DNA from: Streptomyces sp. SID3343
GTDB taxonomy: Bacteria > Actinomycetota > Actinomycetes > Streptomycetales > Streptomycetaceae
Length of the DNA stretch: 64,000 nt
Reading direction: 5' to 3'
NCBI RefSeq assembly: GCF_009865215.1
Contig: NZ_WWJX01001298.1
Coordinates: 1 to 64,000, forward strand
The stretch's first letter is position 1. Each line of letters starts with the position of its first letter. Positions 1-64,000 of this stretch are shown in pieces. A program made the translations under genes and the position numbers. The notes under the pieces are model-generated. The model was not told where the DNA came from, ran no database searches, and saw only the letters and a list, made by a program, of their open reading frames with translations.

Positions 1-471
1 CGCCTGTGCCGCCCGTACGGCCCGTACCGCCCGTACCGCCCGCGCCGGCCGTACCGGGTGTGTCGCGTGCGGCTGCCGGTGTCGTGGGGGGCACCGGGGA
101 TTGCTGCTGTTGGTACCAGTCGGCGGGTACCGGCTTGGTGGGGGCGTCGAACCGACCGGGCGGTGGATCGGCCGCGTTCTGTTGCCATGAAGCGTCGAGG
201 AAATGTGCTCCGTCTGGTGTACCTCCCTCGTCGGGCTGTGGATCACTGCCCGCTGCGTGTCTCACCGGTGAAGCCTCCTCGTAGTGAGCCTGGATCCTCT
301 CCTGGATCACGCGAACCGGACGCACCGGGGTTGTCCGTGCGGATGTGGGATACGCCACTGCAACCGGCGCGGATGTGGATCGGGGCCGGCGTACGGTCGG
401 TATCGGAGGCGACCCGCGTAACCTGGGAAGCTTGCCGCAACCAATAGGGCGCAAGCAGAAGGGGGACGAGG
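1..471. other. Leader region without a recognisable gene
   Basis: The first 60 bases hold short direct repeats of the type GCCCGTACSG. I see no reading frame with recognisable protein content on either strand, and the open frames here read as low-complexity Pro/Ala or Arg stretches. The last bases carry a ribosome binding site (GGGGGA near 461) for moaA. The left edge of the window may cut a neighbouring gene that I cannot identify. Confidence 0.4.
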
Positions 472-1479
472 GTGAGCACGCAGAGCCTCGCGGGAGGTCT
501 CGTCGACGGTTTCGGCCGCATGGCGACCGACCTGCGCGTTTCGTTGACGGACCGCTGCAATCTGCGGTGCACCTACTGCATGCCCGAGGAAGGGCTCGAC
601 TGGTTGGCCAAGCCGGAGTTGCTGACCGGCGAGGAGATCTCCCGGCTGGTGCGCATCGCGGTGACCCGGCTGGGCGTGACCGAGGTCCGCTTTACCGGCG
701 GTGAACCGCTCCTGCGCCGCGAGATCCTCGACATCGTGTCCGAGGCCGCCGCGCTCGACCCGCGCCCGACGCTGTCGGTGACGACCAACGGGATCGGGCT
801 GGCCCGGATCGCCGGTGCGCTCGTGACGGCCGGGCTCGACCGGGTCAACGTCTCCCTGGACACCCTGGACCCGGTGCGTTTCAAGGCGATGACCCGACGC
901 GACCGGCACGCGGACGTGCTCGCCGGGCTGGCCGCGGCGGTGGACGCGGGACTGGGGCCGGTCAAGGTCAACACCGTGCTGATGCGCGGCGTGAACGACG
1001 ACGAGGCCCCAGCGCTGCTCGCGTGGTGCCTGGAGCGCGGCTACGAGTTGCGGTTCATCGAGCAGATGCCGCTCGACGCGCAGCACGGCTGGGATCGCGC
1101 GGAGATGATCACGGCCGGCGAGATCCTGGAATCCCTGCGCGCGGAGTTTCGGCTCGACGCCGAGGACGCCCGAGGCAGCAATCCGGCCGAGCGCTGGCTC
1201 GTCGACGGCGGCCCGGGCACGGTGGGCGTGATCGCATCGGTGACCAGGCCGTTCTGCGGCGCGTGCGACCGTACGCGGCTCACTGCCGACGGTCAGATCC
1301 GCAACTGCCTTTTCGCGCGCGAGGAATCCGACCTGCGGTCCGCCCTGCGCGGCGGCGCGGGCGACGCCGAGATCGCGGAGCGGTGGCGCGCGGCGATGCG
1401 CACGAAGAAGGCCGGCGCGGGAATCGACGCCCCCACGTTCCTCCAGCCGGACCGGCCGATGTCGGCGATCGGCGGCTGA
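472..1479 (+). CDS. moaA: GTP 3',8-cyclase MoaA
   Basis: This radical SAM enzyme converts GTP to 3',8-cyclo-GTP, the first step of molybdenum cofactor synthesis in the cytoplasm. The N-terminal 4Fe-4S motif CNLRCTYC places cysteines at residues 29, 33 and 36. The second cluster sits in FCGACDRTRL with C262 and C265, and C279 follows. The protein ends in the Gly-Gly tail typical of MoaA. At 335 residues it has full family length. The start is GTG at 472, eight bases after a GGGGGA ribosome binding site. It stands alone on the plus strand; no other moa gene is visible, so the pathway partners must lie elsewhere. Confidence 0.96.
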   Translation: MSTQSLAGGLVDGFGRMATDLRVSLTDRCNLRCTYCMPEEGLDWLAKPELLTGEEISRLVRIAVTRLGVTEVRFTGGEPLLRREILDIVSEAAALDPRPTLSVTTNGIGLARIAGALVTAGLDRVNVSLDTLDPVRFKAMTRRDRHADVLAGLAAAVDAGLGPVKVNTVLMRGVNDDEAPALLAWCLERGYELRFIEQMPLDAQHGWDRAEMITAGEILESLRAEFRLDAEDARGSNPAERWLVDGGPGTVGVIASVTRPFCGACDRTRLTADGQIRNCLFAREESDLRSALRGGAGDAEIAERWRAAMRTKKAGAGIDAPTFLQPDRPMSAIGG

Positions 1480-1705
1480 ACGCCTTCATGGCGCTTCGAG
1501 TGCGCCGCGTGATCGCGCCCTGATCGCCGGCTGAGCAGGCGACGGGGCATCGAGCGCGGCCGGTTCCACGCGCCGGAGCGTCGACATGGTCGCGGTACGA
1601 CCCGAAAGCGGAATCCCCGATTCCGGCTGTCGGTGCCCGCCCCGGATGTGGGTCACGGTGGGTGGTCGGTCGGGCCACGCCGACCCGACGGATGAAGACG
1701 CGTGG

Positions 1706-1975
1706 TCAGGAATCCTCGCCGGGCGCACGGCCGGCGGGCGCTTGCGTGGTGTGTGGGTCGTGCCAGTCGGCGAAGGCGACGGTGTCCTTGAGAAAACCGC
1801 GGATCGCCAGGAACTGCGACAGGTGCTCACGGTGTTCGTCGCACGCGAGCCAGGTCTTACGCCGCTCCGGGGTGTGCAGCTTCGGGTTGTTCCACGCCAA
1901 CACCCAGCGCGCGTCGGCGCGACAGCCCTTCGCCGAGCAGATCGGACGGACGGGGTCGGCGGGTGTCGGGAACAT
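1706..1975 (-). CDS. Small conserved actinobacterial Cys/His protein
   Basis: An 89-residue protein with the pattern CSAKGCRADARW near residue 13, a central LAWNNPKLHTPERRKTW block, and a CDEHREHL motif. The CxxxxC plus CxEH arrangement suggests a small metal-binding fold. From memory, similar short proteins are widespread and uncharacterised in streptomycetes; I cannot assign a function. The start is ATG at 1975. It lies convergent to moaA, with about 225 bp between the two stop codons and no gene seen there. Confidence 0.75.
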   Translation of the reverse strand: MFPTPADPVRPICSAKGCRADARWVLAWNNPKLHTPERRKTWLACDEHREHLSQFLAIRGFLKDTVAFADWHDPHTTQAPAGRAPGEDS

Positions 1976-2133
1976 GCGTCCCAGTGTCGCAGACGAGGCG
2001 GCCGTCTCGGCCGGGGCGGTTGTCTGACGCGGCGTCAGTCACCAACCGGAGCGCTGCTCTCAGTAAGCAACGGACCGGTGCAGAAACCGGTCACGCGTCG
2101 ACATGTCCGGCGGCGAAACGACCCCGGACACGG

Positions 2134-2173
2134 GCGATGCCGGGCAGCCACGGGGGGAGCCGCCCGGCATCGC
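2134..2173. terminator. Hairpin downstream of the DUF3099 gene
   Basis: A 12-bp perfect inverted repeat (2134-2145 with 2162-2173, core GATGCCGGGC) and a 16-base loop lie about 90 bp past the DUF3099 stop codon. No T-run follows, which is common for actinomycete terminators. Confidence 0.55.
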
Positions 2174-2264
2174 GTCGGTCGCTCCGACGGGGGATACGGA
2201 GCACGTTTCGAAGTATGGCACGTCCTGCTTGCGGTTGAAGCACCAACCCGCGTAGCGCTTCCCG

Positions 2265-2939
2265 CTAATTTTTCGTCGGCTGCGGAGGGGTGCTTGCCGG
2301 CTCGCCCCTACGGCCCCGGTCGGCACCGTCGCTGTCACCGTGCGTATCCGAATTCGTGTGCGAGGAACGGGTGATGGGCGTGTCGGGGTCCGCGGCGCAA
2401 CGCTCGGCGGAACCCTTCGGCACGTCCTCGGTGGAGTCCTTGGGCAAGCCTTCGGAGGGGTCCTTCGGGAAGCCCTCGGCGGAGTCCTTCGGGAAGCCGT
2501 CGGCGGAGTCCTTGGGGAAGCCTTCGCGAAAGCCCTTCGAAGTGTCGTCGGGAGAGGGCCCGCCGAAGGGCGCGGAGGGCGTCGTCCACGAGTCCTCCGC
2601 GTGGGTGCGCACCGTCGCGCGCTCGGCGCTCGTGAGGACCGCGCCCGGCGGCGGCTCGATCGCCTTCGGCGGGAGCGGCGGCACGACCTGGGCCGCGATC
2701 GGCGTGTTGGACGTGGGCTCACGACCGGCGTTGGCCAAAACCACCGCGATGTACGGCAGGAACAGCGCGCCCGCGATCAGGATCCAACGCCACGGCGAGG
2801 GGGTGAACACCGCCGAGACGAAGCACACGGTACGGATCGACATCGAGATGACATATCTGCGCTGACGCCCCGCCACGTCCTCCGTGAGGCCCTTGCGCGC
2901 ACCGCTGATCTCGTACACCGAGCTCTTGGCGTTCTTCAC
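2265..2939 (-). CDS. DUF3099 membrane protein with octapeptide repeats
   Basis: The N-terminal part matches the DUF3099 family as I know it: a GLTEDVAGRQRRYVISMS block followed by two hydrophobic helices ending in VVLANAGRE, so the protein should be an inner-membrane protein of unknown role. The C-terminal half is hydrophilic and carries about six degenerate copies of an eight-residue unit, consensus EGFPKDSA, encoded by 24-bp DNA repeats. The tail is Asp/Gly/Arg-rich. The start is uncertain: GTG at 2939 places the domain 10 residues in, GTG at 2948 is a close alternative, and an ATG at 3062 would add a poor-quality extension. Confidence 0.75.
   Translation of the reverse strand: MKNAKSSVYEISGARKGLTEDVAGRQRRYVISMSIRTVCFVSAVFTPSPWRWILIAGALFLPYIAVVLANAGREPTSNTPIAAQVVPPLPPKAIEPPPGAVLTSAERATVRTHAEDSWTTPSAPFGGPSPDDTSKGFREGFPKDSADGFPKDSAEGFPKDPSEGLPKDSTEDVPKGSAERCAADPDTPITRSSHTNSDTHGDSDGADRGRRGEPASTPPQPTKN
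2434..2529 (-). repeat. 24-bp tandem repeats inside the DUF3099 gene
   Basis: Four in-frame units of 24 bp begin at 2434, 2458, 2482 and 2506. Each encodes one copy of the octapeptide EGFPKDSA-type unit, and degenerate copies flank the array. Period and frame match, so length changes would leave the gene in frame. Confidence 0.8.
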
Positions 2940-3083
2940 CGATCCCACCGTTTCCGACCATGCGCCCACAGATTCGTCCGGCCATTCACGGTACGCCCGC
3001 GCGGACGCCGCGCCGAGACCGGGGGCCGGGACCTTTGCCGCAAACTGACCCACCCGGCGCAACGACGCTCGGGCCGGCCCGGA

Positions 3084-3623
3084 TCAGGCCGGTCGCTCCA
3101 GATAGGTCGGCGGTACGGCGGGAACCAACCACACCCCGTTGTCGGAGCGGCGGAACCGGTGGCCGTCGTCGGCCATCCGCCCGGCGTGCACGACGAACAC
3201 GACGGGCCGACCCCGCCGCCCGCCGACCCGGCGCGCGGTCTCGACGTCGACGGACAGGTGCACGTCGTGGCGACTCATCGGCCGCAGGCCCTCGACCAAA
3301 ATCGCGGCCTCGGCCTTGACGTTCGTACCGTGGTACAACACGGCCGGCGGCGCCTGGACGACCAGGCCCAGGTCCACCGCGACGGTGTGGCCCTGGCTCG
3401 CCCGGATCCGGGTGCCGTCGGCGGAGAAGGCGAACCGCCGCTTGTCGTTCTCGGCGACGACCCGGTCCAACTGCCCCCGGGTGAGCCTGAAGTTGCGCGC
3501 GTTGCAGGCCGCGAGCAGGGCGTCGACGTCGACCCAGCCGGCGTCGTCGAGGGTGATGCCGAGGCGCTCGGGCTGATGCCGGAGGGCTCGGGACAGATAT
3601 TTCGAGGTTTTGACAATGTCCAT
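3084..3623 (-). CDS. kptA: RNA 2'-phosphotransferase, KptA/Tpt1 family
   Basis: A 179-residue protein with the family order: KYLSRALRHQPERLG at the N terminus, a winged-helix-like ARNFRLTRGQLDRVV block, then the NAD-binding half with LYHGTN and LRPMSRHDVHLS. The family transfers an internal RNA 2'-phosphate to NAD+, giving ADP-ribose 1'',2''-cyclic phosphate. Bacteria lack the yeast-type tRNA splicing that makes this substrate, so the natural role here is unclear. The start is ATG at 3623, because the family N terminus begins there; the frame stays open further upstream but without family sequence. A very strong terminator precedes it on the far side of its promoter region. Confidence 0.92.
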   Translation of the reverse strand: MDIVKTSKYLSRALRHQPERLGITLDDAGWVDVDALLAACNARNFRLTRGQLDRVVAENDKRRFAFSADGTRIRASQGHTVAVDLGLVVQAPPAVLYHGTNVKAEAAILVEGLRPMSRHDVHLSVDVETARRVGGRRGRPVVFVVHAGRMADDGHRFRRSDNGVWLVPAVPPTYLERPA

Positions 3624-3705
3624 AACCCCTCGACGAAAGCACGAAATCCCGTACGGGGACAGCGATTTTCGGCGAGTGAGTGGGCGGACGGGGCGGTCCG
3701 CAGAC

Positions 3706-3743
3706 AAACGCCGGACGGGCTGACGTCAGCCCGTCCGGCGTTT
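3706..3743. terminator. 19-bp perfect palindromic terminator
   Basis: The arms 3706-3724 and 3725-3743 are exactly complementary (AAACGCCGGACGGGCTGAC and its complement), with no unpaired loop in the written sequence. Elements built on GCCGGACGGGCTGA and its complement are common terminators in streptomycetes. It lies 47 bp past the pmbA stop and before kptA. Confidence 0.85.
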
Positions 3744-3790
3744 GAGGACAGCGGGCCTCAGGCCGGCCGCCGATGCTCGGGCGGTTCGTC

Positions 3791-5208
3791 CTACATGGCC
3801 TGACTCTGCGACGACATATTGAAATCCGCGACCCGCAAAGGCGGCATCGCCGCGCGGGTGAACCAGTCGCCCCACTCGCGCGGATACGTGCGCTCGGTGC
3901 GCCCGACCTCGACGGCGCGGCCGAGGACATCCACCGGCGACTCGTTGAAGCGGTAGTTGTTGACCGCGCCGACCACCTCGCCGCCCTCGACGAGATACAC
4001 ACCGTCCCGGGTCAGCCCGGTGAGCAGCAGCGTCTGCGGGTCCACCTCGCGGATGTACCACAGGCACGTCAACAGCAGACCGCGCTCGGTCGAGGCGACC
4101 ATCTCCGGCAGCGACGGGCCGTCGGGCGCGCCGTCCATGATCAGGTTGTCGATCTCCGGCGCCACCGGCAGCCCGGTCAGGGCGGCCGTGTGGCGGTTGG
4201 TCAGGAGCGAACTCAGCACACCGTCGGTGATCCAGTTCGTCCGGTCCAGGCCGAGCCCGTTGTCGAACACCGACGCCGCGTCGCCGGAGGAGTGCGCGAT
4301 GGTGAACGGCGCGCTCTCCAGGCCCGGGTAGCGCGGGTCGCTGTACATCGTCAACGGCAACTCGGTGAGCCGCTCGCCCAGTCGGGTGCCGCCACCCGGC
4401 TTGCTGAAGACCGTACGGCCCTCCTGCGCGTCGCGGGCGCTGCACTGCCAGTACATGTACACCAGCAGGTCGGCGACCGCCGTGGGCGGCAGCAGGGTCT
4501 CGTAGCGCCCCGCCGGGAGGTCGACCGTACGGGCCGCCCAGGCCAGCCGCTGCGCGAGATCGGCGTCGAGCGCCGCCAGGTCCACGTCACGGAAGTCGCG
4601 GGTCGGTACGCCTGCCCACGCGGAGCGGGTCAGGTCGTCCGACTTGGCGTTCAACTCGACGTGTCCGGTGGGCTGATCGTGCCGCAGGCGCAGACCTGCG
4701 GACGTGCCCACGTAGGTCGAGGTCAACTGGTGCGACGCGAACCCGTACAGCAACCGGTCGCCGCCCCGGGCCCGCCCGAACGCCTGACCGAGCGCGGGCG
4801 CGAAGTCCTCGAACACGCCGATCGAGGTCTGCGCGGGCGCCTCGTCGAAACCCCCGTCCGGGCCGCCGGTGGGCCCCAGGAGGGGCTGGGCGTCCTCGGC
4901 CGGCCCGGCGGCGTCCCGGGCGGCCGCCTCGGCGGCCCGTACCAGGCTCTCCAGCTGATCGAGGGTCACGCCGCTGCGCGAGACGGTCCCCGACGCCGTG
5001 CCCTCGGCGCCCGCCACCGTCGCCACGACGGTGACCCGCCGGCCGCGCGTCTCGCCGTTGGTGGTCAGCGCGTTGCCGGCCCAGCGCAGGTTCGCGGCCG
5101 AGGTCTCCTCGGCGATCACCACACACCCGTCGGCCTTCGAGAGCGCGAGCGCCCGCTCGACCGTCTCGCCGGGCCGCGTCACCACGGTCTGCCTGCTCAT
5201 CGACCCGC

Positions 5209-5212
<4 letters not shown>
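3791..5212 (-). CDS. pmbA: TldD/PmbA family metallopeptidase, PmbA (TldE) subunit
   Basis: A 473-residue partner of TldD. TldD and TldE form a heteromeric protease that trims unfolded and ribosomally made peptides. Seen here: the C-terminal GVYLVEGGEVVGAVNNYRF block and the central SPFTIAH-type segment typical of the non-catalytic partner, and no HExxxH motif, as expected for TldE. The start is ATG at 5212, which overlaps the tldD stop (ATGA) and follows a GGAGG site at a spacing of seven. A second in-frame ATG lies at 5200. Coupling to tldD supports a fixed subunit ratio. Confidence 0.92.
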
Positions 5213-6738
<1,526 letters not shown>

Positions 6739-7208
6739 CCATTCCTCCATACGTTCGGCCTGTCGGCTCGCGTCGTTCAGTCAACCAGACGGCGTGTCGA
6801 CGGCGTTCCGGCCGCACCCGTGCGGTGTCCTCCGGCGGGCGGTCGTGCGCTTTCCGATCGGACGGGTCCTGCGCGCGGGGGAGGGGCGTGAAACCTGTGC
6901 GGGGGAGGCCGGCCGGATCTCGCGGGTGGGGATGCGGTGGGGCGTGGGCGTGGGAGTGGGAGTGGCGGAGGTGGGTGGGGGTTCGCGTGCGGGGCGGCTC
7001 GGGGGTGGTGCCCGTCGTGGTGCTCGTCGTGGTGCCCGTCGTGCGGTTCGTGGTGTTGCTCGTCGGTTCTTGTCGGGTTCCCACAACGATCACCGCAGGC
7101 ACGCTGTCCCGGACCGATTCCCCTTACCCCGGGGTAGCCCGATAGCGTCATCGTGACGCAAGCCGACGGCCCCACCCGGGGGCCGGACGACGACGAAGGA
7201 GTGATCCG
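6739..7208. other. Divergent intergenic region, G-rich with 12-bp repeats
   Basis: This region separates tldD (minus) from fabG (plus). The plus strand at 6940-7000 is a run of G-tracts of the type GTGGGAGTGGGAGTGG, able in principle to form G-quadruplexes. At about 7005-7050 there are three near-identical 12-bp units, GTGGTGCYCGTC. Open frames crossing this stretch give only His/Arg/Pro low-complexity sequence, so I do not call a gene. Confidence 0.5.
7125..7136. promoter_or_regulatory. Palindrome upstream of fabG, possible operator
   Basis: The 12-bp perfect palindrome TACCCCGGGGTA lies 73 bp ahead of the fabG start, in the expected promoter zone of the fabG-fabI operon. No regulator gene is adjacent. 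Assigning it to a fatty-acid regulator would be guesswork. Confidence 0.4.
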
Positions 7209-7913
7209 TTGAGCCGGTCCGTACTGGTCACGGGAGGAAACCGGGGCATCGGCCTGGCCATCGCGCGGGCCTTCGCCGCCGACGGCGACAAGGTCGCGAT
7301 CACGTACCGCTCGGGCGAACCCCCGGAGGGGCTGCTCGGGGTGCGCTGCGACATCACCGAAGGCGAGCAGGTCGAGCAGGCGTTCAAGGAGATCGAGGCC
7401 GCGCACGGCCCGGTCGAGGTGCTGATCGCCAACGCCGGCATCACGCGCGACACGCTGCTGCTGCGGATGAGCGAAGAGGACTTCACCAGCGTCCTCGACA
7501 CCAACCTCACGGGCACGTTCCGCGTGGTCAAGCGGGCGAGCAAGGGCATGCTGCGAGCCCGCAAGGGTCGCATCGTGCTGATCTCGTCGGTGGTCGGGCT
7601 GCTCGGCTCGGCGGGGCAGGCCAACTACGCGGCCTCCAAGGCCGGCCTGGTCGGCTTCGCCCGCTCGATCGCGCGTGAGCTGGGCTCGCGCAACATCACC
7701 ACCAACGTCGTCGCGCCCGGCTTCGTCGACACCGCGATGACCGAGGTGCTCGGCGACGAGCGCAAGGCGGAGATCCTCAAGCAGGTCCCGCTGGGTCGTT
7801 ACGCCGACGTGGACGAGGTCGCCGGAGTCGTGAAGTTCCTGACCTCCGACGCCGCGTCGTACATCACCGGAGCCGTCATCCCTGTGGACGGCGGACTTGG
7901 AATGGGGCACTGA
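7209..7913 (+). CDS. fabG: 3-oxoacyl-[ACP] reductase FabG
   Basis: A 234-residue short-chain dehydrogenase that reduces 3-oxoacyl-ACP with NADPH in type II fatty acid synthesis. Seen: the TGGNRGIG cofactor loop near residue 8, the NAG motif, the catalytic Ser in LISSVVG and the YAASK pair, and a C-terminal GGLGMGH. The start is TTG at 7209, seven bases after AAGGAG. Only four bases separate its stop from fabI, so the two are one operon making successive reductive steps of the elongation cycle. Confidence 0.95.
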   Translation: MSRSVLVTGGNRGIGLAIARAFAADGDKVAITYRSGEPPEGLLGVRCDITEGEQVEQAFKEIEAAHGPVEVLIANAGITRDTLLLRMSEEDFTSVLDTNLTGTFRVVKRASKGMLRARKGRIVLISSVVGLLGSAGQANYAASKAGLVGFARSIARELGSRNITTNVVAPGFVDTAMTEVLGDERKAEILKQVPLGRYADVDEVAGVVKFLTSDAASYITGAVIPVDGGLGMGH

Positions 7914-7917
7914 ATTC

Positions 7918-8688
7918 ATGGGCGACCTGCTTGCGGGCAAGCGCATTCTCGTCACCGGCGTCATCACCGACGCCTCGATCGGCTTCCACGTCGCGAAGCG
8001 GGCCCAGGAGGAGGGCGCCGAGGTCGTACTGACCGGATTCGGCCGGCTCTCGCTGGTCAACCGCATCGCGAACCGGCTGCCGAAGCCGGCCCCGGTGATC
8101 GAGCTGGATGTCCAGAATCCCGAACACCTCGCGTCGCTCGCCGGCAGCGTGCGTGAGCACGTGGACGGCCTCGACGGCGTCGTGCACTCGATCGCGTTCG
8201 GTCCCAAGGACGCCCTGGGCGGCAACTTCCTCAACACCGAGTGGGACGACGTGGCCACGGCGGTGCACGTCTCGGCCTACTCGCTGAAGTCGCTCACGAT
8301 GGCGTGCCTGCCGCTGATGGGCGAGAACGGCGGCTCGATCGTCGGCCTCGACTTCGACGCACAGGTGACGTGGCCGGGATACGACTGGATGGGCGTCGCG
8401 AAGGGCGCGCTGGAGTCGACCTCGCGCTACCTGGCCAGGTACCTGGGCGAGAAGAACATCAGGGTCAACCTGATCTCCTCCGGCCCGGTCAAGACGATGG
8501 CCGCGAACAGCATCCCGGGCTTCGAGAAGTTCGAGGGCGTCTGGAACGAGAAGGCCCCCCTGGGCTGGGACCTGCGCGACGCGGACCCGGCGGCGCGGGG
8601 CGTGTGCGCGCTGCTGTCGGACTGGTTCCCGAAGACCACGGGCGAGGTCGTCCACGTCGACGGGGGTTTGCACGCAATGGGTGCGTGA
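7918..8688 (+). CDS. fabI: Enoyl-[ACP] reductase (NADH), FabI/InhA type
   Basis: A 256-residue enoyl reductase that completes each round of fatty acid elongation. The diagnostic active site YDWMGVAK has the Tyr-x6-Lys spacing of FabI/InhA rather than the Tyr-x3-Lys of ordinary short-chain dehydrogenases. The N terminus LAGKRILVTGVITDASIG binds the cofactor. The start is ATG at 7918, just after the fabG stop; an upstream in-frame ATG would overlap fabG deeply and is not preferred. This family is the target of isoniazid- and triclosan-type inhibitors. Confidence 0.95.
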   Translation: MGDLLAGKRILVTGVITDASIGFHVAKRAQEEGAEVVLTGFGRLSLVNRIANRLPKPAPVIELDVQNPEHLASLAGSVREHVDGLDGVVHSIAFGPKDALGGNFLNTEWDDVATAVHVSAYSLKSLTMACLPLMGENGGSIVGLDFDAQVTWPGYDWMGVAKGALESTSRYLARYLGEKNIRVNLISSGPVKTMAANSIPGFEKFEGVWNEKAPLGWDLRDADPAARGVCALLSDWFPKTTGEVVHVDGGLHAMGA

Positions 8689-8704
8689 CCGCGTGACCGC
8701 GTGA

Positions 8705-8719
8705 CCGCGCTTTGCGCGG
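8705..8719 (+). terminator. Short hairpin after fabI
   Basis: CCGCGC, a TTT loop and GCGCGG form a 6-bp stem starting 16 bp after the fabI stop. Just before it are three tandem copies of an 8-9-bp GTGACCGC unit (8689-8708). The following stretch to 9055 is GC-rich and shows no gene. Confidence 0.45.
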
Positions 8720-9055
8720 CCACTCCTCTGTTGCCGCGCTGCGCGCGGTGGCGGCTCCGCCGCCGGCGGCCTCCGGCCGCTCTCCTCGCAGGCTCGTCGA
8801 TCACTGGTCGACGATCGATCAGTGGGCGCTGACGCGCCAGGGGGTGGCCGAGTGGACGTCGCGAGGGAGTCGCCGGGTGGGCTCGGCTGCTTGTCGGGCC
8901 TGCGAGTGCGGGCAGCGGCGCGGGATCTTGTGGTCGCGGTGCCCGGGCGGGCATGTCGTAAGGGGCTTCCGCCGTGCGCGGTGCCAAGGCGGCCGGGGCG
9001 CCGGTGGGGTGACCGGGGCCGCGCGGTGGCAGGCCCGTTGGCTCACGGCGGGGGC

Positions 9056-9289
9056 TCAGCGCACTTCGATGATGGTCACGGTGACGTGGGTTTCCTCGAT
9101 CTGGAATGTGGCCTCGTACAGCTCGAAGAACCCCGAGATCCTGATGTTCTTGGAGCGGGTGGGGTTGCCGACGTGCCAGGGATCGGAGGCCAGGGAACGG
9201 GTCAAGGAGGCGTACGCGGACTGTCCTTCGGCACTCAACGACTTGATCTTTTGCTGGACTTGCCAGAGCGATTGGACGCGGTAGCTCAC
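9056..9289 (-). CDS. RelE/ParE-like toxin
   Basis: A 77-residue protein beginning MSYRVQSLWQVQQKIKSL and ending in an Ile/Val-rich strand, with a basic, Ser-rich middle. Size, strand-helix pattern and position right after a DUF6247 gene fit RelE/ParE-superfamily toxins of actinomycetes, some of which cleave mRNA at the ribosome. No catalytic residue is certain by eye. The start is GTG at 9289, overlapping the upstream stop (GTGA), with GGAGG five bases ahead. Antitoxin-first order and translational coupling support a toxin-antitoxin reading. Confidence 0.65.
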   Translation of the reverse strand: MSYRVQSLWQVQQKIKSLSAEGQSAYASLTRSLASDPWHVGNPTRSKNIRISGFFELYEATFQIEETHVTVTIIEVR

Positions 9290-9609
9290 GTGTCCTCCTG
9301 ATCGGGTGGGGGCCAGGCGGTGACGGTGTCGACGGGCAGGCCCGCGTTCAAACGCGCGATGATCTCGGCGTTACGGTCGGCGTCGGGGCTGCGGCGCAGC
9401 CACATCTCTCCCTGCCACTGGGCCAAGACGTGGGCCAGCTGGGAAAGGTCACCGAGGTCGTCCGCGACCTTGAGTGCGTGCCGGTACTCGTCGTCGAACT
9501 CCGCGCGCAGGTCGTCCGGGAGTTCGGCGCGGATCTCGCCCGGGTCCGGATGGCGCGGCCCGCCGGTGTGGATCGTGACGTCCGGCGTGTGGGGGGTCTG
9601 CTCGTCCAT
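9286..9609 (-). CDS. DUF6247 family protein, putative antitoxin
   Basis: A 107-residue acidic protein with the block DPGEIRAELPDDLRAEFDDEY followed by a helix HALKVADDLGDLSQLAHVL, which matches DUF6247 proteins as I recall them. The N terminus is Pro/Thr-rich. It is encoded directly ahead of, and overlapping by four bases, the RelE-like gene, so it is the likely neutralising partner and autoregulator. The start is ATG at 9609. Confidence 0.6.
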   Translation of the reverse strand: MDEQTPHTPDVTIHTGGPRHPDPGEIRAELPDDLRAEFDDEYRHALKVADDLGDLSQLAHVLAQWQGEMWLRRSPDADRNAEIIARLNAGLPVDTVTAWPPPDQEDT

Positions 9610-9781
9610 GGGCCCAGCGTGGCAGCGCGGCCGTCTTGATCGGAAGCGAGTGTGTGCGGTGTCGTGATCGCGCTGCATCAGGTGCGGGTGGCCGGCACAG
9701 AGTGGGGTGATCCGGGCTTGAGCGGGCGGTGGCCGTGCCCCCCGGCGTGAGCGACGCCCAATGCACTGTGTGCGCGGGCGG

Positions 9782-10347
9782 TCAGGCTTGGGCGGGCCGG
9801 CCGTCGAGTTCGAGGATCATGGCGTTGTAGAACGGCGCGTTCTCCCACGGGTGCGACCGGCCGACGGTGCGGTAACCCCACGACGCGTACGCGGACTGTG
9901 CCGGGGCCGCCTCCGGTTCCGGGCGAACGGTGAGTGTCACCCGCTCGACGTGCAGGCCCTCCAAGAGCGCGGCGTGGAGAGCGGCGGCGATACCTCGACG
10001 GCGCCACTGCTCACGAACGGCAAGTTCGAGAATGACCCACGTGCGATTGCCGTCCTCGCGCGTGAAGTCGTCCGCGAGGACCCGGTCGACGTTGGCCCAC
10101 CATCGGGTGTCGCGCGGGAGCAGGTATCCGTACGTGAAGCCGATGACGTCCTCGCCGTCGCGGGCGATGATCAGACGCATCCCCGGCCGCTGCGCGTGGA
10201 GAAGGTAGTGGTCGATGAACTGGGCCACGTCGGAGGGACCTTCGCTTACGGCGGTTCGGCGTAGACCTCCTCGTAGGCCGGCATGAAGGTGTCGAGCCGT
10301 TCTGCGGCCTGCCGGCCCTCGTATCGCTCGTACGTCGCCTTGGACAT
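9782..10347 (-). pseudogene. GNAT N-acetyltransferase, frameshifted
   Basis: Reading from ATG at 10347, the frame gives a normal GNAT N terminus (MSKATYERYEGRQAAERL, then EEVYAEPP) and then meets TAA at 10246-10248. The -1 alternative frame continues without a break as SEGPSDVAQFIDHYLL and contains the acetyl-CoA loop REQWRRRGIAAALH and the C-terminal WENAPFYNAMILEL. A one-base deletion at about 10247 (expected EPPYSEGP) explains both halves. The gene would be a roughly 188-residue acetyltransferase. It lies 19 bp after the TPR regulator stop, so it was probably co-transcribed. A sequencing error is the alternative. Confidence 0.8.
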
Positions 10348-10365
10348 CACGCTGCCCTCTTCGTC

Positions 10366-11769
10366 TCAGGCGTGGGCGAGTTGCCAGTCTCGGGCGCGAT
10401 GGTCGAGATGGGTGGCCGCGCCGACGCCTCGGCGCTCGAAGGCCTGGAGTTGCCGGCGAATGCCTGTCACTTGTTTCGCGGCCTGGTCGGAATTGATGCC
10501 TTCGAAGTAGTCGAGGGCGCGGCCCCAAGTCGAACAGGCTTGTTCGAGGTGGCCCTGTGCGGCCTGCTCCCTGCCCAGGTCGGACAGCGAGAGCGCGGTA
10601 ACACGGGCTTTGCCGGCGACTCGGTCGAACGTGGAGGCGGCTGTGGTGTAGTGCCGTTCGGCGTTCGCGTGATCTCGGAGGCTGACGAGGGTCTTCGCGG
10701 CGTTGGTGGCGACGTTGGCGGTGTTCCGCGACGTCCACACCGAGGCCCAGAACGGCAGTTCCTCGGTGCTCTCGTTCTTTCGGAGCACGAGGTCTTGGGC
10801 GCGACGAATCTCGGCGGCGGCTTCGGGTCCACGTCCCGCGAGAGCAAGGGCTCGGGCTCGGGTGATGACGAACAGGGAGAGGTATCCCGGTGAGACTCGG
10901 CCTTCGGTGAGGGAAAGAGCGGCGTCGGCCAGGTCGAGGGTGTGCTCCGGTCGGGAGATGCCCATCGCGCTGTTCGCCTGTGTTCGCAGGATCCACGCTT
11001 CGTGGGCAGGGTGGTCGGATTCGCGTGCGAGGGCGACGGCTTGGAGGTAGTAGCGCTGTGCGAGCCCGTGCTCGCCGGCGTCGTACGCCTTCCATCCGCA
11101 CAGGTAGGTCACGGCAGCGGCGGTGCCGAGCGCGTCGTTGCGGTCGGTCTCGGTGGCGAAGCGGCCGCGGGTGAGGTCGGCGACGTCGGATCGGAGGTAC
11201 TGGACCACTGCGGTTCGGCCATGTTGGCCGCCCTGTCGTTCGTCGATGCGGGTGAACGCCTGGAGCATGGCGCGAACGGCGGCGATGTCGGCTGCGCCGA
11301 CGTGTCCGCCGGCGGTGGTGGCAGCGCGCAGGCAGGCTTCTGCGGCTTGCGCTGTGCCCAGGGGAAGTGCTGCTGCGGCGACGCTGTACGCGGCTGCGGT
11401 AATGATCTGTCGGCGGTTGATGTCGGCCTCCCCGAGTCGCCGTACGATGTCGATTGGATCGGGCCCAACGCTCGTCCCAAGCGCAGCGCCGGCCCGGTCC
11501 GCTCGATGTTCAGGGTCGGTCCAGCCGAGATCGACCGGCGTGATGTGCCGGCCGAGGCGTCGGGACAACGCTTCGGCGATGTACCCGGCTGTGCCCGGTG
11601 CGGGCGGTCGTCCGGCGGCCCAGTGGGTAACCGCGGAGGAGTTCGTCCGCAGGATCGTGCCCGACTCGGCCGCTGTGCGGCGGATGTCGGCGGCGAGCTG
11701 ATCGTAGGTCAGGCAGGCCTCTTTGACGGCGTCGCAGAGCGCTTCGTTCCGTGTGCGCGTGTCTTTCAC
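10366..11769 (-). CDS. HTH/TPR transcriptional regulator
   Basis: A 467-residue protein: an N-terminal helix-turn-helix region (residues about 15-70, with TNSSAVTHWAAGRPP), a linker, and then tetratricopeptide-like helices through the rest, for example LCGWKAYDAGEHGLAQRYY and LGREQAAQGHLEQACSTWG. This architecture is common in streptomycete regulators of unknown signal. The start is ATG at 11769. It diverges from a small operon at 11907, and a 22-bp inverted repeat lies between them, a likely autoregulatory operator. Confidence 0.8.
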   Translation of the reverse strand: MKDTRTRNEALCDAVKEACLTYDQLAADIRRTAAESGTILRTNSSAVTHWAAGRPPAPGTAGYIAEALSRRLGRHITPVDLGWTDPEHRADRAGAALGTSVGPDPIDIVRRLGEADINRRQIITAAAYSVAAAALPLGTAQAAEACLRAATTAGGHVGAADIAAVRAMLQAFTRIDERQGGQHGRTAVVQYLRSDVADLTRGRFATETDRNDALGTAAAVTYLCGWKAYDAGEHGLAQRYYLQAVALARESDHPAHEAWILRTQANSAMGISRPEHTLDLADAALSLTEGRVSPGYLSLFVITRARALALAGRGPEAAAEIRRAQDLVLRKNESTEELPFWASVWTSRNTANVATNAAKTLVSLRDHANAERHYTTAASTFDRVAGKARVTALSLSDLGREQAAQGHLEQACSTWGRALDYFEGINSDQAAKQVTGIRRQLQAFERRGVGAATHLDHRARDWQLAHA

Positions 11770-11858
11770 GCTGTGTGCACCCTCCCGAGCAGGGCGTTAA
11801 GCGGCGTAAGTAGATCGGTCCTGGATCCGTGCTGTCGCTCCCACGGTAGCTCCGGTTG

Positions 11859-11880
11859 CATTGCGTGACATCACGCAATG
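11859..11880. promoter_or_regulatory. 22-bp inverted repeat, likely operator
   Basis: Half-sites CATTGCGTGA and TCACGCAATG are perfect complements separated by CA. The site is 90 bp upstream of the TPR regulator start and 27 bp upstream of the divergent small gene, so a bound protein could control both. Confidence 0.65.
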
Positions 11881-11906
11881 GGCAGAAATGCCGCTTGGGG
11901 GTATCC

Positions 11907-12137
11907 ATGAACGACCGCACGGCGGCGAATTCGCCGAAGTTTCCCGCACCGTCCTATCTGGTTAGTGCGGTTCCGTCGCCCGATCCGGCCCGGCCGATCC
12001 GGCTCCGGATCGATCACGGCCTGCCCGGGGCCCGGGACATCGATCTGTCTCTCGTACAGGGGTGGGACCTGCACGGCGATCTCGGCGCCCAGTTGGCGCA
12101 GCACCCCGCGCCCGACCTGTCGGGTCGTAAGGCGTGA
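11907..12137 (+). CDS. Small hypothetical protein
   Basis: A 76-residue protein starting at ATG 11907 after GGGGG. It contains FPAPSYLVSAVPSPDPARPI and a central RLRIDHGLPGARDIDLS segment. I do not recognise a family. Its stop overlaps the next frame, and it is the first gene of a plus-strand run divergent from the TPR regulator. Confidence 0.5.
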   Translation: MNDRTAANSPKFPAPSYLVSAVPSPDPARPIRLRIDHGLPGARDIDLSLVQGWDLHGDLGAQLAQHPAPDLSGRKA

Positions 12138-12190
12138 TGAGCGACCGTCAGCCGGACCCGCGCCCGTGCCCACTCATGCCAGGAGACACG

Positions 12191-12793
12191 ATGCCGCACG
12201 TCCCGAAGAGGGCCCAGCCCGTCGACCCTCCGTCTCGTTCGGCCCGGCTCGACCGGGGCCGCCGCGCCGGGCTCATCCTGAAGACCGCCACCGACAAGGC
12301 GCGTATCCACGCGCTGGTCGAGTTCGGGGAATGGCTCGTGTTGGCCGCCCCTTCGCGAGGTCAGGCCCACACGGAGTGGTACCAGGCCGGTGCCGCGTGG
12401 TTGCGCCCCGGCCACCTGTGGACGGCGGTGACTGTCCCGGCCCACCTGATCCACGCGGCCGTCGATCGGCCGAGCCCGCAGGAGTGCGCGCCGCTGCTCG
12501 CGCGGGCGTTGGACGGCGGGCCACTGTTCTACCGGCCGCCGGGGGCCGGTCGTGGGCCGGCGTACACGGCGCTGCTCCGGGTGAGCGAGGGGCGGCTGTG
12601 GGAGGAGCCGGGCACACGAGCCTGCTCTCCTCGCGCGATGGTCCTGGTGCCCGCGCCCGGTGTGTGCGCGCCGGCCGGTGACGAGCGCCCGTGGTGGGTC
12701 GTCCCCGGCGGCAAGTCGCGGTGGTGCTCGTCCGTGCCGCTTGCCGAACTCGTCGCGGCGGGTCGAACCGCGGGTGGTGGTCTGGGTGGTTAG
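12191..12793 (+). CDS. Conserved hypothetical protein of a regulator locus
   Basis: A 200-residue protein with a conserved-looking core: FGEWLVLAAPSRGQAHTEWY, AAWLRPGHLWTAVTVPAHL, and a C-terminal WWVVPGG block. From memory, comparable sequences occur beside streptomycete regulators and resemble the small domain found ahead of some plasmid primases, but I cannot name the function. ATG at 12191 is preferred because AGGAGA lies just upstream; the frame is open back to GTG at 12134, which overlaps the previous stop codon. Confidence 0.55.
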   Translation: MPHVPKRAQPVDPPSRSARLDRGRRAGLILKTATDKARIHALVEFGEWLVLAAPSRGQAHTEWYQAGAAWLRPGHLWTAVTVPAHLIHAAVDRPSPQECAPLLARALDGGPLFYRPPGAGRGPAYTALLRVSEGRLWEEPGTRACSPRAMVLVPAPGVCAPAGDERPWWVVPGGKSRWCSSVPLAELVAAGRTAGGGLGG

Positions 12794-12890
12794 GGCCGGC
12801 GGTGCGTTGGCGGCGAAACGGGCGACGACACCTGATACCCGGGAGCCGGCGGACCGTGGCGTCCGCCCGCTCGTGAGGAGCGACGACGGC

Positions 12891-13319
12891 ATGGTGACCG
12901 AACCGGCGGCAGCGGACTCGGGGGGCCCGGCGTACACGTTGGCCCTCCCGAGGCGACCACAGTCCGCGCGCGACGCGCGGGAGTTGATGGCGTCCGCGCT
13001 CTCGGCGTGGGACCTGACGGACGACGACGGACAGGTTGGCGTCATCGTCTCCGAGCTGGTGTCGAACACCGTCCGGCACGCCACCGAGGCGACGGTCTGG
13101 GTGAGCGTGCGCCGGATGGGACCGAGCACGGTGCGAATCGGCGTGGCGGACCGATCGGACCGGATGCCGATCGCCCGGAGCGAGGACCTGTCGGCCGTGC
13201 ACGGGCGAGGGCTGGTGCTCGTCGATTCCCTCTCCGAAGGCCGGTGGGGCGTGGACGTGCTGCCCGTCGGCAAGCGGGTGTGGGCCGAGGTCTCGGTGAC
13301 GGAAGGGGGTCACTCGTGA
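12891..13319 (+). CDS. HATPase-fold protein, RsbW-like anti-sigma type
   Basis: A 142-residue protein of the histidine-kinase-like ATPase fold. The N-box is IVSELVSNTVRHA and the G-rich ATP lid is VHGRGLVLVDSL. Stand-alone proteins of this type in streptomycetes act as serine kinases or anti-sigma factors of the RsbW/SpoIIAB class. No anti-sigma antagonist or sigma gene is adjacent, so the partner is unknown. The start is ATG at 12891 after GAGGAG; the 3' end overlaps the next gene by GTGA. Confidence 0.75.
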   Translation: MVTEPAAADSGGPAYTLALPRRPQSARDARELMASALSAWDLTDDDGQVGVIVSELVSNTVRHATEATVWVSVRRMGPSTVRIGVADRSDRMPIARSEDLSAVHGRGLVLVDSLSEGRWGVDVLPVGKRVWAEVSVTEGGHS

Positions 13320-13630
13320 CGGTTCCGGTGGACTCGGTCATGTCGTGGCGGTGGGTCGGGCGCCCGGTCGTGTCGTGGGAGAGGGAAGGGCCCTTCTCCG
13401 GTTGCGCGGACGGTGGTTGCCCGACGTCGTCAGGGAACGGGTGCCGCGTGCATCGCAGTTGGGTGGTCGGTGTGTGTTGGCGGTGCGAGCAGGCCGAGGT
13501 GTCGGTGATGTGGCTCGGTCCGATCCACACCGACTACGACGGCGCCGCGCCGTTCTACGTGTGCGAGCCGTGCATCCGGCGCCTTGAGCAGATGACCCGG
13601 GCCTACCAGGACGCCCGCCCCGATGCGTAA
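13316..13630 (+). CDS. Cys-rich small protein
   Basis: A 104-residue protein with cysteines arranged as CADGGC, CRVH, CWRCE and CEPC, which suggests one or two zinc sites. It starts with GTG at 13316, overlapping the ATPase stop, so the two are translationally coupled. The middle part MWLGPIHTDYDGAAPFYVC is typical of small actinobacterial proteins of unknown role. I infer that it works with the ATPase, but nothing in the sequence proves it. Confidence 0.6.
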   Translation: MTVPVDSVMSWRWVGRPVVSWEREGPFSGCADGGCPTSSGNGCRVHRSWVVGVCWRCEQAEVSVMWLGPIHTDYDGAAPFYVCEPCIRRLEQMTRAYQDARPDA

Positions 13631-13733
13631 ACCACGGGCCAAGCGCCCCGAACGGCCGTGACGGGGAGCGGTCGGTTGGCGATCGTGCGGGCGAAGCCCG
13701 TCGTGCCGGGAGGCGGTGTGCGGATCCCCGCGT

Positions 13734-14789
13734 TCAGTCGGGCGTGCTCACCGGGACCGCGAACGAACCGGGGAACGGCTCGTCCGTCGTCGGGTCCGGG
13801 ATCGGGACCGTCGTGCCGGTGCGTGCGGCTTCGGCGGTGGCGTGGGCGGTCAGGACGATCCGCAGGGCGTCGCGCAGGTCGCCGGGGTGTCGGTCGCGTC
13901 CGGTGATCATGTCGCGGAAGGCTTCGTGTTCGGCGACCAGGGGTTCCTTCTTGGGGGTGGCGTATCGGGTGACGTCGCCCTCGGTGACGCCTCGGAAGGC
14001 GCTGAGGGCCTCCCATTCGTGCGGGGTTCGGCCGTTGGCCCAGTAGGTGAGGTCGGCGGTGAGGGTGTCGGCGACGAGGCATCCGTGGTCGCCGGTGACG
14101 ATGGTGGTGCGGCTCTTCATCGGTGAGATCCAATTGACCTGGTGGTGGGTGATGGTGCCGTCGTCGAGTTGGCCGAGAGCGGCGAGGAGGTCTTCGTGGG
14201 GGCGTCCGCTGCGGTGCGCGGTGCGGGCGGCGATCGAGGTGTACGGGTGGCCGGTGACCCACGCGGTGAGGTCGAGGTCGTGGGTGGCCAGGTCGTGGAT
14301 GACGCCCACGTCGGTGATCCGGGCGGGGTAGGGGCCGGTGCGTCGGGTGCCGACCTCGAAGACGTCGCCCAGTTGGCCGTCCTCCAGGCGGGTGCGGAGC
14401 GCGATGAGCGCGGGGTTGAAGCGTTCGATGTAGCCGACGCGGGCCGGCACTCCGGCCGTGTGGAACGCGTCGACGATGCGGCGGGCCGCGCGGGGGGTCG
14501 CGGCGAGCGGCTTCTCGACGAGGGTCGGGATGCCGCCGGCGGCGAGTCGGACCGCGAGGGCTTCGTGCAGGAGCGTGGGGCAGGCCAGGACCGCGTAGTC
14601 GATACCCAGGTTCGTGAGGGCGTCGAGGTCCGCGAAGAGGGGGATGCCCTCGGCGGCGCGGTGGAGGTCGCCGGCGGGGTCGACGGCCGCGACGAGGTCG
14701 ACGCCATCGAGCCGGCGGAGCACGCGGGCGTGCAGGCGGCCCATGCGTCCGAGGCCGACGACGGCGACGCGCAGGGTGTGCTCGGTCAT
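13734..14789 (-). CDS. Gfo/Idh/MocA dehydrogenase, nucleotide-sugar type
   Basis: A 351-residue NAD(P)-dependent oxidoreductase. The Rossmann motif VAVVGLGRMGRLHARVLR is at the N terminus, EKPLA follows near residue 95, and the DVGVIHDLATHDLDL block carries the catalytic His region. It overlaps the DegT aminotransferase upstream by ATGA. Gfo/Idh plus DegT plus hexapeptide acetyltransferase is the logic of 3-amino-sugar synthesis (WlbA-WlbC-WlbB, or GnnA-GnnB): this enzyme would oxidise C3 of a UDP-HexNAc or its uronate. The exact substrate is not determined by sequence. Confidence 0.82.
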   Translation of the reverse strand: MTEHTLRVAVVGLGRMGRLHARVLRRLDGVDLVAAVDPAGDLHRAAEGIPLFADLDALTNLGIDYAVLACPTLLHEALAVRLAAGGIPTLVEKPLAATPRAARRIVDAFHTAGVPARVGYIERFNPALIALRTRLEDGQLGDVFEVGTRRTGPYPARITDVGVIHDLATHDLDLTAWVTGHPYTSIAARTAHRSGRPHEDLLAALGQLDDGTITHHQVNWISPMKSRTTIVTGDHGCLVADTLTADLTYWANGRTPHEWEALSAFRGVTEGDVTRYATPKKEPLVAEHEAFRDMITGRDRHPGDLRDALRIVLTAHATAEAARTGTTVPIPDPTTDEPFPGSFAVPVSTPD

Positions 14790-15895
14790 GTCGTGGCCTT
14801 CTTTCCGCGGGCCAGGGCGGTGACGGCGCCGGCGATGCGGTCGAGATCGGATTCGCTCAGGTGGGGGTGGACGGGCAGGGACAGGACCTCGGCGGCGGCG
14901 CGGTCGGTGTGCGGGAGGTCGAGGGCGTCCCGGTAGGCGGGCGAGCGGTGAAGGGGGACGGGGTAGTGGACCGCGTTGCCGATCCCGAGCGCGGACAGCG
15001 CCCTGGCGAACTCGTCGCGGGATAGGGCCGCTTCGCGCACGCGGATGGTGTATTGGTGGCGGACGTGTCGCGCGCCGGGCGCGGTCCACGCGGTGATGAC
15101 GCCGGGGACGTCGGCGAGGGCGGCGTCGAGGCGGTCCGCGTTGCGGCGGCGGATCGTCGTCCGCTCGTCCAGGCGGCGGAGTTGGCTGCGGGCGATGGCG
15201 GCGTTGACGTCGCTCATGCGGGCGTTGGTGCCCACGCGTTCGTGCCGGTAGCGCTCCTGTGCGCCGTGGTTGCGCAGCAGCCGCAGGGCGCCGGCGAGTT
15301 CGGGGCCGGCGGTGGCGACGAGGCCGCCCTCGACGGCCTGCATGTTCTTGGTCGGGTAGAAACTGAACGCGGCGGCGTCGCCGAAGCCGCCGACGGGGCG
15401 TCCGTCGAGGGCGGCGTCGTGGGCCTGGGCGGCGTCTTCGACCAAGGCCAGGCCGTGTCGGCGCGCGAGCGGCACCAGGTCGTGCATGGCGGCGGGGTGT
15501 CCGTACAGGTGGACGGGCAGCAGCGCGGCGGTACGTGGCCCGACCGCGGCCGCCGCGGCGGCGGCATCGAGGCAGAAGGTGCGGGGGTCGATGTCGGCGA
15601 AGACGCAGGCGGCGCCGGTCAGGCGTACGGCCGCGGCGGTGCCGGCGAACGTGAACGCGGGCAGGACGACCTCGTTGCCCGGGCCGATGCCCAGCGCGAG
15701 GAGGCTGAGCCACAGCGCGGAGGTGCCGGAGTTGACGGCGACGCATTCGCGGCCGTCGACCAGGGCGGCGAACTCGGTCTCGAAGGCTGCGACTTCGGGG
15801 CCCTGGACGAGCCGGCCGCTCCGCAGGACGCGTAGGGCGGCGGTGATGTCCGCCTCGTCCGGCGTCGCGTGGGCGAGCGGGATGGGAGAGGTCAC
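14786..15895 (-). CDS. DegT/DnrJ/EryC1/StrS sugar aminotransferase
   Basis: A 369-residue PLP enzyme. Family marks: GPEVAAFETEFA at the N terminus, NSGTSAL, LPVHLYGHPAAMHDL, VEDAAQAHDA, and the lysine that forms the internal aldimine in FSFYPTKNMQA. It would aminate the keto-sugar made by the downstream dehydrogenase. The start is taken as GTG at 15895, giving the family-like N terminus MTSPIPLAHATPDEADI; an ATG at 15931 is an alternative. It is translationally coupled to the dehydrogenase. Confidence 0.85.
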   Translation of the reverse strand: MTSPIPLAHATPDEADITAALRVLRSGRLVQGPEVAAFETEFAALVDGRECVAVNSGTSALWLSLLALGIGPGNEVVLPAFTFAGTAAAVRLTGAACVFADIDPRTFCLDAAAAAAAVGPRTAALLPVHLYGHPAAMHDLVPLARRHGLALVEDAAQAHDAALDGRPVGGFGDAAAFSFYPTKNMQAVEGGLVATAGPELAGALRLLRNHGAQERYRHERVGTNARMSDVNAAIARSQLRRLDERTTIRRRNADRLDAALADVPGVITAWTAPGARHVRHQYTIRVREAALSRDEFARALSALGIGNAVHYPVPLHRSPAYRDALDLPHTDRAAAEVLSLPVHPHLSESDLDRIAGAVTALARGKKATT

Positions 15896-15949
15896 GTGGG
15901 TGGTCCCTTCCGTGTCGGCGCCGGCCGGCACGGGAAACCCGGTGCGCGG

Positions 15950-16459
15950 TCAGCTTCTGTGTGTCGCGGGATCCGATCCGTGGTGCAGGTAGGCGGTGGT
16001 GCCGTTGATCAGCGCGTTCGCGCAGGCCCGCAGGCGGCGGGCCATGTGGGGTGCCATCAGGACGTCCCACTCGGCCGGTTCGGCGAGGTGCCAGGCCATG
16101 AGTTCACCGGCCGCGAGGTGGACGCGCGTCTCGGCGTCGGCTCGGGTGAGGGTGCCGCCGTCGAAGAGGTAGTTCGCCAGCGCGGGCCGACCGTCGGGTT
16201 GCGGGGGGACCCAGTCGACGACCAGGAGCCGGCCGGGGGCCAGGTCGAGGCCGAGTTCCTCCTTGATTTCGCGGTGCGCGGTGTCCCACGGGTATTCGCC
16301 GGCGTCCATGGCGCCGCCGGGGATCTCCCATCGGCCGTCGCCGTAGGAGGGTTCGACGAGCAGGATCCGCCCGGTCTCGTCGTGGAGGATCGTGCCGGCG
16401 CCGCCGATGTGCTTGGGCAGGGTCGCGTAGTACTCGGCGGGGGGAAGGGGATGGCTCAT
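15950..16459 (-). CDS. NUDIX hydrolase
   Basis: A 169-residue protein with a complete NUDIX box, G-x5-E-x7-REIKEELGL, in GGAMDAGEYPWDTAH and the residues after it. NUDIX enzymes hydrolyse a nucleoside diphosphate linked to another moiety. Its place next to nucleotide-sugar genes suggests a sugar-nucleotide or NTP substrate, but this is inference. The start is ATG at 16459. No clear ribosome binding site precedes it, so the transcript may be leaderless. Confidence 0.8.
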   Translation of the reverse strand: MSHPLPPAEYYATLPKHIGGAGTILHDETGRILLVEPSYGDGRWEIPGGAMDAGEYPWDTAHREIKEELGLDLAPGRLLVVDWVPPQPDGRPALANYLFDGGTLTRADAETRVHLAAGELMAWHLAEPAEWDVLMAPHMARRLRACANALINGTTAYLHHGSDPATHRS

Positions 16460-16543
16460 GCCGCGTGAGGTTAGCGCCGTGCCGCCGCCCGTTCGCGGCG
16501 GCACGGGCGCTTGCGACAGGGGTGTGACAAAACGGTGCGATCA

Positions 16544-16918
16544 TCACCCGGCCGGGTGGTCCTCGATCAGGGTGTCGTCCTGGATCCGGTGGGAGCGTGG
16601 GCAGGCGGGGCATCGCAGGGACGCGTCCAGGGTTCGGCCGCAGCGGCACACCCAGCCGCATCGGCGGGCGGGGTTGCCCGCGACCAGGGCGTGGGCGGGG
16701 ACGTCGCGCACGACGACCGCGCCGACCGCGACCAAGGCGTGATCGCCGACGCGGACCCCGGGCGCGAGGACGGCGCCGGCGCCGATGGTGGCGCCTTGGC
16801 CGACGGTGACGGGCGCCCGGGTGAAGTCGGACGCGGTCTTGCGGTGCCCGTCCGGGGTGGTGGCCCGTGGGGCGGGGTCCTCCAGCAGGAGGGCGCCGGG
16901 GCAGATCATCGCCTCGTC
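16544..16918 (-). pseudogene. Hexapeptide N-acetyltransferase, 5'-truncated
   Basis: Left-handed beta-helix repeats are visible ([27 protein letters not shown], split in the order [22 protein letters not shown]), then [18 protein letters not shown], then a zinc-ribbon tail with CRCG and CPAC. These match the C-terminal part of WlbB/WbpD-type sugar acetyltransferases. The N-terminal half is missing: upstream of about 16918 the sequence changes to a plus-strand regulator fragment. The fragment is about 125 codons without a plausible start. It would have acetylated the amino-sugar made by the two neighbouring enzymes. Confidence 0.75.
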
Positions 16919-17104
16919 GCCCACACCGACACCGGGAACGTCCGGGCCGCACTCGACACCCTCCACCGGGCCCGCAAGACCGCCCCGGAACAGACCCGCT
17001 TCCACCCCATGGTCCGCGAGACCGCCCGCGTCCTCATCAGCCTGCACCGCAGATCCAACCCCGACCTGACCCGCCTCGCCACGTGGCTCGGGCTCACTCC
17101 CTGA
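16919..17104 (+). pseudogene. C-terminal fragment of a TPR-type regulator
   Basis: About 60 codons in frame with a stop at 17102-17104, reading [20 protein letters not shown] and ending [12 protein letters not shown]. This is typical of the C terminus of streptomycete TPR DNA-binding proteins. No N-terminal part is present upstream. It begins where the acetyltransferase remnant ends, so both genes lost their 5' ends at one junction. Confidence 0.6.
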
Positions 17105-17304
17105 ACCGAACCGCGGTCGGGGCAACTCCCCGCCTCCCGGCGTCAGGTCGAGTGGGTCACCCTCGTGGTGATCGCGGCCGGCGACGGTTGTGTTCGTCGT
17201 TCTCGGCGGTCAGACGGATATGCCGGTTGGATCGAGGCGCATCAGTGCAGGTCAGCGATTCCGTTGTTTTTCGGCGAGAACTACTGGGACCCCATCTCGT
17301 GATC

Positions 17305-17346
17305 GACGCGCGCACCACCGTGCCCTCCTGCGGTGGCGCGCGCGTC
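17305..17346. terminator. Large hairpin in the 17.1-17.5 kb gap
   Basis: A 16-bp stem with one mismatch (17305-17320 with 17331-17346, GACGCGCGC at the outer end) and a 10-base loop. The gap 17105-17514 shows no gene. The hairpin could terminate transcription from either side. Confidence 0.5.
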
Positions 17347-17514
17347 CCGCACGGCAGCCGGCCGACCGGTGTGAGGGGAGAGAACGGGCCGAACGGGCCG
17401 ATGGGGACAGCTTTCCCGAGGTGAGAGCGTTGGCGCCGGTCGGATGGGGGCACCGCGGCGGGTAGGCCGGCGGAGCGCGATCGAAAGTGGCGGGCCGCCG
17501 GCCCGGGGCCTCGG

Positions 17515-18366
17515 TTACGAGTAGTCGTAGAAGCCCTTGCCGCTCTTGCGGCCGAGGTCGCCCGCGGTGACCATCCGGTTCAACAGCTCCGGGGGCGCGA
17601 ACTTCTCGTCCTTGCTCTCCTCGTAGATGTTGCTCGTCGCGTTGCGCATGATGTCCACGCCGGTGAGGTCGGCCGTGGCCAACGGCCCCATCGCGTGGCC
17701 GAAGCCCAGTCGGCACGCGATGTCGATGTCCTCGGCGGTCGCGACGCCGGCCTCGTACAGCTTCACGGCCTCGACCGTGAGCGCGGTGATCAGTCGGGTG
17801 GTGACGAAGCCGGCGACGTCGCGGTTGACCACGATGCACGTCTTGCCCATCGCCTCGGCCAACTCGCGCGCGGACGCGAGCGCCTCGTCGGAGGTCTTGA
17901 AACCGCGTACCAGTTCGCACAGGCTCATCAACGGCACCGGCGAGAAGAAGTGCATGCCCACGACCGACTCGGGCCGCCCGGTCACGGCCGCGATCTGCGT
18001 GATCGGGATCGCCGACGTGTTGGACGCGAGGATCGCGCCGGGCTTGCAGATCCGGTCCAGGTCGCGGAAGACGTCCTGCTTGATCTCGATCTTCTCGAAC
18101 ACGGCCTCGACGACGATGTCGGCGTCGGCGACCGCGTCGAGGTCGGTCGTCGTGGTGAGCCGACCCAGCGCGGCGGTCGCGTCCTCGGCGCTCAGTTTCC
18201 CCTTGGCGGTGAACTTGTCGTAGGAGGCGGTGATTCCGCTCAGCCCACGAGTCAGGGCGGCGTCGGTGACGTCGCGCAGGACGACGTCGTAGCCGGCCTG
18301 CGCGGCGACCTGGGCGATGCCCGATCCCATGAGCCCGGCTCCGATGACGGCGATCTTCTTGGTCAC
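17515..18366 (-). CDS. 3-hydroxyacyl-CoA (3-hydroxybutyryl-CoA) dehydrogenase
   Basis: A 283-residue single-domain enzyme that oxidises (S)-3-hydroxyacyl-CoA with NAD(P)+. The N-terminal Rossmann motif is VIGAGLMGSGIAQ, the catalytic region is VGMHFFSPVPLMSLCELV with the active-site His, and the C-terminal domain has DVAGFVTTRL and GKGFYDYS. Length and motifs fit the stand-alone Hbd/FadB2/PaaH group. It is transcribed alone, about 90 bp past murA. The physiological role (butyrate or polyketide precursor metabolism, or fatty acid degradation) cannot be read from the sequence. Confidence 0.92.
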   Translation of the reverse strand: MTKKIAVIGAGLMGSGIAQVAAQAGYDVVLRDVTDAALTRGLSGITASYDKFTAKGKLSAEDATAALGRLTTTTDLDAVADADIVVEAVFEKIEIKQDVFRDLDRICKPGAILASNTSAIPITQIAAVTGRPESVVGMHFFSPVPLMSLCELVRGFKTSDEALASARELAEAMGKTCIVVNRDVAGFVTTRLITALTVEAVKLYEAGVATAEDIDIACRLGFGHAMGPLATADLTGVDIMRNATSNIYEESKDEKFAPPELLNRMVTAGDLGRKSGKGFYDYS

Positions 18367-18453
18367 AGCGCTACCTTCCGGTACAAACGACGGTTGCCCG
18401 GGAGCGTAGCCGTACCCGTCGGTAGCCTGGACGAGCGCCCACCTGACGGACCG

Positions 18454-19734
18454 TCAGAAACGCGAGGTACTCTCCGGCTCCGGTTCCCGAACGATCTTCG
18501 CGCCGAGTGACTGGAGTTGTACCTCAAGGCCCGTGTAGCCCCGGTCGATGTGGTGTACCCCGCTCACCGTGGTGTCCCCGTCGGCGACCAGGCCCGCGAG
18601 CACCAGGCCGGCCCCGGCCCTGATGTCGGCGGTCAACACCGGCGCGCCGGAGAGCTGTTCGACCCCGCGCACGATCGCGTGATGCCCGTCGGTACGAATC
18701 GACGCGCCGAGCCTGAGCAGTTCCTGAAGGAACACGAACCGCGCTTCGAACAGGTTCTCGGTGATCATCGCCGAGCCCTCGGCGATCGAGTTCATCGCGG
18801 CGAAAAACGGCTGCATGTCGGTCGCGAAACCGGGATACGGCAACGTCACGACGTCCACGGCCTTGGGCCGCCGGTCCATCACGACTCGGAAGCCGTCGCG
18901 CACCGTGGACACGCTCGCCCCGGCAAGGGTGAGCTTGTCGAGCGCGATCTCCAGGTGCTCGGGGTGCGCGTTGCGCACGGTCACGTCGCCGAGCGTCATC
19001 GCGGCGGCGACCGCGAACGTGCACGCCACGATCCGGTCCGGCACGGTGCGGTGGCGCACGGGCTTGAGCCCGTCCACCCCTTCGATCTCCAGGGTCGACG
19101 AACCCGCGCCCTCGATCTTCGCGCCCATCTCGGTGAGCATCGAGCAGATGTCGACGATCTCCGGTTCACGAGCCGCGTTGTCGATCACCGTCCTGCCCTG
19201 CGCGAGCACGGCGGCCATCAGGATGTTCTCGGTGGCCCCCACGCTCGGGAAGTCCAGCCACACGGTCGTCCCGCGCAACCCGTGCGGAGCCTTCGCGATC
19301 AACACCCCGTGCGAGTTCTCCACGGTGGCACCGAGCTTGACCAACCCCTCGATGTGCATGTCGAGTCCACGCGACCCGATCGCGTCCCCACCGGGATACG
19401 CCACATGCACCTCACCGCACCGCGCGAGCAACGGCCCGAGCACACAGATCGACGCCCGCATGCTGCGCACGAGGTCGTAGTCCGCCTCGAACCGGGGCGC
19501 CGCGGGGACGTCGATGCGCACGGTGCCGGTCGTCTCCCCCTCGACCTCGCACCCGAGCCGCCGCAGCAACTCGCTCATGATCTCCACGTCGAGGATCCGA
19601 GGCGCGTCCTCCAGCACCGTCGTGCCCTCCGCGAGAAGCGCGGCAGCCATCAATTTGAGCGCGCTGTTCTTCGCACCCGTGATCCGCACCTCGCCGGCGA
19701 GCCGCTGACCACCTGTCACTCGGAACCTGTCCAT
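18454..19734 (-). CDS. murA: UDP-GlcNAc 1-carboxyvinyltransferase MurA
   Basis: A 426-residue enolpyruvyl transferase that starts peptidoglycan precursor synthesis. N-terminal [18 protein letters not shown] and the RASI loop are present. The usual catalytic Cys loop PGGCxIGxR reads [12 protein letters not shown], so residue 117 is Asp. Cys-to-Asp is known to keep activity and give intrinsic fosfomycin resistance in mycobacteria. The start is ATG at 19734; upstream in-frame codons lack a ribosome binding site. It is divergent from the cobalamin adenosyltransferase gene. Confidence 0.95.
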
Positions 19735-19811
19735 CAGGTGATCGTACTGATTCCCGGACGGGTTCACGGACGCCGCCGAACACCCGCCAAGCGCGGCGCT
19801 AATCTTCGAGG

Positions 19812-20384
19812 ATGGTCAATCTCACCAGGATTTACACGCGTACCGGAGACGACGGTACGACCGCGCTCGGTGACATGTCGCGTACCTCGAAGACCGACCC
19901 TCGGCTCGCGGCCTACGCCGACGTCGACGAGACCAATGCGGTGATCGGGGTCGCGCTGTCGCTCGGCAACCTCGACGGCGATGTCGTCAAGCTGCTGACC
20001 CGCATCCAGAACGACCTGTTCGACCTCGGGGCGGATCTGTCCACCCCGATCGTCGAGAACCCCGCCCATCCCCCACTGCGCGTCGAGCAGAGCTACATCG
20101 ACGCCTTGGAGACGGCGTGCGACGAGTACAACGAGAACCTCGACAAGCTCCGCAGCTTCATCCTCAACGGCGGCACCCCGGGCGCGGCCCTGCTGCACCA
20201 GGCCCGCACCGTCGCCCGCCGCGCGGAGCGCACCACGTGGGCCGCCCTCGAGGTACACGGCGACTCGATGAACCCGTTGACGGTCAAATACCTGAACCGC
20301 CTGTCCGACCTGCTCTTCATCCTGGCCCGCCACGCCAACCGCGAAATCGGCGACGTCCTGTGGGTCCCAGGCGCCAACCGCTGA
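19812..20384 (+). CDS. Cob(I)yrinic acid a,c-diamide adenosyltransferase, PduO type
   Basis: A 190-residue PduO-family enzyme that transfers the adenosyl group of ATP to cob(I)alamin. The ATP-binding N terminus [15 protein letters not shown], the DETNAVIG segment, and the C-terminal [15 protein letters not shown] helix are all family marks. The start is ATG at 19812. It is the only plus-strand gene in this part of the core block and converges on DUF2550, with a shared bidirectional terminator between them. Confidence 0.94.
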
Positions 20385-20395
20385 AGCACCGCGGT

Positions 20396-20448
20396 GGCCT
20401 CGAACGCCGGCCGGGCTGGATGGATCAGTCCGGCCGGCGCCTGAGGCC
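20396..20448. terminator. Bidirectional terminator between convergent genes
   Basis: Outer arms GGCCTC/GAGGCC and inner arms CGCCGGCCGG/CCGGCCGGCG pair around a 15-base loop, with a 3-base internal loop on each side. It lies 11 bp past the adenosyltransferase stop and 14 bp past the DUF2550 stop on the other strand. Confidence 0.8.
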
Positions 20449-20462
20449 ACGCCGACCCGCCA

Positions 20463-21062
20463 TCACGCCACGTTGACCCGCTGCCCCGGAGGCGCGGCCT
20501 CCAACCAGGCCAGGAACCCCGTGAGCGCATCGTCGCTGAGCGCCAACTCGATCCGCGCGTCGGCGTGTTCGCAGACCAGGATCACCGCCCCCGCCAACAG
20601 CGCCAGCTCTTCCTGCCCGGCCGGCTCCCGCCGCCCGATCACCTGAATGCGCCCACGCTGCAACACCCGACGCGGCCGCGGCGAATAGCTGAAGACCCGG
20701 AACCACTCGATCCGGTCCCCGCTGTACCGGGCGATCCCGAAGACCCAGCCCTTGCCGTGATCCGGATCCCCGTCGGCGCCACCCGCGACATCCGCACCGG
20801 AGGAACCGGAAGAGCCGGAACCACCGGGCCCCGAGCCCGAGTCGCCAGACGACACCGCGGCGCCCCCCGAATCGTGCCCGGGTGACGCCGCGGAATTCTC
20901 ACCGGCTTCGGGGTCCACCGTCACCGGTGGCCGCATCCGAAGCGAACAATCGAACGTACCCCCCGGTCGCTGGATCAGCCGTCGCCGCAACGCGAACGCA
21001 GCGACACCGGCCACCAAGACGACGACAACGGCCAGAACCACACTCAGCACTACGAGGACCAT
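20463..21062 (-). CDS. DUF2550 membrane-anchored protein
   Basis: A 199-residue protein: one N-terminal membrane helix (residues about 2-25, VLVVLSVVLAVVVVLVAGVA), a short basic RRRLIQRPGGTFDCSLR stretch, then a Gly/Ser-rich low-complexity insert, then the conserved KGWVFGIARYSGDRIEWFRVF domain. This is the DUF2550 layout found downstream of the ATP synthase operon in actinobacteria. The Ser/Gly insert (residues about 60-95) is variable. Function is unknown. Confidence 0.85.
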   Translation of the reverse strand: MVLVVLSVVLAVVVVLVAGVAAFALRRRLIQRPGGTFDCSLRMRPPVTVDPEAGENSAASPGHDSGGAAVSSGDSGSGPGGSGSSGSSGADVAGGADGDPDHGKGWVFGIARYSGDRIEWFRVFSYSPRPRRVLQRGRIQVIGRREPAGQEELALLAGAVILVCEHADARIELALSDDALTGFLAWLEAAPPGQRVNVA

Positions 21063-21164
21063 CCCGATCGACCTCCTCGTTCGCGCGTAGAGCAGTGGTC
21101 CCGGCCGTGAATCGGTCCGGGCTCGGGTGCGACCAGTACCGGGGCACTGGGACCGCTGCGCGGC

Positions 21165-21536
21165 CTAGGACCGCTGAGTGGCCATGAGACGGGTCTGGGC
21201 GCGGCGCTCGGCGCTCGCGTCCTTCGCCGACTCGGCGCGCTCGAGTGCCCGCTCCGCCCTGGCGACGTCGATTTCGTCGGCCAGTTCGGTGATCTCCGCG
21301 AGCAGGGAGAGGTTGTTGTCCGCGAACGAGATGAACCCGCCGTGGACGGCGGCGATGACGACCGACCCGTCGGCCTGACGGATGGTCACCGGACCGGATT
21401 CCAGTACACCGAGAACGGGCTGGTGACCGGCCTGGATGCCGATGTCGCCGTCCGCGGTGCGTGCGATGACGATGGTGGCCTCGCCGGACCACACCTTGCG
21501 GTCGGCCGCGACCAGCTCGACGTGCAGCTCAGCCAA
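21165..21536 (-). CDS. atpC: ATP synthase epsilon subunit
   Basis: A 123-residue F1 stalk subunit: an N-terminal beta-sandwich beginning LHVELVAADRKVWSGEATIV and a C-terminal helical hairpin (LADEIDVARAERALERAES). Epsilon couples c-ring rotation to catalysis and inhibits ATP hydrolysis. It is the last gene of the atp operon. A hairpin in the roughly 200-bp gap after atpD may lower its transcript level. Confidence 0.95.
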   Translation of the reverse strand: MAELHVELVAADRKVWSGEATIVIARTADGDIGIQAGHQPVLGVLESGPVTIRQADGSVVIAAVHGGFISFADNNLSLLAEITELADEIDVARAERALERAESAKDASAERRAQTRLMATQRS

Positions 21537-21691
21537 CGTGGCTCCTCATGTCGGGTCGAAGACGCGCGGGTCTTCGCCTCCGCCCTCACGGGACGGGTGG
21601 GGTTCAAGGATAGTGGCCCGGGAGGGCCTGGCTCCAACCGACTCCGTGGCCGGCGGTTTCGGTCCGTGAAGTTGCCGGACCGGGAACCGAC

Positions 21692-21725
21692 ACGAGGGGC
21701 GGGCCCGTTCGGGACCGCCCCTCGT
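21692..21725 (-). terminator. Hairpin between atpD and atpC
   Basis: An 11-bp stem (ACGAGGGGCGG with its complement) plus an inner 3-bp stem and a GTTC loop, starting about 15 bp after the atpD stop. With no gene boundary of the operon here, it more likely sets the relative level of atpC (partial termination or mRNA stability) than full termination. Confidence 0.5.
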
Positions 21726-21739
21726 CGATCAGGCGATCG

Positions 21740-24102
<2,363 letters not shown>

Positions 24103-24122
24103 TGGTCAGGGTTCTCCGTTCT

Positions 24123-25766
24123 CTACTCGGACTTGGCCACGTGACGAGTGATCTTCTCCTGGCCGACGTCTTCCTTCTTCAGACCGGCAGGCGCCACGTC
24201 CTGGATCAGCGGCTCCCCGTCGAACTTGGTGAACGTCTGCTTGAAGGAGGTCACCGCGTCGGTGAGCGCCACCACGGCGTCGTCCCCGAGCTTGCCGGTT
24301 TCGACGATGCCGGTCAGCAGTGCCCCGTGCTCGCGCTGGACGTACTCGTGCAGCTCCTTCTCGAAGCGCCGAATGTCCTGCACCGGCACGTCGTCGAGCT
24401 TGCCCGTGGTACCGGCCCAGATCGAGACGACCTGGAGCTCGATCGAGAACGGCTCGAACTGGCCCTGCTTGAGCAGCTCGACCATGCGCGCACCACGCTG
24501 GAGCGAAGCCTTGGAGGTGGCGTCCAGGTCGGAACCGAAGGACGCGAACGCCGCAAGCTCGCGGTACTGGGCGAGGTCGACGCGAAGTCGACCGGCGACG
24601 CCCTTCATGGCCTTGATCTGCGCGGAGCCACCGACTCGCGAGACCGAGATACCGACGTTGACCGCGGGGCGCACGCCCTGCAGGAACAGGTCGGACTCCA
24701 GGAAGCACTGGCCGTCGGTGATGGAGATGACGTTGGTCGGAATGTACGCCGACACGTCGTTCGCCTTGGTCTCGATGATCGGCAGACCGGTCATCGAACC
24801 GCCACCGAGGTCGTCCGAGAGCTTCGCGCAACGCTCCAGCAGACGCGAGTGCAAGTAGAAGACGTCACCCGGGTACGCCTCGCGCCCCGGCGGGCGACGA
24901 AGCAGCAGGGACACGGCGCGGTACGCCTCGGCCTGCTTCGACAGGTCGTCGAACACGATCAGGACGTGCTTGCCCTGGTACATCCAGTGCTGGCCGATGG
25001 CCGAACCGGTGTACGGGGCGAGGTACTTGAAGCCGGCCGGGTCGGAGGCCGGGGCGGCGACGATCGTCGTGTACTCCAGCGCGCCCGCTTCTTCGAGCGA
25101 ACGGCGCACGGACGCGATGGTCGTGCCCTTCTGGCCGATCGCGACGTAGATGCAGCGGACCTGCTTCTTCGGGTCGCCCGAACGCCAGTTGTCGCGCTGG
25201 TTGATGATCGTGTCCAGGCACACCGCGGTCTTGCCGGTCTGCCGGTCGCCGATGATCAGCTGACGCTGGCCGCGGCCGATCGGGGTCATCGCGTCGATCG
25301 CCTTGATGCCGGTCTGCATCGGCTCGTGGACCGACTTGCGCATCATGACGCCGGGGGCCTGGAGTTCGAGCGCGCGACGGCCCTCGGACTCGATCTCGCC
25401 CTGGCCGTCGATCGGCTGACCCAGCGGGTCGACAACGCGGCCCAGGTAGGCGTCGCCCACCGGTACCGACAAAACCTCGCCCGTACGACGGACCTTCTGG
25501 CCCTCTTCGATGCCGCTGAAGTCACCGAGGATGACGACACCGATCTCGCGGACGTCGAGGTTCTGCGCGAGGCCGAGGGTGCCGTCCTCGAACTTGAGCA
25601 GCTCGTTCGTCATGACCGAGGGCAGGCCCTCGACCTTGGCGATACCGTCGTACGCCTCGGTGACGGTACCGACCTCTTCGCGCGCGGCCGTCTCCGGCTC
25701 GTACGAGGCGACGAAGCGCTCCAGCGCGTCCCGGATCTCCTCCGGCCGGATCGTGAGCTCCGCCAT
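24123..25766 (-). CDS. atpA: ATP synthase alpha subunit
   Basis: A 547-residue F1 alpha subunit with the non-catalytic P-loop GDRQTGKT, the [20 protein letters not shown]-terminal domain and the regulatory [16 protein letters not shown] loop. The C terminus has the extended [14 protein letters not shown] tail found in actinobacteria. It is separated from atpH by 146 bp, the longest gap between the F1 head genes besides the atpD-atpC gap. Confidence 0.98.
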
Positions 25767-25912
25767 CTGGTGTCCCTGCTCTCCTAGGTGGTGGGGTTAA
25801 CGGTCCGCTGTCCGTCGCTTGTCGTACGGAACCGCGGTGCTGCTGTGGGGTGTCGCCGCTCGGTCCGAGGTGTTGCCTCGGGCGACCCGCGACGTCCCCG
25901 TCGTCCGGTGTC

Positions 25913-26728
25913 TCAACCGGCGAGCCGACGGCCCGCTTCGTCGAGACGTGTGGTCACGGTGCCGTCGATGACGTCGTCACCGATCTCCACTCGGACCCCG
26001 CCGATGACGTCGGCTGCGATTTCCACGTTGAGGTTGACCTCGCGGCCGTACATCCGGCCCAGCGCCGCGGCCATGCGGGTGCGCTGCTCCTCGGTGAGGG
26101 GCAGGGCGACCGTGACCAACGCGACCATCCGACGCCGGCGATCGGCGGCAAGGCGCGCATACGACTCGAGCCCGTGTTCAAGGTTACGGCTGCGCGGGTG
26201 CGCGACAAGCCTGGTGATCAGCCGCCGGGTGACGGGCTGGGCCCGACCCTCCAGCAGTCCGGAGACCAGGGTTGCCTTGCGCGCGTTCGCGACACCCGGG
26301 TCGGTCAGAGCGGACCGCAGTGCGCGGTCACCCATCACGATCCGGCCGAAGCGGAACAGCTCGTCTTCCAGATCGTCGAGCTTGCCGTCGCGCTCGGCGG
26401 CGATCAGCTCGGCGTTGACCGAAAGCTCGTCCAGCGCGTCGACCAGGTCACGGGGGCGTGACCAGCGCGTGCGGACGAGTCCGCCGAGCAGGTCCGCGGT
26501 GGTACCCGAGACCTGACCGGCGAGAAGCTGTGCCAGGAAGGCCGCGCGGGCCTCCCCGGAACGCGTCGCGTCCGTGAGGACGCGTCGAAGCGACACTGTG
26601 TCGTCCAGCAGGATGACCACGGAGTCGAGCTCCTGGGCCAGCCGGACCATGTCGGTACCGGGCACGGTCGCGAGCGTGTCGAGACGCTCACGGGCGGCGC
26701 CGAGCGATTCCCTGCTGGCGCCCTGCAT
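25913..26728 (-). CDS. atpH: ATP synthase delta subunit
   Basis: A 271-residue peripheral-stalk subunit, longer than the roughly 180 residues of E. coli, as usual in actinobacteria. The C-terminal RMYGREVNLNVEIAADVIGG block is the conserved OSCP/delta signature. The first base of its start codon region overlaps the atpF stop by one base, so the two are coupled. Confidence 0.95.
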   Translation of the reverse strand: MQGASRESLGAARERLDTLATVPGTDMVRLAQELDSVVILLDDTVSLRRVLTDATRSGEARAAFLAQLLAGQVSGTTADLLGGLVRTRWSRPRDLVDALDELSVNAELIAAERDGKLDDLEDELFRFGRIVMGDRALRSALTDPGVANARKATLVSGLLEGRAQPVTRRLITRLVAHPRSRNLEHGLESYARLAADRRRRMVALVTVALPLTEEQRTRMAAALGRMYGREVNLNVEIAADVIGGVRVEIGDDVIDGTVTTRLDEAGRRLAG

Positions 26729-27282
26729 CAGAGCACCTGCTCGGAGATCGCACCTGCGGACGCCTGGGCTTCGAGCTCGGTGAGGAAGCGGTCGACGACT
26801 CGGCGCTGACGCGCCTCGTCCTCGAGCGATTCCCCGACGATGCGCGAGGCCAGTCCGACGGCCAGTCGGCCGACGTCCTGACGAAGCGCGTTCTGAGCCT
26901 GATTCCGGTCGGCCTCGATCTGGGTGTGGCCGGCGGTGACGATTTCGTCCTTGATCCGCTGACCCTCGGCGCGCATCTCCGCGATGGCGACCGCACCCTG
27001 CTCGCGGGCGTCCTCGGTAAGGCGGCCGGCCTCACGACGGGCTTCGGCGAGCTGGGTGCGGTATCGCTCCAACTCGGCCTGCGCCTCGGCCTGCGCCTCT
27101 TCGGCGCGCTTGAGACCGCCCTCGATGGCGTCCGTACGGTCCGACAGCGTCTTGGCGATCTTCGGAAGGAGAATCTTCCAGAGAACACCGAAAACGATGA
27201 GGAACGCCAGGCCACCGATGATGATCTCGTCGAGCGGGGGAAGCAGAGGGTTCTGCTTCCCTTCGTTGGCGAGGAAAATCAC
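26728..27282 (-). CDS. atpF: ATP synthase b subunit
   Basis: A 184-residue subunit with one membrane helix near residues 25-45 (IIGGLAFLIVFGVLWKILLP) followed by a long charged helix rich in Glu, Arg, Ala and Gln that forms the dimeric outer stalk. It sits between atpE and atpH as in other actinomycetes. Confidence 0.95.
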   Translation of the reverse strand: MIFLANEGKQNPLLPPLDEIIIGGLAFLIVFGVLWKILLPKIAKTLSDRTDAIEGGLKRAEEAQAEAQAELERYRTQLAEARREAGRLTEDAREQGAVAIAEMRAEGQRIKDEIVTAGHTQIEADRNQAQNALRQDVGRLAVGLASRIVGESLEDEARQRRVVDRFLTELEAQASAGAISEQVL

Positions 27283-27313
27283 GGTGTGGGACCTTCCGTC
27301 CGTATCTGCGGAA

Positions 27314-28431
<1,118 letters not shown>

Positions 28432-28518
28432 CGACTCCTTCGTCGTGAAGCATGGTTTCGGCTACCTCGATGTGTCGGCGTGGCTGATTGCCACGGAGCG
28501 GCACGCAACAGGGCCCGG

Positions 28519-28746
28519 TCAGGAGGACCTGCCGTGGCGGACAAAGACAAGAGCAAGGGCCAGAGCGATTCCGACGATCAGTCCGATCGGCAGGAACAGC
28601 GCGTCGTGGCCGGTCCACCGGTCGATCAGCCAGCCGATTCCGCCGTAGAACAGCATGCCGCTCAGCAGATAACCGACACTCGACCATGCGGCACCGTCCA
28701 ACAGCCGATTCTCTCGGTCCGGCGGACGGGGGCCACTCTCGCTCAT
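28519..28746 (-). CDS. AtpZ/ATPase gene-1-like small membrane protein
   Basis: A 75-residue protein with two predicted membrane helices (YLLSGMLFYGGIGWLIDRW and FLPIGLIVGIALALALVFV). The AAWSSVGYLLSGMLFYGGIG pattern and position upstream of atpB fit the AtpZ/ATPase gene-1 family, thought to help assembly or ion supply of the synthase. The ATG start at 28746 follows the AtpI-like gene by 88 bp. Confidence 0.8.
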   Translation of the reverse strand: MSESGPRPPDRENRLLDGAAWSSVGYLLSGMLFYGGIGWLIDRWTGHDALFLPIGLIVGIALALALVFVRHGRSS

Positions 28747-28834
28747 GACGCCCCGGACGATAGCAGTACCGCCGTGACGTCAACACATCCGGTCCTGGCA
28801 CGCCACGTCGTCGGGGCAGGGCGCTGTGCGTGTG

Positions 28835-29239
28835 TCATCGCTCTCCATCCGGCTCGACGTAGGCGATCTTCAGCTTGGTGAAGACGTAGACCTGCGAGGC
28901 GACCCAGACCAGCGTCGCGCCCAGGATCGTCAGTCCGAACACCTTGGTGTCGAACGCCGTGGTGCCCTTGAACAGGAACAGGACCAACCCCAAGAGCATG
29001 ATCTGCACGATGTACGTGAAGAGCGCCATGTTCATGATCATGTAGGGGTTCTTTTTGGAGATGCGCCCGATCGCGACCTGGCCGATGGAGAAGAAGACCA
29101 GGACCACGACGGTGGCGAAGAGGGCGCCGATCAGTCCTTTGCTGCCGGCCGCGAGCAGGGCCGCGATGGCCGCGACTACTCCTGCGGCGGCCGTGACAAC
29201 GGCCGAGCCACGGAGAAGGCGGACGTCATTGGCCTGCAT
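28835..29239 (-). CDS. ATP synthase protein I-like membrane protein
   Basis: A 134-residue protein with four hydrophobic segments, ending in a charged EPDGER tail. Position at the head of the atp operon and size fit AtpI-type assembly proteins. The 200 bp upstream includes an AT-rich stretch at about 29,385-29,420 that stands out from the local composition and is the likely promoter zone of the operon. Confidence 0.75.
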   Translation of the reverse strand: MQANDVRLLRGSAVVTAAAGVVAAIAALLAAGSKGLIGALFATVVVLVFFSIGQVAIGRISKKNPYMIMNMALFTYIVQIMLLGLVLFLFKGTTAFDTKVFGLTILGATLVWVASQVYVFTKLKIAYVEPDGER

Positions 29240-29441
29240 GTCGGTGACTCCGGCATCAGTGGGGGGCGGTAGGCGAACCGGAACAAAGCTTCGAAACAGT
29301 GCCTCGAAACCAAGCGCTGTTCCGGAGTGGCCGTAAAAGCACGGAACCTTCGCTATTGAAGGTCCATCGGCCGGTGATCCTGGTTCGTGAACGATATCAC
29401 AAACTATTTGAGCAGAGCTTTACCCGTTCGTGTGTACAAGC

Positions 29442-30797
29442 TCACAGGCCACGGTCACCCTTTCGGGCCCCCCACCCGGCCGGCAAATCCGCAGGTGGGG
29501 AGGGGTCCTGGGGTTCCTGGGACGACTGGGGACCGGGCGCTGCGGTTGCTCCGTTCAGCCGTACGCCGTCCGATTCGCCGGGAACGATCCGGGGACCCGG
29601 TTCGTTCGCGGCCGACTTGCGGCGGCCCAGCCTGCGGTAGCGCGGTGGGACCACGCCGTGGATCTCGGTCGGCACGTGCGGCTTGAACCTCGGGAGCATC
29701 AGGACGACCAGGCCGACCGCGATCAGACCCAGGCCCGCGTAGACGATCGGGCGCCGTTCCGGGCGGACCGAGATGAGCACCGTGAACGACGCGATCAGGC
29801 CGGACCAGAAATACATGATCAGTACGGCCCGGCTGTGCGAGTGGCCGATCTCCAGCAGCCGGTGGTGCAGGTGGCCCTTGTCGGCCGCGAACGGCGAGCG
29901 CCCGGCCCAACCGCGTCGGCCCACCGCCATCAACAGGTCCATCAGCGGCACCACGAGCACCGCGAAGGGCAGCACGAGCGGGATGTAGACCGGAACGAGT
30001 TTGTGCGTGGTGAACGACATCGATCCGTCGTTTTGCGCGGCGATCGAGGCGGGGTCGATCCGGCCGGTGACGGTGACGGCGGCGGCGGCGAGCATCAGGC
30101 CGATCAGCATCGAGCCCGAGTCGCCCATGAAGATCCGCGCGGGGTGCAGGTTGTGCGGCAGGAAGCCGATGCACATCCCCACCAACAGCGCGGTGAACAG
30201 CGTCGGCGCGGCGGCGGCCGAGATGCCGTAGCCGAACCAGAGCCGATACGAGTAGCCGAAGAACGCGAGGGCGGCGATGCACACCATGCCCGCCGCGAGC
30301 CCGTCGAGGCCGTCGACGAAGTTGACCGCGTTGATCGTGATCACCACGATCGCGATGGTCAGCAGCGCGCCCTGGGTCGGCGGCAGGCCGACCGTGCCGT
30401 AGCCGGGGATGGGCAGCCACAGGATGACGATGCCCTGCCACACCATGACGCCGGCGGCGAGCGCCTGGCCGAGCAGCTTGATGATCGCGTCGACGCCCCA
30501 CTTGTCGTCGATCACCCCGAGCACGGAGATCAGCGCGCACCCGGACAGCAGCGCCTGCACGTCGGTGGAGGCGGTGAACACCTCGGCCAGGACCGGCAGA
30601 TGCCGCGCGACCAACAGGCCCGCGCACAGGCCCCCGAACATCGCGAGGCCGCCCAGTCGCGGCGTCGGCTCCTTGTGCACGTCGCGGGCGCGGATCTCGG
30701 GCATCGCCCCCGCGGCGATGGCGAACCGGCGGACCGCGCCCGTCAGCAGGTAGGTCACCGCTGCGGCGACGAACAGCGTGAGCAGGTATTCGCGCAA
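29442..30797 (-). CDS. WecA/TagO-type polyprenyl-phosphate HexNAc-1-phosphate transferase
   Basis: A 451-residue multi-pass membrane enzyme of the MraY/WecA family. Seen: DVHKEPTPRLGGLAMF at the first cytoplasmic loop, VIDDKWG, the catalytic NAVNFVDGLDGLAAG, IFMGDSGSMLIG, and the His-rich loop KGHLHHRLL. It would move a sugar-1-phosphate from UDP-sugar to undecaprenyl phosphate and start a wall glycopolymer. The last roughly 70 residues are a disordered Pro/Ser tail. It lies directly ahead of the atp operon on the same strand, a common actinomycete order. Confidence 0.92.
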   Translation of the reverse strand: MREYLLTLFVAAAVTYLLTGAVRRFAIAAGAMPEIRARDVHKEPTPRLGGLAMFGGLCAGLLVARHLPVLAEVFTASTDVQALLSGCALISVLGVIDDKWGVDAIIKLLGQALAAGVMVWQGIVILWLPIPGYGTVGLPPTQGALLTIAIVVITINAVNFVDGLDGLAAGMVCIAALAFFGYSYRLWFGYGISAAAAPTLFTALLVGMCIGFLPHNLHPARIFMGDSGSMLIGLMLAAAAVTVTGRIDPASIAAQNDGSMSFTTHKLVPVYIPLVLPFAVLVVPLMDLLMAVGRRGWAGRSPFAADKGHLHHRLLEIGHSHSRAVLIMYFWSGLIASFTVLISVRPERRPIVYAGLGLIAVGLVVLMLPRFKPHVPTEIHGVVPPRYRRLGRRKSAANEPGPRIVPGESDGVRLNGATAAPGPQSSQEPQDPSPPADLPAGWGARKGDRGL

Positions 30798-31007
30798 GAC
30801 TCAACCGTCCCCGGCTTCGGACCATCCCAGCGGCAGCACGGGCATCAGACTAGACGTGCCGTCGCTCCCACAGGGAACCGCCGAACCTGCCCCGGCGTCG
30901 GACGATCGCACGATGCTCGGCAGCAGTGCCACCGGCCCGTCGCCCCACACGTAACCACAGCCCCCCGTGTCTCTTCCACACCGGGGCGGTAATCGTAGTC
31001 GTCGGGA

Positions 31008-32291
31008 TCAGCCACGCGGGTAGGCCGGATGGGTGGAGACGAGTTCGGCCACCGCGGCGCGCACGCCGCGCGCGGTCGCGTCGTCGTCCTCTCGCACCGC
31101 GCGACCGATCAGCACGGCGATCTCCTTGAGGTCTCCCTCGGTCATGCCCTGCGTGGTCACCGCGGCCGTACCGACCCGGATCCCGGAGGCGATGGTCGGC
31201 TTCACGGGGTCGAACGGGACGGCGTTGCGGTTGAGCGTGATGCCGGCGCGTTCGCAGCGCCGTTCGGCGTCGTGGCCGCTGACTCCGATCCCGCGCAGGT
31301 CGAGCAGCGCGAGATGGGTGTCGGTGCCGCCGGAGACCGCGCGCATGCCCTCGGCTTGGAGCCCTTGGGTGAGTGTGTGCGCGTTGGCGATCACCTGGCG
31401 CGTGTAGGCGCGGTACGCGGGCGTCGCGGCCTCGCGCAGCGCGACCGCCTTCGCGGCCACGGCGTGCATGTGCGGGCCGCCCTGGGTGAACGGGTACACC
31501 GCGCGGTCGATCCGCTCCGCGAGGGCCGCGCGGCACAGGATCATCCCGCCGGGCGGGCCGCGCAGCACCTTGTGGGTCGTGCCCGTGACGATGTCGGCGT
31601 ACGGGACGGGCGAGGGCACCGCCTGCCCGGCGACGAGTCCGACGATGTGCGCGGCGTCCACCAGCAGGTAGGCGCCCACACGATCAGCGATCTGTCGAAA
31701 TGCCGCGAAATCGACAAGTCGTGGATAGGCGGTCGCGCCGCACACGATCAGCCGCGGCCGATGAGCCAGGGCCAGGGCTTCGACCTGCTCGTAGTCGATC
31801 CGTTCGTCGCCCTCGCGGACCCCGTAGGCGACCGTGTCGAACCAGCGTCCCGAGTAGTTCACCCGTGACCCGTGGGTGAGGTGACCGCCGTGCGGGAGCG
31901 ACATCGCCAGGATCGTGTCGCCGGGGACGAGCACCGCCGCGTAGGCCGCGAGGTTGGCCGCGGAGCCCGAGTGCGGCTGGACGTTGGCGTGATCGGCGCC
32001 GAACAGTTCCCGCGCGCGCCGGGCCGCGAGCTCCTCCGCGCGGTCCGCCTGCGCGCATCCACCGTGGTGACGCCGGCCCGGATATCCCTCGGCGTACTTG
32101 TTGGCGAGGGTGCTGCCCAGGGCGGCGAGCACGGCCGAGGAGGCGAAGTTCTCGCCGGCGATCAGCCGAAGTCCCTCGCGCTGCCCGGCCAGTTCTCCCG
32201 AGACGACTTCGGCGATCTCCGGGTCCGCGTGCTGAAGGGACGCGAAATCCGGTCCCCAGAAGGGAGTTGACGTGGAGTCGGGGGTGCCCAT
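31008..32291 (-). CDS. glyA: Serine hydroxymethyltransferase
   Basis: A 427-residue PLP enzyme interconverting serine and glycine with tetrahydrofolate. Seen: RLIAGENFASSAVLAALGS, NVQPHSGSAANLAAY, VDAAHIVGLVAG, and the PLP lysine in TGTTHKVLRGPPGGMIL. The stretch RRHHGGCAQADRAEELA differs from the more usual YYGGCExVD form, so it may be one of two paralogues. ATG at 32291 gives the expected length. Confidence 0.93.
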   Translation of the reverse strand: MGTPDSTSTPFWGPDFASLQHADPEIAEVVSGELAGQREGLRLIAGENFASSAVLAALGSTLANKYAEGYPGRRHHGGCAQADRAEELAARRARELFGADHANVQPHSGSAANLAAYAAVLVPGDTILAMSLPHGGHLTHGSRVNYSGRWFDTVAYGVREGDERIDYEQVEALALAHRPRLIVCGATAYPRLVDFAAFRQIADRVGAYLLVDAAHIVGLVAGQAVPSPVPYADIVTGTTHKVLRGPPGGMILCRAALAERIDRAVYPFTQGGPHMHAVAAKAVALREAATPAYRAYTRQVIANAHTLTQGLQAEGMRAVSGGTDTHLALLDLRGIGVSGHDAERRCERAGITLNRNAVPFDPVKPTIASGIRVGTAAVTTQGMTEGDLKEIAVLIGRAVREDDDATARGVRAAVAELVSTHPAYPRG

Positions 32292-32416
32292 GCACTGCTC
32301 CTCAAGGCCGCAGGGACATTCCCACCATAGGCCGGAGCATGGTGCGCGGACAGGCTCTCGCGGCCCATTCCGCAATCGTGACCCCCCACGCGCCGGCGAC
32401 CGCCCGACGCGGCGCC

Positions 32417-33070
32417 TCAGGCGATGTGCGCGGGGTGTCCGGTGAGCGCGGTGAGCACCGGATCCAGGGCCGAGCCGATGTCGGACGCGCAGGCCCGGAA
32501 CACGCTCAGCGGAGCGCCGTACGGGTCCGCCACCTCGTCCCACTCGGGGTCGGGCGCGGCGAGGCGCCCGCGCAGCGCGGCGGCGGCCCGCACGAGCGAG
32601 CGGCTGCGGCGGACGAGGTCGCGCTCGGGATAGGGCGCGCGCTCCAGGACCGCGACCAGGCGGGTGAACTCCTTGAGCGTGAACGTGCGCAGCCCCGAGG
32701 CGTGCCCCATCGACACCACGTGCGCCCGGTGGTCCAGGGTCGCGGTCAGCACGAGGTCGGCCTCGGCGACGTGCTCGTCGAGCAGCTCACGGCCGTGGAA
32801 GTCGCCCGGGTCGGCGCCGTACTCGAGCAGCACCTCGGCCGCGTGCGGCTCCATCGGCGCGCCCTCGTGCCCCCACGTGCCCGCGCTCTCCAGCGACAGC
32901 CGCACGCTGTCGTCCGCCGCGAGCCGACGCTCCAGGCCGAGTTTGGCCAGGCGCTCCGCGATGGGCGAGCGGCAGATGCTGCCGGTGCACACGAACAGGA
33001 TCCGAAACAGGTCCGGAGAACCGTACGTCCCGGATCCATACGAGGGCCCACCGGTAGGCGGGGCGGTCAA
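32417..33070 (-). CDS. Low-molecular-weight protein-tyrosine-phosphatase family
   Basis: A 217-residue protein with the P-loop CTGSICRS (C28 to R34) and the later general-acid loop ADPYG. It is longer than classical 160-residue enzymes because of an N-terminal Gly/Pro/Ser leader and an inserted helical part. It may act on tyrosine-phosphorylated wall or exopolysaccharide enzymes, but no kinase is adjacent. The start is TTG at 33070, overlapping the previous stop (TTGA), with GGAGG just ahead. Confidence 0.85.
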   Translation of the reverse strand: MTAPPTGGPSYGSGTYGSPDLFRILFVCTGSICRSPIAERLAKLGLERRLAADDSVRLSLESAGTWGHEGAPMEPHAAEVLLEYGADPGDFHGRELLDEHVAEADLVLTATLDHRAHVVSMGHASGLRTFTLKEFTRLVAVLERAPYPERDLVRRSRSLVRAAAALRGRLAAPDPEWDEVADPYGAPLSVFRACASDIGSALDPVLTALTGHPAHIA

Positions 33071-33714
33071 TTCACGCCCTCCAGGTCGGGTACGACCTCG
33101 CGCAACGTCTCCAGGGAAAGGGCACCCTCGCGCAGCAGACGCGGCCGCCCGGCGGTCAGGTCGATGATCGAGGACGGATCGGTGGTGGGGCACGTACCAC
33201 CGTCGAGGTAGACCGAGACCGAGTCGCCCAGTTGCGCTTGCGCCTCGTCGACCGTGGTGGCCGCCGGATTCCCGGAGCGGTTCGCGCTGCTGACCGCCAT
33301 CGGGCCGGTCTCGGTGAGCAGCTCGATCGCGACGGGGTGCAGCGGCATCCGCACCGCGACCGTGCCGCGGGTGTCGCCCAGGTCCCACATCAGCGACGGC
33401 TGGTGGAACGCGACGATCGTCAGCGCGCCGGGCCAGAACGCGTCGACCAGCTCCCACCCCAACTCGGGGAAGCCGGTGACCAGGCCGTGCAGGGTGTTCG
33501 GGGAGCCGACCAGGACGGGCGAGGGCATGTTGCGGCCCCGCCCCTTGGCGTCGAGCAACGCGTGCACGGCGTGCGGCGTGAACGCGTCCGCGCCGATGCC
33601 GTACAGCGTGTCCGTGGGCAGGACCACCAGATCGCCGCGCTTGACGGCCGAGGTGGCCTCACGCAGCCCGAGCCCGCGATCCATCACGTCGGAGCAGTCG
33701 TAGCGTCGACTCAT
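33067..33714 (-). CDS. L-threonylcarbamoyladenylate synthase (TsaC/YwlC/Sua5)
   Basis: A 215-residue YrdC-domain enzyme that makes threonylcarbamoyl-AMP for the t6A modification of ANN-decoding tRNAs. Seen: VVLPTDTLYGIGADAF, the KGRGRNMPSPVLV loop, ANRSGNPAATT. No C-terminal Sua5 domain, so it is the short type. ATG at 33714 follows AGGAGGT at a spacing of ten. It lies between prmC and the phosphatase and is coupled to the latter. Confidence 0.93.
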   Translation of the reverse strand: MSRRYDCSDVMDRGLGLREATSAVKRGDLVVLPTDTLYGIGADAFTPHAVHALLDAKGRGRNMPSPVLVGSPNTLHGLVTGFPELGWELVDAFWPGALTIVAFHQPSLMWDLGDTRGTVAVRMPLHPVAIELLTETGPMAVSSANRSGNPAATTVDEAQAQLGDSVSVYLDGGTCPTTDPSSIIDLTAGRPRLLREGALSLETLREVVPDLEGVN

Positions 33715-33799
33715 CGGGCTCTTACCTCCTGAAGCGGTACGGACGAACTCGTGCCGAGTGCCGCGTTCGACCACGAACGCGGCATCGAGGAGGCGCGGT

Positions 33800-34645
33800 T
33801 CACGCGCCTTCCTTGCGGGCGGTCGTGTAGCGGGGGCGGTTGGTCAGATCGCGGTGATCGGCCGCGTCCACCCAACCGGCTTCCTCGTTGAAGATCCACG
33901 GCACCGCGCCGCCCTGCGTGTCGGCGTGCTCGACCACGACGAGTCCGCCGGGTCGCAGCAGCCGGTAGGCAGTCTTGGACAGGACCCGAATGAAGTCGAG
34001 TCCGTCGGGCCCCGAGAACAGCGCCATCTCGGGGTCGTGATCGCGCGCCTCGGGGGCGACCTCGTCGCGCTCCTCCAGCGGGATGTACGGGGGGTTGCTG
34101 ATCACGAGGTCGACCGTGCCGTCGAGTTCGGGCAGCGCGGTCAGCGCGTCGCCCGCGTGCAGCACGACGCGCGATCCGCTCGCGTTGCGGGTCGCGTAGC
34201 GAAAGGCGCCCGGGTCCAGCTCGACCGCGTGCACGACCGAGCGCGGCACCTCCTGCGCGACGGCCAGCGCGATCGCGCCGGAGCCGGTACACAGGTCCAC
34301 CACGAGCGGCTCGGCCACGTCCATCGCCCGCAGCGCGTCTATCGCCCAGCCCACGACCACCTCGGTCTCCGGGCGGGGCACGAAGACGCCGGGGCCGACC
34401 TGGAGTTCGAGGTAGCGAAAGAACGCGCGCCCGGTGATGTGCTGCAACGGCTCGCGGGCCTCGCGCCGGGCGACGGCCTCCCAAAAGCGCGCGTCGAAGT
34501 CGCCGTCGGCGACGGTGTGCAGGGTGCCGCGCTTGACGCCGTGCACGAACGCCGCGAGTTCCTCGGCATCGAAGCGCGGAGAGGGAACACCCGCGTCGGC
34601 CAGTCGCAAAGTGGCCTGGGCCACTTCGGCGAGCAGCAGGTTCAT
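33800..34645 (-). CDS. prmC: Release factor glutamine methyltransferase PrmC
   Basis: A 281-residue SAM enzyme that methylates the glutamine of the GGQ motif in release factors. The SAM site VVDLCTGSGAIALAVA and the catalytic NPPY in DLVISNPPYIP are intact, and the N-terminal helical domain includes REPLQHITGRAFF. It follows prfA by 10 bp, pairing the enzyme with its substrate gene. Confidence 0.96.
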   Translation of the reverse strand: MNLLLAEVAQATLRLADAGVPSPRFDAEELAAFVHGVKRGTLHTVADGDFDARFWEAVARREAREPLQHITGRAFFRYLELQVGPGVFVPRPETEVVVGWAIDALRAMDVAEPLVVDLCTGSGAIALAVAQEVPRSVVHAVELDPGAFRYATRNASGSRVVLHAGDALTALPELDGTVDLVISNPPYIPLEERDEVAPEARDHDPEMALFSGPDGLDFIRVLSKTAYRLLRPGGLVVVEHADTQGGAVPWIFNEEAGWVDAADHRDLTNRPRYTTARKEGA

Positions 34646-34655
34646 CTCGTCTCCG

Positions 34656-35723
34656 TTATTGGTGGGCGAGCCGGGCGGCCATGTCGGCGTCGACGCACGA
34701 CTGGATGACCGGGTCGAGGTCGCCGTCGAGCACCTGATCCAGGTTGTACGCCTTGTAGCCCACGCGGTGGTCCGAAATCCGGTTTTCCGCGAAGTTGTAC
34801 GTCCGGATGCGCTCCGAACGGTCTACCGTACGCACCTGACTGCGGCGCACGTCCGAGGCTTCCTTGTCGGCCTCCTCCTGTGCGGCGGCGAGCATGCGCG
34901 CCCGCAGGATGCGCATCGCCGACTCCTTGTTCTGGAGCTGGCTCTTCTCGTTCTGGCACGAGACCACGATGCCGGTCGGCAGGTGCGTGATGCGCACCGC
35001 GGAGTCGGTCGTGTTGACGGACTGCCCACCGGGGCCGGACGAGCGGTAGACGTCGATCCGCAGGTCGTTCGCGTTGATCTCGACCTCGACGTCCTGGGCC
35101 TCGGGCAACACGAGGACACCGGCGGCGGAGGTGTGGATGCGGCCCTGCGACTCGGTCGCGGGCACTCGCTGTACGCGGTGCACGCCGCCCTCGAACTTCA
35201 GCCGGGCGTAGACACCCTCGCCGGGCGCCGGGTTGCCCTTGGTCTTCACCGCGACCTGGACGTCCTTGTAGCCGCCGAGGTCGGATTCGTTGGCTTCGAG
35301 GATCTCGGTCTTCCAACCGGCGCGCTCGGCGTAGCGCAGATACATCCGCAGCAGGTCGCCCGCGAACAGGGCCGACTCCTCGCCACCCTCGCCCGCCTTG
35401 ACCTCCAGGATGACGTCCTTGTCGTCGGCCGGGTCGCGCGGCACGAGCAGCCGGCGGAGCTTTTCGGCCCACTCCTCGCGGCGCACTTGCGATTCCTCCG
35501 CCTCGGCGGCGAAGTCGGGGTCCTCCGCGACCAGTTCGAGCGCCGCCTCGACGTCGTCGCTCGCACTGGCCCACTGCCGGTAGGCATCGACGATCGGCCC
35601 GAGTTCGGCGTAGCGCCGACCGAGGTTGCGAGCGCGCGTCTGGTCGGTGTGCACCGCCGGATCGGCGAGCTGCTTCTCCAGGTCGGCGTGCTCGGCGAGC
35701 AGGTCGTCCATCGCCTCGAACAC
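34656..35723 (-). CDS. prfA: Peptide chain release factor 1
   Basis: A 355-residue factor for UAA and UAG. GGQ is in [19 protein letters not shown], and the codon-recognition tripeptide is PAT in [14 protein letters not shown], the RF1 type. The start is GTG at 35723 with GAGGAG six bases ahead; family N terminus [19 protein letters not shown] agrees. Confidence 0.96.
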
Positions 35724-35870
35724 AGGGGCTCCTCTGTCTATGGCCGCGAACTCGGCGGGATCGGTGGCGCAGCGCGGTGCGGGCGGCGAAGGGGTGGGGG
35801 GACTGCGGCCGGCGCGCTCGGTGACGAGGCGCCGGGCTGTGCCGCACCCCGGATCACGCAGACAAACGAA

Positions 35871-35927
35871 CGGCGCCGGAGGAGCGGGACGGGCCTTGGA
35901 ACAAGGCCCACCGCTCCTCCGGCGCCG
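35871..35927 (-). terminator. Compound hairpin after rpmE
   Basis: A 17-bp perfect outer stem (35871-35887 with 35911-35927) encloses an inner 8-bp stem GGGCCTTG/CAAGGCCC with a GAA loop. It starts 9 bp past the rpmE stop and separates it from prfA. Confidence 0.85.
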
Positions 35928-35935
35928 CAGGGTCG

Positions 35936-36160
35936 CTAGTTGCTCCCGGCCACCGGCTGCTTGCCGAAGCGCTTCTCGAAGCGCGCGACACGGCCGCCCG
36001 TGTCGAGGATCTTCTGCTTGCCCGTGTAGAACGGGTGGCACTGCGAGCAGACCTCGACGCGGATCTGGCCGCTCGTAGCAGTGCTGTGGGTGGTGAACGT
36101 CGAGCCACAGCCACAGGTGACGGTGGTTTCCACGTACTCCGGGTGAATTTCGGGCTTCAC
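35936..36160 (-). CDS. rpmE: 50S ribosomal protein L31 (zinc form)
   Basis: A 74-residue L31 of the zinc-binding C+ type: C16, C18 in VTCGCGS and C38, C41 in [13 protein letters not shown]. The zinc form is normally replaced by a Cys-free paralogue under zinc limitation in streptomycetes. It lies downstream of rho and upstream of prfA. Confidence 0.97.
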
Positions 36161-36362
36161 AGGAATCTCCTTGAGGTTCGGGAGGGCACCGGGTCGTACA
36201 CCCGAATGGGCATCACGTGAACCGGGACCGACAGAGCAGTCTGCCAGGAGGGGGCAGCCGGACCCAAATCAGGGTCTGTACCGCCCAACCACGACCGGGG
36301 TGAGGGCATTCCCGCCCCCTCTTGGTCAGCGCGCTGTGTCTTGTTCTTTCGGTCTTGCTCAC

Positions 36363-36392
36363 GGGCGGACCGGCCCTGAGGCCGACCCGCCC
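36363..36392 (-). terminator. Hairpin in the rho-rpmE gap
   Basis: GGGCGG/CCGCCC forms the outer stem and CGGCC/GGCCG the inner stem around a CTGA loop, with a 2-base internal loop. It lies about 110 bp past the rho stop. Confidence 0.5.
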
Positions 36393-36419
36393 GCTCCGAG
36401 CGACAGATCCGAGGACCTG

Positions 36420-36445
36420 GTCGTTCGGCATCGGCGTGGTCTTCT
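36420..36445 (-). repeat. Second copy of the rho 3' end
   Basis: This 26-base stretch matches 36502-36527, the last codons of rho (encoding KTTPMPND), at 25 of 26 positions. It lies 82 bp downstream of the true 3' end, outside any gene, and has no start or stop context of its own. Confidence 0.8.
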
Positions 36446-36498
36446 ACTGTGCCGATCCGGGAGCGACCCCCGGACCCCACGCCTCCGCCCCGATCGGT

Positions 36499-38664
36499 CT
36501 AGTCGTTCGGCATCGGCGTAGTCTTCTGGATTTGCATCAGGAACTCGCCGTTGCTCTTGGTCTTCTTCATCTTGTCCAGGAGCAGTTCGATGGCCTGCTG
36601 CTGGTCGAGGGCGTGCAGCACCCGGCGCAGCTTCCAGACGACCGCGAGTTCGTCCGGCGCCATCAGGATCTCTTCCTTGCGGGTGCTGGACGCGTCCACG
36701 TCCACCGCCGGGAAGATGCGCTTGTCGGCGAGCTTGCGGTCGAGCTTGAGCTCCATGTTGCCGGTGCCCTTGAACTCCTCGAAGATCACCTCGTCCATGC
36801 GCGAGCCGGTCTCGACGAGCGCGGTGGCGAGGATGGTCAGCGAGCCGCCGTTCTCGATGTTGCGCGCCGCGCCGAAGAACTTCTTCGGCGGGTACAGCGC
36901 GGTCGAGTCGACACCACCGGACAGGATGCGGCCGGAGGCCGGCGCCGCGAGGTTGTACGCGCGGCCCAGGCGGGTGATCGAGTCGAGCAGCACGACGACG
37001 TCGTGGCCCAGCTCGACGAGGCGCTTGGCCCGCTCGATCGCCAGTTCGGCGACGATCGTGTGGTCCTCGGCCGGACGGTCGAAGGTCGAGGAGATGACCT
37101 CGCCCTTGACCGACCGCTGCATGTCGGTGACCTCTTCGGGGCGCTCGTCCACGAGCACGACCATCAGGTGGCACTCGGGGTTGTTCACGGTGATCGCGTT
37201 GGCGATCGCCTGGAGCACCATCGTCTTGCCGGCCTTCGGGGGCGCGACGATCAGTCCGCGCTGCCCCTTGCCGATCGGCGCGACGAGGTCGATGATCCGC
37301 GTGGTCAGCGCGCTGGAGTCGGTCTCCAGGCGGAGCCGGTCCTGCGGGTACAGGGGGGTCAGCTTGTTGAAGTCGGAGCGCTGACGCGCCTGTTCCGGCT
37401 CCATGCCGTTGACCGTGTCCAGGCGCACGAGCGCGTTGAACTTCTCGCGGCGCTCGCCGTCGCGCGGCTGGCGCACCGCGCCGACGATCGCGTCGCCCTT
37501 GCGCAGGCCGTTCTTGCGCACCTGGGCGAGCGAGACGTACACGTCGTTGGAGCCGGGCAGGTAGCCCGAGGTCCGCACGAACGCGTAGTTGTCGAGGATG
37601 TCCAGGATGCCCGCGACGGGCACCAGGATGTCGTCGTCGGCCAGCACGGGCTCGTTCGTCTCGAAGCCCTCGCGGCCGCCGCGGCGACGGTTGCGGTCGC
37701 GGTAGCGCCCGCGACGACGCCGGCCGCCACCCTCGAAGTCGTCGTCGGGACCCATGGGGTCGTTGTCCTGCTGCTGCTGTTGCTGCTGCTTGCCGCGGTC
37801 GCCACCGCGGTCGCCACGCTCGGCACGGTCGCCGCGCTCGCCCCGCTCGGGACGGTCGCCGCGATCACTGCGGTCACTGCGGTCGGTGCGCTCCGCGCGG
37901 TCGGTGCGCTCGTTGTTGCGCTCGCCACGCTCGGCCCGCTCGCCGCGCTCCGGGCGCTCGGCCCGGTCGGCGTTGGCGTTGTTGTTGCGCTCGCCGCGGT
38001 CGCGACGGTTCTGGCCGCGCTCGCGACGCTCGCGACGGCCTTCACGCTCGCCGCCCTCGCGCTGCTCGCCCTGCTCGTCGCCCGTGCGCTCGGGGCGCTC
38101 GGTGCGCTCGCCACGGCGGCGCGTGGTGGTGGCCTCGCCGGCCTCGGCCGCGGGCTCGCCCTGGTCACGACGGGCGCGACCGTTGGCGGGGGCCTCGGCG
38201 GCGGCCTGCTCCGGAATCTCGATCTGCGACGCGGTCTCGACCGCGACGCGCGTCCGGGCGGCACGGCGGGTACGCGTGGGCGCCTCCGCCGCGGGGGCCG
38301 CGGGCGCCTCGGCGACCGGGGGGGCCTGGGCCTCGGCGGGCGCCGCGCCGTTGTCCGCCGCGACGGCCTTGGCCTTGCTCGCGCGGGCCGGCTTCGTGGC
38401 GGCAGCGGCGGGAGCCGCGTCGGAGCCGCCCTGCTTCGCCTGGATGGCCTCGATCAGCTGGCTCTTGCGCATGCGGCCGGTGCCACTGATGCCGAGACCG
38501 GTGGCGACCTGCTGGAGCTCGGCGAGCACCATGCCGTTGAGGCCGGTGCCGGTCGAACGGCGGCGCCGGGTGGCGGGAGCGGGGGCGTCCGCGGTGGCAG
38601 CCGCGTCACCCGAGGTGGACGCGGCCTGTGGCGTTGCGTCCATGAGTTCGGTGGTGTCGCTCAC
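36499..38664 (-). CDS. rho: Transcription termination factor Rho
   Basis: A 721-residue Rho, much longer than the 419 residues of E. coli. After a RHO_N-type segment ([19 protein letters not shown]) come about 250 residues rich in Arg, Glu, Asp and Gly, with runs such as [16 protein letters not shown] and a seven-Gln run, as known in high-GC Gram-positives, where the insert broadens RNA binding. The ATPase core has Walker A in [17 protein letters not shown], and [13 protein letters not shown]. The start is taken as GTG at 38664 with AAGGA ahead. Repetitive DNA in the insert gives long spurious antisense frames. Confidence 0.96.
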
Positions 38665-39278
38665 GAAGGGTCCTTCCCTGGAGCGGGCGTCGGCCTTGAG
38701 GGGGCACGGCGACCGGTTGTGCTGTCCGTTCCGCTTCCAGCGCGGTCCGGTGCGGTGGTCCGCCGGATGGCGGGAATCATCGAAAATGTGCCCAGTACTG
38801 CGGGGATCGGGCTCATGTGTGTATGTGCCTGTGGGGGCTCGTATTCCTGTCGGGAAAGTGCCCTCGGGACCCCGGGGTGAGCTCGACACGGCACGGTGCT
38901 TCCGCCGGTCGGATTCGGGGAGCCACGTTCGTCACGAAGGACAAGCAGGAGGGGAGACTCCCAAGGGATCGTGGCCACAGAGCACCGAACGCGCCCAACC
39001 CTATGCGGGCGGGGGATCTGGTGCGGTGATGACGCTAACACTACCGGACCCAAGAGACATTCCCCCACCCCATCGCTCCCCCGGCGCAGCCCTTTTTCGT
39101 GCGGTAGTGCAGTGGAGTGAACGAATCGACGAGCGTCGGCGGTCGTCTTCGGCATTTCGACGGCTCGCTCTCGCGAACCGTCTCGTGCCTGCCTCGTGCC
39201 TGCCTCGCGCCTGCTGATCCCGTCCGCCGGCGTACTGCCGACGAACAGCGAATACGCAGGTCGTGCCGGTCGCGCCCG
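38665..39278. other. Intergenic region between thrB and rho
   Basis: About 610 bp without a supported gene. Frames on both strands read as Arg/Ser-rich composition noise. It should contain the rho promoter and leader. I see no riboswitch or strong hairpin that I can define. Confidence 0.4.
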
Positions 39279-40193
39279 TCATGCCAGCGGCATGACGCTT
39301 GCTCCGTTCCCGTCCACTTCCAGTTGCCGAACCACCCAATCGGGCCCGGCCATACCGATCGCCTCGTCCACGCGGTCGGATGTGACCAGGGCGAGTACGG
39401 TCGGCCCCGCGCCGGAGACGACCGCGGCCATCCCCTGAGCGCGCAGCTTGTCGATCAATTCCGCGCTCGCGGGCATCGCGGGCGCTCGGTAGGTCTGGTG
39501 CAACCTGTCCTCGGTCGCGGCGAACAGCAGGTCGGGGCGCGTCGTGAGCGCCGTGACCAGCAATCCGGCACGGCCGGCGTTGGCCGACGCGTCGCGATGG
39601 GTCACCTTGGCCGGCAACAGACCGCGTGCGACTTCGGTGGACAGCGGTGTCGCGGGTACGAACACCACAGGGGATATTCCCCGATCGGGGGCCGAACGCA
39701 CCGCGTGGGGGCCGTCTTCGTCGGTCCACGCGATGGTGAAACCACCGAGCAGGCACGCCGCGACGTTGTCCGGGTGGCCTTCGAGCTCGGTGGCGAGCGC
39801 GAGCGTGGCGTCGTCGTCGAGCCGCTCCGCCCCGCCTATCGTCAGCGCGCGGGCGGCGATCACCCCGGCGCAGATGGCGGCGGCGGACGAGCCGAGCCCG
39901 CGTCCGTGTGGGATGCGGTTGGCGCATACGACGTCGAGCCCGGGCGGGCGACCGCCCATGGCCTCGAACGCGGCATAGGCGGCACGAACGACGAGGTGAT
40001 TCTCGTCGCGGGTGAGATTCTCGGCGCCCTCGCCGGCGATGTCGATCGACAGACCCTCGTCGGCGACCCGGACGGCGACGTCGTCGTACAGTCCGAGCGC
40101 GAGTCCGAACGCGTCGAACCCGGGGCCCAGGTTGGCGCTCGTGGCCGGGATGCGAACCCGGACTGGGGCGGCGCGGAATGCGGGGCCGGCCAT
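39279..40193 (-). CDS. thrB: Homoserine kinase
   Basis: A 304-residue GHMP kinase that phosphorylates homoserine for threonine synthesis. Seen: VRIPATSANLGPGFDAFGLAL at the N terminus (motif 1), the phosphate-binding IPHGRGLGSSAAA, and the C-terminal VSGAGPTVLAL. ATG at 40193 follows GGAGGAG. It lies downstream of thrC, but a strong terminator in the roughly 410-bp gap suggests its own promoter. Confidence 0.96.
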   Translation of the reverse strand: MAGPAFRAAPVRVRIPATSANLGPGFDAFGLALGLYDDVAVRVADEGLSIDIAGEGAENLTRDENHLVVRAAYAAFEAMGGRPPGLDVVCANRIPHGRGLGSSAAAICAGVIAARALTIGGAERLDDDATLALATELEGHPDNVAACLLGGFTIAWTDEDGPHAVRSAPDRGISPVVFVPATPLSTEVARGLLPAKVTHRDASANAGRAGLLVTALTTRPDLLFAATEDRLHQTYRAPAMPASAELIDKLRAQGMAAVVSGAGPTVLALVTSDRVDEAIGMAGPDWVVRQLEVDGNGASVMPLA

Positions 40194-40437
40194 ACGCGTG
40201 GACACTCCTCCTCGTGGAGTTCCGGGCACCTTCGCGGGACGGTCCGAACCGGTGACGCATTCGGGAAATCGCGGGTGCTGCGGAACGGCAGGAACAGACG
40301 CGAGACTCGGGCGGCGTACGCCGCGGAACGAGTGAAGGTCGCGTCCGGTGATCAGCCTACCGAAGGTGCGTTCCCTCGCGGGACACCATTGGCGCGGCGT
40401 CGGAAGATCGGTATCGGAAATGCGATCGAAAAGGACC

Positions 40438-40471
40438 GAAGGCGGTCGACGAATGCTCGTCGACCGCCTTC
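40438..40471. terminator. Strong terminator after thrC
   Basis: A 15-bp perfect stem (GAAGGCGGTCGACGA and its complement) with an ATGC loop, flanked by CTTTTG on the plus side and by a TTTTC run on the minus strand, so it can work in both directions. The stretch 40,500-40,606 between it and thrC is G-rich, with repeats of GGTGGGCCTTGGT type. Confidence 0.85.
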
Positions 40472-40606
40472 TTTTGATCACGCCGCGCTTTTCGGGCCGG
40501 ATTGGCCGGTAAAGGCTGCTCCCGATGGGTGGGCCGGGGGCGGCTGTTGGTGGGGCCTTGGTGGGCCTGGTCAGCCTTGGTGGGCGTCGGCCTGGGTGGG
40601 CCTTGG

Positions 40607-41692
40607 TCAGCCGTCGAGGCCGAGCTGCGCGGCGGCGGCCGACGCGTCTATCGGGACGACGACCGGCTTGGGCGCGCCCGCGACGGCCCAGTCGGGGTCC
40701 TTGAGGCCGTTGCCGGTCACCGTGCACACGATCCGCTGGCCCGGGTCGACCCGGCCCTGATCGGCCGCCTGGAGCAGTCCGGCCACACTCGCGGCGGACG
40801 CGGGCTCCACGAAGACACCCTCCTGTGCGGCCAGGAGTCGATAGGCCGAAAGGATCTGACGGTCGGTCACCGACTCGATGTGGCCGTGCGAGTCGTCGCG
40901 CGCGGCGATCGCGAAGTCCCACGACGCCGGGTTGCCGATCCGGATCGCGGTCGCGATCGTCTGCGGCGAAAGCACCGGCGCGCCGTTGACCAGCGGGGCC
41001 GAACCGGCCGCCTGGTAGCCCCACATGCGCGGCAGGCGGGTGGACAGGCCGTCGGCCGCGTATTCGCGGTAGCCCTTCCAGTACGCCGTGATGTTGCCCG
41101 CGTTGCCGACCGGCAGGACGTGGATGTCGGGCGCGTCGCCGAGCATGTCGACGATCTCGAACGCGGCGGTCTTCTGGCCCTCGATGCGGACCGGGTTGAC
41201 CGAGTTGACGAGCGCGACCGGATACTTTTCGGCCAGGTCGCGGGCCAGCGTCAGGCAGTCGTCGAAGTTGCCGTCGACCTGCAGGATGCGCGCGCCGTGC
41301 ACGAGCGCCTGACCCATCTTGCCGAGCGCGATCTTGCCCTGCGGAACGAGCACCGCACACACCATGCCGGCCCGCACCGCATACGCCGCGGCGGACGCGG
41401 AGGTGTTGCCGGTGGACGCGCAGATGACCGCCTGCGCGCCTTCCTCCTTGGCCTTGGAGATCGCCATCGTCATGCCGCGGTCCTTGAAGGACCCGGTCGG
41501 ATTGGCGCCCTCGACCTTGAGGTGAACCTCACATCCCGTGCGCTCGGAGAGCACCTGGGCGGGGACGAGCGGCGTGCCACCCTCACGCAGGGTGACCACG
41601 GGTGTGTTCGCCGAAACCGGCAGACGGTCGCGATATTCCTCGATGACCCCGCGCCACTGAGTGGTGCGGACGCCTTCCTTGAGCGCGCTCAC
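40607..41692 (-). CDS. thrC: Threonine synthase
   Basis: A 361-residue PLP lyase that forms threonine from O-phosphohomoserine. The PLP lysine lies in [14 protein letters not shown], and [15 protein letters not shown] and [13 protein letters not shown] are the cofactor phosphate loops. The start is GTG at 41692 with GAGGGA ahead; it follows hom by 7 bp, so hom-thrC is an operon. Confidence 0.96.
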
Positions 41693-41699
41693 GGTCCCT

Positions 41700-42992
41700 C
41701 TACTCCCCTTCAACCCGCATGATGCCTGCGATGTCGCGGACGATGTCCATACCCCGAAGGTCGGCGACTGTCGCCGCGAGCGCGGCGTCGGTCGCGGTAT
41801 GGGTGACGATGACGAGTGTGGCATCCCCGTCCCGGCCCTGCTGACGGACCGTGTCGATGGACACGTCGTGCTGCGCGAACACGGCCGCCACCTGCGCGAG
41901 CACGCCCGCGCGGTCGGCCACGTCCAGGCTGAGGTGGTAGCGGGTACGGGCGACGCCCACCGACTCCACGGTCAGTTCCGCGTAGGCCGACTCGCCGGGG
42001 CCGGTGGCGCCGGTCAGTTTGTTGCGGCAGACGGCGACGAGGTCGCCCAGTACCGCGCTCGCGGTCGGCGCGCCACCGGCGCCGGGCCCGTAGAACATCA
42101 GTTGGCCGGCGGCCTCGGACTCGACGAAGACCGCGTTGTACGCCTCGCGTACCGACGCGAGCGGGTGCGAGCGCGGGATCATCGCGGGATGCACCCGGGC
42201 GTTGACGGTGTGGCCGTCGGCGCCCCGCTCGCAGATCGCGAGCAGCTTGACCACGCAGTTCATCGCCTTCGCGCTCGCCACGTCCGCAGCACTGACCTCG
42301 GTGATGCCCTCGCGGTACACGTCGGCGGCGGTGACCCGGGTGTGGAAGGCGATGCCGGCGAGGATCGCGGCCTTGGCGGCGGCGTCGAAGCCCTCGATGT
42401 CGGCGGTGGGATCGGCCTCGGCGTAGCCCAGCGCGGTGGCCTCGTCGAGCGCCTCCGCGAAGCCGGCCCCGGTCGAGTCCATCCGGTCCAGGATGAAGTT
42501 GGTGGTGCCGTTGACGATGCCCAGGACCCGCTCGACCTTGTCCCCGGCGAGCGACTCGCGCAGCGGACGCAGCAGCGGGATCGCACCGGCGACGGCGGCC
42601 TCGTAGTACAGGTCGACGCCGTGTTTCGCGGCGGCGGCGTGCAACGTGGAGCCGTCCTCGGCGAGCAGCGCCTTGTTGGCCGATACCACGGAGGCGCCGT
42701 GTTCCATCGCGGTGAGCATCAGCGTGCGCGCCGGCTCGATGCCGCCGATCACCTCGATCACCACGTCGATGTCGTCCCGCTCGACCAGCGCCATCGCGTC
42801 GGTGGTGATCAGCGCCGGATCGATGCCCGCACGCTCTCGCCCGGCGCGGCGCACGGCCACCCCGGCAAGCTCCACGGGCGCCCCGATTCGGGCGGCGAGG
42901 TCGGTCGCGTGCGTCGTCATGATGCGGGCCACTTCGGAGCCGACCACACCACAACCGAGCAGCGCCACCTTCAGCGGCTGCGTACGCATCAT
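41700..42992 (-). CDS. hom: Homoserine dehydrogenase
   Basis: A 430-residue enzyme reducing aspartate semialdehyde to homoserine. Seen: [16 protein letters not shown], the substrate-site region [11 protein letters not shown] and [20 protein letters not shown], and a C-terminal ACT domain (residues about 350-430) expected to mediate threonine feedback. Two adjacent ATG codons at 42992 and 42989 are possible starts. Confidence 0.96.
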
Positions 42993-43280
42993 CCGACCTC
43001 ACTTCTCGAAGACAAACGTTGTCCGAGTCTGCCGTCCGGGGGACCTCCGGCACCGGCAGTGCCGTCAAGTGTCGCCCGGATCACCCTTCGGACCAGGGCC
43101 GGTCCAGGATCCGAGACTACGATTCTTGCGGCGTGACCCGGTTGCAACGGGATTTTCTCCCGTGCCCGGGGGCCGCCACACGGCGACCCCCGATTGTTCT
43201 GTGGGTGTTGCGGTATTCGTTCCCTTGTCGCGGTGCCGGCGCGCCTTCGCGGGGCCGGCCGGCGATGCGCCGGTGTTCGG

Positions 43281-43455
43281 GTCGGCGTTTCCGGTCGGCG
43301 TTTCGGGTCGGCGTTTCGGGTCGGCGTTTGGTACCGGCGTTTCGGGTCGGCGCTTCGTACTGGCGTTTGGTACCTGCGTTCGGTATCTGCTTTTCGATAC
43401 CGGCGCTTGCTGCCGGCACTTGGTACCGGCGTTTTGTACCGGCGTTTTCGTACCG
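43281..43455. repeat. 13-bp degenerate tandem repeat array
   Basis: About 13 head-to-tail units of roughly 13 bp, consensus GTCGGCGTTTCGG, drifting to GTACCGGCGTTTG towards the lysA side. The period is not a multiple of three and the array lies wholly between hom and lysA, so it is not a protein repeat. Confidence 0.8.
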
Positions 43456-43478
43456 TCGCGCGGCCGAGCAAGTGTGGG

Positions 43479-44867
43479 TCAGCCCACGTCGAGACGCAGC
43501 AGGTCTTCCTCGGTTTCGCGTCGGACGATCGGGCGCGCCGCGCCATCGCGCACGGCGATCACCGGTGGGCGTGCGACGTGGTTGTAATTGCTGGCCATCG
43601 AACGGCAGTACGCACCGGTCGCCGGCACCGCCAGCAGGTCGCCGGGCGCGAGGTCGGCCGGCAGATACGCGTCGCGCACGATGATGTCACCGGACTCACA
43701 GTGCCGTCCCACCACTCGCGAGAGCATCGGCGGCGCGTCACTCACACGTGAGACGAGAGTCACGGTGTATTCGGCGTCGTACAGGGCGGTACGGATGTTG
43801 TCCGACATGCCGCCGTCGACGCTGACGTACGTACGCAACCCCTCCAGCGGCTTGATCGTGCCCACCTCGTACAGCGTGAACGTGCCGGGTCCGGCGATCG
43901 CGCGACCGGGCTCGACGGACAGGCGCGGTACGGCCAGGCCCGCCGCGTCGCACTCGCGGCGCACGATCTCGAACAGCGAACCGGCGATCGCGGCGGGCGT
44001 CTGCGGGTCGTCCGCGGCGGTGTAGGCGATACCCAGGCCGCCGCCGAGGTCGATCTCGGGCAGTTCGACGCCGTGCTCGTCGCGGACCGCGACCAGCAGT
44101 CCCACGACCCGGCGCGCGGCGACCTCGAAGCCGGCGGTGTCGAAGATCTGCGAACCGATGTGCGAGTGCAGGCCGATCAGTTCGAGCGAGTCGAGCTTGC
44201 GGATCCGGCGCACGGCCTCGGCGGCCAGACCGTCGGACAGCGAGAAACCGAACTTCTGGTCCTCGTGCGCGGTCGCGATGAACTCGTGGGTGTGCGCCTC
44301 GACGCCGACCGTGATCCGGACCAGGACCTTCTGGGTGACGCCGCGGCGGTCGGCGATGAACGCGAGCCGGCTGATCTCCTCGAAGGAGTCGACCACGATC
44401 CGGCCGACCCCTACCTCGACGGCACGGTCGAGTTCGGCGGTGGACTTGTTGTTGCCGTGGAAGGCGATCCGGGCCGGGTCCATGCCCGCGGACAGCGCGA
44501 CGGCGAGTTCGCCCGCGGTACACACGTCGAGGTTGAGGCCCTCCTCGGCGATCCACCGCACGAGCGCGCGACACAGGAACGCCTTGCCGGCGTAGAACAC
44601 GTCGGCGCCCTCGAACGCCTCGCGCCAGGCACGGCAGCGGGCGCGGAAGTCGGCCTCGTCGAGGATGTACGCGGGCGTACCGAACTCGCGCGCGAGCTCA
44701 CGCACGTCCAATCCGGCGATCGAGACCACGCCGTCGGCGCCGCGCTCGGTGTGCGCGGGCCAGATCTTCGGGTCGAGCAGGGCCAGGTCCTCGGGCGCGA
44801 CGGGCGGCGCGCCGTCGGGCAGAACGTCCGCGTGACGCGGGCCGGCGGGGTGGGCGGAGCGGCTCAT
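43479..44867 (-). CDS. lysA: Diaminopimelate decarboxylase
   Basis: A 462-residue fold-III PLP enzyme making lysine from meso-diaminopimelate. The PLP lysine lies in [20 protein letters not shown] and the EPGRAI loop are present, and the C-terminal domain has [10 protein letters not shown]. It follows argS by about 130 bp, with a terminator-like palindrome in between. Confidence 0.96.
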
Positions 44868-44933
44868 GTCGTGGTGCTCCCCGTGGGGTCGAGGTGGTGA
44901 GGAAGTGGTGCGTACGTAGGTCGGTCCCGAAAT

Positions 44934-44967
44934 GGCCGAAGGCCGGGCACGTGCCCGGCCTTCGGCC
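44934..44967. terminator. 34-bp perfect palindrome between argS and lysA
   Basis: Two 17-base arms (GGCCGAAGGCCGGGCAC and its complement) meet without a loop. It lies 33 bp past the argS stop. Confidence 0.8.
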
Positions 44968-45000
44968 TGTCGCCTGCGCTGTGACGAACCGTTCGATCCG

Positions 45001-46653
45001 TCACATGCGCTCGGGGGCGGACACCCCGAGCAGGCCGAGGCCGTTGGCCACGACGGTTTTCGTGGCTTCCACCAGCCACATTCGGGCGTGGTTGACGTCG
45101 GTGATCTCGTCGTCGCCCTTGGGCAGGATCTGACAGTTCTCGTAGAAGCGGTGGTAGCGACCGGCCACCTGCTCCAGGTAGCGCGCGACGTGGTGCGGCT
45201 CGCGCAGCTCGGCGGACTTGGCGACCACGCGCGGGAACTCGCCGAGGATGCCGAGCAGGTCGGACTCCCACTCGGTGGCCAGCAGTTCGGGCTTGAGCTC
45301 GCCCTTGACGATGCCCCGGTCGGCGGCCTTGATCGCGATCCCGGCCGTTCGGGCGTGCACGTACTGCACGTAGAAGACCGGGTTCTCGTTCTTCTGCGAC
45401 GTCAGGATGTCGATGTCGAGCGTGATGGTGGAGTCGGTGGACGAGCGGGCGAGCGAGTAGCGCGCGGCGTCGACGCCGATCCACTCGACGACGTCGTCGA
45501 TGGTGATGATGTTGCCCGCCCGCTTGGACATGCGGACCTCTTCACCGGCCCGCATCATCTTCACGAACTGACCGACGATGACCTCGATGTTGCGCTCGGG
45601 GTCGTCGCCCGCGCAGGCCACGATCGCCTTGAGCCGGCCCACATAGCCGTGGTGGTCGGCGCCGAGCATGTAGACGCAGACCTCGTTGCCGCGGTCGCGC
45701 TTGTTCAGGTAGTAGGCGGCGTCGGACGCGAAGTAGGTCTTCTCGCCGTCGGACTTGATCAGGACGCGATCCTTGTCGTCCCCGTAATCCGTCGTGCGCA
45801 GCCAGATCGCGCCCTTGTCGTCGTAGACATGGCCCTGCTCGCGCAGCCGTTCGATGGCCTTCTCGACCGCGCCGGACGCGTGCAGACTCGTCTCGGAGAA
45901 CCACACGTCGAAGTGCGCGCCGAAGTTCTCCATGGACCGCTGGATCTCGGCCACCATCAGCCGCAGCCCGGTGTCCCGGAAGACCTTCTCCTGCTCGGCC
46001 TCGTCGAGCCCGAGCACGTCGGGGCGCTCCGCGAGAATGTCCTTGGCGATGTCGTTGATGTACGCGCCGACGTAACCGTCGTCGGGAACGGGGCGCTCGT
46101 TGGCCGCCGCCATCAGCGACTTGCCGAACTTGTCGATCTGCACGCCGGCGTCGTTGATGTAGTACTCGGTGGTCACGTCGGCGCCGGACGCGCGCAGGAT
46201 CCGGCCGAGCGAGTCGCCCACGGCGGCCCAGCGCACCCCGCCGATGTGGATCGGCCCGGTCGGGTTCGCGGAGACGAACTCCAGGTTGATCTTGAGCCCG
46301 TCGAGCGCGTCGTTGCCGCCGTACGCCGCACCGGCCTCGACGATGGTGCGGGCCAACTCGCCCTGGGTCGCGGTGTCGAACGTAATGTTCAAAAAGCCGG
46401 GCCCGGCCACATCGACCTTGGCGATGCCGGGCGTCGCGGCGATCCGCGCGGCCAACAACTCGGCGATCTCCCGCGGCGGCCGCTTGGCCGGCTTCGCGAG
46501 CTGCAGCGCGATGTTCGTCGCGTAATCCCCGTGCTCGCGGTTCTTCGGTCGCTCGACCGTGGTGCTCTCGGGCACGACAACGGCCAGCTCGCCCGCCTCG
46601 ACGGCGGCACGAACAGCGGACAACACTGACTGCGAAAGCTCTGCGGGGGTCAC
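45001..46653 (-). CDS. argS: Arginyl-tRNA synthetase
   Basis: A 550-residue class I synthetase. The HIGH equivalent is HIGG in [15 protein letters not shown], and the KMSKS equivalent is RMSKRAGN. The C-terminal anticodon-binding domain has YVHARTAGI and ends VSAPERM. The start is taken as GTG at 46653 by family N terminus. It heads the run argS-lysA-hom-thrC, and a tRNA-Arg gene lies 1.4 kb away. Confidence 0.96.
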
Positions 46654-46683
46654 GAGGACAAGCCTAGGCGACCGAATCACCAA

Positions 46684-47557
46684 CCCGCCCCGGGGTTAGC
46701 GTAGGCCATCCGGGTGACGGCACCGCAGCGCCCGAACCGCCGCCCCGACGGGACCGCACCTCGGCCCCGCGATGCCACGCCGGCCGGAGCGCGTGACCCC
46801 GGCCGCGAAACCGGCCCGGGATCGCCCCCACGGTGGTGCCGAGCCGGGGACGCCACTGCCGCGGCCGCTCCGCCGGACCGGGCTGCCGACACGTTGATCG
46901 CGTCTGTGTAGGGCGTTCTGTGCAGGGCGTCTGTGCAGGGCACCGCCCACCTGCGGCCCGTTCGGGTGCGATGCCGCCGGCGACAGCGCGATCGGGCGCC
47001 GCCACGTGAGCCGCCGATCGGAGCATGTGCTCTGCGGGCCACTCCTCGGCCGGTCCCTGTCACCCGAACTGCGGCCTGTCCCCGCCAGTCGGGCCGCTAC
47101 CAATCGGGGCCTCTAACTTCTTACTTCCTACTCCTTACTCCGCCACCGGTACCGCAGTCCGCCTCGGTCACCTGAACTGCCACCGACCCGGGGCACCCGG
47201 GCCACTGTCCCGTCGGGACCACGTGCTCCGCCGCCGATCCCTCAGCCGGTCCGTCCCTGGCGCCTGGGCTGCTCGGTATACCGGCCGGGCTTCACCGCAC
47301 GGGCCATCCCAGGTCCGAGGCACTTGCTCCGCTACCGGGTACCACCGCGTGGACCGCTGCCGGCCCACACATCGCGCGGCTCCCGGCTCGGGCCGCGCGA
47401 ACACGCGCCACTCCGGCCACCCAGGTCGCTGCGAGTCCCGACCACGTGGGCCGCGGGTCCCTTGCCCGTCCACCGCCGGTGCGCACCCGCCGCCCCGCGC
47501 CACGCCGCGCCACGGCCCGGCCTGTTCCGCAGCCTGGGTCGCCGCCACTCCCAAGAC
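46684..47557. other. Intergenic region with no supported gene
   Basis: About 870 bp. A short tandem repeat (TCTGTGYAGGGCG, three copies, about 46,905-46,943) is present, and phrases such as CACCCGAACTGC recur in drifting form. Reading frames on both strands lack codon bias and recognisable protein sequence. Confidence 0.45.
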
Positions 47558-47947
47558 TCACCCCGCTGTCGGCGACAACGCCCGCACGAGCCGAATGAGC
47601 TGCTCGGGATGAAACGGCTTCGTCAAATACCCGTCTACCCCCACCTCCCGAGCCCGCGAAAAATCCTCGTCCTGCGCGCAGGCACTGATCATCAAAATCT
47701 TGAGCCCTTTGGTCCGCGGATCCGCCCGCAACCGCGCGGCCGTCCGAATCCCGTCCAGATGCGGCATCACCACATCGAGCGTCACCAGATCGGGCCGCAC
47801 CTCGTGCACCTTGCGCAGACACTCCTCCCCATCGCAGGCCGTCGCGACCTCGAACCCCTCAAGCCGCAAGTTCACCGCGATGAGCTGCCGAACAACCTCG
47901 TCGTCATCCACGACGAGCACCCGCGCCACATCCGAAGTCCCGCCCAC
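47558..47947 (-). CDS. Single-domain response regulator
   Basis: A 129-residue receiver domain without an output domain. The acidic pair is in VLVVDDDEVV, the phospho-acceptor Asp in VTLDVVMPHLDG, the conserved Ser/Thr region in ILMISACA and the Lys in YLTKPFHPEQL. The start is taken as GTG at 47947. No histidine kinase is adjacent. It lies just upstream of the tRNA-Arg gene on the opposite strand. Confidence 0.88.
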   Translation of the reverse strand: MGGTSDVARVLVVDDDEVVRQLIAVNLRLEGFEVATACDGEECLRKVHEVRPDLVTLDVVMPHLDGIRTAARLRADPRTKGLKILMISACAQDEDFSRAREVGVDGYLTKPFHPEQLIRLVRALSPTAG

Positions 47948-48069
47948 GAGCCCGAGGTTAGGCCCCCCACCGAACCAAGGAGACGACTTCCCAAGATCTC
48001 CTCCCCCACCCCCACCCACAACCCCTTCGCAACCATCCCTCCAGAACTGGTAACGTTCACCTCACCCGA

Positions 48070-48141
48070 GCCCCTGTAGCTCAGGGGATAGAGCAACGGC
48101 CTCCGGAGCCGTGTGCGCAGGTTCGAATCCTGCCAGGGGCA
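48070..48141 (+). tRNA. tRNA-Arg, anticodon CCG
   Basis: A 72-base cloverleaf: acceptor GCCCCTG/CAGGGGC, D arm GCTC/GAGC, anticodon stem ACGGC/GCCGT with loop CTCCGGA, T arm GCAGG/CCTGC with loop TTCGAAT, discriminator A. CCA is not encoded. It reads CGG codons. Its 3' 43 bases are the attachment site of two integrative elements, and integration restores the gene. Confidence 0.97.
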
Positions 48142-48146
48142 CACAG
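48099..48146. repeat. attL of element 1 (48-bp direct repeat)
   Basis: Runs from the anticodon-stem end of tRNA-Arg through its 3' end and five bases beyond (ending GGCACACAG). Identical to 57,987-58,034 over 48 bases, then diverges on both sides. Confidence 0.95.
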
Positions 48147-48160
48147 CATGACCAGCGAAT

Positions 48161-48182
48161 ATGGCCCCTCACCAGGGGCCAT
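48161..48182 (+). terminator. tRNA-Arg terminator carried by element 1
   Basis: A 9-bp perfect stem ATGGCCCCT/AGGGGCCAT with a CACC loop, then TACTGTTT. It lies inside the element, 15 bases past the attachment repeat, so the resident tRNA uses a terminator supplied by the element. Confidence 0.75.
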
Positions 48183-48248
48183 TACTGTTTGTAGGGTCTA
48201 GACCACATGCAGCCGTGAGCCGTCATATGCAGCCCTGTGACGCACGCC

Positions 48249-48267
48249 GTGGACTATTCGTGGACAG
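48249..48267. repeat. Candidate arm-type integrase site, left
   Basis: GTGGACTATTCGTGGACAG, itself two GTGGAC half-units, matches 57,908-57,926 at 17 of 19 positions in the same orientation. It lies about 100 bp inside the left attachment site; nearby are two copies of ATGCAGCC. Confidence 0.5.
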
Positions 48268-48350
48268 GCGCTCGGCACGTTCCCGCAGGTCAGACCCCGA
48301 AAACGACGAAAGGCCCCGGGGAATCCCCTGGACCAGCCATCATGCGTCGG

Positions 48351-49724
48351 TCAGTCGGTGTCGCGCAACAGGTCGTCCACCTTCGCGTTGTTGATCTCGT
48401 CTCGGCCGTCGAGGCACTTCACGTAACGACTCATGAGAACTTCCACCGAGTTGCCTGCACGGCGGGCGACTTCCGCCGGATCCATGCCCGCGTTGAGCCA
48501 GGACGACAGCGCGGCGTGCCGCAGGTCGTACGGCGTGCCCGCGAGCGGTGACGCCACCTGTGCGGGAGTGAACGCCATTCGCCGCGCCTCCTCCCAGGCC
48601 CGGGAGTACGTGGACGAGCCGAGGACGCCGCCTCGTTCGTTGCCGAAGACGCGCCCGTCCTGAACCGGGAATCTGGCCAGATGGAACCGCAGCATCGTCA
48701 CCAGGACGGGCGGAATCGGCACCTCCCGAACCTCCGCATCCTCTTGAGGACGGTTCTTCAGGCCCCGATCGTCGTGGACGTCGCCCGAGTCGGTCCAGCG
48801 CTTCCCCGCGGTCGGTCGTGTCTTGCGGAGGGAGAGCACTCCCCAGCCCGTCACGGGTAGCTTGCAGTCGATCGCGCGGAGGCCAACGGCTTCAGCCGGA
48901 CGCAGGCCGCCGTAGTACATGCACCCGAACAGCGCGACCAGGCGACGCCCCCGAGCACGCCCGAACGACCCGACGTACGTCAACGCGGTGAGCAGCTCAC
49001 GCGCCTGCTTCGGGTTGACGACGACCCGGCGGTCCACCTGCTTGACGACCCTGGGTGCAGACGACTTGATCTTGTCGATGGGGTGCTCGGAAAACTCGCC
49101 CAGTTCGACCGCGTGACCAAGAGCCCCGTACAACACGGAGCGCTTGCGCCGGACCGTCTCGGCAGCCGCCGGGCGCCCGGACTGCTTCAGGGCCAGGGCA
49201 CCGAGCAGCGCGCGAACCTCGGCCGGCTCTTCCAGAACGACGAGCGGGCGCGACGCCTTCCCCACCCAGTGCAGCGCGTTAGCGATGTCGGTCGGCATCT
49301 CCGGTCGCGTCTCCGAGGCGACGAAGGCCCAACCGCGCAGAGCACGGCGCAGCGTGTCAGGTGTGGGTCTGCCGGGTCGGTCCTCCAGCAACGCCAAGGT
49401 GGCCCCGGTCAGCGTCTCGCTGATGCTGTCCCTCGAATTCGCGGCAGCGAACGGCCACTTCAGTGCGGCGTACGCACATGCGAAGTCGTACCAGGTGCCC
49501 GACGCGACCACCGGCGCCATCGAGTCCGGCAGCCCCGAGACCGTGTCGAAGGGTTCGCCGTTCTTGGACGCGGTGAGCAGCTTTGCCCGGAAGGCGTCGG
49601 CGAGCCCTTTGGTTCGGAACGTCGCGGGGAAGATTTCCTCTCCGACCTTCCAACGAACCTCATACGAGGTCTTGGCGGTCGGACGCTTGCGGATGCCCCA
49701 GATCCGGACGTGAAAGGACTTCAC
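48351..49724 (-). CDS. int: Tyrosine recombinase integrase of element 1
   Basis: A 457-residue phage-type integrase. The catalytic set is visible: Arg in GGLRPAEAVGL, His-x-x-Arg type box in YDLRHAALSSWLNAG, later His/Asn position in ARRAGNSVEVLMSRY, with the nucleophile Tyr at its end. The N-terminal part (VRIWGIRKRP) is an arm-binding domain. The start is GTG at 49724, overlapping the excisionase stop as GTGA; the frame stays open a further 24 bases upstream but that start lies within xis. It would recombine attP with the tRNA-Arg site. Confidence 0.93.
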   Translation of the reverse strand: MKSFHVRIWGIRKRPTAKTSYEVRWKVGEEIFPATFRTKGLADAFRAKLLTASKNGEPFDTVSGLPDSMAPVVASGTWYDFACAYAALKWPFAAANSRDSISETLTGATLALLEDRPGRPTPDTLRRALRGWAFVASETRPEMPTDIANALHWVGKASRPLVVLEEPAEVRALLGALALKQSGRPAAAETVRRKRSVLYGALGHAVELGEFSEHPIDKIKSSAPRVVKQVDRRVVVNPKQARELLTALTYVGSFGRARGRRLVALFGCMYYGGLRPAEAVGLRAIDCKLPVTGWGVLSLRKTRPTAGKRWTDSGDVHDDRGLKNRPQEDAEVREVPIPPVLVTMLRFHLARFPVQDGRVFGNERGGVLGSSTYSRAWEEARRMAFTPAQVASPLAGTPYDLRHAALSSWLNAGMDPAEVARRAGNSVEVLMSRYVKCLDGRDEINNAKVDDLLRDTD

Positions 49725-49912
49725 GGCCGCTCCAGGTGGTTCAGCCACGCCGTGAAATCCGAGCGCCAGATGCGTAGTTCCTCGTTCGGCAGCTTGAATG
49801 CGGCCGGGGCTTTGCCGAGTTCACGCCAGCGGTAGAAAGTCCGCCGAGAGATCCCTTTGAGTTCGGCACAGACTTCCTTGACCGTCATCATCTCGTCGCT
49901 CTTTCCGCTCAC
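49721..49912 (-). CDS. xis: Excisionase of element 1
   Basis: A 63-residue MerR/HTH-17-type DNA-binding protein: MTVKEVCAELKGISRRTFYR, WRELGKAPAAFKLPN, RSDFTAWLNHL. It directs Int to excise the element. It starts with GTG overlapping the rep stop (GTGA) and ends overlapping the int start. Confidence 0.9.
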   Translation of the reverse strand: MSGKSDEMMTVKEVCAELKGISRRTFYRWRELGKAPAAFKLPNEELRIWRSDFTAWLNHLERP

Positions 49913-51300
49913 GCTGCTTCTCCTTCCTGGGCACGTAGGTCTGCGAGTGCTTCACGAGCCGTTGCGGGATCGGGTGTCGCGCTGCGTGCCAGCCAGCTCT
50001 CCCCCGCGCCCAGGCCGCTTCCGACGTAGGTCCAGGACGCGACGACGAGGGTCGTGTCCGGGTCGGGAACAAAGGCCCCCGCAGCCTGCGCAGCAGCGCG
50101 GTTCTTGGCGTCGCACCACGCGGTGCGGGCATCCCGGAGCGCACCGAGGGTGGTCGAGTAACGCCGTGACTTCGTAGAGAAGTGGCCGCGGAATCCGAGC
50201 ATGTGAGCCCAACGGCGTAAGCCGAGATCGGCCAGTTCGGATCGTGCACCGAGCTTCCACGCCGTCCTCACAAGCCGTCGGGCGTGGTCGGTCATCTCGT
50301 GTGCGGCGAGTTCGGCCAGGAGGTGAATGCGGCGATCGAGAGTGCCCAACACCGCCTCACCGCCTTTGGTCGCGTACTTGGCGATGTAAGCGGCAACCGC
50401 CCGATCGGTAAGCGGTGAACCGCCATCGAACGCACGGGTGCGGATGGGTCGAACATCGACCTGTCGGCCCCAGACGAAATGCGCAGGCAAGCCGCCAGCG
50501 AGATTTTCGAAGCCCGGCACACGGGTGCGAAGAACAGCCACGCGAACGGCAGCGTCCAGAAGTTCGACCGTGGCCCAAGCCGGAGGCGGATCGACCATTT
50601 CCCGGTTGGGTCCGTCGATACGAATCACGGCGTGGAAGTGGACCGCACCGCGCTTTTGGAACTCCGCGACCTTCGCGAAGGACACCCGGGCGGATCGCTC
50701 GAATTCCTTTCTGGTCAGGCCGAGTTCGGCGGCGATGACGCGACGCAGGAGGGTGGTGAAGCGTGCCCACAGCTTGCCCGCGTGTGCGTTCCACAGCACG
50801 GCGGCCGTGTAGTCGTACGAGTCCGGGTCGAGGGGCGTGCCGAGTGTGGGTTCGTCGGTGCGGTGGCGGAGTCCGCAGCGGCAGGGGTGCCCGTTGGTGG
50901 GGCGGTTGTGCACGGGCCCGAACGAGGGTGCGGTGAAGGTGGCGAACACGCGGGGATGGGTGGTGACCGTGTCGGGTACGGACTTGCCGCCGGCCAGGCC
51001 CGCGCTGATCAGGTGGTAGGTGTCGCGGCGGTAGGTCTCCGCGCAGGCCGGGCAGCGGGAGGTGCGGCGGTTGCCGCAGCGCACCAGGACACAGCCCGCG
51101 GCGGTGTCGTGCGAGGAGAACGCGCGCAGCACTTCACCGGTCGGTCCGTCGACGTCGAGCCGGGTGCCTTCCAGGCGCACGGGGTTGAGGCAGCCGCCGA
51201 GCTTGGCGAACTGTCGGGCCAGGCCGGGAGCGTTGCCGCCCCGGGAGATCCGGGCGAGGTCTCTGAGCGCAGCGTCGTCGGGGATCGTTTGGAGGGTCAC
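49909..51300 (-). CDS. RepSA-type rolling-circle replication initiator
   Basis: A 463-residue HUH-type initiator. CGNRRTSRCPACAE near residue 75 is the zinc-finger-like region, the metal-binding HUH motif is HFHAVIRIDG, and the nicking Tyr is in AAYIAKYATK. Homologues initiate replication of the excised circle of pSAM2-like elements. The start is GTG at 51300, overlapping the GGDEF gene stop, so production is coupled to that gene. Confidence 0.88.
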   Translation of the reverse strand: MTLQTIPDDAALRDLARISRGGNAPGLARQFAKLGGCLNPVRLEGTRLDVDGPTGEVLRAFSSHDTAAGCVLVRCGNRRTSRCPACAETYRRDTYHLISAGLAGGKSVPDTVTTHPRVFATFTAPSFGPVHNRPTNGHPCRCGLRHRTDEPTLGTPLDPDSYDYTAAVLWNAHAGKLWARFTTLLRRVIAAELGLTRKEFERSARVSFAKVAEFQKRGAVHFHAVIRIDGPNREMVDPPPAWATVELLDAAVRVAVLRTRVPGFENLAGGLPAHFVWGRQVDVRPIRTRAFDGGSPLTDRAVAAYIAKYATKGGEAVLGTLDRRIHLLAELAAHEMTDHARRLVRTAWKLGARSELADLGLRRWAHMLGFRGHFSTKSRRYSTTLGALRDARTAWCDAKNRAAAQAAGAFVPDPDTTLVVASWTYVGSGLGAGESWLARSATPDPATAREALADLRAQEGEAA

Positions 51301-51854
51301 CGGCGCCCCCGGGTGCCCTTGGCTGCGTACATCGCGATGTCCGCGTGGGCGAGGGCGTTCCCGAGCGTGCGAAGAGGCAGATCGGCCACACGTGCGGACC
51401 CGATCGAGACGCCGACCGGGATCACGTGTCCGTCCCAGACGACCGGCGCCCGAAGTCGGTCCCGTAACCGATCGAGGCCAGGCGCCGACTCGTGACCGGA
51501 GAGGCGAACGGCGGCGACGAATTCGTCACCACCCAGGCGCCCGGCGACACCATGAGGTCCGCACCAGGAGGCCAGGCGGTGCGCGGTTTGCGCGAGGACT
51601 TCGTCACCGGCGAGGTGACCGCGGGTGTCGTTGATGTGCTTGAAGCCGTCGAGGTCCAGGAGGAGAACGTACGCATCCGGGTGGGTGACGATCCGGTGCG
51701 CTCGGGCGGTCCAACCGTCCCGGGTGTGCAGGTGGGTGAGCGGGTCGCGGCGAGCGGCGGCGAGGCGACGGGCGAGCCACCACGTGTGCGTGGCCCAGCC
51801 GATCAGAGGTACTCCGGCCACGGACGCGGACAGCGTCGCGTCGGCGAAGGGCAT
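51297..51854 (-). CDS. GGDEF diguanylate cyclase on the element
   Basis: A 185-residue protein with a short N-terminal hydrophobic helix (VAGVPLIGWATHTWW) and a complete GGDEF domain: DPLTHLHTRDGW, the metal and guanine-binding LLDLDGFKHINDTRGHLAGDE, the signature GRLGGDEF (GGDEF at residues 108-112), and the C-terminal VSIGSARV and HADIAMYAAK. All catalytic residues look intact, so it should make cyclic di-GMP. The inhibitory RxxD site that normally precedes GGDEF by five residues is absent (GPHG instead). A GGGAG site precedes the ATG. Its stop overlaps the rep start. Confidence 0.9.
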   Translation of the reverse strand: MPFADATLSASVAGVPLIGWATHTWWLARRLAAARRDPLTHLHTRDGWTARAHRIVTHPDAYVLLLDLDGFKHINDTRGHLAGDEVLAQTAHRLASWCGPHGVAGRLGGDEFVAAVRLSGHESAPGLDRLRDRLRAPVVWDGHVIPVGVSIGSARVADLPLRTLGNALAHADIAMYAAKGTRGRR

Positions 51855-51962
51855 GTCATCTCCCGAGAGGCAGGGGAAGGGGAGCCCCGGACCGGTAGAG
51901 CGATTCGGTCCGGGGCGGCGAGCGGGATGTGGCGAGGTTTCAGGGGCAAGGTCCGCGAGTGG

Positions 51963-52130
51963 TCAGCGGACGCCCTTGCCCGTGCACAGCGGGCACTTCT
52001 CGCGCCCGGGGATGATCGTGGTGTGGCCGTCGATGGTCCGCACGCACTTGACGCGACGGGTACCGACGCCCTCACACGACGAGCAGCGGCGCGGCGGGAC
52101 CCGCCGGGTGGCGGTGGACGAGGCACTCAC
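51963..52130 (-). CDS. Zinc-knuckle microprotein (CxxCxGxG pair) 1
   Basis: A 55-residue basic protein with two DnaJ-type half-motifs, CSSCEGVG and CPLCTGKG, about 30 residues apart. Four cysteines in two CxxC pairs fit one zinc site. The start is GTG at 52130, overlapping the next small gene's stop as GTGA. No function is known to me. Confidence 0.7.
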   Translation of the reverse strand: MSASSTATRRVPPRRCSSCEGVGTRRVKCVRTIDGHTTIIPGREKCPLCTGKGVR

Positions 52131-52249
52131 CGCTTGCCCGTTCCCTTGCACGTGGGGCAGTTGACGCGCCGGGTGGCGCGGTTGCCACGTCGTCCACCGG
52201 TGATGACGAGGGCACGGCCTTGGCCGCCGCAGTCCGGGCAGTGGGTCAT
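52127..52249 (-). CDS. Zinc-knuckle microprotein 2
   Basis: Only 40 residues: MTHCPDCGGQGRALVITGG, then CPTCKGTGKR. Two CxxCxGxG motifs with a basic linker. The ATG at 52249 has AGGAGA eight bases ahead, which supports translation of so short a frame. Confidence 0.7.
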   Translation of the reverse strand: MTHCPDCGGQGRALVITGGRRGNRATRRVNCPTCKGTGKR

Positions 52250-52338
52250 GATGGTGATCTCCTGATCTCTGAAGAGGGGTTGTGGAGCCCGGGGCGACCG
52301 GCGTTCTTGGTCGGATGGACGGTCGCCCCGGGGCGGAT

Positions 52339-52482
52339 TCAGCGGGTGCGACCGGTGCCGAGGCAGTCGGGGCAGGACCGGGTGCGCTCGTTGCGGCGCA
52401 GGTTGCGTACCGAGCCGGGCATGGTCTCCTTGGCTGCCATGCGGACGCTGCCCTTGCCCTTGCAGTTCGTGCACTTCGCCAT
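52339..52482 (-). CDS. Zinc-knuckle microprotein 3
   Basis: 47 residues: MAKCTNCKGKGSVRMAA, then SCPDCLGTGRTR. Same two-motif plan as its neighbours, with a longer basic linker. The ATG at 52482 follows AAGGAG at a spacing of six. Confidence 0.7.
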   Translation of the reverse strand: MAKCTNCKGKGSVRMAAKETMPGSVRNLRRNERTRSCPDCLGTGRTR

Positions 52483-52516
52483 GGCGATCTCCTTCAGTGG
52501 TGGGATGGTTCGGTCG

Positions 52517-52690
52517 TCAGTTGGTCATGTAGTCGGCCATCGGGCAGCCCCGCGCGTGGACGACGTAGGTGCCGACCTTGTCGCAGTCCTTGCATGCCTG
52601 GGACCACTCGCACCGGGTGCAGGTGAGGCGGATGCCGCCGCCGCAATTGCAGACCGGGCGGGGCTTGCGCGGATAGCGGGAGGCGGTCAA
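52517..52690 (-). CDS. Cys-rich microprotein
   Basis: 57 residues with the pattern CNCGGGIRLTCTRCEWSQAC in its first part followed by KDC and a later GC; eight cysteines in all. The spacing suggests two zinc sites and differs from the DnaJ-like neighbours. The start is TTG at 52690, overlapping the stop of the upstream membrane gene (TTGA). Confidence 0.6.
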   Translation of the reverse strand: MTASRYPRKPRPVCNCGGGIRLTCTRCEWSQACKDCDKVGTYVVHARGCPMADYMTN

Positions 52691-52956
52691 GACGCGATGC
52701 CGATGACGCCGTTGGCCATGCCGCTGATGACGTGATCTGCCGCTTGGGCCAGGGACACGGCGACCGAGGAACCGGCGAGCATGACACCGGCGAGGAAGGC
52801 GATCAGGGCCAGGAACACGGCCCCGCGGCTCTTGGCGAGGAAGTACACGCCCACGGCGAGGATCAAGCCGGAGCCAATCAGGACCGGGCTGCCGCCCGCA
52901 GGAGTGGCGGCCGGGTCGGCGGCGAGGTTGGACGCGGTGATCAGGTGGACGTTCAC
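52687..52956 (-). CDS. Small two-helix membrane protein, Spd-like
   Basis: 89 residues with two membrane helices, PVLIGSGLILAVGVYFLA and AVFLALIAFLAGVMLAG. Small membrane genes at this place in AICEs are spread (Spd) genes that help intramycelial plasmid transfer. The GTG start at 52956 has GGAGGA just ahead. Confidence 0.6.
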   Translation of the reverse strand: MNVHLITASNLAADPAATPAGGSPVLIGSGLILAVGVYFLAKSRGAVFLALIAFLAGVMLAGSSVAVSLAQAADHVISGMANGVIGIAS

Positions 52957-52969
52957 GGATTTCCTCCGG

Positions 52970-53164
52970 TCAGCGGGTCTTGCAGCGGTGGGTGCGGGCG
53001 GCGAGTTCGGCGGCCGGGCGCTGGTCGAACTCGTAGGTGGCGGACCAGCCGCAGTCCTTGGCGGTGCATACGGCGGTGTGGCGGACGATGCCGCGCGCCT
53101 CTCGCCGGGTGCCGACCTGGACCGGGCCGATGCGCTTGACGTCACGGAACTTGCGGATGAACAC
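52970..53164 (-). CDS. Mobile element transfer protein family
   Basis: 64 residues: RKFRDVKRIGPVQVGTRR, HTAVCTAKDCGWSATYEF, AAELAARTHRC. This matches the short family annotated in streptomycete integrating plasmids as mobile element transfer protein, with CxxxxC and a C-terminal Cys as a possible zinc site. Role in transfer is by association. Confidence 0.75.
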   Translation of the reverse strand: MFIRKFRDVKRIGPVQVGTRREARGIVRHTAVCTAKDCGWSATYEFDQRPAAELAARTHRCKTR

Positions 53165-53179
53165 GGGTTGGTCTCCTTG

Positions 53180-53857
53180 TCAGAGTTGGGAGTGGATGGA
53201 GTCGGCCAGGGATTCGGGCACGCTCAGCCGCGCGCGAAGCACGTCTGCGGTGATCGGATCGCCAGTCGTGGTGTGGTGCTGTTCGGCGATGCGCCGGGCG
53301 TGATCCAGCAGGGCCGGGGCGATCCGGACGGCACCGACAGGCAGCGCCGGAGGTTCCGGAACGGCAGCGACAGGCGGGAGTTCGACGTTCGGCGTGTCCG
53401 GGACGACTTCGGCGACCTCTACAGCAGGCGCCGGATCGGGCACGGGTGCGGGTACGGGTTGCGCGTCGGTCGGTTCGTTGCGGTGGGCCAGGAGCGTGCC
53501 GCCGAGGAACGCCACCGCGGGCCATCCGGCGACGATCAGCCGCAGCCACGCGGGAACGTGCTCCAGGTCGAGGAGACCGGCGGTGGCGACGTTCGCCCCG
53601 AGCGAGGCGACCAGGGCCACCAGGAACCACAGCCACGGCCCACCGGTCCCCAGCGACCCGTTCGAGGACTGCGCGATCCGCAGCCGACGCCAGGACGCGA
53701 CCAGGAGCAGATCCACCGAGATCGGGTAGGCCCACGCCTGCCACCCGGACTGGCCCGCCGCCTGGGCGACGTCGTGCAGGTGCGAGAACGAGAGCGCCCC
53801 GGCGATCCCCGCCTGAATCAGCAACGGATCGAACCGCACGCGCAGGACACGGCGCAT
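53180..53857 (-). CDS. DUF2637 membrane protein, SpdB-like
   Basis: A 225-residue protein with the DUF2637 pattern: FDPLLIQAGIAGALSFSHL, WAYPISVDLLLVASWRRLR, then further membrane helices to about residue 125 and a Pro/Ala/Val-rich cytoplasmic tail. The family includes spread proteins of conjugative streptomycete plasmids. ATG at 53857, five bases into the gap after the next zinc-knuckle gene's stop. Confidence 0.75.
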   Translation of the reverse strand: MRRVLRVRFDPLLIQAGIAGALSFSHLHDVAQAAGQSGWQAWAYPISVDLLLVASWRRLRIAQSSNGSLGTGGPWLWFLVALVASLGANVATAGLLDLEHVPAWLRLIVAGWPAVAFLGGTLLAHRNEPTDAQPVPAPVPDPAPAVEVAEVVPDTPNVELPPVAAVPEPPALPVGAVRIAPALLDHARRIAEQHHTTTGDPITADVLRARLSVPESLADSIHSQL

Positions 53858-53861
53858 CGGT

Positions 53862-54044
53862 TCACGCCCTCTTCGCGATGGATTCGACGCACGTCCCGAA
53901 GCAGGCCAGGCACATGCCGTCCTGCTTGCCGACCGCACGGCGCTTGGAGCCCCGGCCGACGTACACGGTCGCGGGGACGACACCGGTGCCGTTGCACACC
54001 GGGCACTTGCGGACCTTCGGACGCCGGGGGGCCATCGTGATCAC
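53862..54044 (-). CDS. Zinc-knuckle microprotein 4
   Basis: 60 residues with CPVCNGTG near residue 14 and CLACFGTC near residue 45, again two DnaJ-like half-motifs, the second slightly degenerate. Starts with GTG at 54044 overlapping the upstream stop (GTGA); an ATG at 54035 is an alternative. Confidence 0.65.
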   Translation of the reverse strand: MITMAPRRPKVRKCPVCNGTGVVPATVYVGRGSKRRAVGKQDGMCLACFGTCVESIAKRA

Positions 54045-54247
54045 CGGCCGTTCGAGCGGTCGGCCTTGGCGCGAGCCGCCTTGGCGACCCGGGCCGCCTC
54101 CCGGTCCCCGGGGTGCGCGGCGGCGATCCCTTCCAGCAGTTCGGCCTTGCGGGAGGCGAGCACGGCCGGGTCGCCGCCGGACTTCTGGTTGTCGCGCACT
54201 TCCTTGAGGAACGAGGAGATCTCCTTGGCGGACGGTCCACGAGGCAT
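54041..54247 (-). CDS. Small charged helical protein
   Basis: 68 residues, largely helical and charged: SAKEISSFLKEVRDNQKSGG, then ASRKAELLEGIAAAHPG. No known family. It sits between the transfer ATPase and zinc-knuckle 4 in the same transcript. Confidence 0.6.
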   Translation of the reverse strand: MPRGPSAKEISSFLKEVRDNQKSGGDPAVLASRKAELLEGIAAAHPGDREAARVAKAARAKADRSNGR

Positions 54248-54330
54248 GGTTCTTATCCCTTCGGATTCGAGGCATGGCGGTGGTAAGGACTTGGCGCGAA
54301 GCGGTCGCGCCGACCGTGATCAACAGGTGG

Positions 54331-55692
54331 CTACGGGGCCTTCACGGTGGCCGGTACCGGAGTGGCCGCCAGGGTCACCGACGGAGCGAACGGTGCCAGC
54401 GAGGGCATGTCCGGGACCATGTGCGCGTACTCGACACAGGCCCACGAGACGTCGGCCAAGTCGTGCTCCGGAGTGCGGATGTGGGTCCACCCACCCGAGG
54501 TGTCCGCAGCGACGGCCGTTCCCGGACGGTCCGCGTGGATCGCCGTTGCCGCCATCACGGCGTCGTCACCGATGTCCGCGAGCGCCATCCGCGCCGAAGC
54601 TTCGTCGTTCACGCGATGACACACCCGACCGGTGAGTTGGGCCCGGAGCATGGTCGCGCCGTTGCCCAGTTCAGCGCCGAACCGTTGCCCGCACGCCTCC
54701 AGGTAGATCCCCGCCGCGCGGCCGAGCTGCGCGAGACGGATCAACGCGTTGACGATGCGTTGGCGACGCTTTTCCTCCTCCTTGCCACCGGCCGTCAGGA
54801 AGAGTTCGGCGATCTCGTCGAGCAACAGCACGATCGGCGGAGGCCGTTCGTCCTTCGGCAGACCCCAGATGTCGGAGGTGATCTCCGCGTCTTCGTCGTC
54901 CAGGGAGAGGCCCTGTGAGCGGCGGATCAAGAGGTAACGGTCCTCCATCTCGTCAACGAGGACGTTCAGGAGGTTTTCCGCCAGATCGGGATCGGTGGCC
55001 AGCGCGGACAGGCGCGGGGCGAACGGGGCCAGTTCCACGCCCCACTTGCAGTCGATGCCCACCAGCGCGACCGGTTGCGGCGCGATGCCGCGGACGAGCG
55101 CCCGCTGATACATCGACTTGCCCGACTGTGTCGCGCCGAGCACCAGTTCGTGAGGCACCGATCGGAAGTCCCGCACGTGCGGTAGACCGTCGATGCGCAG
55201 CGCGATCGGCACCCGAAGGAAGTCGCTACGGACGCGAGGCATGCGCACGTCCTTGAGGACGTCCCGGCCGAGGACGCGCAGTTCCACCCAGCCGGATTCG
55301 ACCGAGCGCACATGCACCGCCTGAACACCCCACGCGTGGCGCAGCCGATCCGAAGCCGCGGTGAAGTCGGACGGGTCCTGCCCCGGGCGCATCCGCAACC
55401 GGATCGTGAACCCGCCCGTGTTCGGCCGCAGCCGTCCCCGACGAGGCGTCGCCGGCACCGGGGACGTATTCCGCAACCGAGCGGACGCCCGAGCCCGACG
55501 CGAAGGAGTCGCCGTCAACCCGCACGAGTCCATGACGTCCCGGTAGGTCAGGTGCATCCGCGCCACCGTCGTCGGCAGACCGATCACCGACCAGTGCACG
55601 GCCGGGAAGCGGTGACGAGCCAGGCGCGCGCCCCCGACCACCGCGGCGGCCGGACCACCCACTCCCACCACGGCCGTCAGCAGCTCAGACAC
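54331..55692 (-). CDS. FtsK/SpoIIIE-type DNA transfer ATPase of element 1
   Basis: A 453-residue Tra protein. Walker A is GATQSGKS, Walker B is IVLLLDEIAEL, and RAAGIYLEACGQR follows. The N-terminal part has only a short hydrophobic stretch, so membrane anchoring is weaker than in FtsK. TraB-type proteins of this group move double-stranded plasmid DNA between hyphae. It ends 84 bp upstream of the next gene. Confidence 0.9.
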   Translation of the reverse strand: MSELLTAVVGVGGPAAAVVGGARLARHRFPAVHWSVIGLPTTVARMHLTYRDVMDSCGLTATPSRRARASARLRNTSPVPATPRRGRLRPNTGGFTIRLRMRPGQDPSDFTAASDRLRHAWGVQAVHVRSVESGWVELRVLGRDVLKDVRMPRVRSDFLRVPIALRIDGLPHVRDFRSVPHELVLGATQSGKSMYQRALVRGIAPQPVALVGIDCKWGVELAPFAPRLSALATDPDLAENLLNVLVDEMEDRYLLIRRSQGLSLDDEDAEITSDIWGLPKDERPPPIVLLLDEIAELFLTAGGKEEEKRRQRIVNALIRLAQLGRAAGIYLEACGQRFGAELGNGATMLRAQLTGRVCHRVNDEASARMALADIGDDAVMAATAIHADRPGTAVAADTSGGWTHIRTPEHDLADVSWACVEYAHMVPDMPSLAPFAPSVTLAATPVPATVKAP

Positions 55693-55696
55693 GAGG

Positions 55697-56029
55697 TCAG
55701 CCCGCCAGCGAGGTGACGGCTACCGCGCGGAACGCGATCCCGTGTCGCTTCTGGCCGTTGAACTCGTTCTCCCACGGCCGCGCGACCAGGCCCGTCAACG
55801 CCACCGGCATACCCAGCTTCAGGCCCTCCGGGATACCCGGCGCCGGCACCGACAACTGAAGGACGCTCGCCTCACCGTTCAGGATGAACGTCACCGACAG
55901 CGTCATCATCTCCGCACCCGAGTCGAGATCCTTCGCGATCTCACCCGTCTTGCGGTCCTTCACCTTCACCTCGGGCAGCACGGCCATCATCGCCATCGCA
56001 CCCTGCGTGTCCACCGGGATCGAGCGCAT
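55697..56029 (-). CDS. SCO3933-type regulatory protein
   Basis: A 110-residue protein starting MRSIPVDTQGAMAMMAVLP with PEVKVKDRKTGEIAKDL and ending HGIAFRAVAVTSL. The order resembles the SCO3933 family of AICE regulators as I recall it. It is first in the operon that runs through tra to int, so it may act as Pra does in pSAM2. GAGGAG lies five bases before the ATG. Confidence 0.7.
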   Translation of the reverse strand: MRSIPVDTQGAMAMMAVLPEVKVKDRKTGEIAKDLDSGAEMMTLSVTFILNGEASVLQLSVPAPGIPEGLKLGMPVALTGLVARPWENEFNGQKRHGIAFRAVAVTSLAG

Positions 56030-56061
56030 TCAAGCTCCTCTGTAGGTGCCAAGCTCCTGCA

Positions 56062-56111
56062 CTCATGTACATGAGCCATACGGAGAGAATGACGGACTCA
56101 TGTACATGAGT
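56062..56111. promoter_or_regulatory. Tandem operators of element 1
   Basis: Two copies of the palindrome CTCATGTACATGAG at 56062-56075 and 56097-56110; the second extends to a 16-bp palindrome with flanking A and T. Start-to-start spacing is 35 bp. A degenerate third copy (12 of 14) lies at 56953-56966, across the NUDIX start. The GntR gene next to them is the obvious candidate binder. Confidence 0.8.
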
Positions 56112-56114
56112 CAA
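56086..56114 (-). promoter_or_regulatory. Promoter of the element 1 transfer operon
   Basis: On the minus strand, TTGACT (56114-56109), a 17-base spacer and CATTCT (56091-56086). The upstream operator covers the -35 edge and spacer, and the other lies just past the -10, about where transcription would start. Confidence 0.65.
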
Positions 56115-56152
56115 CCTCTTCTACAGAAGATCTTCTGCTGGGACGTCCTGTC

Positions 56153-56932
56153 CTAGTCGCCGGCCGGGATCCGGTAGTCCAAAACGAACTTGTCCGCAGC
56201 CATCAACGTGTCGCAGACCTCGACCACTCGGCCCTCATCGGTCACCGCGTTGCGGACGAGATGAAGCACCGGAGCTCCCGGGCTCAGGCCGAGAAGACTC
56301 GTCTCCTGCTTGCTCGCGAGCCGGGCCACGACCGTCTCTGTGTACTCCGCCAGGATGTGCCCATGCTCTTCCAGTCGGGCATAGATGCCACCACCGCCCG
56401 GATTCTCGGCGAACAGTTCCGGGATGTCCTTTGCCACGTCCCACGGCAAGTAGGACGAAGCAACCTCGGTCGGAACACCGTCCGTGAAGTAGAGGCGACG
56501 TCGCTCCAGGACCTGATCCCCGACAGTGACACCCAAGCGGTCTGCCGCATCGGCCGGCGCTTCGGTAGGCCCGATGTACAGCACGTTCACCGAGGGCACG
56601 CCGCCCGCTTGCTCCGTCTCAGCGATGTAGGCAGCTTTGCCGGCTTTCCGATGAGACCGCCTAAAGCGATCGGACGACTTCCTCTTGACCGGCGGTTTTG
56701 CCTTCACGAAGGATCCGCGGCCATGGTGCGTCTCGATCAAGTCGGATGTTCTGAGTTCCGCGACAGCCTTGCGGACGGTCCCACCGGAAACGCCGTATCG
56801 CCCGACTAGGTCCGTCTCACTCGGGAGCAGTTCTCCAGCCTTCAGAATTCCTGTACGGATCTGCTGTGCAAGATCATCGGCGATCTGCACGTACCTCGGC
56901 ACGCTGACTCCGCGCGTGGTCTCACTCCTCAT
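56153..56932 (-). CDS. GntR-family repressor with UTRA domain (KorSA-like)
   Basis: A 259-residue regulator: N-terminal winged helix YVQIADDLAQQIRTGILKAG with LPSETDLVGRYGVSGGTVRK, and a C-terminal UTRA ligand domain (residues about 110-250, VLERRRLYFTDGVPTEVASS). In pSAM2 the homologue KorSA represses pra and so keeps the element integrated. Start ATG at 56932, divergent from the NUDIX gene by 17 bp. Confidence 0.88.
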   Translation of the reverse strand: MRSETTRGVSVPRYVQIADDLAQQIRTGILKAGELLPSETDLVGRYGVSGGTVRKAVAELRTSDLIETHHGRGSFVKAKPPVKRKSSDRFRRSHRKAGKAAYIAETEQAGGVPSVNVLYIGPTEAPADAADRLGVTVGDQVLERRRLYFTDGVPTEVASSYLPWDVAKDIPELFAENPGGGGIYARLEEHGHILAEYTETVVARLASKQETSLLGLSPGAPVLHLVRNAVTDEGRVVEVCDTLMAADKFVLDYRIPAGD

Positions 56933-56949
56933 ACCGGGTTGAGCCTCCT

Positions 56950-57411
56950 ATGCTCCTCTACATGAGTAACGGTACCGAGCAGGAGCAGTCAACGCCGCGC
57001 CACTCTGTGTCAGTCGCCGGCGCAGTCGTTCGTGCGGACGGAAAGCTCCTGATGATTCGTCGCCGAGACAACGGTCGTTGGGAGCCGCCGGGTGGCGTCC
57101 TTGAGCTTGAGGAGACGGTCGAGGCAGGTGTTGAGCGGGAGATCTTGGAGGAGACCGGCGTATCCGTCGAGGTCGAGCGCCTGACAGGTGTGTATAAGAA
57201 CATGCCCCGCGGCATCGTCGCCCTGTTCTTCCGCTGCCGCCCCGTCGAGGGGGAGGCTGCCCCGACGGAGGAAAGCAGCCAGGTCACGTGGATGACGCCA
57301 GACGAAGCGGCCACGCACATGAACGAGGCATATGCCGTCCGAGTCTTGGATGCCCTGGACGACAGCACCGGGCCACATGTGCGAGCTCATGACGGACGCG
57401 TCCTCGTGTAG
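56950..57411 (+). CDS. NUDIX hydrolase, Pif-like immunity candidate
   Basis: A 153-residue protein with an intact NUDIX box, GGVLELEETVEAGVEREILE followed by ETG. In pSAM2 the NUDIX protein Pif blocks redundant transfer between cells that already carry the element, so this is a candidate immunity gene. ATG at 56950 or at 56962; neither has a ribosome binding site, and a degenerate operator copy spans them, which fits a leaderless, repressor-controlled transcript. Confidence 0.8.
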   Translation: MLLYMSNGTEQEQSTPRHSVSVAGAVVRADGKLLMIRRRDNGRWEPPGGVLELEETVEAGVEREILEETGVSVEVERLTGVYKNMPRGIVALFFRCRPVEGEAAPTEESSQVTWMTPDEAATHMNEAYAVRVLDALDDSTGPHVRAHDGRVLV

Positions 57412-57447
57412 GACAGGGCTGGTTCAAACTTTCCCTACGTCTTCAAG

Positions 57448-57472
57448 GCGCCCCGCGCACGGCGCGGGGCGC
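57448..57472 (+). terminator. Terminator of the NUDIX gene
   Basis: An 11-bp perfect G/C stem GCGCCCCGCGC/GCGCGGGGCGC with an ACG loop, 36 bp past the NUDIX stop. Confidence 0.8.
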
Positions 57473-57743
57473 GCGTCCCGGAGCCCGGCCGCCGCTCCAG
57501 CCTTCGGCGAGCGTCGGCCGACTCCGAACGCGCGCCTGCCGAGCTCGGCGCGAGACGGGGAGAACCAGGACCGAGGCCCCGCCGCCGGATGGGCACCGCG
57601 TGTTGCGGTTCACCCCATGCCTCCGGCGGGCCAACTGCCGAGGGGAGGGGCATCGCGTGGACCCTGCGGCCGGGTGGGACCACCGTCTCTCGTCTGGTGG
57701 CTCCGCCCCTCGTTGACGGCACCGGAGGTCAGCACACCCGGCA

Positions 57744-57782
57744 CCCGGAATCAAATCCCAAGAGCGGGGATTTGACACCGGG
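57744..57782. other. Extended hairpin near the right end of element 1
   Basis: Inner stem TCAAATCCC/GGGATTTGA (7-base loop), then a 2-base internal loop, then outer stem CCCGG/CCGGG. The AT-containing inner stem stands out from the surrounding GC. It may be a replication or transfer structure. Confidence 0.5.
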
Positions 57783-57907
57783 CACCGTGCGCGCTGCTGC
57801 GAGGCATGCCGACAACGAGGGACTCCACCACCAGACACCCCGGCCATGCGGCCGGGGCCGCGACTCCAAACGACACCCCCGGCTTGCGGATCGCAAGGAG
57901 CCCCGCT

Positions 57908-57926
57908 GTGGACAATGCGTGGACAG
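57908..57926. repeat. Candidate arm-type integrase site, right
   Basis: GTGGACAATGCGTGGACAG, direct partner of 48,249-48,267 with two mismatches, ending 60 bp before the right attachment repeat. Confidence 0.5.
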
Positions 57927-57986
57927 ACCGCAGCGAAAAACGACGGCACGAGGCCGTGACCAGCGCAAACACGGGAAACAGATCGT

Positions 57987-58034
57987 GCCTCCGGAGCCGT
58001 GTGCGCAGGTTCGAATCCTGCCAGGGGCACACAG
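57987..58034. repeat. Middle attachment site between the two elements
   Basis: Perfect 48-base copy of the tRNA-Arg 3' half. It is attR of element 1 and at the same time attL of element 2. The upstream tRNA half is absent here, so this is not a functional tRNA. Confidence 0.95.
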
Positions 58035-58152
58035 AGTCAACATCCTCAGCAGCCACGAAGCCTCGTGAGCTGCTGTTTTTGTTTTCCGGCTCTTTTCCCT
58101 CGTGACTCCGTGTGTCACCGCGCGCAGGTGGGTGCAGGCGTAGGACGACCCA

Positions 58153-58171
58153 CGCGTAATCAGCGCGTAAT
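58153..58171. repeat. Paired CGCGTAAT units near the element 2 end
   Basis: Two direct copies of CGCGTAAT (58153-58160, 58164-58171), 11 bp apart, about 120 bp inside the attachment repeat. They occupy the place of the arm sites of element 1 but have a different sequence. Confidence 0.4.
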
Positions 58172-58241
58172 GATCTTGGAGACGTTTCCGCAGGTCACAG
58201 TACGTCTTTGCCGTACGCACGGCGTGACCCGGACACGACGA

Positions 58242-58265
58242 AAGCCCCGAAGCGATCCGGGGCTT
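58242..58265 (-). terminator. Terminator after the element 2 integrase
   Basis: An 8-bp stem AAGCCCCG/CGGGGCTT with an 8-base loop, 20 bp past the integrase stop. Confidence 0.7.
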
Positions 58266-58284
58266 CCTGCCGTCTGACGGTTGC

Positions 58285-59643
58285 TCAGCTCTCGCCACCG
58301 AGGCCGTCCGAGATGCGTTGGTTGATCAGGTCACGCTGTCCGTCGACACACTTGGCGTAGATCTTGAGTAGGACATCCACCGACTGCCCGAGCCGTTCGG
58401 CAACCTCAGCGGCCGGCACGTCGGAGTTGAGCCAGAGCGACGCACAGGCGTGCCGCAGGTCTCACGGTCGAGCTGCGAGAGGCCGAGGCCACCTGTTCCT
58501 CGGTCAGCGCGAGCGTGCGCGCTTCCTCCCACAACTCGGGAGTAGGTGGAGGACGCGAGGACGCCGCGGCGTTCACTCGGGAAGAGTCGGCCGTCGTTCG
58601 CCGTGCCGAACTCTTAGATGTACGCAAGCAGGATCGCAACGACTTGCGGAGAGAGGAATGGGCACGTGGCGCGTGTCCTTCTCCGCCAACCGCTTCAGCC
58701 CCGCTCGTCGTGCGCCTGCCCGCTGTCCGTCCAGGTCTTTCCCGCCACCGGCCGGGTGGTGCGCAGGGTGGGCGAGCCCCCATCCCGAGGTGGGCAGGAC
58801 AGAGTCGGCCCGCCGCAGATTCACTGCTTCCGCCGTGCGCGTACCGGCGTAGTAAAGGACCGCGAAGAAGGCACGGAGACGTCGACCACCGGCCCGCTTG
58901 TGTCCGCCGACGTAGGTCACCGCGGCGAGCAGTTCACGAGCCTGAACCGGGTTGGCGACCGAGCGACGGTCCACCGAAGAAGCCACCATCACGCGCTTGC
59001 GCTTGAGCTTGTCGATCGGGTTCACCGGAAGGTGTTCCAGCTCTACGGCGTAGTCGAGGAGGTTGTAGACGACCGAACGCTTACGGCGAAGCGTCTCGGC
59101 GCCGGCCGCAGTTCCGTCGAGCTTGAGGCCGAGCGCGTCCAGGACGCCGTGAACGGTCTTCGCGTCCGCGAGCCCCGCGATGGGCAACGACCTCTTCTCA
59201 AGCCAGGTGACGGCTTTGGCGACGTCGCCCGGCCGAGGCAGCTGCCGAAGGGCACGGCGCAGAGTCACGCTGTCGGGCCGACCGTCGCTGTCCTTAACAA
59301 GCGCGGGCGGAGCCGTAGCCAACGCATCCGTCATGCTGTCGCGCGACCTCGCCGCCGCACCCGGCCACTTCATATCCATGTACGCGAGCGCGAAGGTGAG
59401 AGCCGACGTCGCCTGCTTGGCCTTCTGCATGGGCTTGGGGAGGCCGCTCTCAAGATCGAACGCTTCGCCGTCCTCAGTGGCCCGGACCAGACGTCCACGG
59501 AACCGATCAGCCAACCCCGACGTGCCGAACGTTGCCGATTGCGGTTCGCCCGCGACCGTCCAAGGCCCCACGAACGACGGCTTCTTGCTGCTCTTGTTCC
59601 GAACCACGGCCCAGACCCGGACCCTGTACGTCTTGTCCGTCAT
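58285..59643 (-). pseudogene. Integrase of element 2, multiply disrupted
   Basis: The N-terminal two thirds read cleanly from ATG at 59643 (overlapping xis as ATGA): YRVRVWAVVRNKSSKKPS through YYAGTRTAEAVNLRRAD. From about 58,785 down the frame shifts repeatedly: segments TLRTTRPVAGKTWTDSG, KRLAEKDTRHVPIPLS, QVVAILLAYI, GRLFPSERRGVLASSTYS, LWEEARTLALTEEQVAS and DLRHACASLWLNSD lie in different frames, with TAA at about 58,613-58,615 and TGA at about 58,468 in the expected coding path. The catalytic Arg, His and Tyr (LLKIYAKCVDG) are all still recognisable. Confidence 0.9.
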
Positions 59644-59849
59644 GCGGCTTCCTCCGCCCGCGTGTCGAGCCACTCCGCGAACGCCCTTCGCGTAACGCCC
59701 AGTTCGCCGTTGGTGAGTTTGTGGCAGGCCGGCGCCAGGCCGAGTTCACGCCAGCGGTAGAAGGTCCGGCGGGAGAGGCCGCCCAACATTTCGAGGACTT
59801 CCGGAACCGTCAGGAGTTCGACATCCGGGATCTTGGTCTTCCTGGTCAT
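59640..59849 (-). CDS. xis: Excisionase of element 2
   Basis: A 69-residue MerR/HTH-17-type protein: LLTVPEVLEMLGGLSRRTFY, WRELGLAPACHKLTNG, TRRAFAEWLDT. Parallel to the element 1 excisionase, with which it shares the RRTFYRWRELG core. ATG at 59849; end overlaps the integrase start. Confidence 0.88.
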   Translation of the reverse strand: MTRKTKIPDVELLTVPEVLEMLGGLSRRTFYRWRELGLAPACHKLTNGELGVTRRAFAEWLDTRAEEAA

Positions 59850-61414
59850 GCCGCCCTCCCCCCGGGCAGTTGCCGAATTGTCGAGCGCCCCATCCGCACG
59901 CCTGGCGCCACCGCACCCGCTCAGCGACCGCCCGAAGGAGCCGATGCGACAGCGGAGCAACGTCCGGGTCGTCACGGCCGACCTGGGCCCACATGAAGCG
60001 CGTCGGATCCGGAATCTCGGCCGCATCGCCGATGAGTTCGAGCACCCATGCCCGCCGCTCCGTCTTGTGGTCGGCCATGGTCTTGCCAGACCACTTGCGC
60101 GAGACCAGCACGCGCCGACCGCCGTAACCGAGGTGTGTCCGACGATGGGCCTTCGCCTTGCAACACCCCGGACACAGGCCCGCACGGACGTTCTTGGGCT
60201 GGACCCCGTACAGCAGCCAGTTCGCACAGGTGGGCGCGCAGGGCTCGTACCGCAGCGCGATGGTTAGCCTGCCCACGTGCGCGTTCTGCGCCCCGTTTTG
60301 GGCCTCGTGTGTCTCGTGTGCCGACTTGTCGAGGTACTTCGTCAGGTAGCCGATGCACCGCCGCGCATCGGGCGAGCCGACCAGGACGCCTTTCGCGTCC
60401 ACTTGAGTCCCGAACCACGCCCCGTGCACCGGCTCGTCCCCGACGTCGTCCAACGCCTCATCCCACGAGGGAAGTTCGACGCCGGCAGACGGACCGAGGT
60501 ACGCCCCGATCTCCGCATCCCACACCGGCGCGTTGTCGACCGAGTAGACCGGCTCGTCACACGCCGGCCACCACACCTGGTGACACGTCGCCGCCGCCAC
60601 CTGCCGCAGTTCGGCCCGCGACACCGTGCCACGGATCGCCAGATGAACATGCGGAGCCAACCGCCGCTGATACTCCACCGCGGCGAAGTACTGCACGTCG
60701 AAGCCCACCAGACGCCGCAGGTTCTGCACGAACCGATCGACCAACTTCGAGAAGTGCAACGCGTCCCGAGCAGGCCCGATAGTCGTACGCCGACGCGTCC
60801 ACCGGAGTCCCGTCACCACGCACCCGCCCGTACGAGGGCAAGGTGAGTGTGACGAACAACGACGGCCGGAACACCTTGCCGTCCGGCGACGTGTACGCCT
60901 TGCCGACTGTGCGCGCCTCGACCTCACGCCGAGGCAGATCCGGAGCATCCTGACGCCGCCGCGTGGACCGCACCCGCCGCACGATCGGATCCGGGTCGAT
61001 GTTGCCCCGCGCCCCGGACTCGGCCAAGTCCTCGTCGACCGCCGCCAAGTCCTCAGCGAGTTCGTCCCGCTCGTCATCGCGCGCAAGGTCGTGCTTCTTG
61101 GTCCAGTCCGCCCGCAGTTCCGCCAGGACACGTTGATCACTCGTCGGCTCGTCAGCCTCCTGAATCGGCTCCTCGGTCAGGTGCCACCCCTCTCGACACC
61201 GAGCCATCCGCAACCGCCGCTTGCGCTCCGCACAGGTCGGACACACGCCCGCCAACGTCGCCCCGCACGGCACGTCGATCACGGCCGTCTCACCGGTCAC
61301 GATGTCCGTACGCCGCAGGGCAACCGGCCGGACAAAGACACCGTGCTCCTGAGCCACGGCCCGCACGACATCCCGAGCGAGCAGCATCCGAGCACGCTCA
61401 GCATGCGTACTCAT
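59846..61414 (-). pseudogene. Replication initiator of element 2, frameshifted
   Basis: From ATG at 61414 the frame reads STHAERARMLLARDVVRAV, a CPTCAERKRRLRMARCREGW zinc region and VDASAYDYRA, then shifts by one base at about 60,773. The next frame continues ARDALHFSKLVDRFVQNLRR and holds the HUH motif PHVHLAIRG and the Tyr motif GYLTKYLDKS. One extra base in GCCTGCTCGG explains the break. Near the 3' end a further shift at about 59,930 would let the protein end RQLPGGRAA with its stop overlapping the xis start (ATGA); this second break is less certain. Confidence 0.8.
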
Positions 61415-61749
61415 CGCCCACTCCGATCGAGCAGCGTCCACGCCCGCACCGGATGACCGTGAACAGTGCCGGCCACCTCGATATGCGTGTGGTCCCCGAG
61501 GTACACGTCAGACCGGTCGGAGTGGGTCGTGACCGCGTCGTCCAGCGCCGAGGCCCAACGGTCCATGTCCCGGGTGGAGGCCCGGAACAGGTGGATCTTG
61601 ACCGTCCAGAGCCGATCGACGTGCGACCAGTCGACTTCGAGCGCGGTCATCGCGGGCAGGATCGGGCGAGCGCCGATGAAGTCGGCCACGCAGCGCAGCA
61701 CGGTCACGCCGCGGCCCATGTCCACGGGGTCCATGTCGTTGTTGTTCAT
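61411..61749 (-). CDS. Hypothetical protein of element 2
   Basis: 112 residues, starting MNNNDMDPVDMGRGVTVLR with VDWSHVDRLWTVKIHLF. No family recognised. It is coupled by ATGA to the transfer ATPase upstream and to the initiator downstream, so it belongs to the replication-transfer operon. Confidence 0.65.
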   Translation of the reverse strand: MNNNDMDPVDMGRGVTVLRCVADFIGARPILPAMTALEVDWSHVDRLWTVKIHLFRASTRDMDRWASALDDAVTTHSDRSDVYLGDHTHIEVAGTVHGHPVRAWTLLDRSGR

Positions 61750-63116
61750 GCCGCACTCCCGAAGCCGCCGCCGGAACGCCCGTAGTCGCGCACCATCGCC
61801 TCGATCGCCTCGTCCGAGACGAACGCCGCCCGCACCCGCACCGGTTCGGGTTGCGTCTCACGCTTGACGTAGCCCACCCCCGCACCGATCTCCGGATCCG
61901 GAGAGATCAACTCAGCCGCCGCACCCCGCTCCCGAGCACCGTTGCCCAAGACCATGTCGACCTGATTCGGCTCGTCGAGCCGCAGCGCGATCCGATCCGG
62001 GAACAGGTTCCGGATGTTCATGACCTCCTTGCGCGGATCCTGCAAGGCCCCGATCACACAGAACCCGACCGAACGCCCCTGACTGGTGAGCGTCGCAATC
62101 GCCGCATCCGCACGCTTCCGCAGATCCCGATCCGGCTGATACGCCGTCAGGAACGCCAACTCGTCCACGATCACCACCACGAACGGGCACTTCGACGAGG
62201 GTTCGTGCTTGCGGACCTTCCCCGCGAAGGTCTGCGCCCGCCGGTTCATCTCGGCCGCAGCAGCCTCCAGCAACTCGACCATCGCCGCCGGCTCACACGC
62301 GTACCGCTGAAACAGCGACCGCCCGAACGACAGTTCCATCCGCATGGGATCACACGCCCACAACTGCACGATCCCCGCCCGAGCCGCCGGCAGCAGCGCC
62401 CGAACGACACCCCACAGCACCGAGCCCTTGCCCGCCCCGGTCACCCCCGCTACCAGGACGTGTGTCCCGTGCAGCCGCAGCCGCCACGGCGACCCGTCGT
62501 CACACCGCCCGATCTCCGCCGACGCGAACTCGGGCACCCAAGGGTCCTCACGCTCAGGAGTGGTGCGCCCGTACCGCAGCACCGCAAGCCCCGCCGCACG
62601 CTTGACCACATCCCCGACAGAGGGCATCAGAGGAGCCTCGAACGGCACCGCCAACGGATCCGTGAACCAGACCCGCAGCACCACGACTCCACGCGCCGGC
62701 GACGACGCCTCCACCCGGAAGACATGCCAGGTGTGCGCGATCCCCTCCACGTGATCACCGAGGTTCTTCGGCACCTGTCCCGGCAGCAACGACACCGTCA
62801 CGTCGAAGCCCAGTTCATGCCGCCGGATCCGCACGATCCGCGGATACCGATACTCGAAGGTCTCGTCGATCCGCGACACCGGCTCCTGCTGCCACGCCCC
62901 GATCGCCTTCGTCAACGCCGGCCACCCACGCCGCACCCGCGCCGCGAACGAGAACAACCACCACCAGACGAACACCACCCCGGCGGTCAGGTAGACCGCG
63001 ACGAGCAGATCCGAGGCGACGGCACCGGCCTTCGCCCGCACCGCCTCGAAGACCACCCACAACACGGCCACAAGTAAGGCCCAAATCCGAACCACGGGCC
63101 GATGGAAAATGTGCAT
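61746..63116 (-). CDS. FtsK/SpoIIIE-type DNA transfer ATPase of element 2
   Basis: A 456-residue protein with two N-terminal membrane helices ([16 protein letters not shown] and VAVYLTAGVVFVWWWLF), Walker A GVTGAGKG, Walker B VVVIVDELAFL, and a LTSQGRSVGFCVIGALQ sensor region. Better membrane-anchored than the element 1 ATPase and only distantly similar to it. ATG at 63116 is preferred; GTG at 63128 is possible. Confidence 0.9.
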   Translation of the reverse strand: MHIFHRPVVRIWALLVAVLWVVFEAVRAKAGAVASDLLVAVYLTAGVVFVWWWLFSFAARVRRGWPALTKAIGAWQQEPVSRIDETFEYRYPRIVRIRRHELGFDVTVSLLPGQVPKNLGDHVEGIAHTWHVFRVEASSPARGVVVLRVWFTDPLAVPFEAPLMPSVGDVVKRAAGLAVLRYGRTTPEREDPWVPEFASAEIGRCDDGSPWRLRLHGTHVLVAGVTGAGKGSVLWGVVRALLPAARAGIVQLWACDPMRMELSFGRSLFQRYACEPAAMVELLEAAAAEMNRRAQTFAGKVRKHEPSSKCPFVVVIVDELAFLTAYQPDRDLRKRADAAIATLTSQGRSVGFCVIGALQDPRKEVMNIRNLFPDRIALRLDEPNQVDMVLGNGARERGAAAELISPDPEIGAGVGYVKRETQPEPVRVRAAFVSDEAIEAMVRDYGRSGGGFGSAA

Positions 63117-63237
63117 GATGGGAGACACCCCTTCGAAGATCAATCTCTTGGTCACTCGGATGGGGAGCGGCCCCGGTGCGATGGACCCGCCAAGATCTCG
63201 CTGCACCAGGGCCGCGCCTGTTTGCCAAAGCGACCCG

Positions 63238-63645
63238 TCAGGCCGCCGTCTTCGCCACGTTCTTGGTCGAGCCGGCCGGAGCCCGCACACCCGACGCCCG
63301 GAACGAGAACGCCACACGGTTGGACTGGTTGAGGTAGGCCGTCACCGTCAGACCGTCGAACTCCACCGGCCGGAACGGCAGGCCGGGCAACGCGTCAGGA
63401 AGCTCGGGCTCCGCATCCGCCGCCACCTTGATCTTGACCGTGGCCTCCACCGCGTCCGGGTCACCGTTAACCACGGACACCGCCCACACCGGCAGCCCGG
63501 TCACCTTGTCGCGCGCCTGGACCTTCGCCCCGCCCTTCGACGCCTCGAAGTCCGCCACCGGAGCCACCGACTTCGCGAACGCCTCGAACGGGAACACCGC
63601 CGCGAACGTCACCGAAATTGCGCCCTTGATTCCATTTCGGATCAC
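63238..63645 (-). CDS. pra: Pra-like replication/integration/excision activator
   Basis: A 135-residue protein: VTFAAVFPFEAFAKSVAPV, KVQARDKVTGLPVWAVSVV, LPGLPFRPVEFDGLTVTAYL, RVAFSFRASG. This matches the activator family named after pSAM2 Pra, which turns on rep-xis-int when derepressed. It is the first gene after the operator-promoter region. Confidence 0.85.
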   Translation of the reverse strand: MIRNGIKGAISVTFAAVFPFEAFAKSVAPVADFEASKGGAKVQARDKVTGLPVWAVSVVNGDPDAVEATVKIKVAADAEPELPDALPGLPFRPVEFDGLTVTAYLNQSNRVAFSFRASGVRAPAGSTKNVAKTAA

Positions 63646-63690
63646 CCATCAGAGTCCCGAGGCATCCCTTCGATCAAAGAGGTCGCCAAC

Positions 63691-63741
63691 CCGTACTACG
63701 GGCTGACTTCAGAATGCGCACCCGTAGTACGGCTTGTCAAG
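63691..63741 (-). promoter_or_regulatory. Operator pair and promoter of element 2
   Basis: Near-palindromes CCCGTACTACGGG (63691-63703) and CCCGTAGTACGGC (63722-63734), 31 bp apart. On the minus strand TTGACA (63741-63736), an 18-base spacer and CATTCT (63717-63712) form a good promoter for pra, with one operator in the spacer and the other just downstream of the -10. The GntR gene on the other side could also be controlled. Confidence 0.75.
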
Positions 63742-63814
63742 TGACAGGACATGCGGGATGCTGCCGAAAGGAAGCGCGGGACACAGCCCGCCCGGCCGAC
63801 GACGGAGGAAACCC

Positions 63815-64000
63815 ATGGAGCCCGCACGCAAGAAGGCGCGGTATCAACAGATCGCCGACTACTTGCGCGACCGGATCATGGACGGCACGTTCCCCGCAGG
63901 GCAGCCGCTTCCTAGCGAAGAACAGTTGGCCAAGGAATTCGGCGTCTCGCGCCCGACCGTCCGCCAGGGCATCACCGAACTGCGCGCCGTCGGGTTGGTC
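63815..64000 (+). CDS. GntR-family regulator of element 2 (partial)
   Basis: 62 codons before the window ends: KKARYQQIADYLRDRIMDG, LPSEEQLAKEFGVSRPTVR, GITELRAVGLV. A clear GntR winged helix, the likely repressor of the divergent pra operon. ATG at 63815 follows GGAGGAA at a spacing of five. The effector domain lies outside the window. Confidence 0.88.
   Translation, partial: MEPARKKARYQQIADYLRDRIMDGTFPAGQPLPSEEQLAKEFGVSRPTVRQGITELRAVGLV

Follow-up and report, generated by a model that had tools for sequence, protein, structure and literature searches.

The window, by which we mean the whole stretch of 64,000 nucleotides that was analysed, contains a 9.9-kb AICE of the RepSA type, inserted in a tRNA-Arg(CCG) gene and flanked by a perfect 48-bp repeat. 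Its features are as follows:

48099–48146, no strand: att repeat copy 1, starting inside tRNA-Arg(CCG) (48070–48142) and ending 4 bases beyond its 3′ end
48351–49748, minus strand: int, tyrosine recombinase; PF00589 slightly under cut-off, PHROG 1 integrase E = 8.9e-28
49721–49912, minus strand: xis, HTH_17 excisionase, 63 aa, GTG start
49909–51300, minus strand: rep, RepSA-type rolling-circle initiator, GTG start; PF20199, 500.6 bits
51297–51854, minus strand: ggd, GGDEF protein (predicted diguanylate cyclase), 185 aa, ATG start; helix 6–34, then a complete GGDEF domain
51884–51916, minus strand: GC-rich hairpin with an 11-bp stem, about 30 nt 5′ of the ggd start codon; z = −2.7 for a 91-nt stretch
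51963–52482, minus strand: three very small ORFs lying between ggd and the spread genes, their CxxCxGxG motifs resembling DnaJ-type zinc fingers; none reaches the Pfam cut-off
52970–53164, minus strand: SpdB-family (PF05122) mobile element transfer protein, E = 4.8e-24
53180–53983, minus strand: DUF2637 spread protein, the usual gene 5′ of ggd in related elements
54331–55692, minus strand: TraSA/TraB-type FtsK translocase; PF01580, 125.5 bits
55697–56029, minus strand: Pra-like activator of the SCO3933 family; NF051478, 130 bits (cut-off 80)
56153–56932, minus strand: GntR/UTRA regulator in the KorSA position, from profile matches and neighbourhood
56950–57411, plus strand: NUDIX hydrolase in the Pif position, divergent, from a profile match
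57987–58034, no strand: att repeat copy 2 at the distal element end, 48/48 identical to copy 1

Int, Xis, RepSA and an FtsK-type Tra protein, the set typical of a RepSA-type AICE, all lie inside the att repeats, and rep retains both its HUH motif (HFH, residue 221) and the YIAKYATK tyrosine motif. Judged from its sequence, the element is apparently a RepSA-type AICE with genes and att repeats intact, and is predicted to be mobile. SCO3933 is a Pra homologue (PMC8584621), and Pif is a protein of pSAM2 (PMC3218068). The NUDIX gene, in the position of the transfer immunity protein Pif, also matches the PADLOC candidate PDC-S07 (E = 6.5e-17). A defence role for ggd was dropped because its GGDEF protein had no PADLOC match. 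Beyond the distal att repeat, a second AICE follows in tandem (58034–62978), with its integrase broken into two frames (58312–59634), xis at 59664–59819, RepSA split over two frames (59923–61372) and Tra at 61782–62978. The integrases of the two elements are about 42% identical, and the exact att sequence is not found a third time before the contig ends at 71407.

The ggd product matches the Pfam GGDEF profile PF00990 with 97.1 bits (E = 1.2e-27; cut-off 23.8). Its GGDEF motif occupies residues 108–112, and the positions −9 and −6 before the motif, where RxxD was sought, are both glycine; no AICE copy has R and D there. This confirms the preliminary description of an apparently active protein with an intact motif and no RxxD. 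Residues D67, K72, N75, D84, GGDE 108–111 and K179, which are active-site residues, are invariant in an alignment of 54 element-borne GGDEF proteins and also among 11 AICE relatives. Thr44 stands where the DPLTGLxNR motif usually has Asn. An AlphaFold2 model (pLDDT 91.8) consists of the N-terminal helix followed by a GGDEF fold, and its top matches in a PDB comparison are GGDEF domains, the best being that of a Thermotoga protein (E = 2.5e-14). The prediction that ggd encodes a GGDEF diguanylate cyclase is thus well supported.

As in CdgD-type stand-alone proteins, there is a single GGDEF domain, no sensor domain and no RxxD. A conserved hydrophobic and basic N-terminal helix occupies the place of the sensor domain. 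This segment carries a conserved PxxGWxxH motif followed by arginines (RR-rich) and is moderately hydrophobic, with a Kyte–Doolittle maximum of 1.22 in ggd and up to 1.81 in relatives. It may act as a membrane anchor or as a dimerising helix.

At each junction of the four genes ggd, rep, xis and int, the stop and start codons share the letters GTGA, preceded by CCG at ggd/rep, AGC at rep/xis and GCC at xis/int, which bears out the overlaps reported earlier. The xis/int overlap requires that int begin at the GTG at 49724; the first start given by the ORF finder, 49748, yields a 28-nt overlap instead. In the rep frame, the GTG is the most upstream start codon available. The earlier proposal of a translationally coupled four-gene unit therefore stands for the overlaps of this element but not as a general rule: in 30 measurable relatives the gap between ggd and rep is 310–1,923 nt, and none shows a stop/start overlap. 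In the relatives this gap usually holds an ORF of about 60 codons with a CxxC...CxxCxGTG pattern, whereas in this element the small CxxC-type ORFs lie upstream of ggd. Because the overlap is absent elsewhere, the coupling is best regarded as a local rearrangement, and the conserved trait as placement ahead of rep on the same strand.

Around the spread genes there are at least four tiny CxxCxGxG ORFs (51963–52482 and 53862–54035), again DnaJ-type zinc-finger-like and below the Pfam cut-off; the ORF between ggd and rep in related elements encodes about 60 aa with the pattern CPxCDGF...CPACxGTG. Two strong GC-rich hairpins on the minus strand lie among the small genes (52255–52345, 13-bp stem) and immediately 5′ of ggd (51884–51916). 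Both lack a T-run and are possible attenuators or processing sites. Scans for sigma-70 promoters and terminators gave results near chance, and an Rfam search for a c-di-GMP riboswitch across 44–64 kb returned tRNA as the sole family match.

RepSA is present in 162 of 200 genomes of the family. Of 120 other RepSA loci, chosen among the best-scoring matches and each taken with about 6 kb upstream, 12 have a GGDEF gene within 2 kb upstream of rep, all on the same strand. With reps merged at 90% identity and this element included, the gene occurs in 12 of 103 clusters. About 10% of RepSA elements, as estimated from these best-scoring matches, thus carry ggd. At about 7 GGDEF genes per ~11 Mb, the 1.2 Mb examined would hold some 0.8 by chance, in any place and orientation, so the association of GGDEF genes with RepSA exceeds chance within the one family in which it was measured, Streptomycetaceae.

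A profile of the AICE GGDEFs gave 33 matches of at least 228 bits in the 200 genomes, including the copy described here. In 32 of these 33 close relatives (this element counted; L297 is the exception), ggd precedes RepSA in the same orientation. The usual gene order is NUDIX, GntR, Pra, Tra, DUF2637, GGDEF, RepSA, Int, with ggd nearly always directly after the DUF2637 spread gene. RepSA was found within 8 kb of none of the 19 lower-scoring relatives examined (L300–L318). Taken against this, the constant slot of the close relatives indicates that ggd holds a fixed place in the RepSA element class. A search of other AICEs for a GGDEF gene ahead of RepSA, suggested in the preliminary description, has therefore revealed a recurrent arrangement, and absence from all related elements is contradicted by these relatives. 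When genome contigs were scanned with the single protein, the matches were nothing but general GGDEF proteins from unrelated bacteria, and a phage collection yielded only distant GGDEFs.

In a maximum-likelihood tree, all 58 GGDEF domains from elements group in a single clade (100/98) separate from six host-core domains, the core set being the six GGDEF domains of one host genome. Within the clade there is support for two AICE subclades (10 and 20 rows), among which ggd of this element has a deep, unresolved position. For close pairs (dS below 0.25), dN/dS is 0.11–0.61 (Nei–Gojobori; rough for high-GC genes). In the RepSA-anchored set, 2 of 13 copies are broken, one by an internal TGA (L227/L329, a single genome place) and one by truncation (L248). 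The best reading of these sequences is that ggd is a gene of the mobile element rather than of the host core. A sister group of GGDEF genes is found on streptomycete plasmids and other elements (L300–L318, L088–L094) with different neighbours, namely WhiB, Lsr2, dnaN, HIT, nucleoside deoxyribosyltransferase and MobF relaxase; some lie near Pycsar-effector-family genes.

CdgD of S. coelicolor is the product of sco5345 (PMC7911125), and SCO5336–5349 has been described as an integrated plasmid similar to pSAM2 (PMC3017869). An AICE named Sco5349 has also been listed (PMC3218068). By locus numbers SCO5345 falls inside SCO5336–5349, which places CdgD within the pSAM2-like element; judged from these published descriptions, it appears to be borne on the same kind of element as ggd. 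The preliminary description knew of no worked-out AICE cyclase. Such a case is in fact implied by the two papers together, although the link is not stated in them. In the literature that could be searched, which took in little of the subscription journals and so gives weak evidence, no paper was found that joins the CdgD cyclase with the integrated pSAM2-like plasmid and, in the texts as far as available, none that appeared to link GGDEF or c-di-GMP with Streptomyces AICEs or pSAM2.

According to later papers, CdgD of S. coelicolor has cyclase activity, and its overexpression blocks development (Liu et al., 2019, PMID 31228045, as cited in PMC7026642, PMC7374567 and PMC7911125). CdgDgh of S. 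ghanaensis (SSFG_02343), a stand-alone GGDEF protein without RxxD, has a gene that shares its operon with three others of unknown function; the protein was insoluble in E. coli, and a local micro-compartment was proposed by the authors (PMC7911125). Its overexpression arrested development and lowered moenomycin, while its deletion left morphology normal and raised moenomycin (PMC7911125). In S. venezuelae, development was unaffected by deletion of cdgD (PMC6205966), and CdgD-FLAG could barely be detected. The listed AICE Sgha02332 has a number close to SSFG_02343 but a different replication module (PMC3218068). Linking the two by number proximity is only suggestive.

Cyclic di-GMP holds streptomycete-type bacteria back from sporulation, and ggd is predicted to produce it. 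It seems to us reasonably probable that ggd encodes an element-borne CdgD-type cyclase which is co-expressed with the replication genes and, by raising c-di-GMP, postpones differentiation of the host while transfer takes place; this is the role that we infer for the element. Upon derepression, with a Pra-type activator on and a KorSA-type repressor off, the cyclase would be made alongside the replication and excision proteins, and expression of the operon would determine its output, since it would lack feedback inhibition. The resulting rise in c-di-GMP, either global or near the membrane and septum, would favour BldD–(c-di-GMP) and the RsiG–WhiG block. The donor or new recipient hypha would stay vegetative during replication and spread of the element, so that the growth phase used by these elements for transfer and spread would last longer. 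Two parts of this scheme have precedents: c-di-GMP-bound BldD represses sporulation genes (PMC4151990), and int-xis-repSA of pSAM2 is a single operon activated by Pra (PMC3218068).

The invariant active site, the GGDEF fold, the fixed slot, dN/dS below 1 in close pairs, the separate clade and the CdgD precedent all speak for this reading of ggd. Against it, about 90% of RepSA elements lack ggd, which must therefore be dispensable for transfer, and since elements without it transfer too, it would at most modulate the process. The broken copies, the lack of a developmental effect of cdgD deletion, the barely detectable CdgD-FLAG and the hairpin 5′ of ggd, which could separate the gene from the tra-spd genes, count against it as well. 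The scarcity of ggd, together with the 2 broken copies among 13, would suit a real cyclase carried as passenger cargo in a permissive slot, without benefit to the element, with incidental effects on the host and with copies left to decay. Pseudogenes are frequent among AICE cargo genes (PMC9513070), and the cdgD deletions, being without developmental effect (PMC6205966, PMC7911125), point in the same direction. The slot and strand kept in 32 of 33 close relatives, the invariant active site, the dN/dS values and the element-only clade argue otherwise, and we regard mere cargo as unlikely, though a serious competitor.

A different emphasis would be local signalling, in which the N-terminal helix tethers the cyclase to the membrane or septum and the target of c-di-GMP, or of the protein as such, is the spread and translocation proteins rather than BldD. 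The conserved PxxGWxxH segment with its RR-rich residues, the position of ggd directly after the spread genes and the insolubility and suggested micro-compartment of CdgDgh (PMC7911125) are consistent with this. A hydrophobicity of 1.22 is merely borderline for a transmembrane helix, however, and overexpressed CdgD is cited as causing a global developmental block (PMC7374567), so that we find a purely local action rather improbable. Receptor-type GGDEFs normally retain RxxD and lose GGDEF, and the ggd product shows the reverse pattern. With all catalytic and guanine-binding residues retained, D84 included, and CdgD reported in citing papers to be active, it is very improbable that the protein is a degenerate c-di-GMP receptor or makes another dinucleotide, even though Thr44 replaces the usual Asn and synthase activity is predicted from sequence.

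Building on delayed differentiation, we raise the tentative possibility that this cyclase clade has become a regular but optional component of RepSA elements, with a c-di-GMP pulse in each burst of replication and transfer holding recipient hyphae vegetative and adding to the pock, the retarded zone around conjugating colonies. Pocks are zones of delayed development. If this is true, in Streptomyces the variable gene for CdgD would belong to elements and not to the host, and the cause of growth retardation in conjugation would become testable with a single active-site mutant.

The closest known counterparts of the ggd product are CdgD and CdgDgh, likewise stand-alone GGDEF proteins to judge by their descriptions, CdgDgh being without RxxD. 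Four locus numbers separate SCO5345 from SCO5349, after which the AICE Sco5349 is named (PMC3218068), whereas GTGA coupling to rep is known in the present element only. With pSAM2 and other RepSA-type AICEs, the element shares Pra, a GntR regulator in the KorSA position, TraSA, Spd, RepSA, Xis, Int and a tRNA att site, all in the same order; the pSAM2 operon, however, is described as int-xis-repSA without a GGDEF gene (PMC3218068), and most RepSA elements also lack one. SXT/R391-type ICEs and a Vibrio genomic island (PMC10672970) likewise carry cyclases able to change host behaviour, but element class and hosts are unrelated, and the cyclase genes do not lie ahead of a rolling-circle rep gene. 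The GGDEFs of the plasmids pRVR1, pSLUN2 and pFRL2 fall in the same element-borne clade as ggd, yet are 45–57% identical, with WhiB, Lsr2, dnaN or MobF as neighbours and no RepSA nearby; pCdgG of S. venezuelae is another Streptomyces plasmid GGDEF protein.

Follow-up and report, generated by a model that had tools for sequence, protein, structure and literature searches.

Paired-cysteine microproteins and a leader hairpin in a pSAM2-type integrative element of Streptomyces

An integrative element with five small cysteine-rich genes

The window analysed here, a stretch of 64,000 nucleotides from Streptomyces sp. SID3343 (source assembly, 1645 contigs with 6.7% contamination), contains a pSAM2-type AICE integrated in a tRNA-Arg gene, with its genes on the minus strand. 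The element shows the features expected of this type: int and xis; tRNA integration with att repeats; a RepSA-type Rep; an FtsK-like TraB; and spd genes. Its principal features, and those of its small genes, are as follows.

48070-48142, tRNA-Arg
48082-48146 (in tRNA-Arg) and 57970-58034, 65-bp att repeats (88% identity)
48082-58034, strand not assigned, the AICE, bounded by the att repeats
48351-49912, minus, integrase and excisionase of the element
49909-51300, minus, RepSA-type replication initiator
51297-51854, minus, GGDEF-domain gene with an intact GGDEF motif, between the microprotein genes and rep
51880-51920, minus, second strong hairpin, ahead of the GGDEF gene, lacking the conserved loop (16.3 bits)
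51963-52130, minus, paired-motif gene (CSSCEGVG...CPLCTGKG), 55 aa
52127-52249, minus, paired-motif gene (CPDCGGQG...CPTCKGTG), 40 aa; family B
52282-52338, minus, leader hairpin with a strong stem and the loop TCCATCCGACCAAGAACG, lying some 30 nt ahead of the family B gene
52339-52482, minus, paired-motif gene (CTNCKGKG...CPDCLGTG), 47 aa
52517-52690, minus, Cys-rich gene of another pattern (CNC, CxxC, CxxC), 57 aa
52687-52965, minus, small membrane-type protein at the SpdD position
52970-53164, minus, SpdB, a Cys/His-bearing mobile element transfer protein (Pfam match to PF05122)
53180-53857, minus, DUF2637 membrane protein, where an SpdB2-like spread protein would be expected
53862-54044, minus, paired-motif gene (CPVCNGTG...CLACFGTC); family A
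54041-54247, minus, 68-aa protein, a conserved neighbour upstream of family A
54331-55692, minus, TraB/FtsK-type DNA translocase

Read from left to right, the element thus runs int, xis, rep, the GGDEF gene, the small genes 51963-52130, 52127-52249, 52339-52482 and 52517-52690, the small membrane gene, SpdB, DUF2637, 53862-54044, the 68-aa gene, TraB, a 110-aa gene, a GntR/KorSA-like gene and a divergent NUDIX-like gene. An annotated plasmid record of Streptomyces formicae (FtsK, replication initiator, integrase) contains the window's gene order twice; the S. formicae relatives of 53862-54044 (WP_242337243.1) and 52127-52249 (WP_242337254.1) are both annotated 'hypothetical protein'. The rest of the window, 58034-64000, holds a second AICE-like element in tandem, with its own int, xis, rep and TraB; its integrase frame seems interrupted near 58420-58570. 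The GGDEF protein of the first element probably has an N-terminal membrane helix; this conjugative element may direct c-di-GMP synthesis.

A sequence-only reading had drawn attention to five small frames in this region, and all five are open on the minus strand just as it placed them. Four were said to encode two CxxCxGxG motifs joined by a basic linker. Each does contain two motifs with a basic stretch between them, although the second motif of 53862-54044 lacks the last glycine; the fifth, as described, is Cys-rich in a different pattern. Within the whole window the pattern C..C.G-(8-45)-C..C.G matches exactly these four genes. No such pair turned up in 40 copies of the window generated by a second-order Markov model, and real DNA of relatives yields about three unrelated matches in 1.86 Mb. 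The motif scan, combined with synteny and with profiles built without the window (below), rules out chance or artefact as the origin of the paired-motif genes.

Translation signals differ among the five genes. Good Shine-Dalgarno sequences precede 52127-52249 and 52339-52482, but the other three genes have none of their own, and their start codons lie within 4-nt GTGA/TTGA overlaps with the preceding stop: GTGA for 51963-52130, which overlaps 52127-52249; TTGA for 52517-52690 and its upstream gene; and, for 53862-54044, an overlap with the upstream 68-aa gene. The product of 53862-54044 is probably 57 rather than 60 aa, since the start codon of its relatives corresponds to the ATG at 54035. 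The genes are real, and they stand in line with the AICE transfer and replication genes. Because SpdB (PF05122) is itself rich in Cys and His, the transfer region encodes at least six tiny Cys-rich proteins.

Two conserved families with fixed positions

Relatives were sought in two collections: 69 related Streptomyces AICE loci retrieved through TraB similarity (the traB-selected set), whose B-less part is essentially one clade; and 249 genomes of the window's family, over which profiles of families A and B were run, with counts given among the matches listed. L numbers below are our handles for individual loci and contigs. The proposed search of other AICEs succeeded for two of the five genes, 53862-54044 and 52127-52249, whose motifs are clearly conserved in homologous loci; the other three lack a convincing homologue.

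Both conserved genes agree with their families in profile and in position. Family A includes 53862-54044 (E 1.8e-18 with a profile built without the window), and its members follow traB and the 68-aa gene, directly ahead of the DUF2637 membrane gene. Family B includes 52127-52249 (E 7e-10, likewise without the window), and lies ahead of rep and behind a leader hairpin. Among the matches listed from the 249 genomes, 62 of the 67 strong A matches are followed on their own strand by a B gene at a distance of 1.3-2.7 kb, and 56 strong B matches occur without A. The order is fixed in dozens of elements: traB-(68-aa gene)-A-DUF2637-spdB-(spdD)-(GGDEF)-B-rep-xis-int. Most relatives carry a single B gene, with or without a single A gene. 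Two CxxC pairs are found in all 35 unique A sequences and in 76 of 80 unique B sequences, the exceptions being mostly cut by the end of a locus. A Shine-Dalgarno sequence stands at the chosen start of nearly all A and B members, which is supporting evidence only, because the starts were picked partly by this signal.

Family A is under purifying selection (median dN/dS 0.42) and shows a third-position excess. Family B evolves fast: median dN/dS is 0.78, there is no third-position excess, and the dN/dS test is not decisive. Given this poor codon-level signal, the case for B rests on its frame, its position and its invariant cysteines. On a TraB tree of 74 elements the B label requires two changes, versus 21 with shuffled labels, and B occurs across deep TraB clades. 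One large TraB clade carries neither family, so A and B are not essential for all AICEs. Locus L001 has kept the leader and ribosome-binding region and lost B. L165 and L185 each have three such genes close together, namely A, a short B and a further paired-motif gene; multi-gene cassettes are therefore not unique to the window. In the traB-selected set, GGDEF genes are present in 7 of 14 B-bearing versus none of 55 B-less elements.

The fast evolution of B might reflect an arms race, if these proteins were host-directed inhibitors (anti-defence or anti-restriction) that aid establishment in recipients. The high dN/dS of B, the lineage-specific extra copies in the window and in L165/L185, and a weak match to Lar restriction alleviation (E 0.009) all point that way. 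The genes nevertheless sit at constant positions within the core operons, not among variable cargo, and no curated counter-defence family in Pfam, NCBIfam or PHROGs is matched at cut-off. We regard this explanation as quite improbable.

The remaining three genes, 51963-52130, 52339-52482 and 52517-52690, gave no convincing homologue among the matches listed in individual searches of 248 family genomes. Their matches were weak, and those re-checked had lost cysteines and lacked AICE neighbours; conserved-family status was accordingly rejected for all three. Against profiles built without the window, 52339-52482 is intermediate and related to both families (A, 9e-5; B, 1.5e-3), and 51963-52130 is marginal (E 0.03 for A, 0.15 for B). 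A tblastn search of plasmids with 52339-52482 returned chance matches only, and 52517-52690 is an orphan. Presumably, 51963-52130 and 52339-52482 are lineage-specific extra zinc-hairpin microproteins of the A/B kind.

A phylum-wide search found strong matches in the window's own family only. An extension of A and B beyond Streptomycetaceae-type relatives was considered and set aside, the rest being weak partial matches inside far longer frames, many of them DnaJ-sized.

Other paired-motif genes came to light in the same material. L184 (5758-6157), from the window's genus, contains two overlapping paired CxxCxGxG-type genes in a region without recognisable AICE genes. L239 (1308) and L240 (11971) are AICEs without a B gene that carry a further paired CxxCxGxG gene upstream of a korSA-like gene. 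Membrane-anchored paired CxxCxG proteins are encoded in other mobile elements (L231 6179, L233 8355, L238 4388 and L245 8545); these are about 83 aa long, with one N-terminal helix and a conserved tail after the hairpin, and at least two were found with primase-polymerase-type genes.

A leader hairpin of mobile-element genes

The hairpin upstream of 52127-52249 recurs upstream of B genes with the consensus loop ACCGCCAAGYATC. A model built without the window detects the window copy at 40.3 bits (E 1.9e-5). Over 53 copies, again leaving the window out, compensatory changes occur in each of the nine modelled pairs; the paired fraction of cells is 96.6%, and changes on both sides affect 58 cells, versus 7.6 in shuffles. 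No Rfam family was found at the leader hairpin. An ordinary terminator was considered and rejected: there is no U-tract, and the conserved loop and covarying stem speak against it. The stem-loop is a candidate for a new RNA leader family.

The hairpin lies in sense orientation, mostly 15-70 nt ahead of a start codon. In the traB-selected set it precedes B in all 14 B-bearing elements; in B-bearing elements it also precedes the GGDEF gene and the 110-aa gene that opens the tra operon. Where B is missing it stands ahead of rep, and in different elements it is found ahead of primase-type, xis and other genes. It is a general leader of mobile-element genes in Streptomycetaceae, and this distribution suggests RNA-level control common to unrelated mobile elements. 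Further copies, with the conserved loop CCGCCAAG, lie at L149 9886-9933, L159 6852-6905, L226 6111-6164 and L231 6461-6515. Two other contigs of the window's genome, L248 and L249, each carry a copy, and in both cases a small Cys-rich gene with another pattern lies no more than 60 nt beyond it.

Do the microproteins act on this RNA? They might be RNA-level regulators, similar to anti-TRAP or Q, in which the basic zinc hairpins, through contact with the leader hairpin or with RNA polymerase, would control expression of B, GGDEF, rep and tra. Q-like antitermination factors (phrog_6060, 3e-5) and anti-TRAP are among the best sequence matches; the hairpin precedes B and several of the supposed target genes; its copies in the window's own genome precede other small Cys-rich genes; and the proteins of the window carry a strong positive charge (+8 to +10). 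However, the A and B cores are nearly neutral across their families (median +1 to +1.5), and hairpins precede rep in elements where no paired-motif gene was found (L226, L227, L229 and L234-L236), as well as primase-type or xis genes in other element types. The hairpin therefore does not need B in cis. The notion that it is a cognate site of B only was discarded on the same grounds, and B as a hairpin-binding protein is weakened, because the hairpin is not specific to B. Nor is the association of hairpin and B independent evidence, since what separates the B-bearing from the B-less elements in the traB-selected set is essentially one clade. On balance, RNA-level regulation by these proteins seems unlikely. 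A broader version, in which the zinc hairpins are RNA-binding regulators of a leader-hairpin regulon across many Streptomycetaceae mobile elements and switch replication and transfer genes, is less probable still. If this broader version nonetheless proved true, a protein family and an RNA motif, neither of them yet described, would act together.

Predicted fold, proposed function and known systems

Among solved structures, profile searches with the microproteins single out the Cys-rich domain of DnaJ, anti-TRAP and Q-type antiterminators. The structure prediction for family A left out one row that came from a plasmid record. The model of 53862-54044 (pLDDT 80, with residues 11-50 at about 85-93) is a two-strand hairpin with both Cys knuckles at its base. 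The model of 52127-52249 is of low confidence (pLDDT 70, pTM 0.34); it matches the DnaJA2 zinc hairpin (TM 0.74 by query, rmsd 1.7 A over 37 columns), UvrA zinc modules (TM about 0.6-0.72; UvrA2, 0.66), Q-lambda (TM 0.63) and anti-TRAP (TM 0.49), with weak Foldseek E-values, as expected for 40 residues. From these models, each paired-motif protein looks like one whole zinc hairpin rather than half of one.

This bears on a function first suggested for the genes, in which several half-domain proteins would join into one split DnaJ-type zinc scaffold. In the DnaJ Cys-rich domain there are two separate zinc sites, each formed by one motif pair. One motif pair per microprotein gives four cysteines, a whole site, and the fold matches are to a single hairpin; the split scaffold is thus not supported. 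Clusters of paired-motif genes, in the window and in L165/L185, might seem to favour it, but most relatives have a lone B gene, accompanied by a single A gene or by none, and a split domain of several subunits is therefore not required. We consider the split scaffold highly improbable.

Assembly chaperones offer another use for such a fold: BSD2- or DnaJ-like zinc hairpins that would hold TraB or Spd membrane proteins during assembly. The fold matches to DnaJ and BSD2 zinc domains and the location of A beside membrane-protein genes are consistent with this. BSD2 and DnaJ have four motifs each, as against two here, and B adjoins rep rather than membrane genes. A chaperone role is rather improbable.

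The reading preferred here is that the zinc-hairpin microproteins are docking adaptors for the transfer and replication proteins encoded beside them, a tentative view to which we give somewhat less than an even chance. The products would be self-contained single-zinc beta-hairpin microproteins of the DnaJ/UvrA/anti-TRAP type, with families A and B belonging to the core of one large Streptomycetaceae AICE group. A, whose gene accompanies those for TraB and the DUF2637 membrane protein, would serve as a link for TraB or for the DUF2637/SpdB spread complex; B, encoded just ahead of rep (here ahead of the GGDEF gene), would bind or tune the replication initiator. Three strands lead to this view: the fixed gene positions, the way the fold works in anti-TRAP, by binding a protein, and the multi-protein precedent of SpdB2. 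Operon position, taken as a clue to a physical partner, is weak evidence. What the data establish are the genes, the families, their synteny, the invariant cysteines and a predicted fold; zinc binding, partners and function are inferred. Anti-TRAP, a regulator of trp in Bacillus, forms a trimer and binds TRAP. It is a precedent for a DnaJ-type zinc hairpin that works by protein binding (PMC2896485). SpdB2 of pSVH1 binds TraB and Spd79 as part of a multi-protein spread machinery linked to TraB (PMC4170104). With an adaptor role, the use of a DnaJ-type zinc hairpin on its own, as in anti-TRAP, would reach into conjugation as well. As two conserved, position-fixed families of zinc type, A and B present concrete missing parts, testable by gene removal.

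The cassette had been put forward as an undescribed system. In one respect this stands: families A and B are unnamed, no Pfam, NCBIfam or PHROGs family covers the microproteins, and no member examined reaches a curated Pfam or NCBIfam threshold. The fold, however, is already known, and several described systems are close enough to merit comparison.

Anti-TRAP (RtpA, PF15777/NF058604) is a protein of about 53 aa that holds one zinc per chain and has just two CxxCxGxG motifs; the window's paired-motif proteins have such a motif pair and a predicted hairpin. The sequence match is weak (best 1e-5, among family B members) and the fold match modest. Window proteins score at best 18.6 of 32 bits (Pfam) and 19.3 of 65 bits (NCBIfam), far under the curated cut-offs; the anti-TRAP trimer core is not recognisable in them, and anti-TRAP is not an AICE gene. 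The DnaJ central domain (PF00684) shares CxxCxGxG and the zinc hairpin, and all 43 aligned members match it weakly. The window proteins differ in having two motifs rather than four and a best score of 24.3 against a gathering threshold of 32.7 bits, and Pfam finds no J domain, the mark of DnaJ/Hsp40, in these 40-60 aa proteins. Q-lambda-type antitermination zinc fingers (phrog_6060, phrog_127; PDB 7ubj) place a zinc hairpin in a mobile-element regulator; Q is a protein of about 200 aa with the hairpin as one portion, whereas here the predicted hairpin is the whole 40-60 aa protein and only the finger of Q is matched.

The Spd proteins of Streptomyces plasmids and AICEs (SpdB PF05122, SpdB2, SpdA2) are similarly small and diverse, and are encoded between traB and rep; a zinc-finger motif has been reported for SpdA2. 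The microproteins, by contrast, match no named Spd family in sequence: in Pfam searches PF05122 is matched by 52970-53164 only and by none of the five. The closest parallel for the element as a whole is the AICE pSAM2, which resembles it in tRNA integration, int-xis-rep, TraB, spd genes and a KorSA-like GntR gene. By indirect comparison, what the window element has beyond this plan is families A and B, two further paired-motif genes, the GGDEF gene and the leader hairpin.
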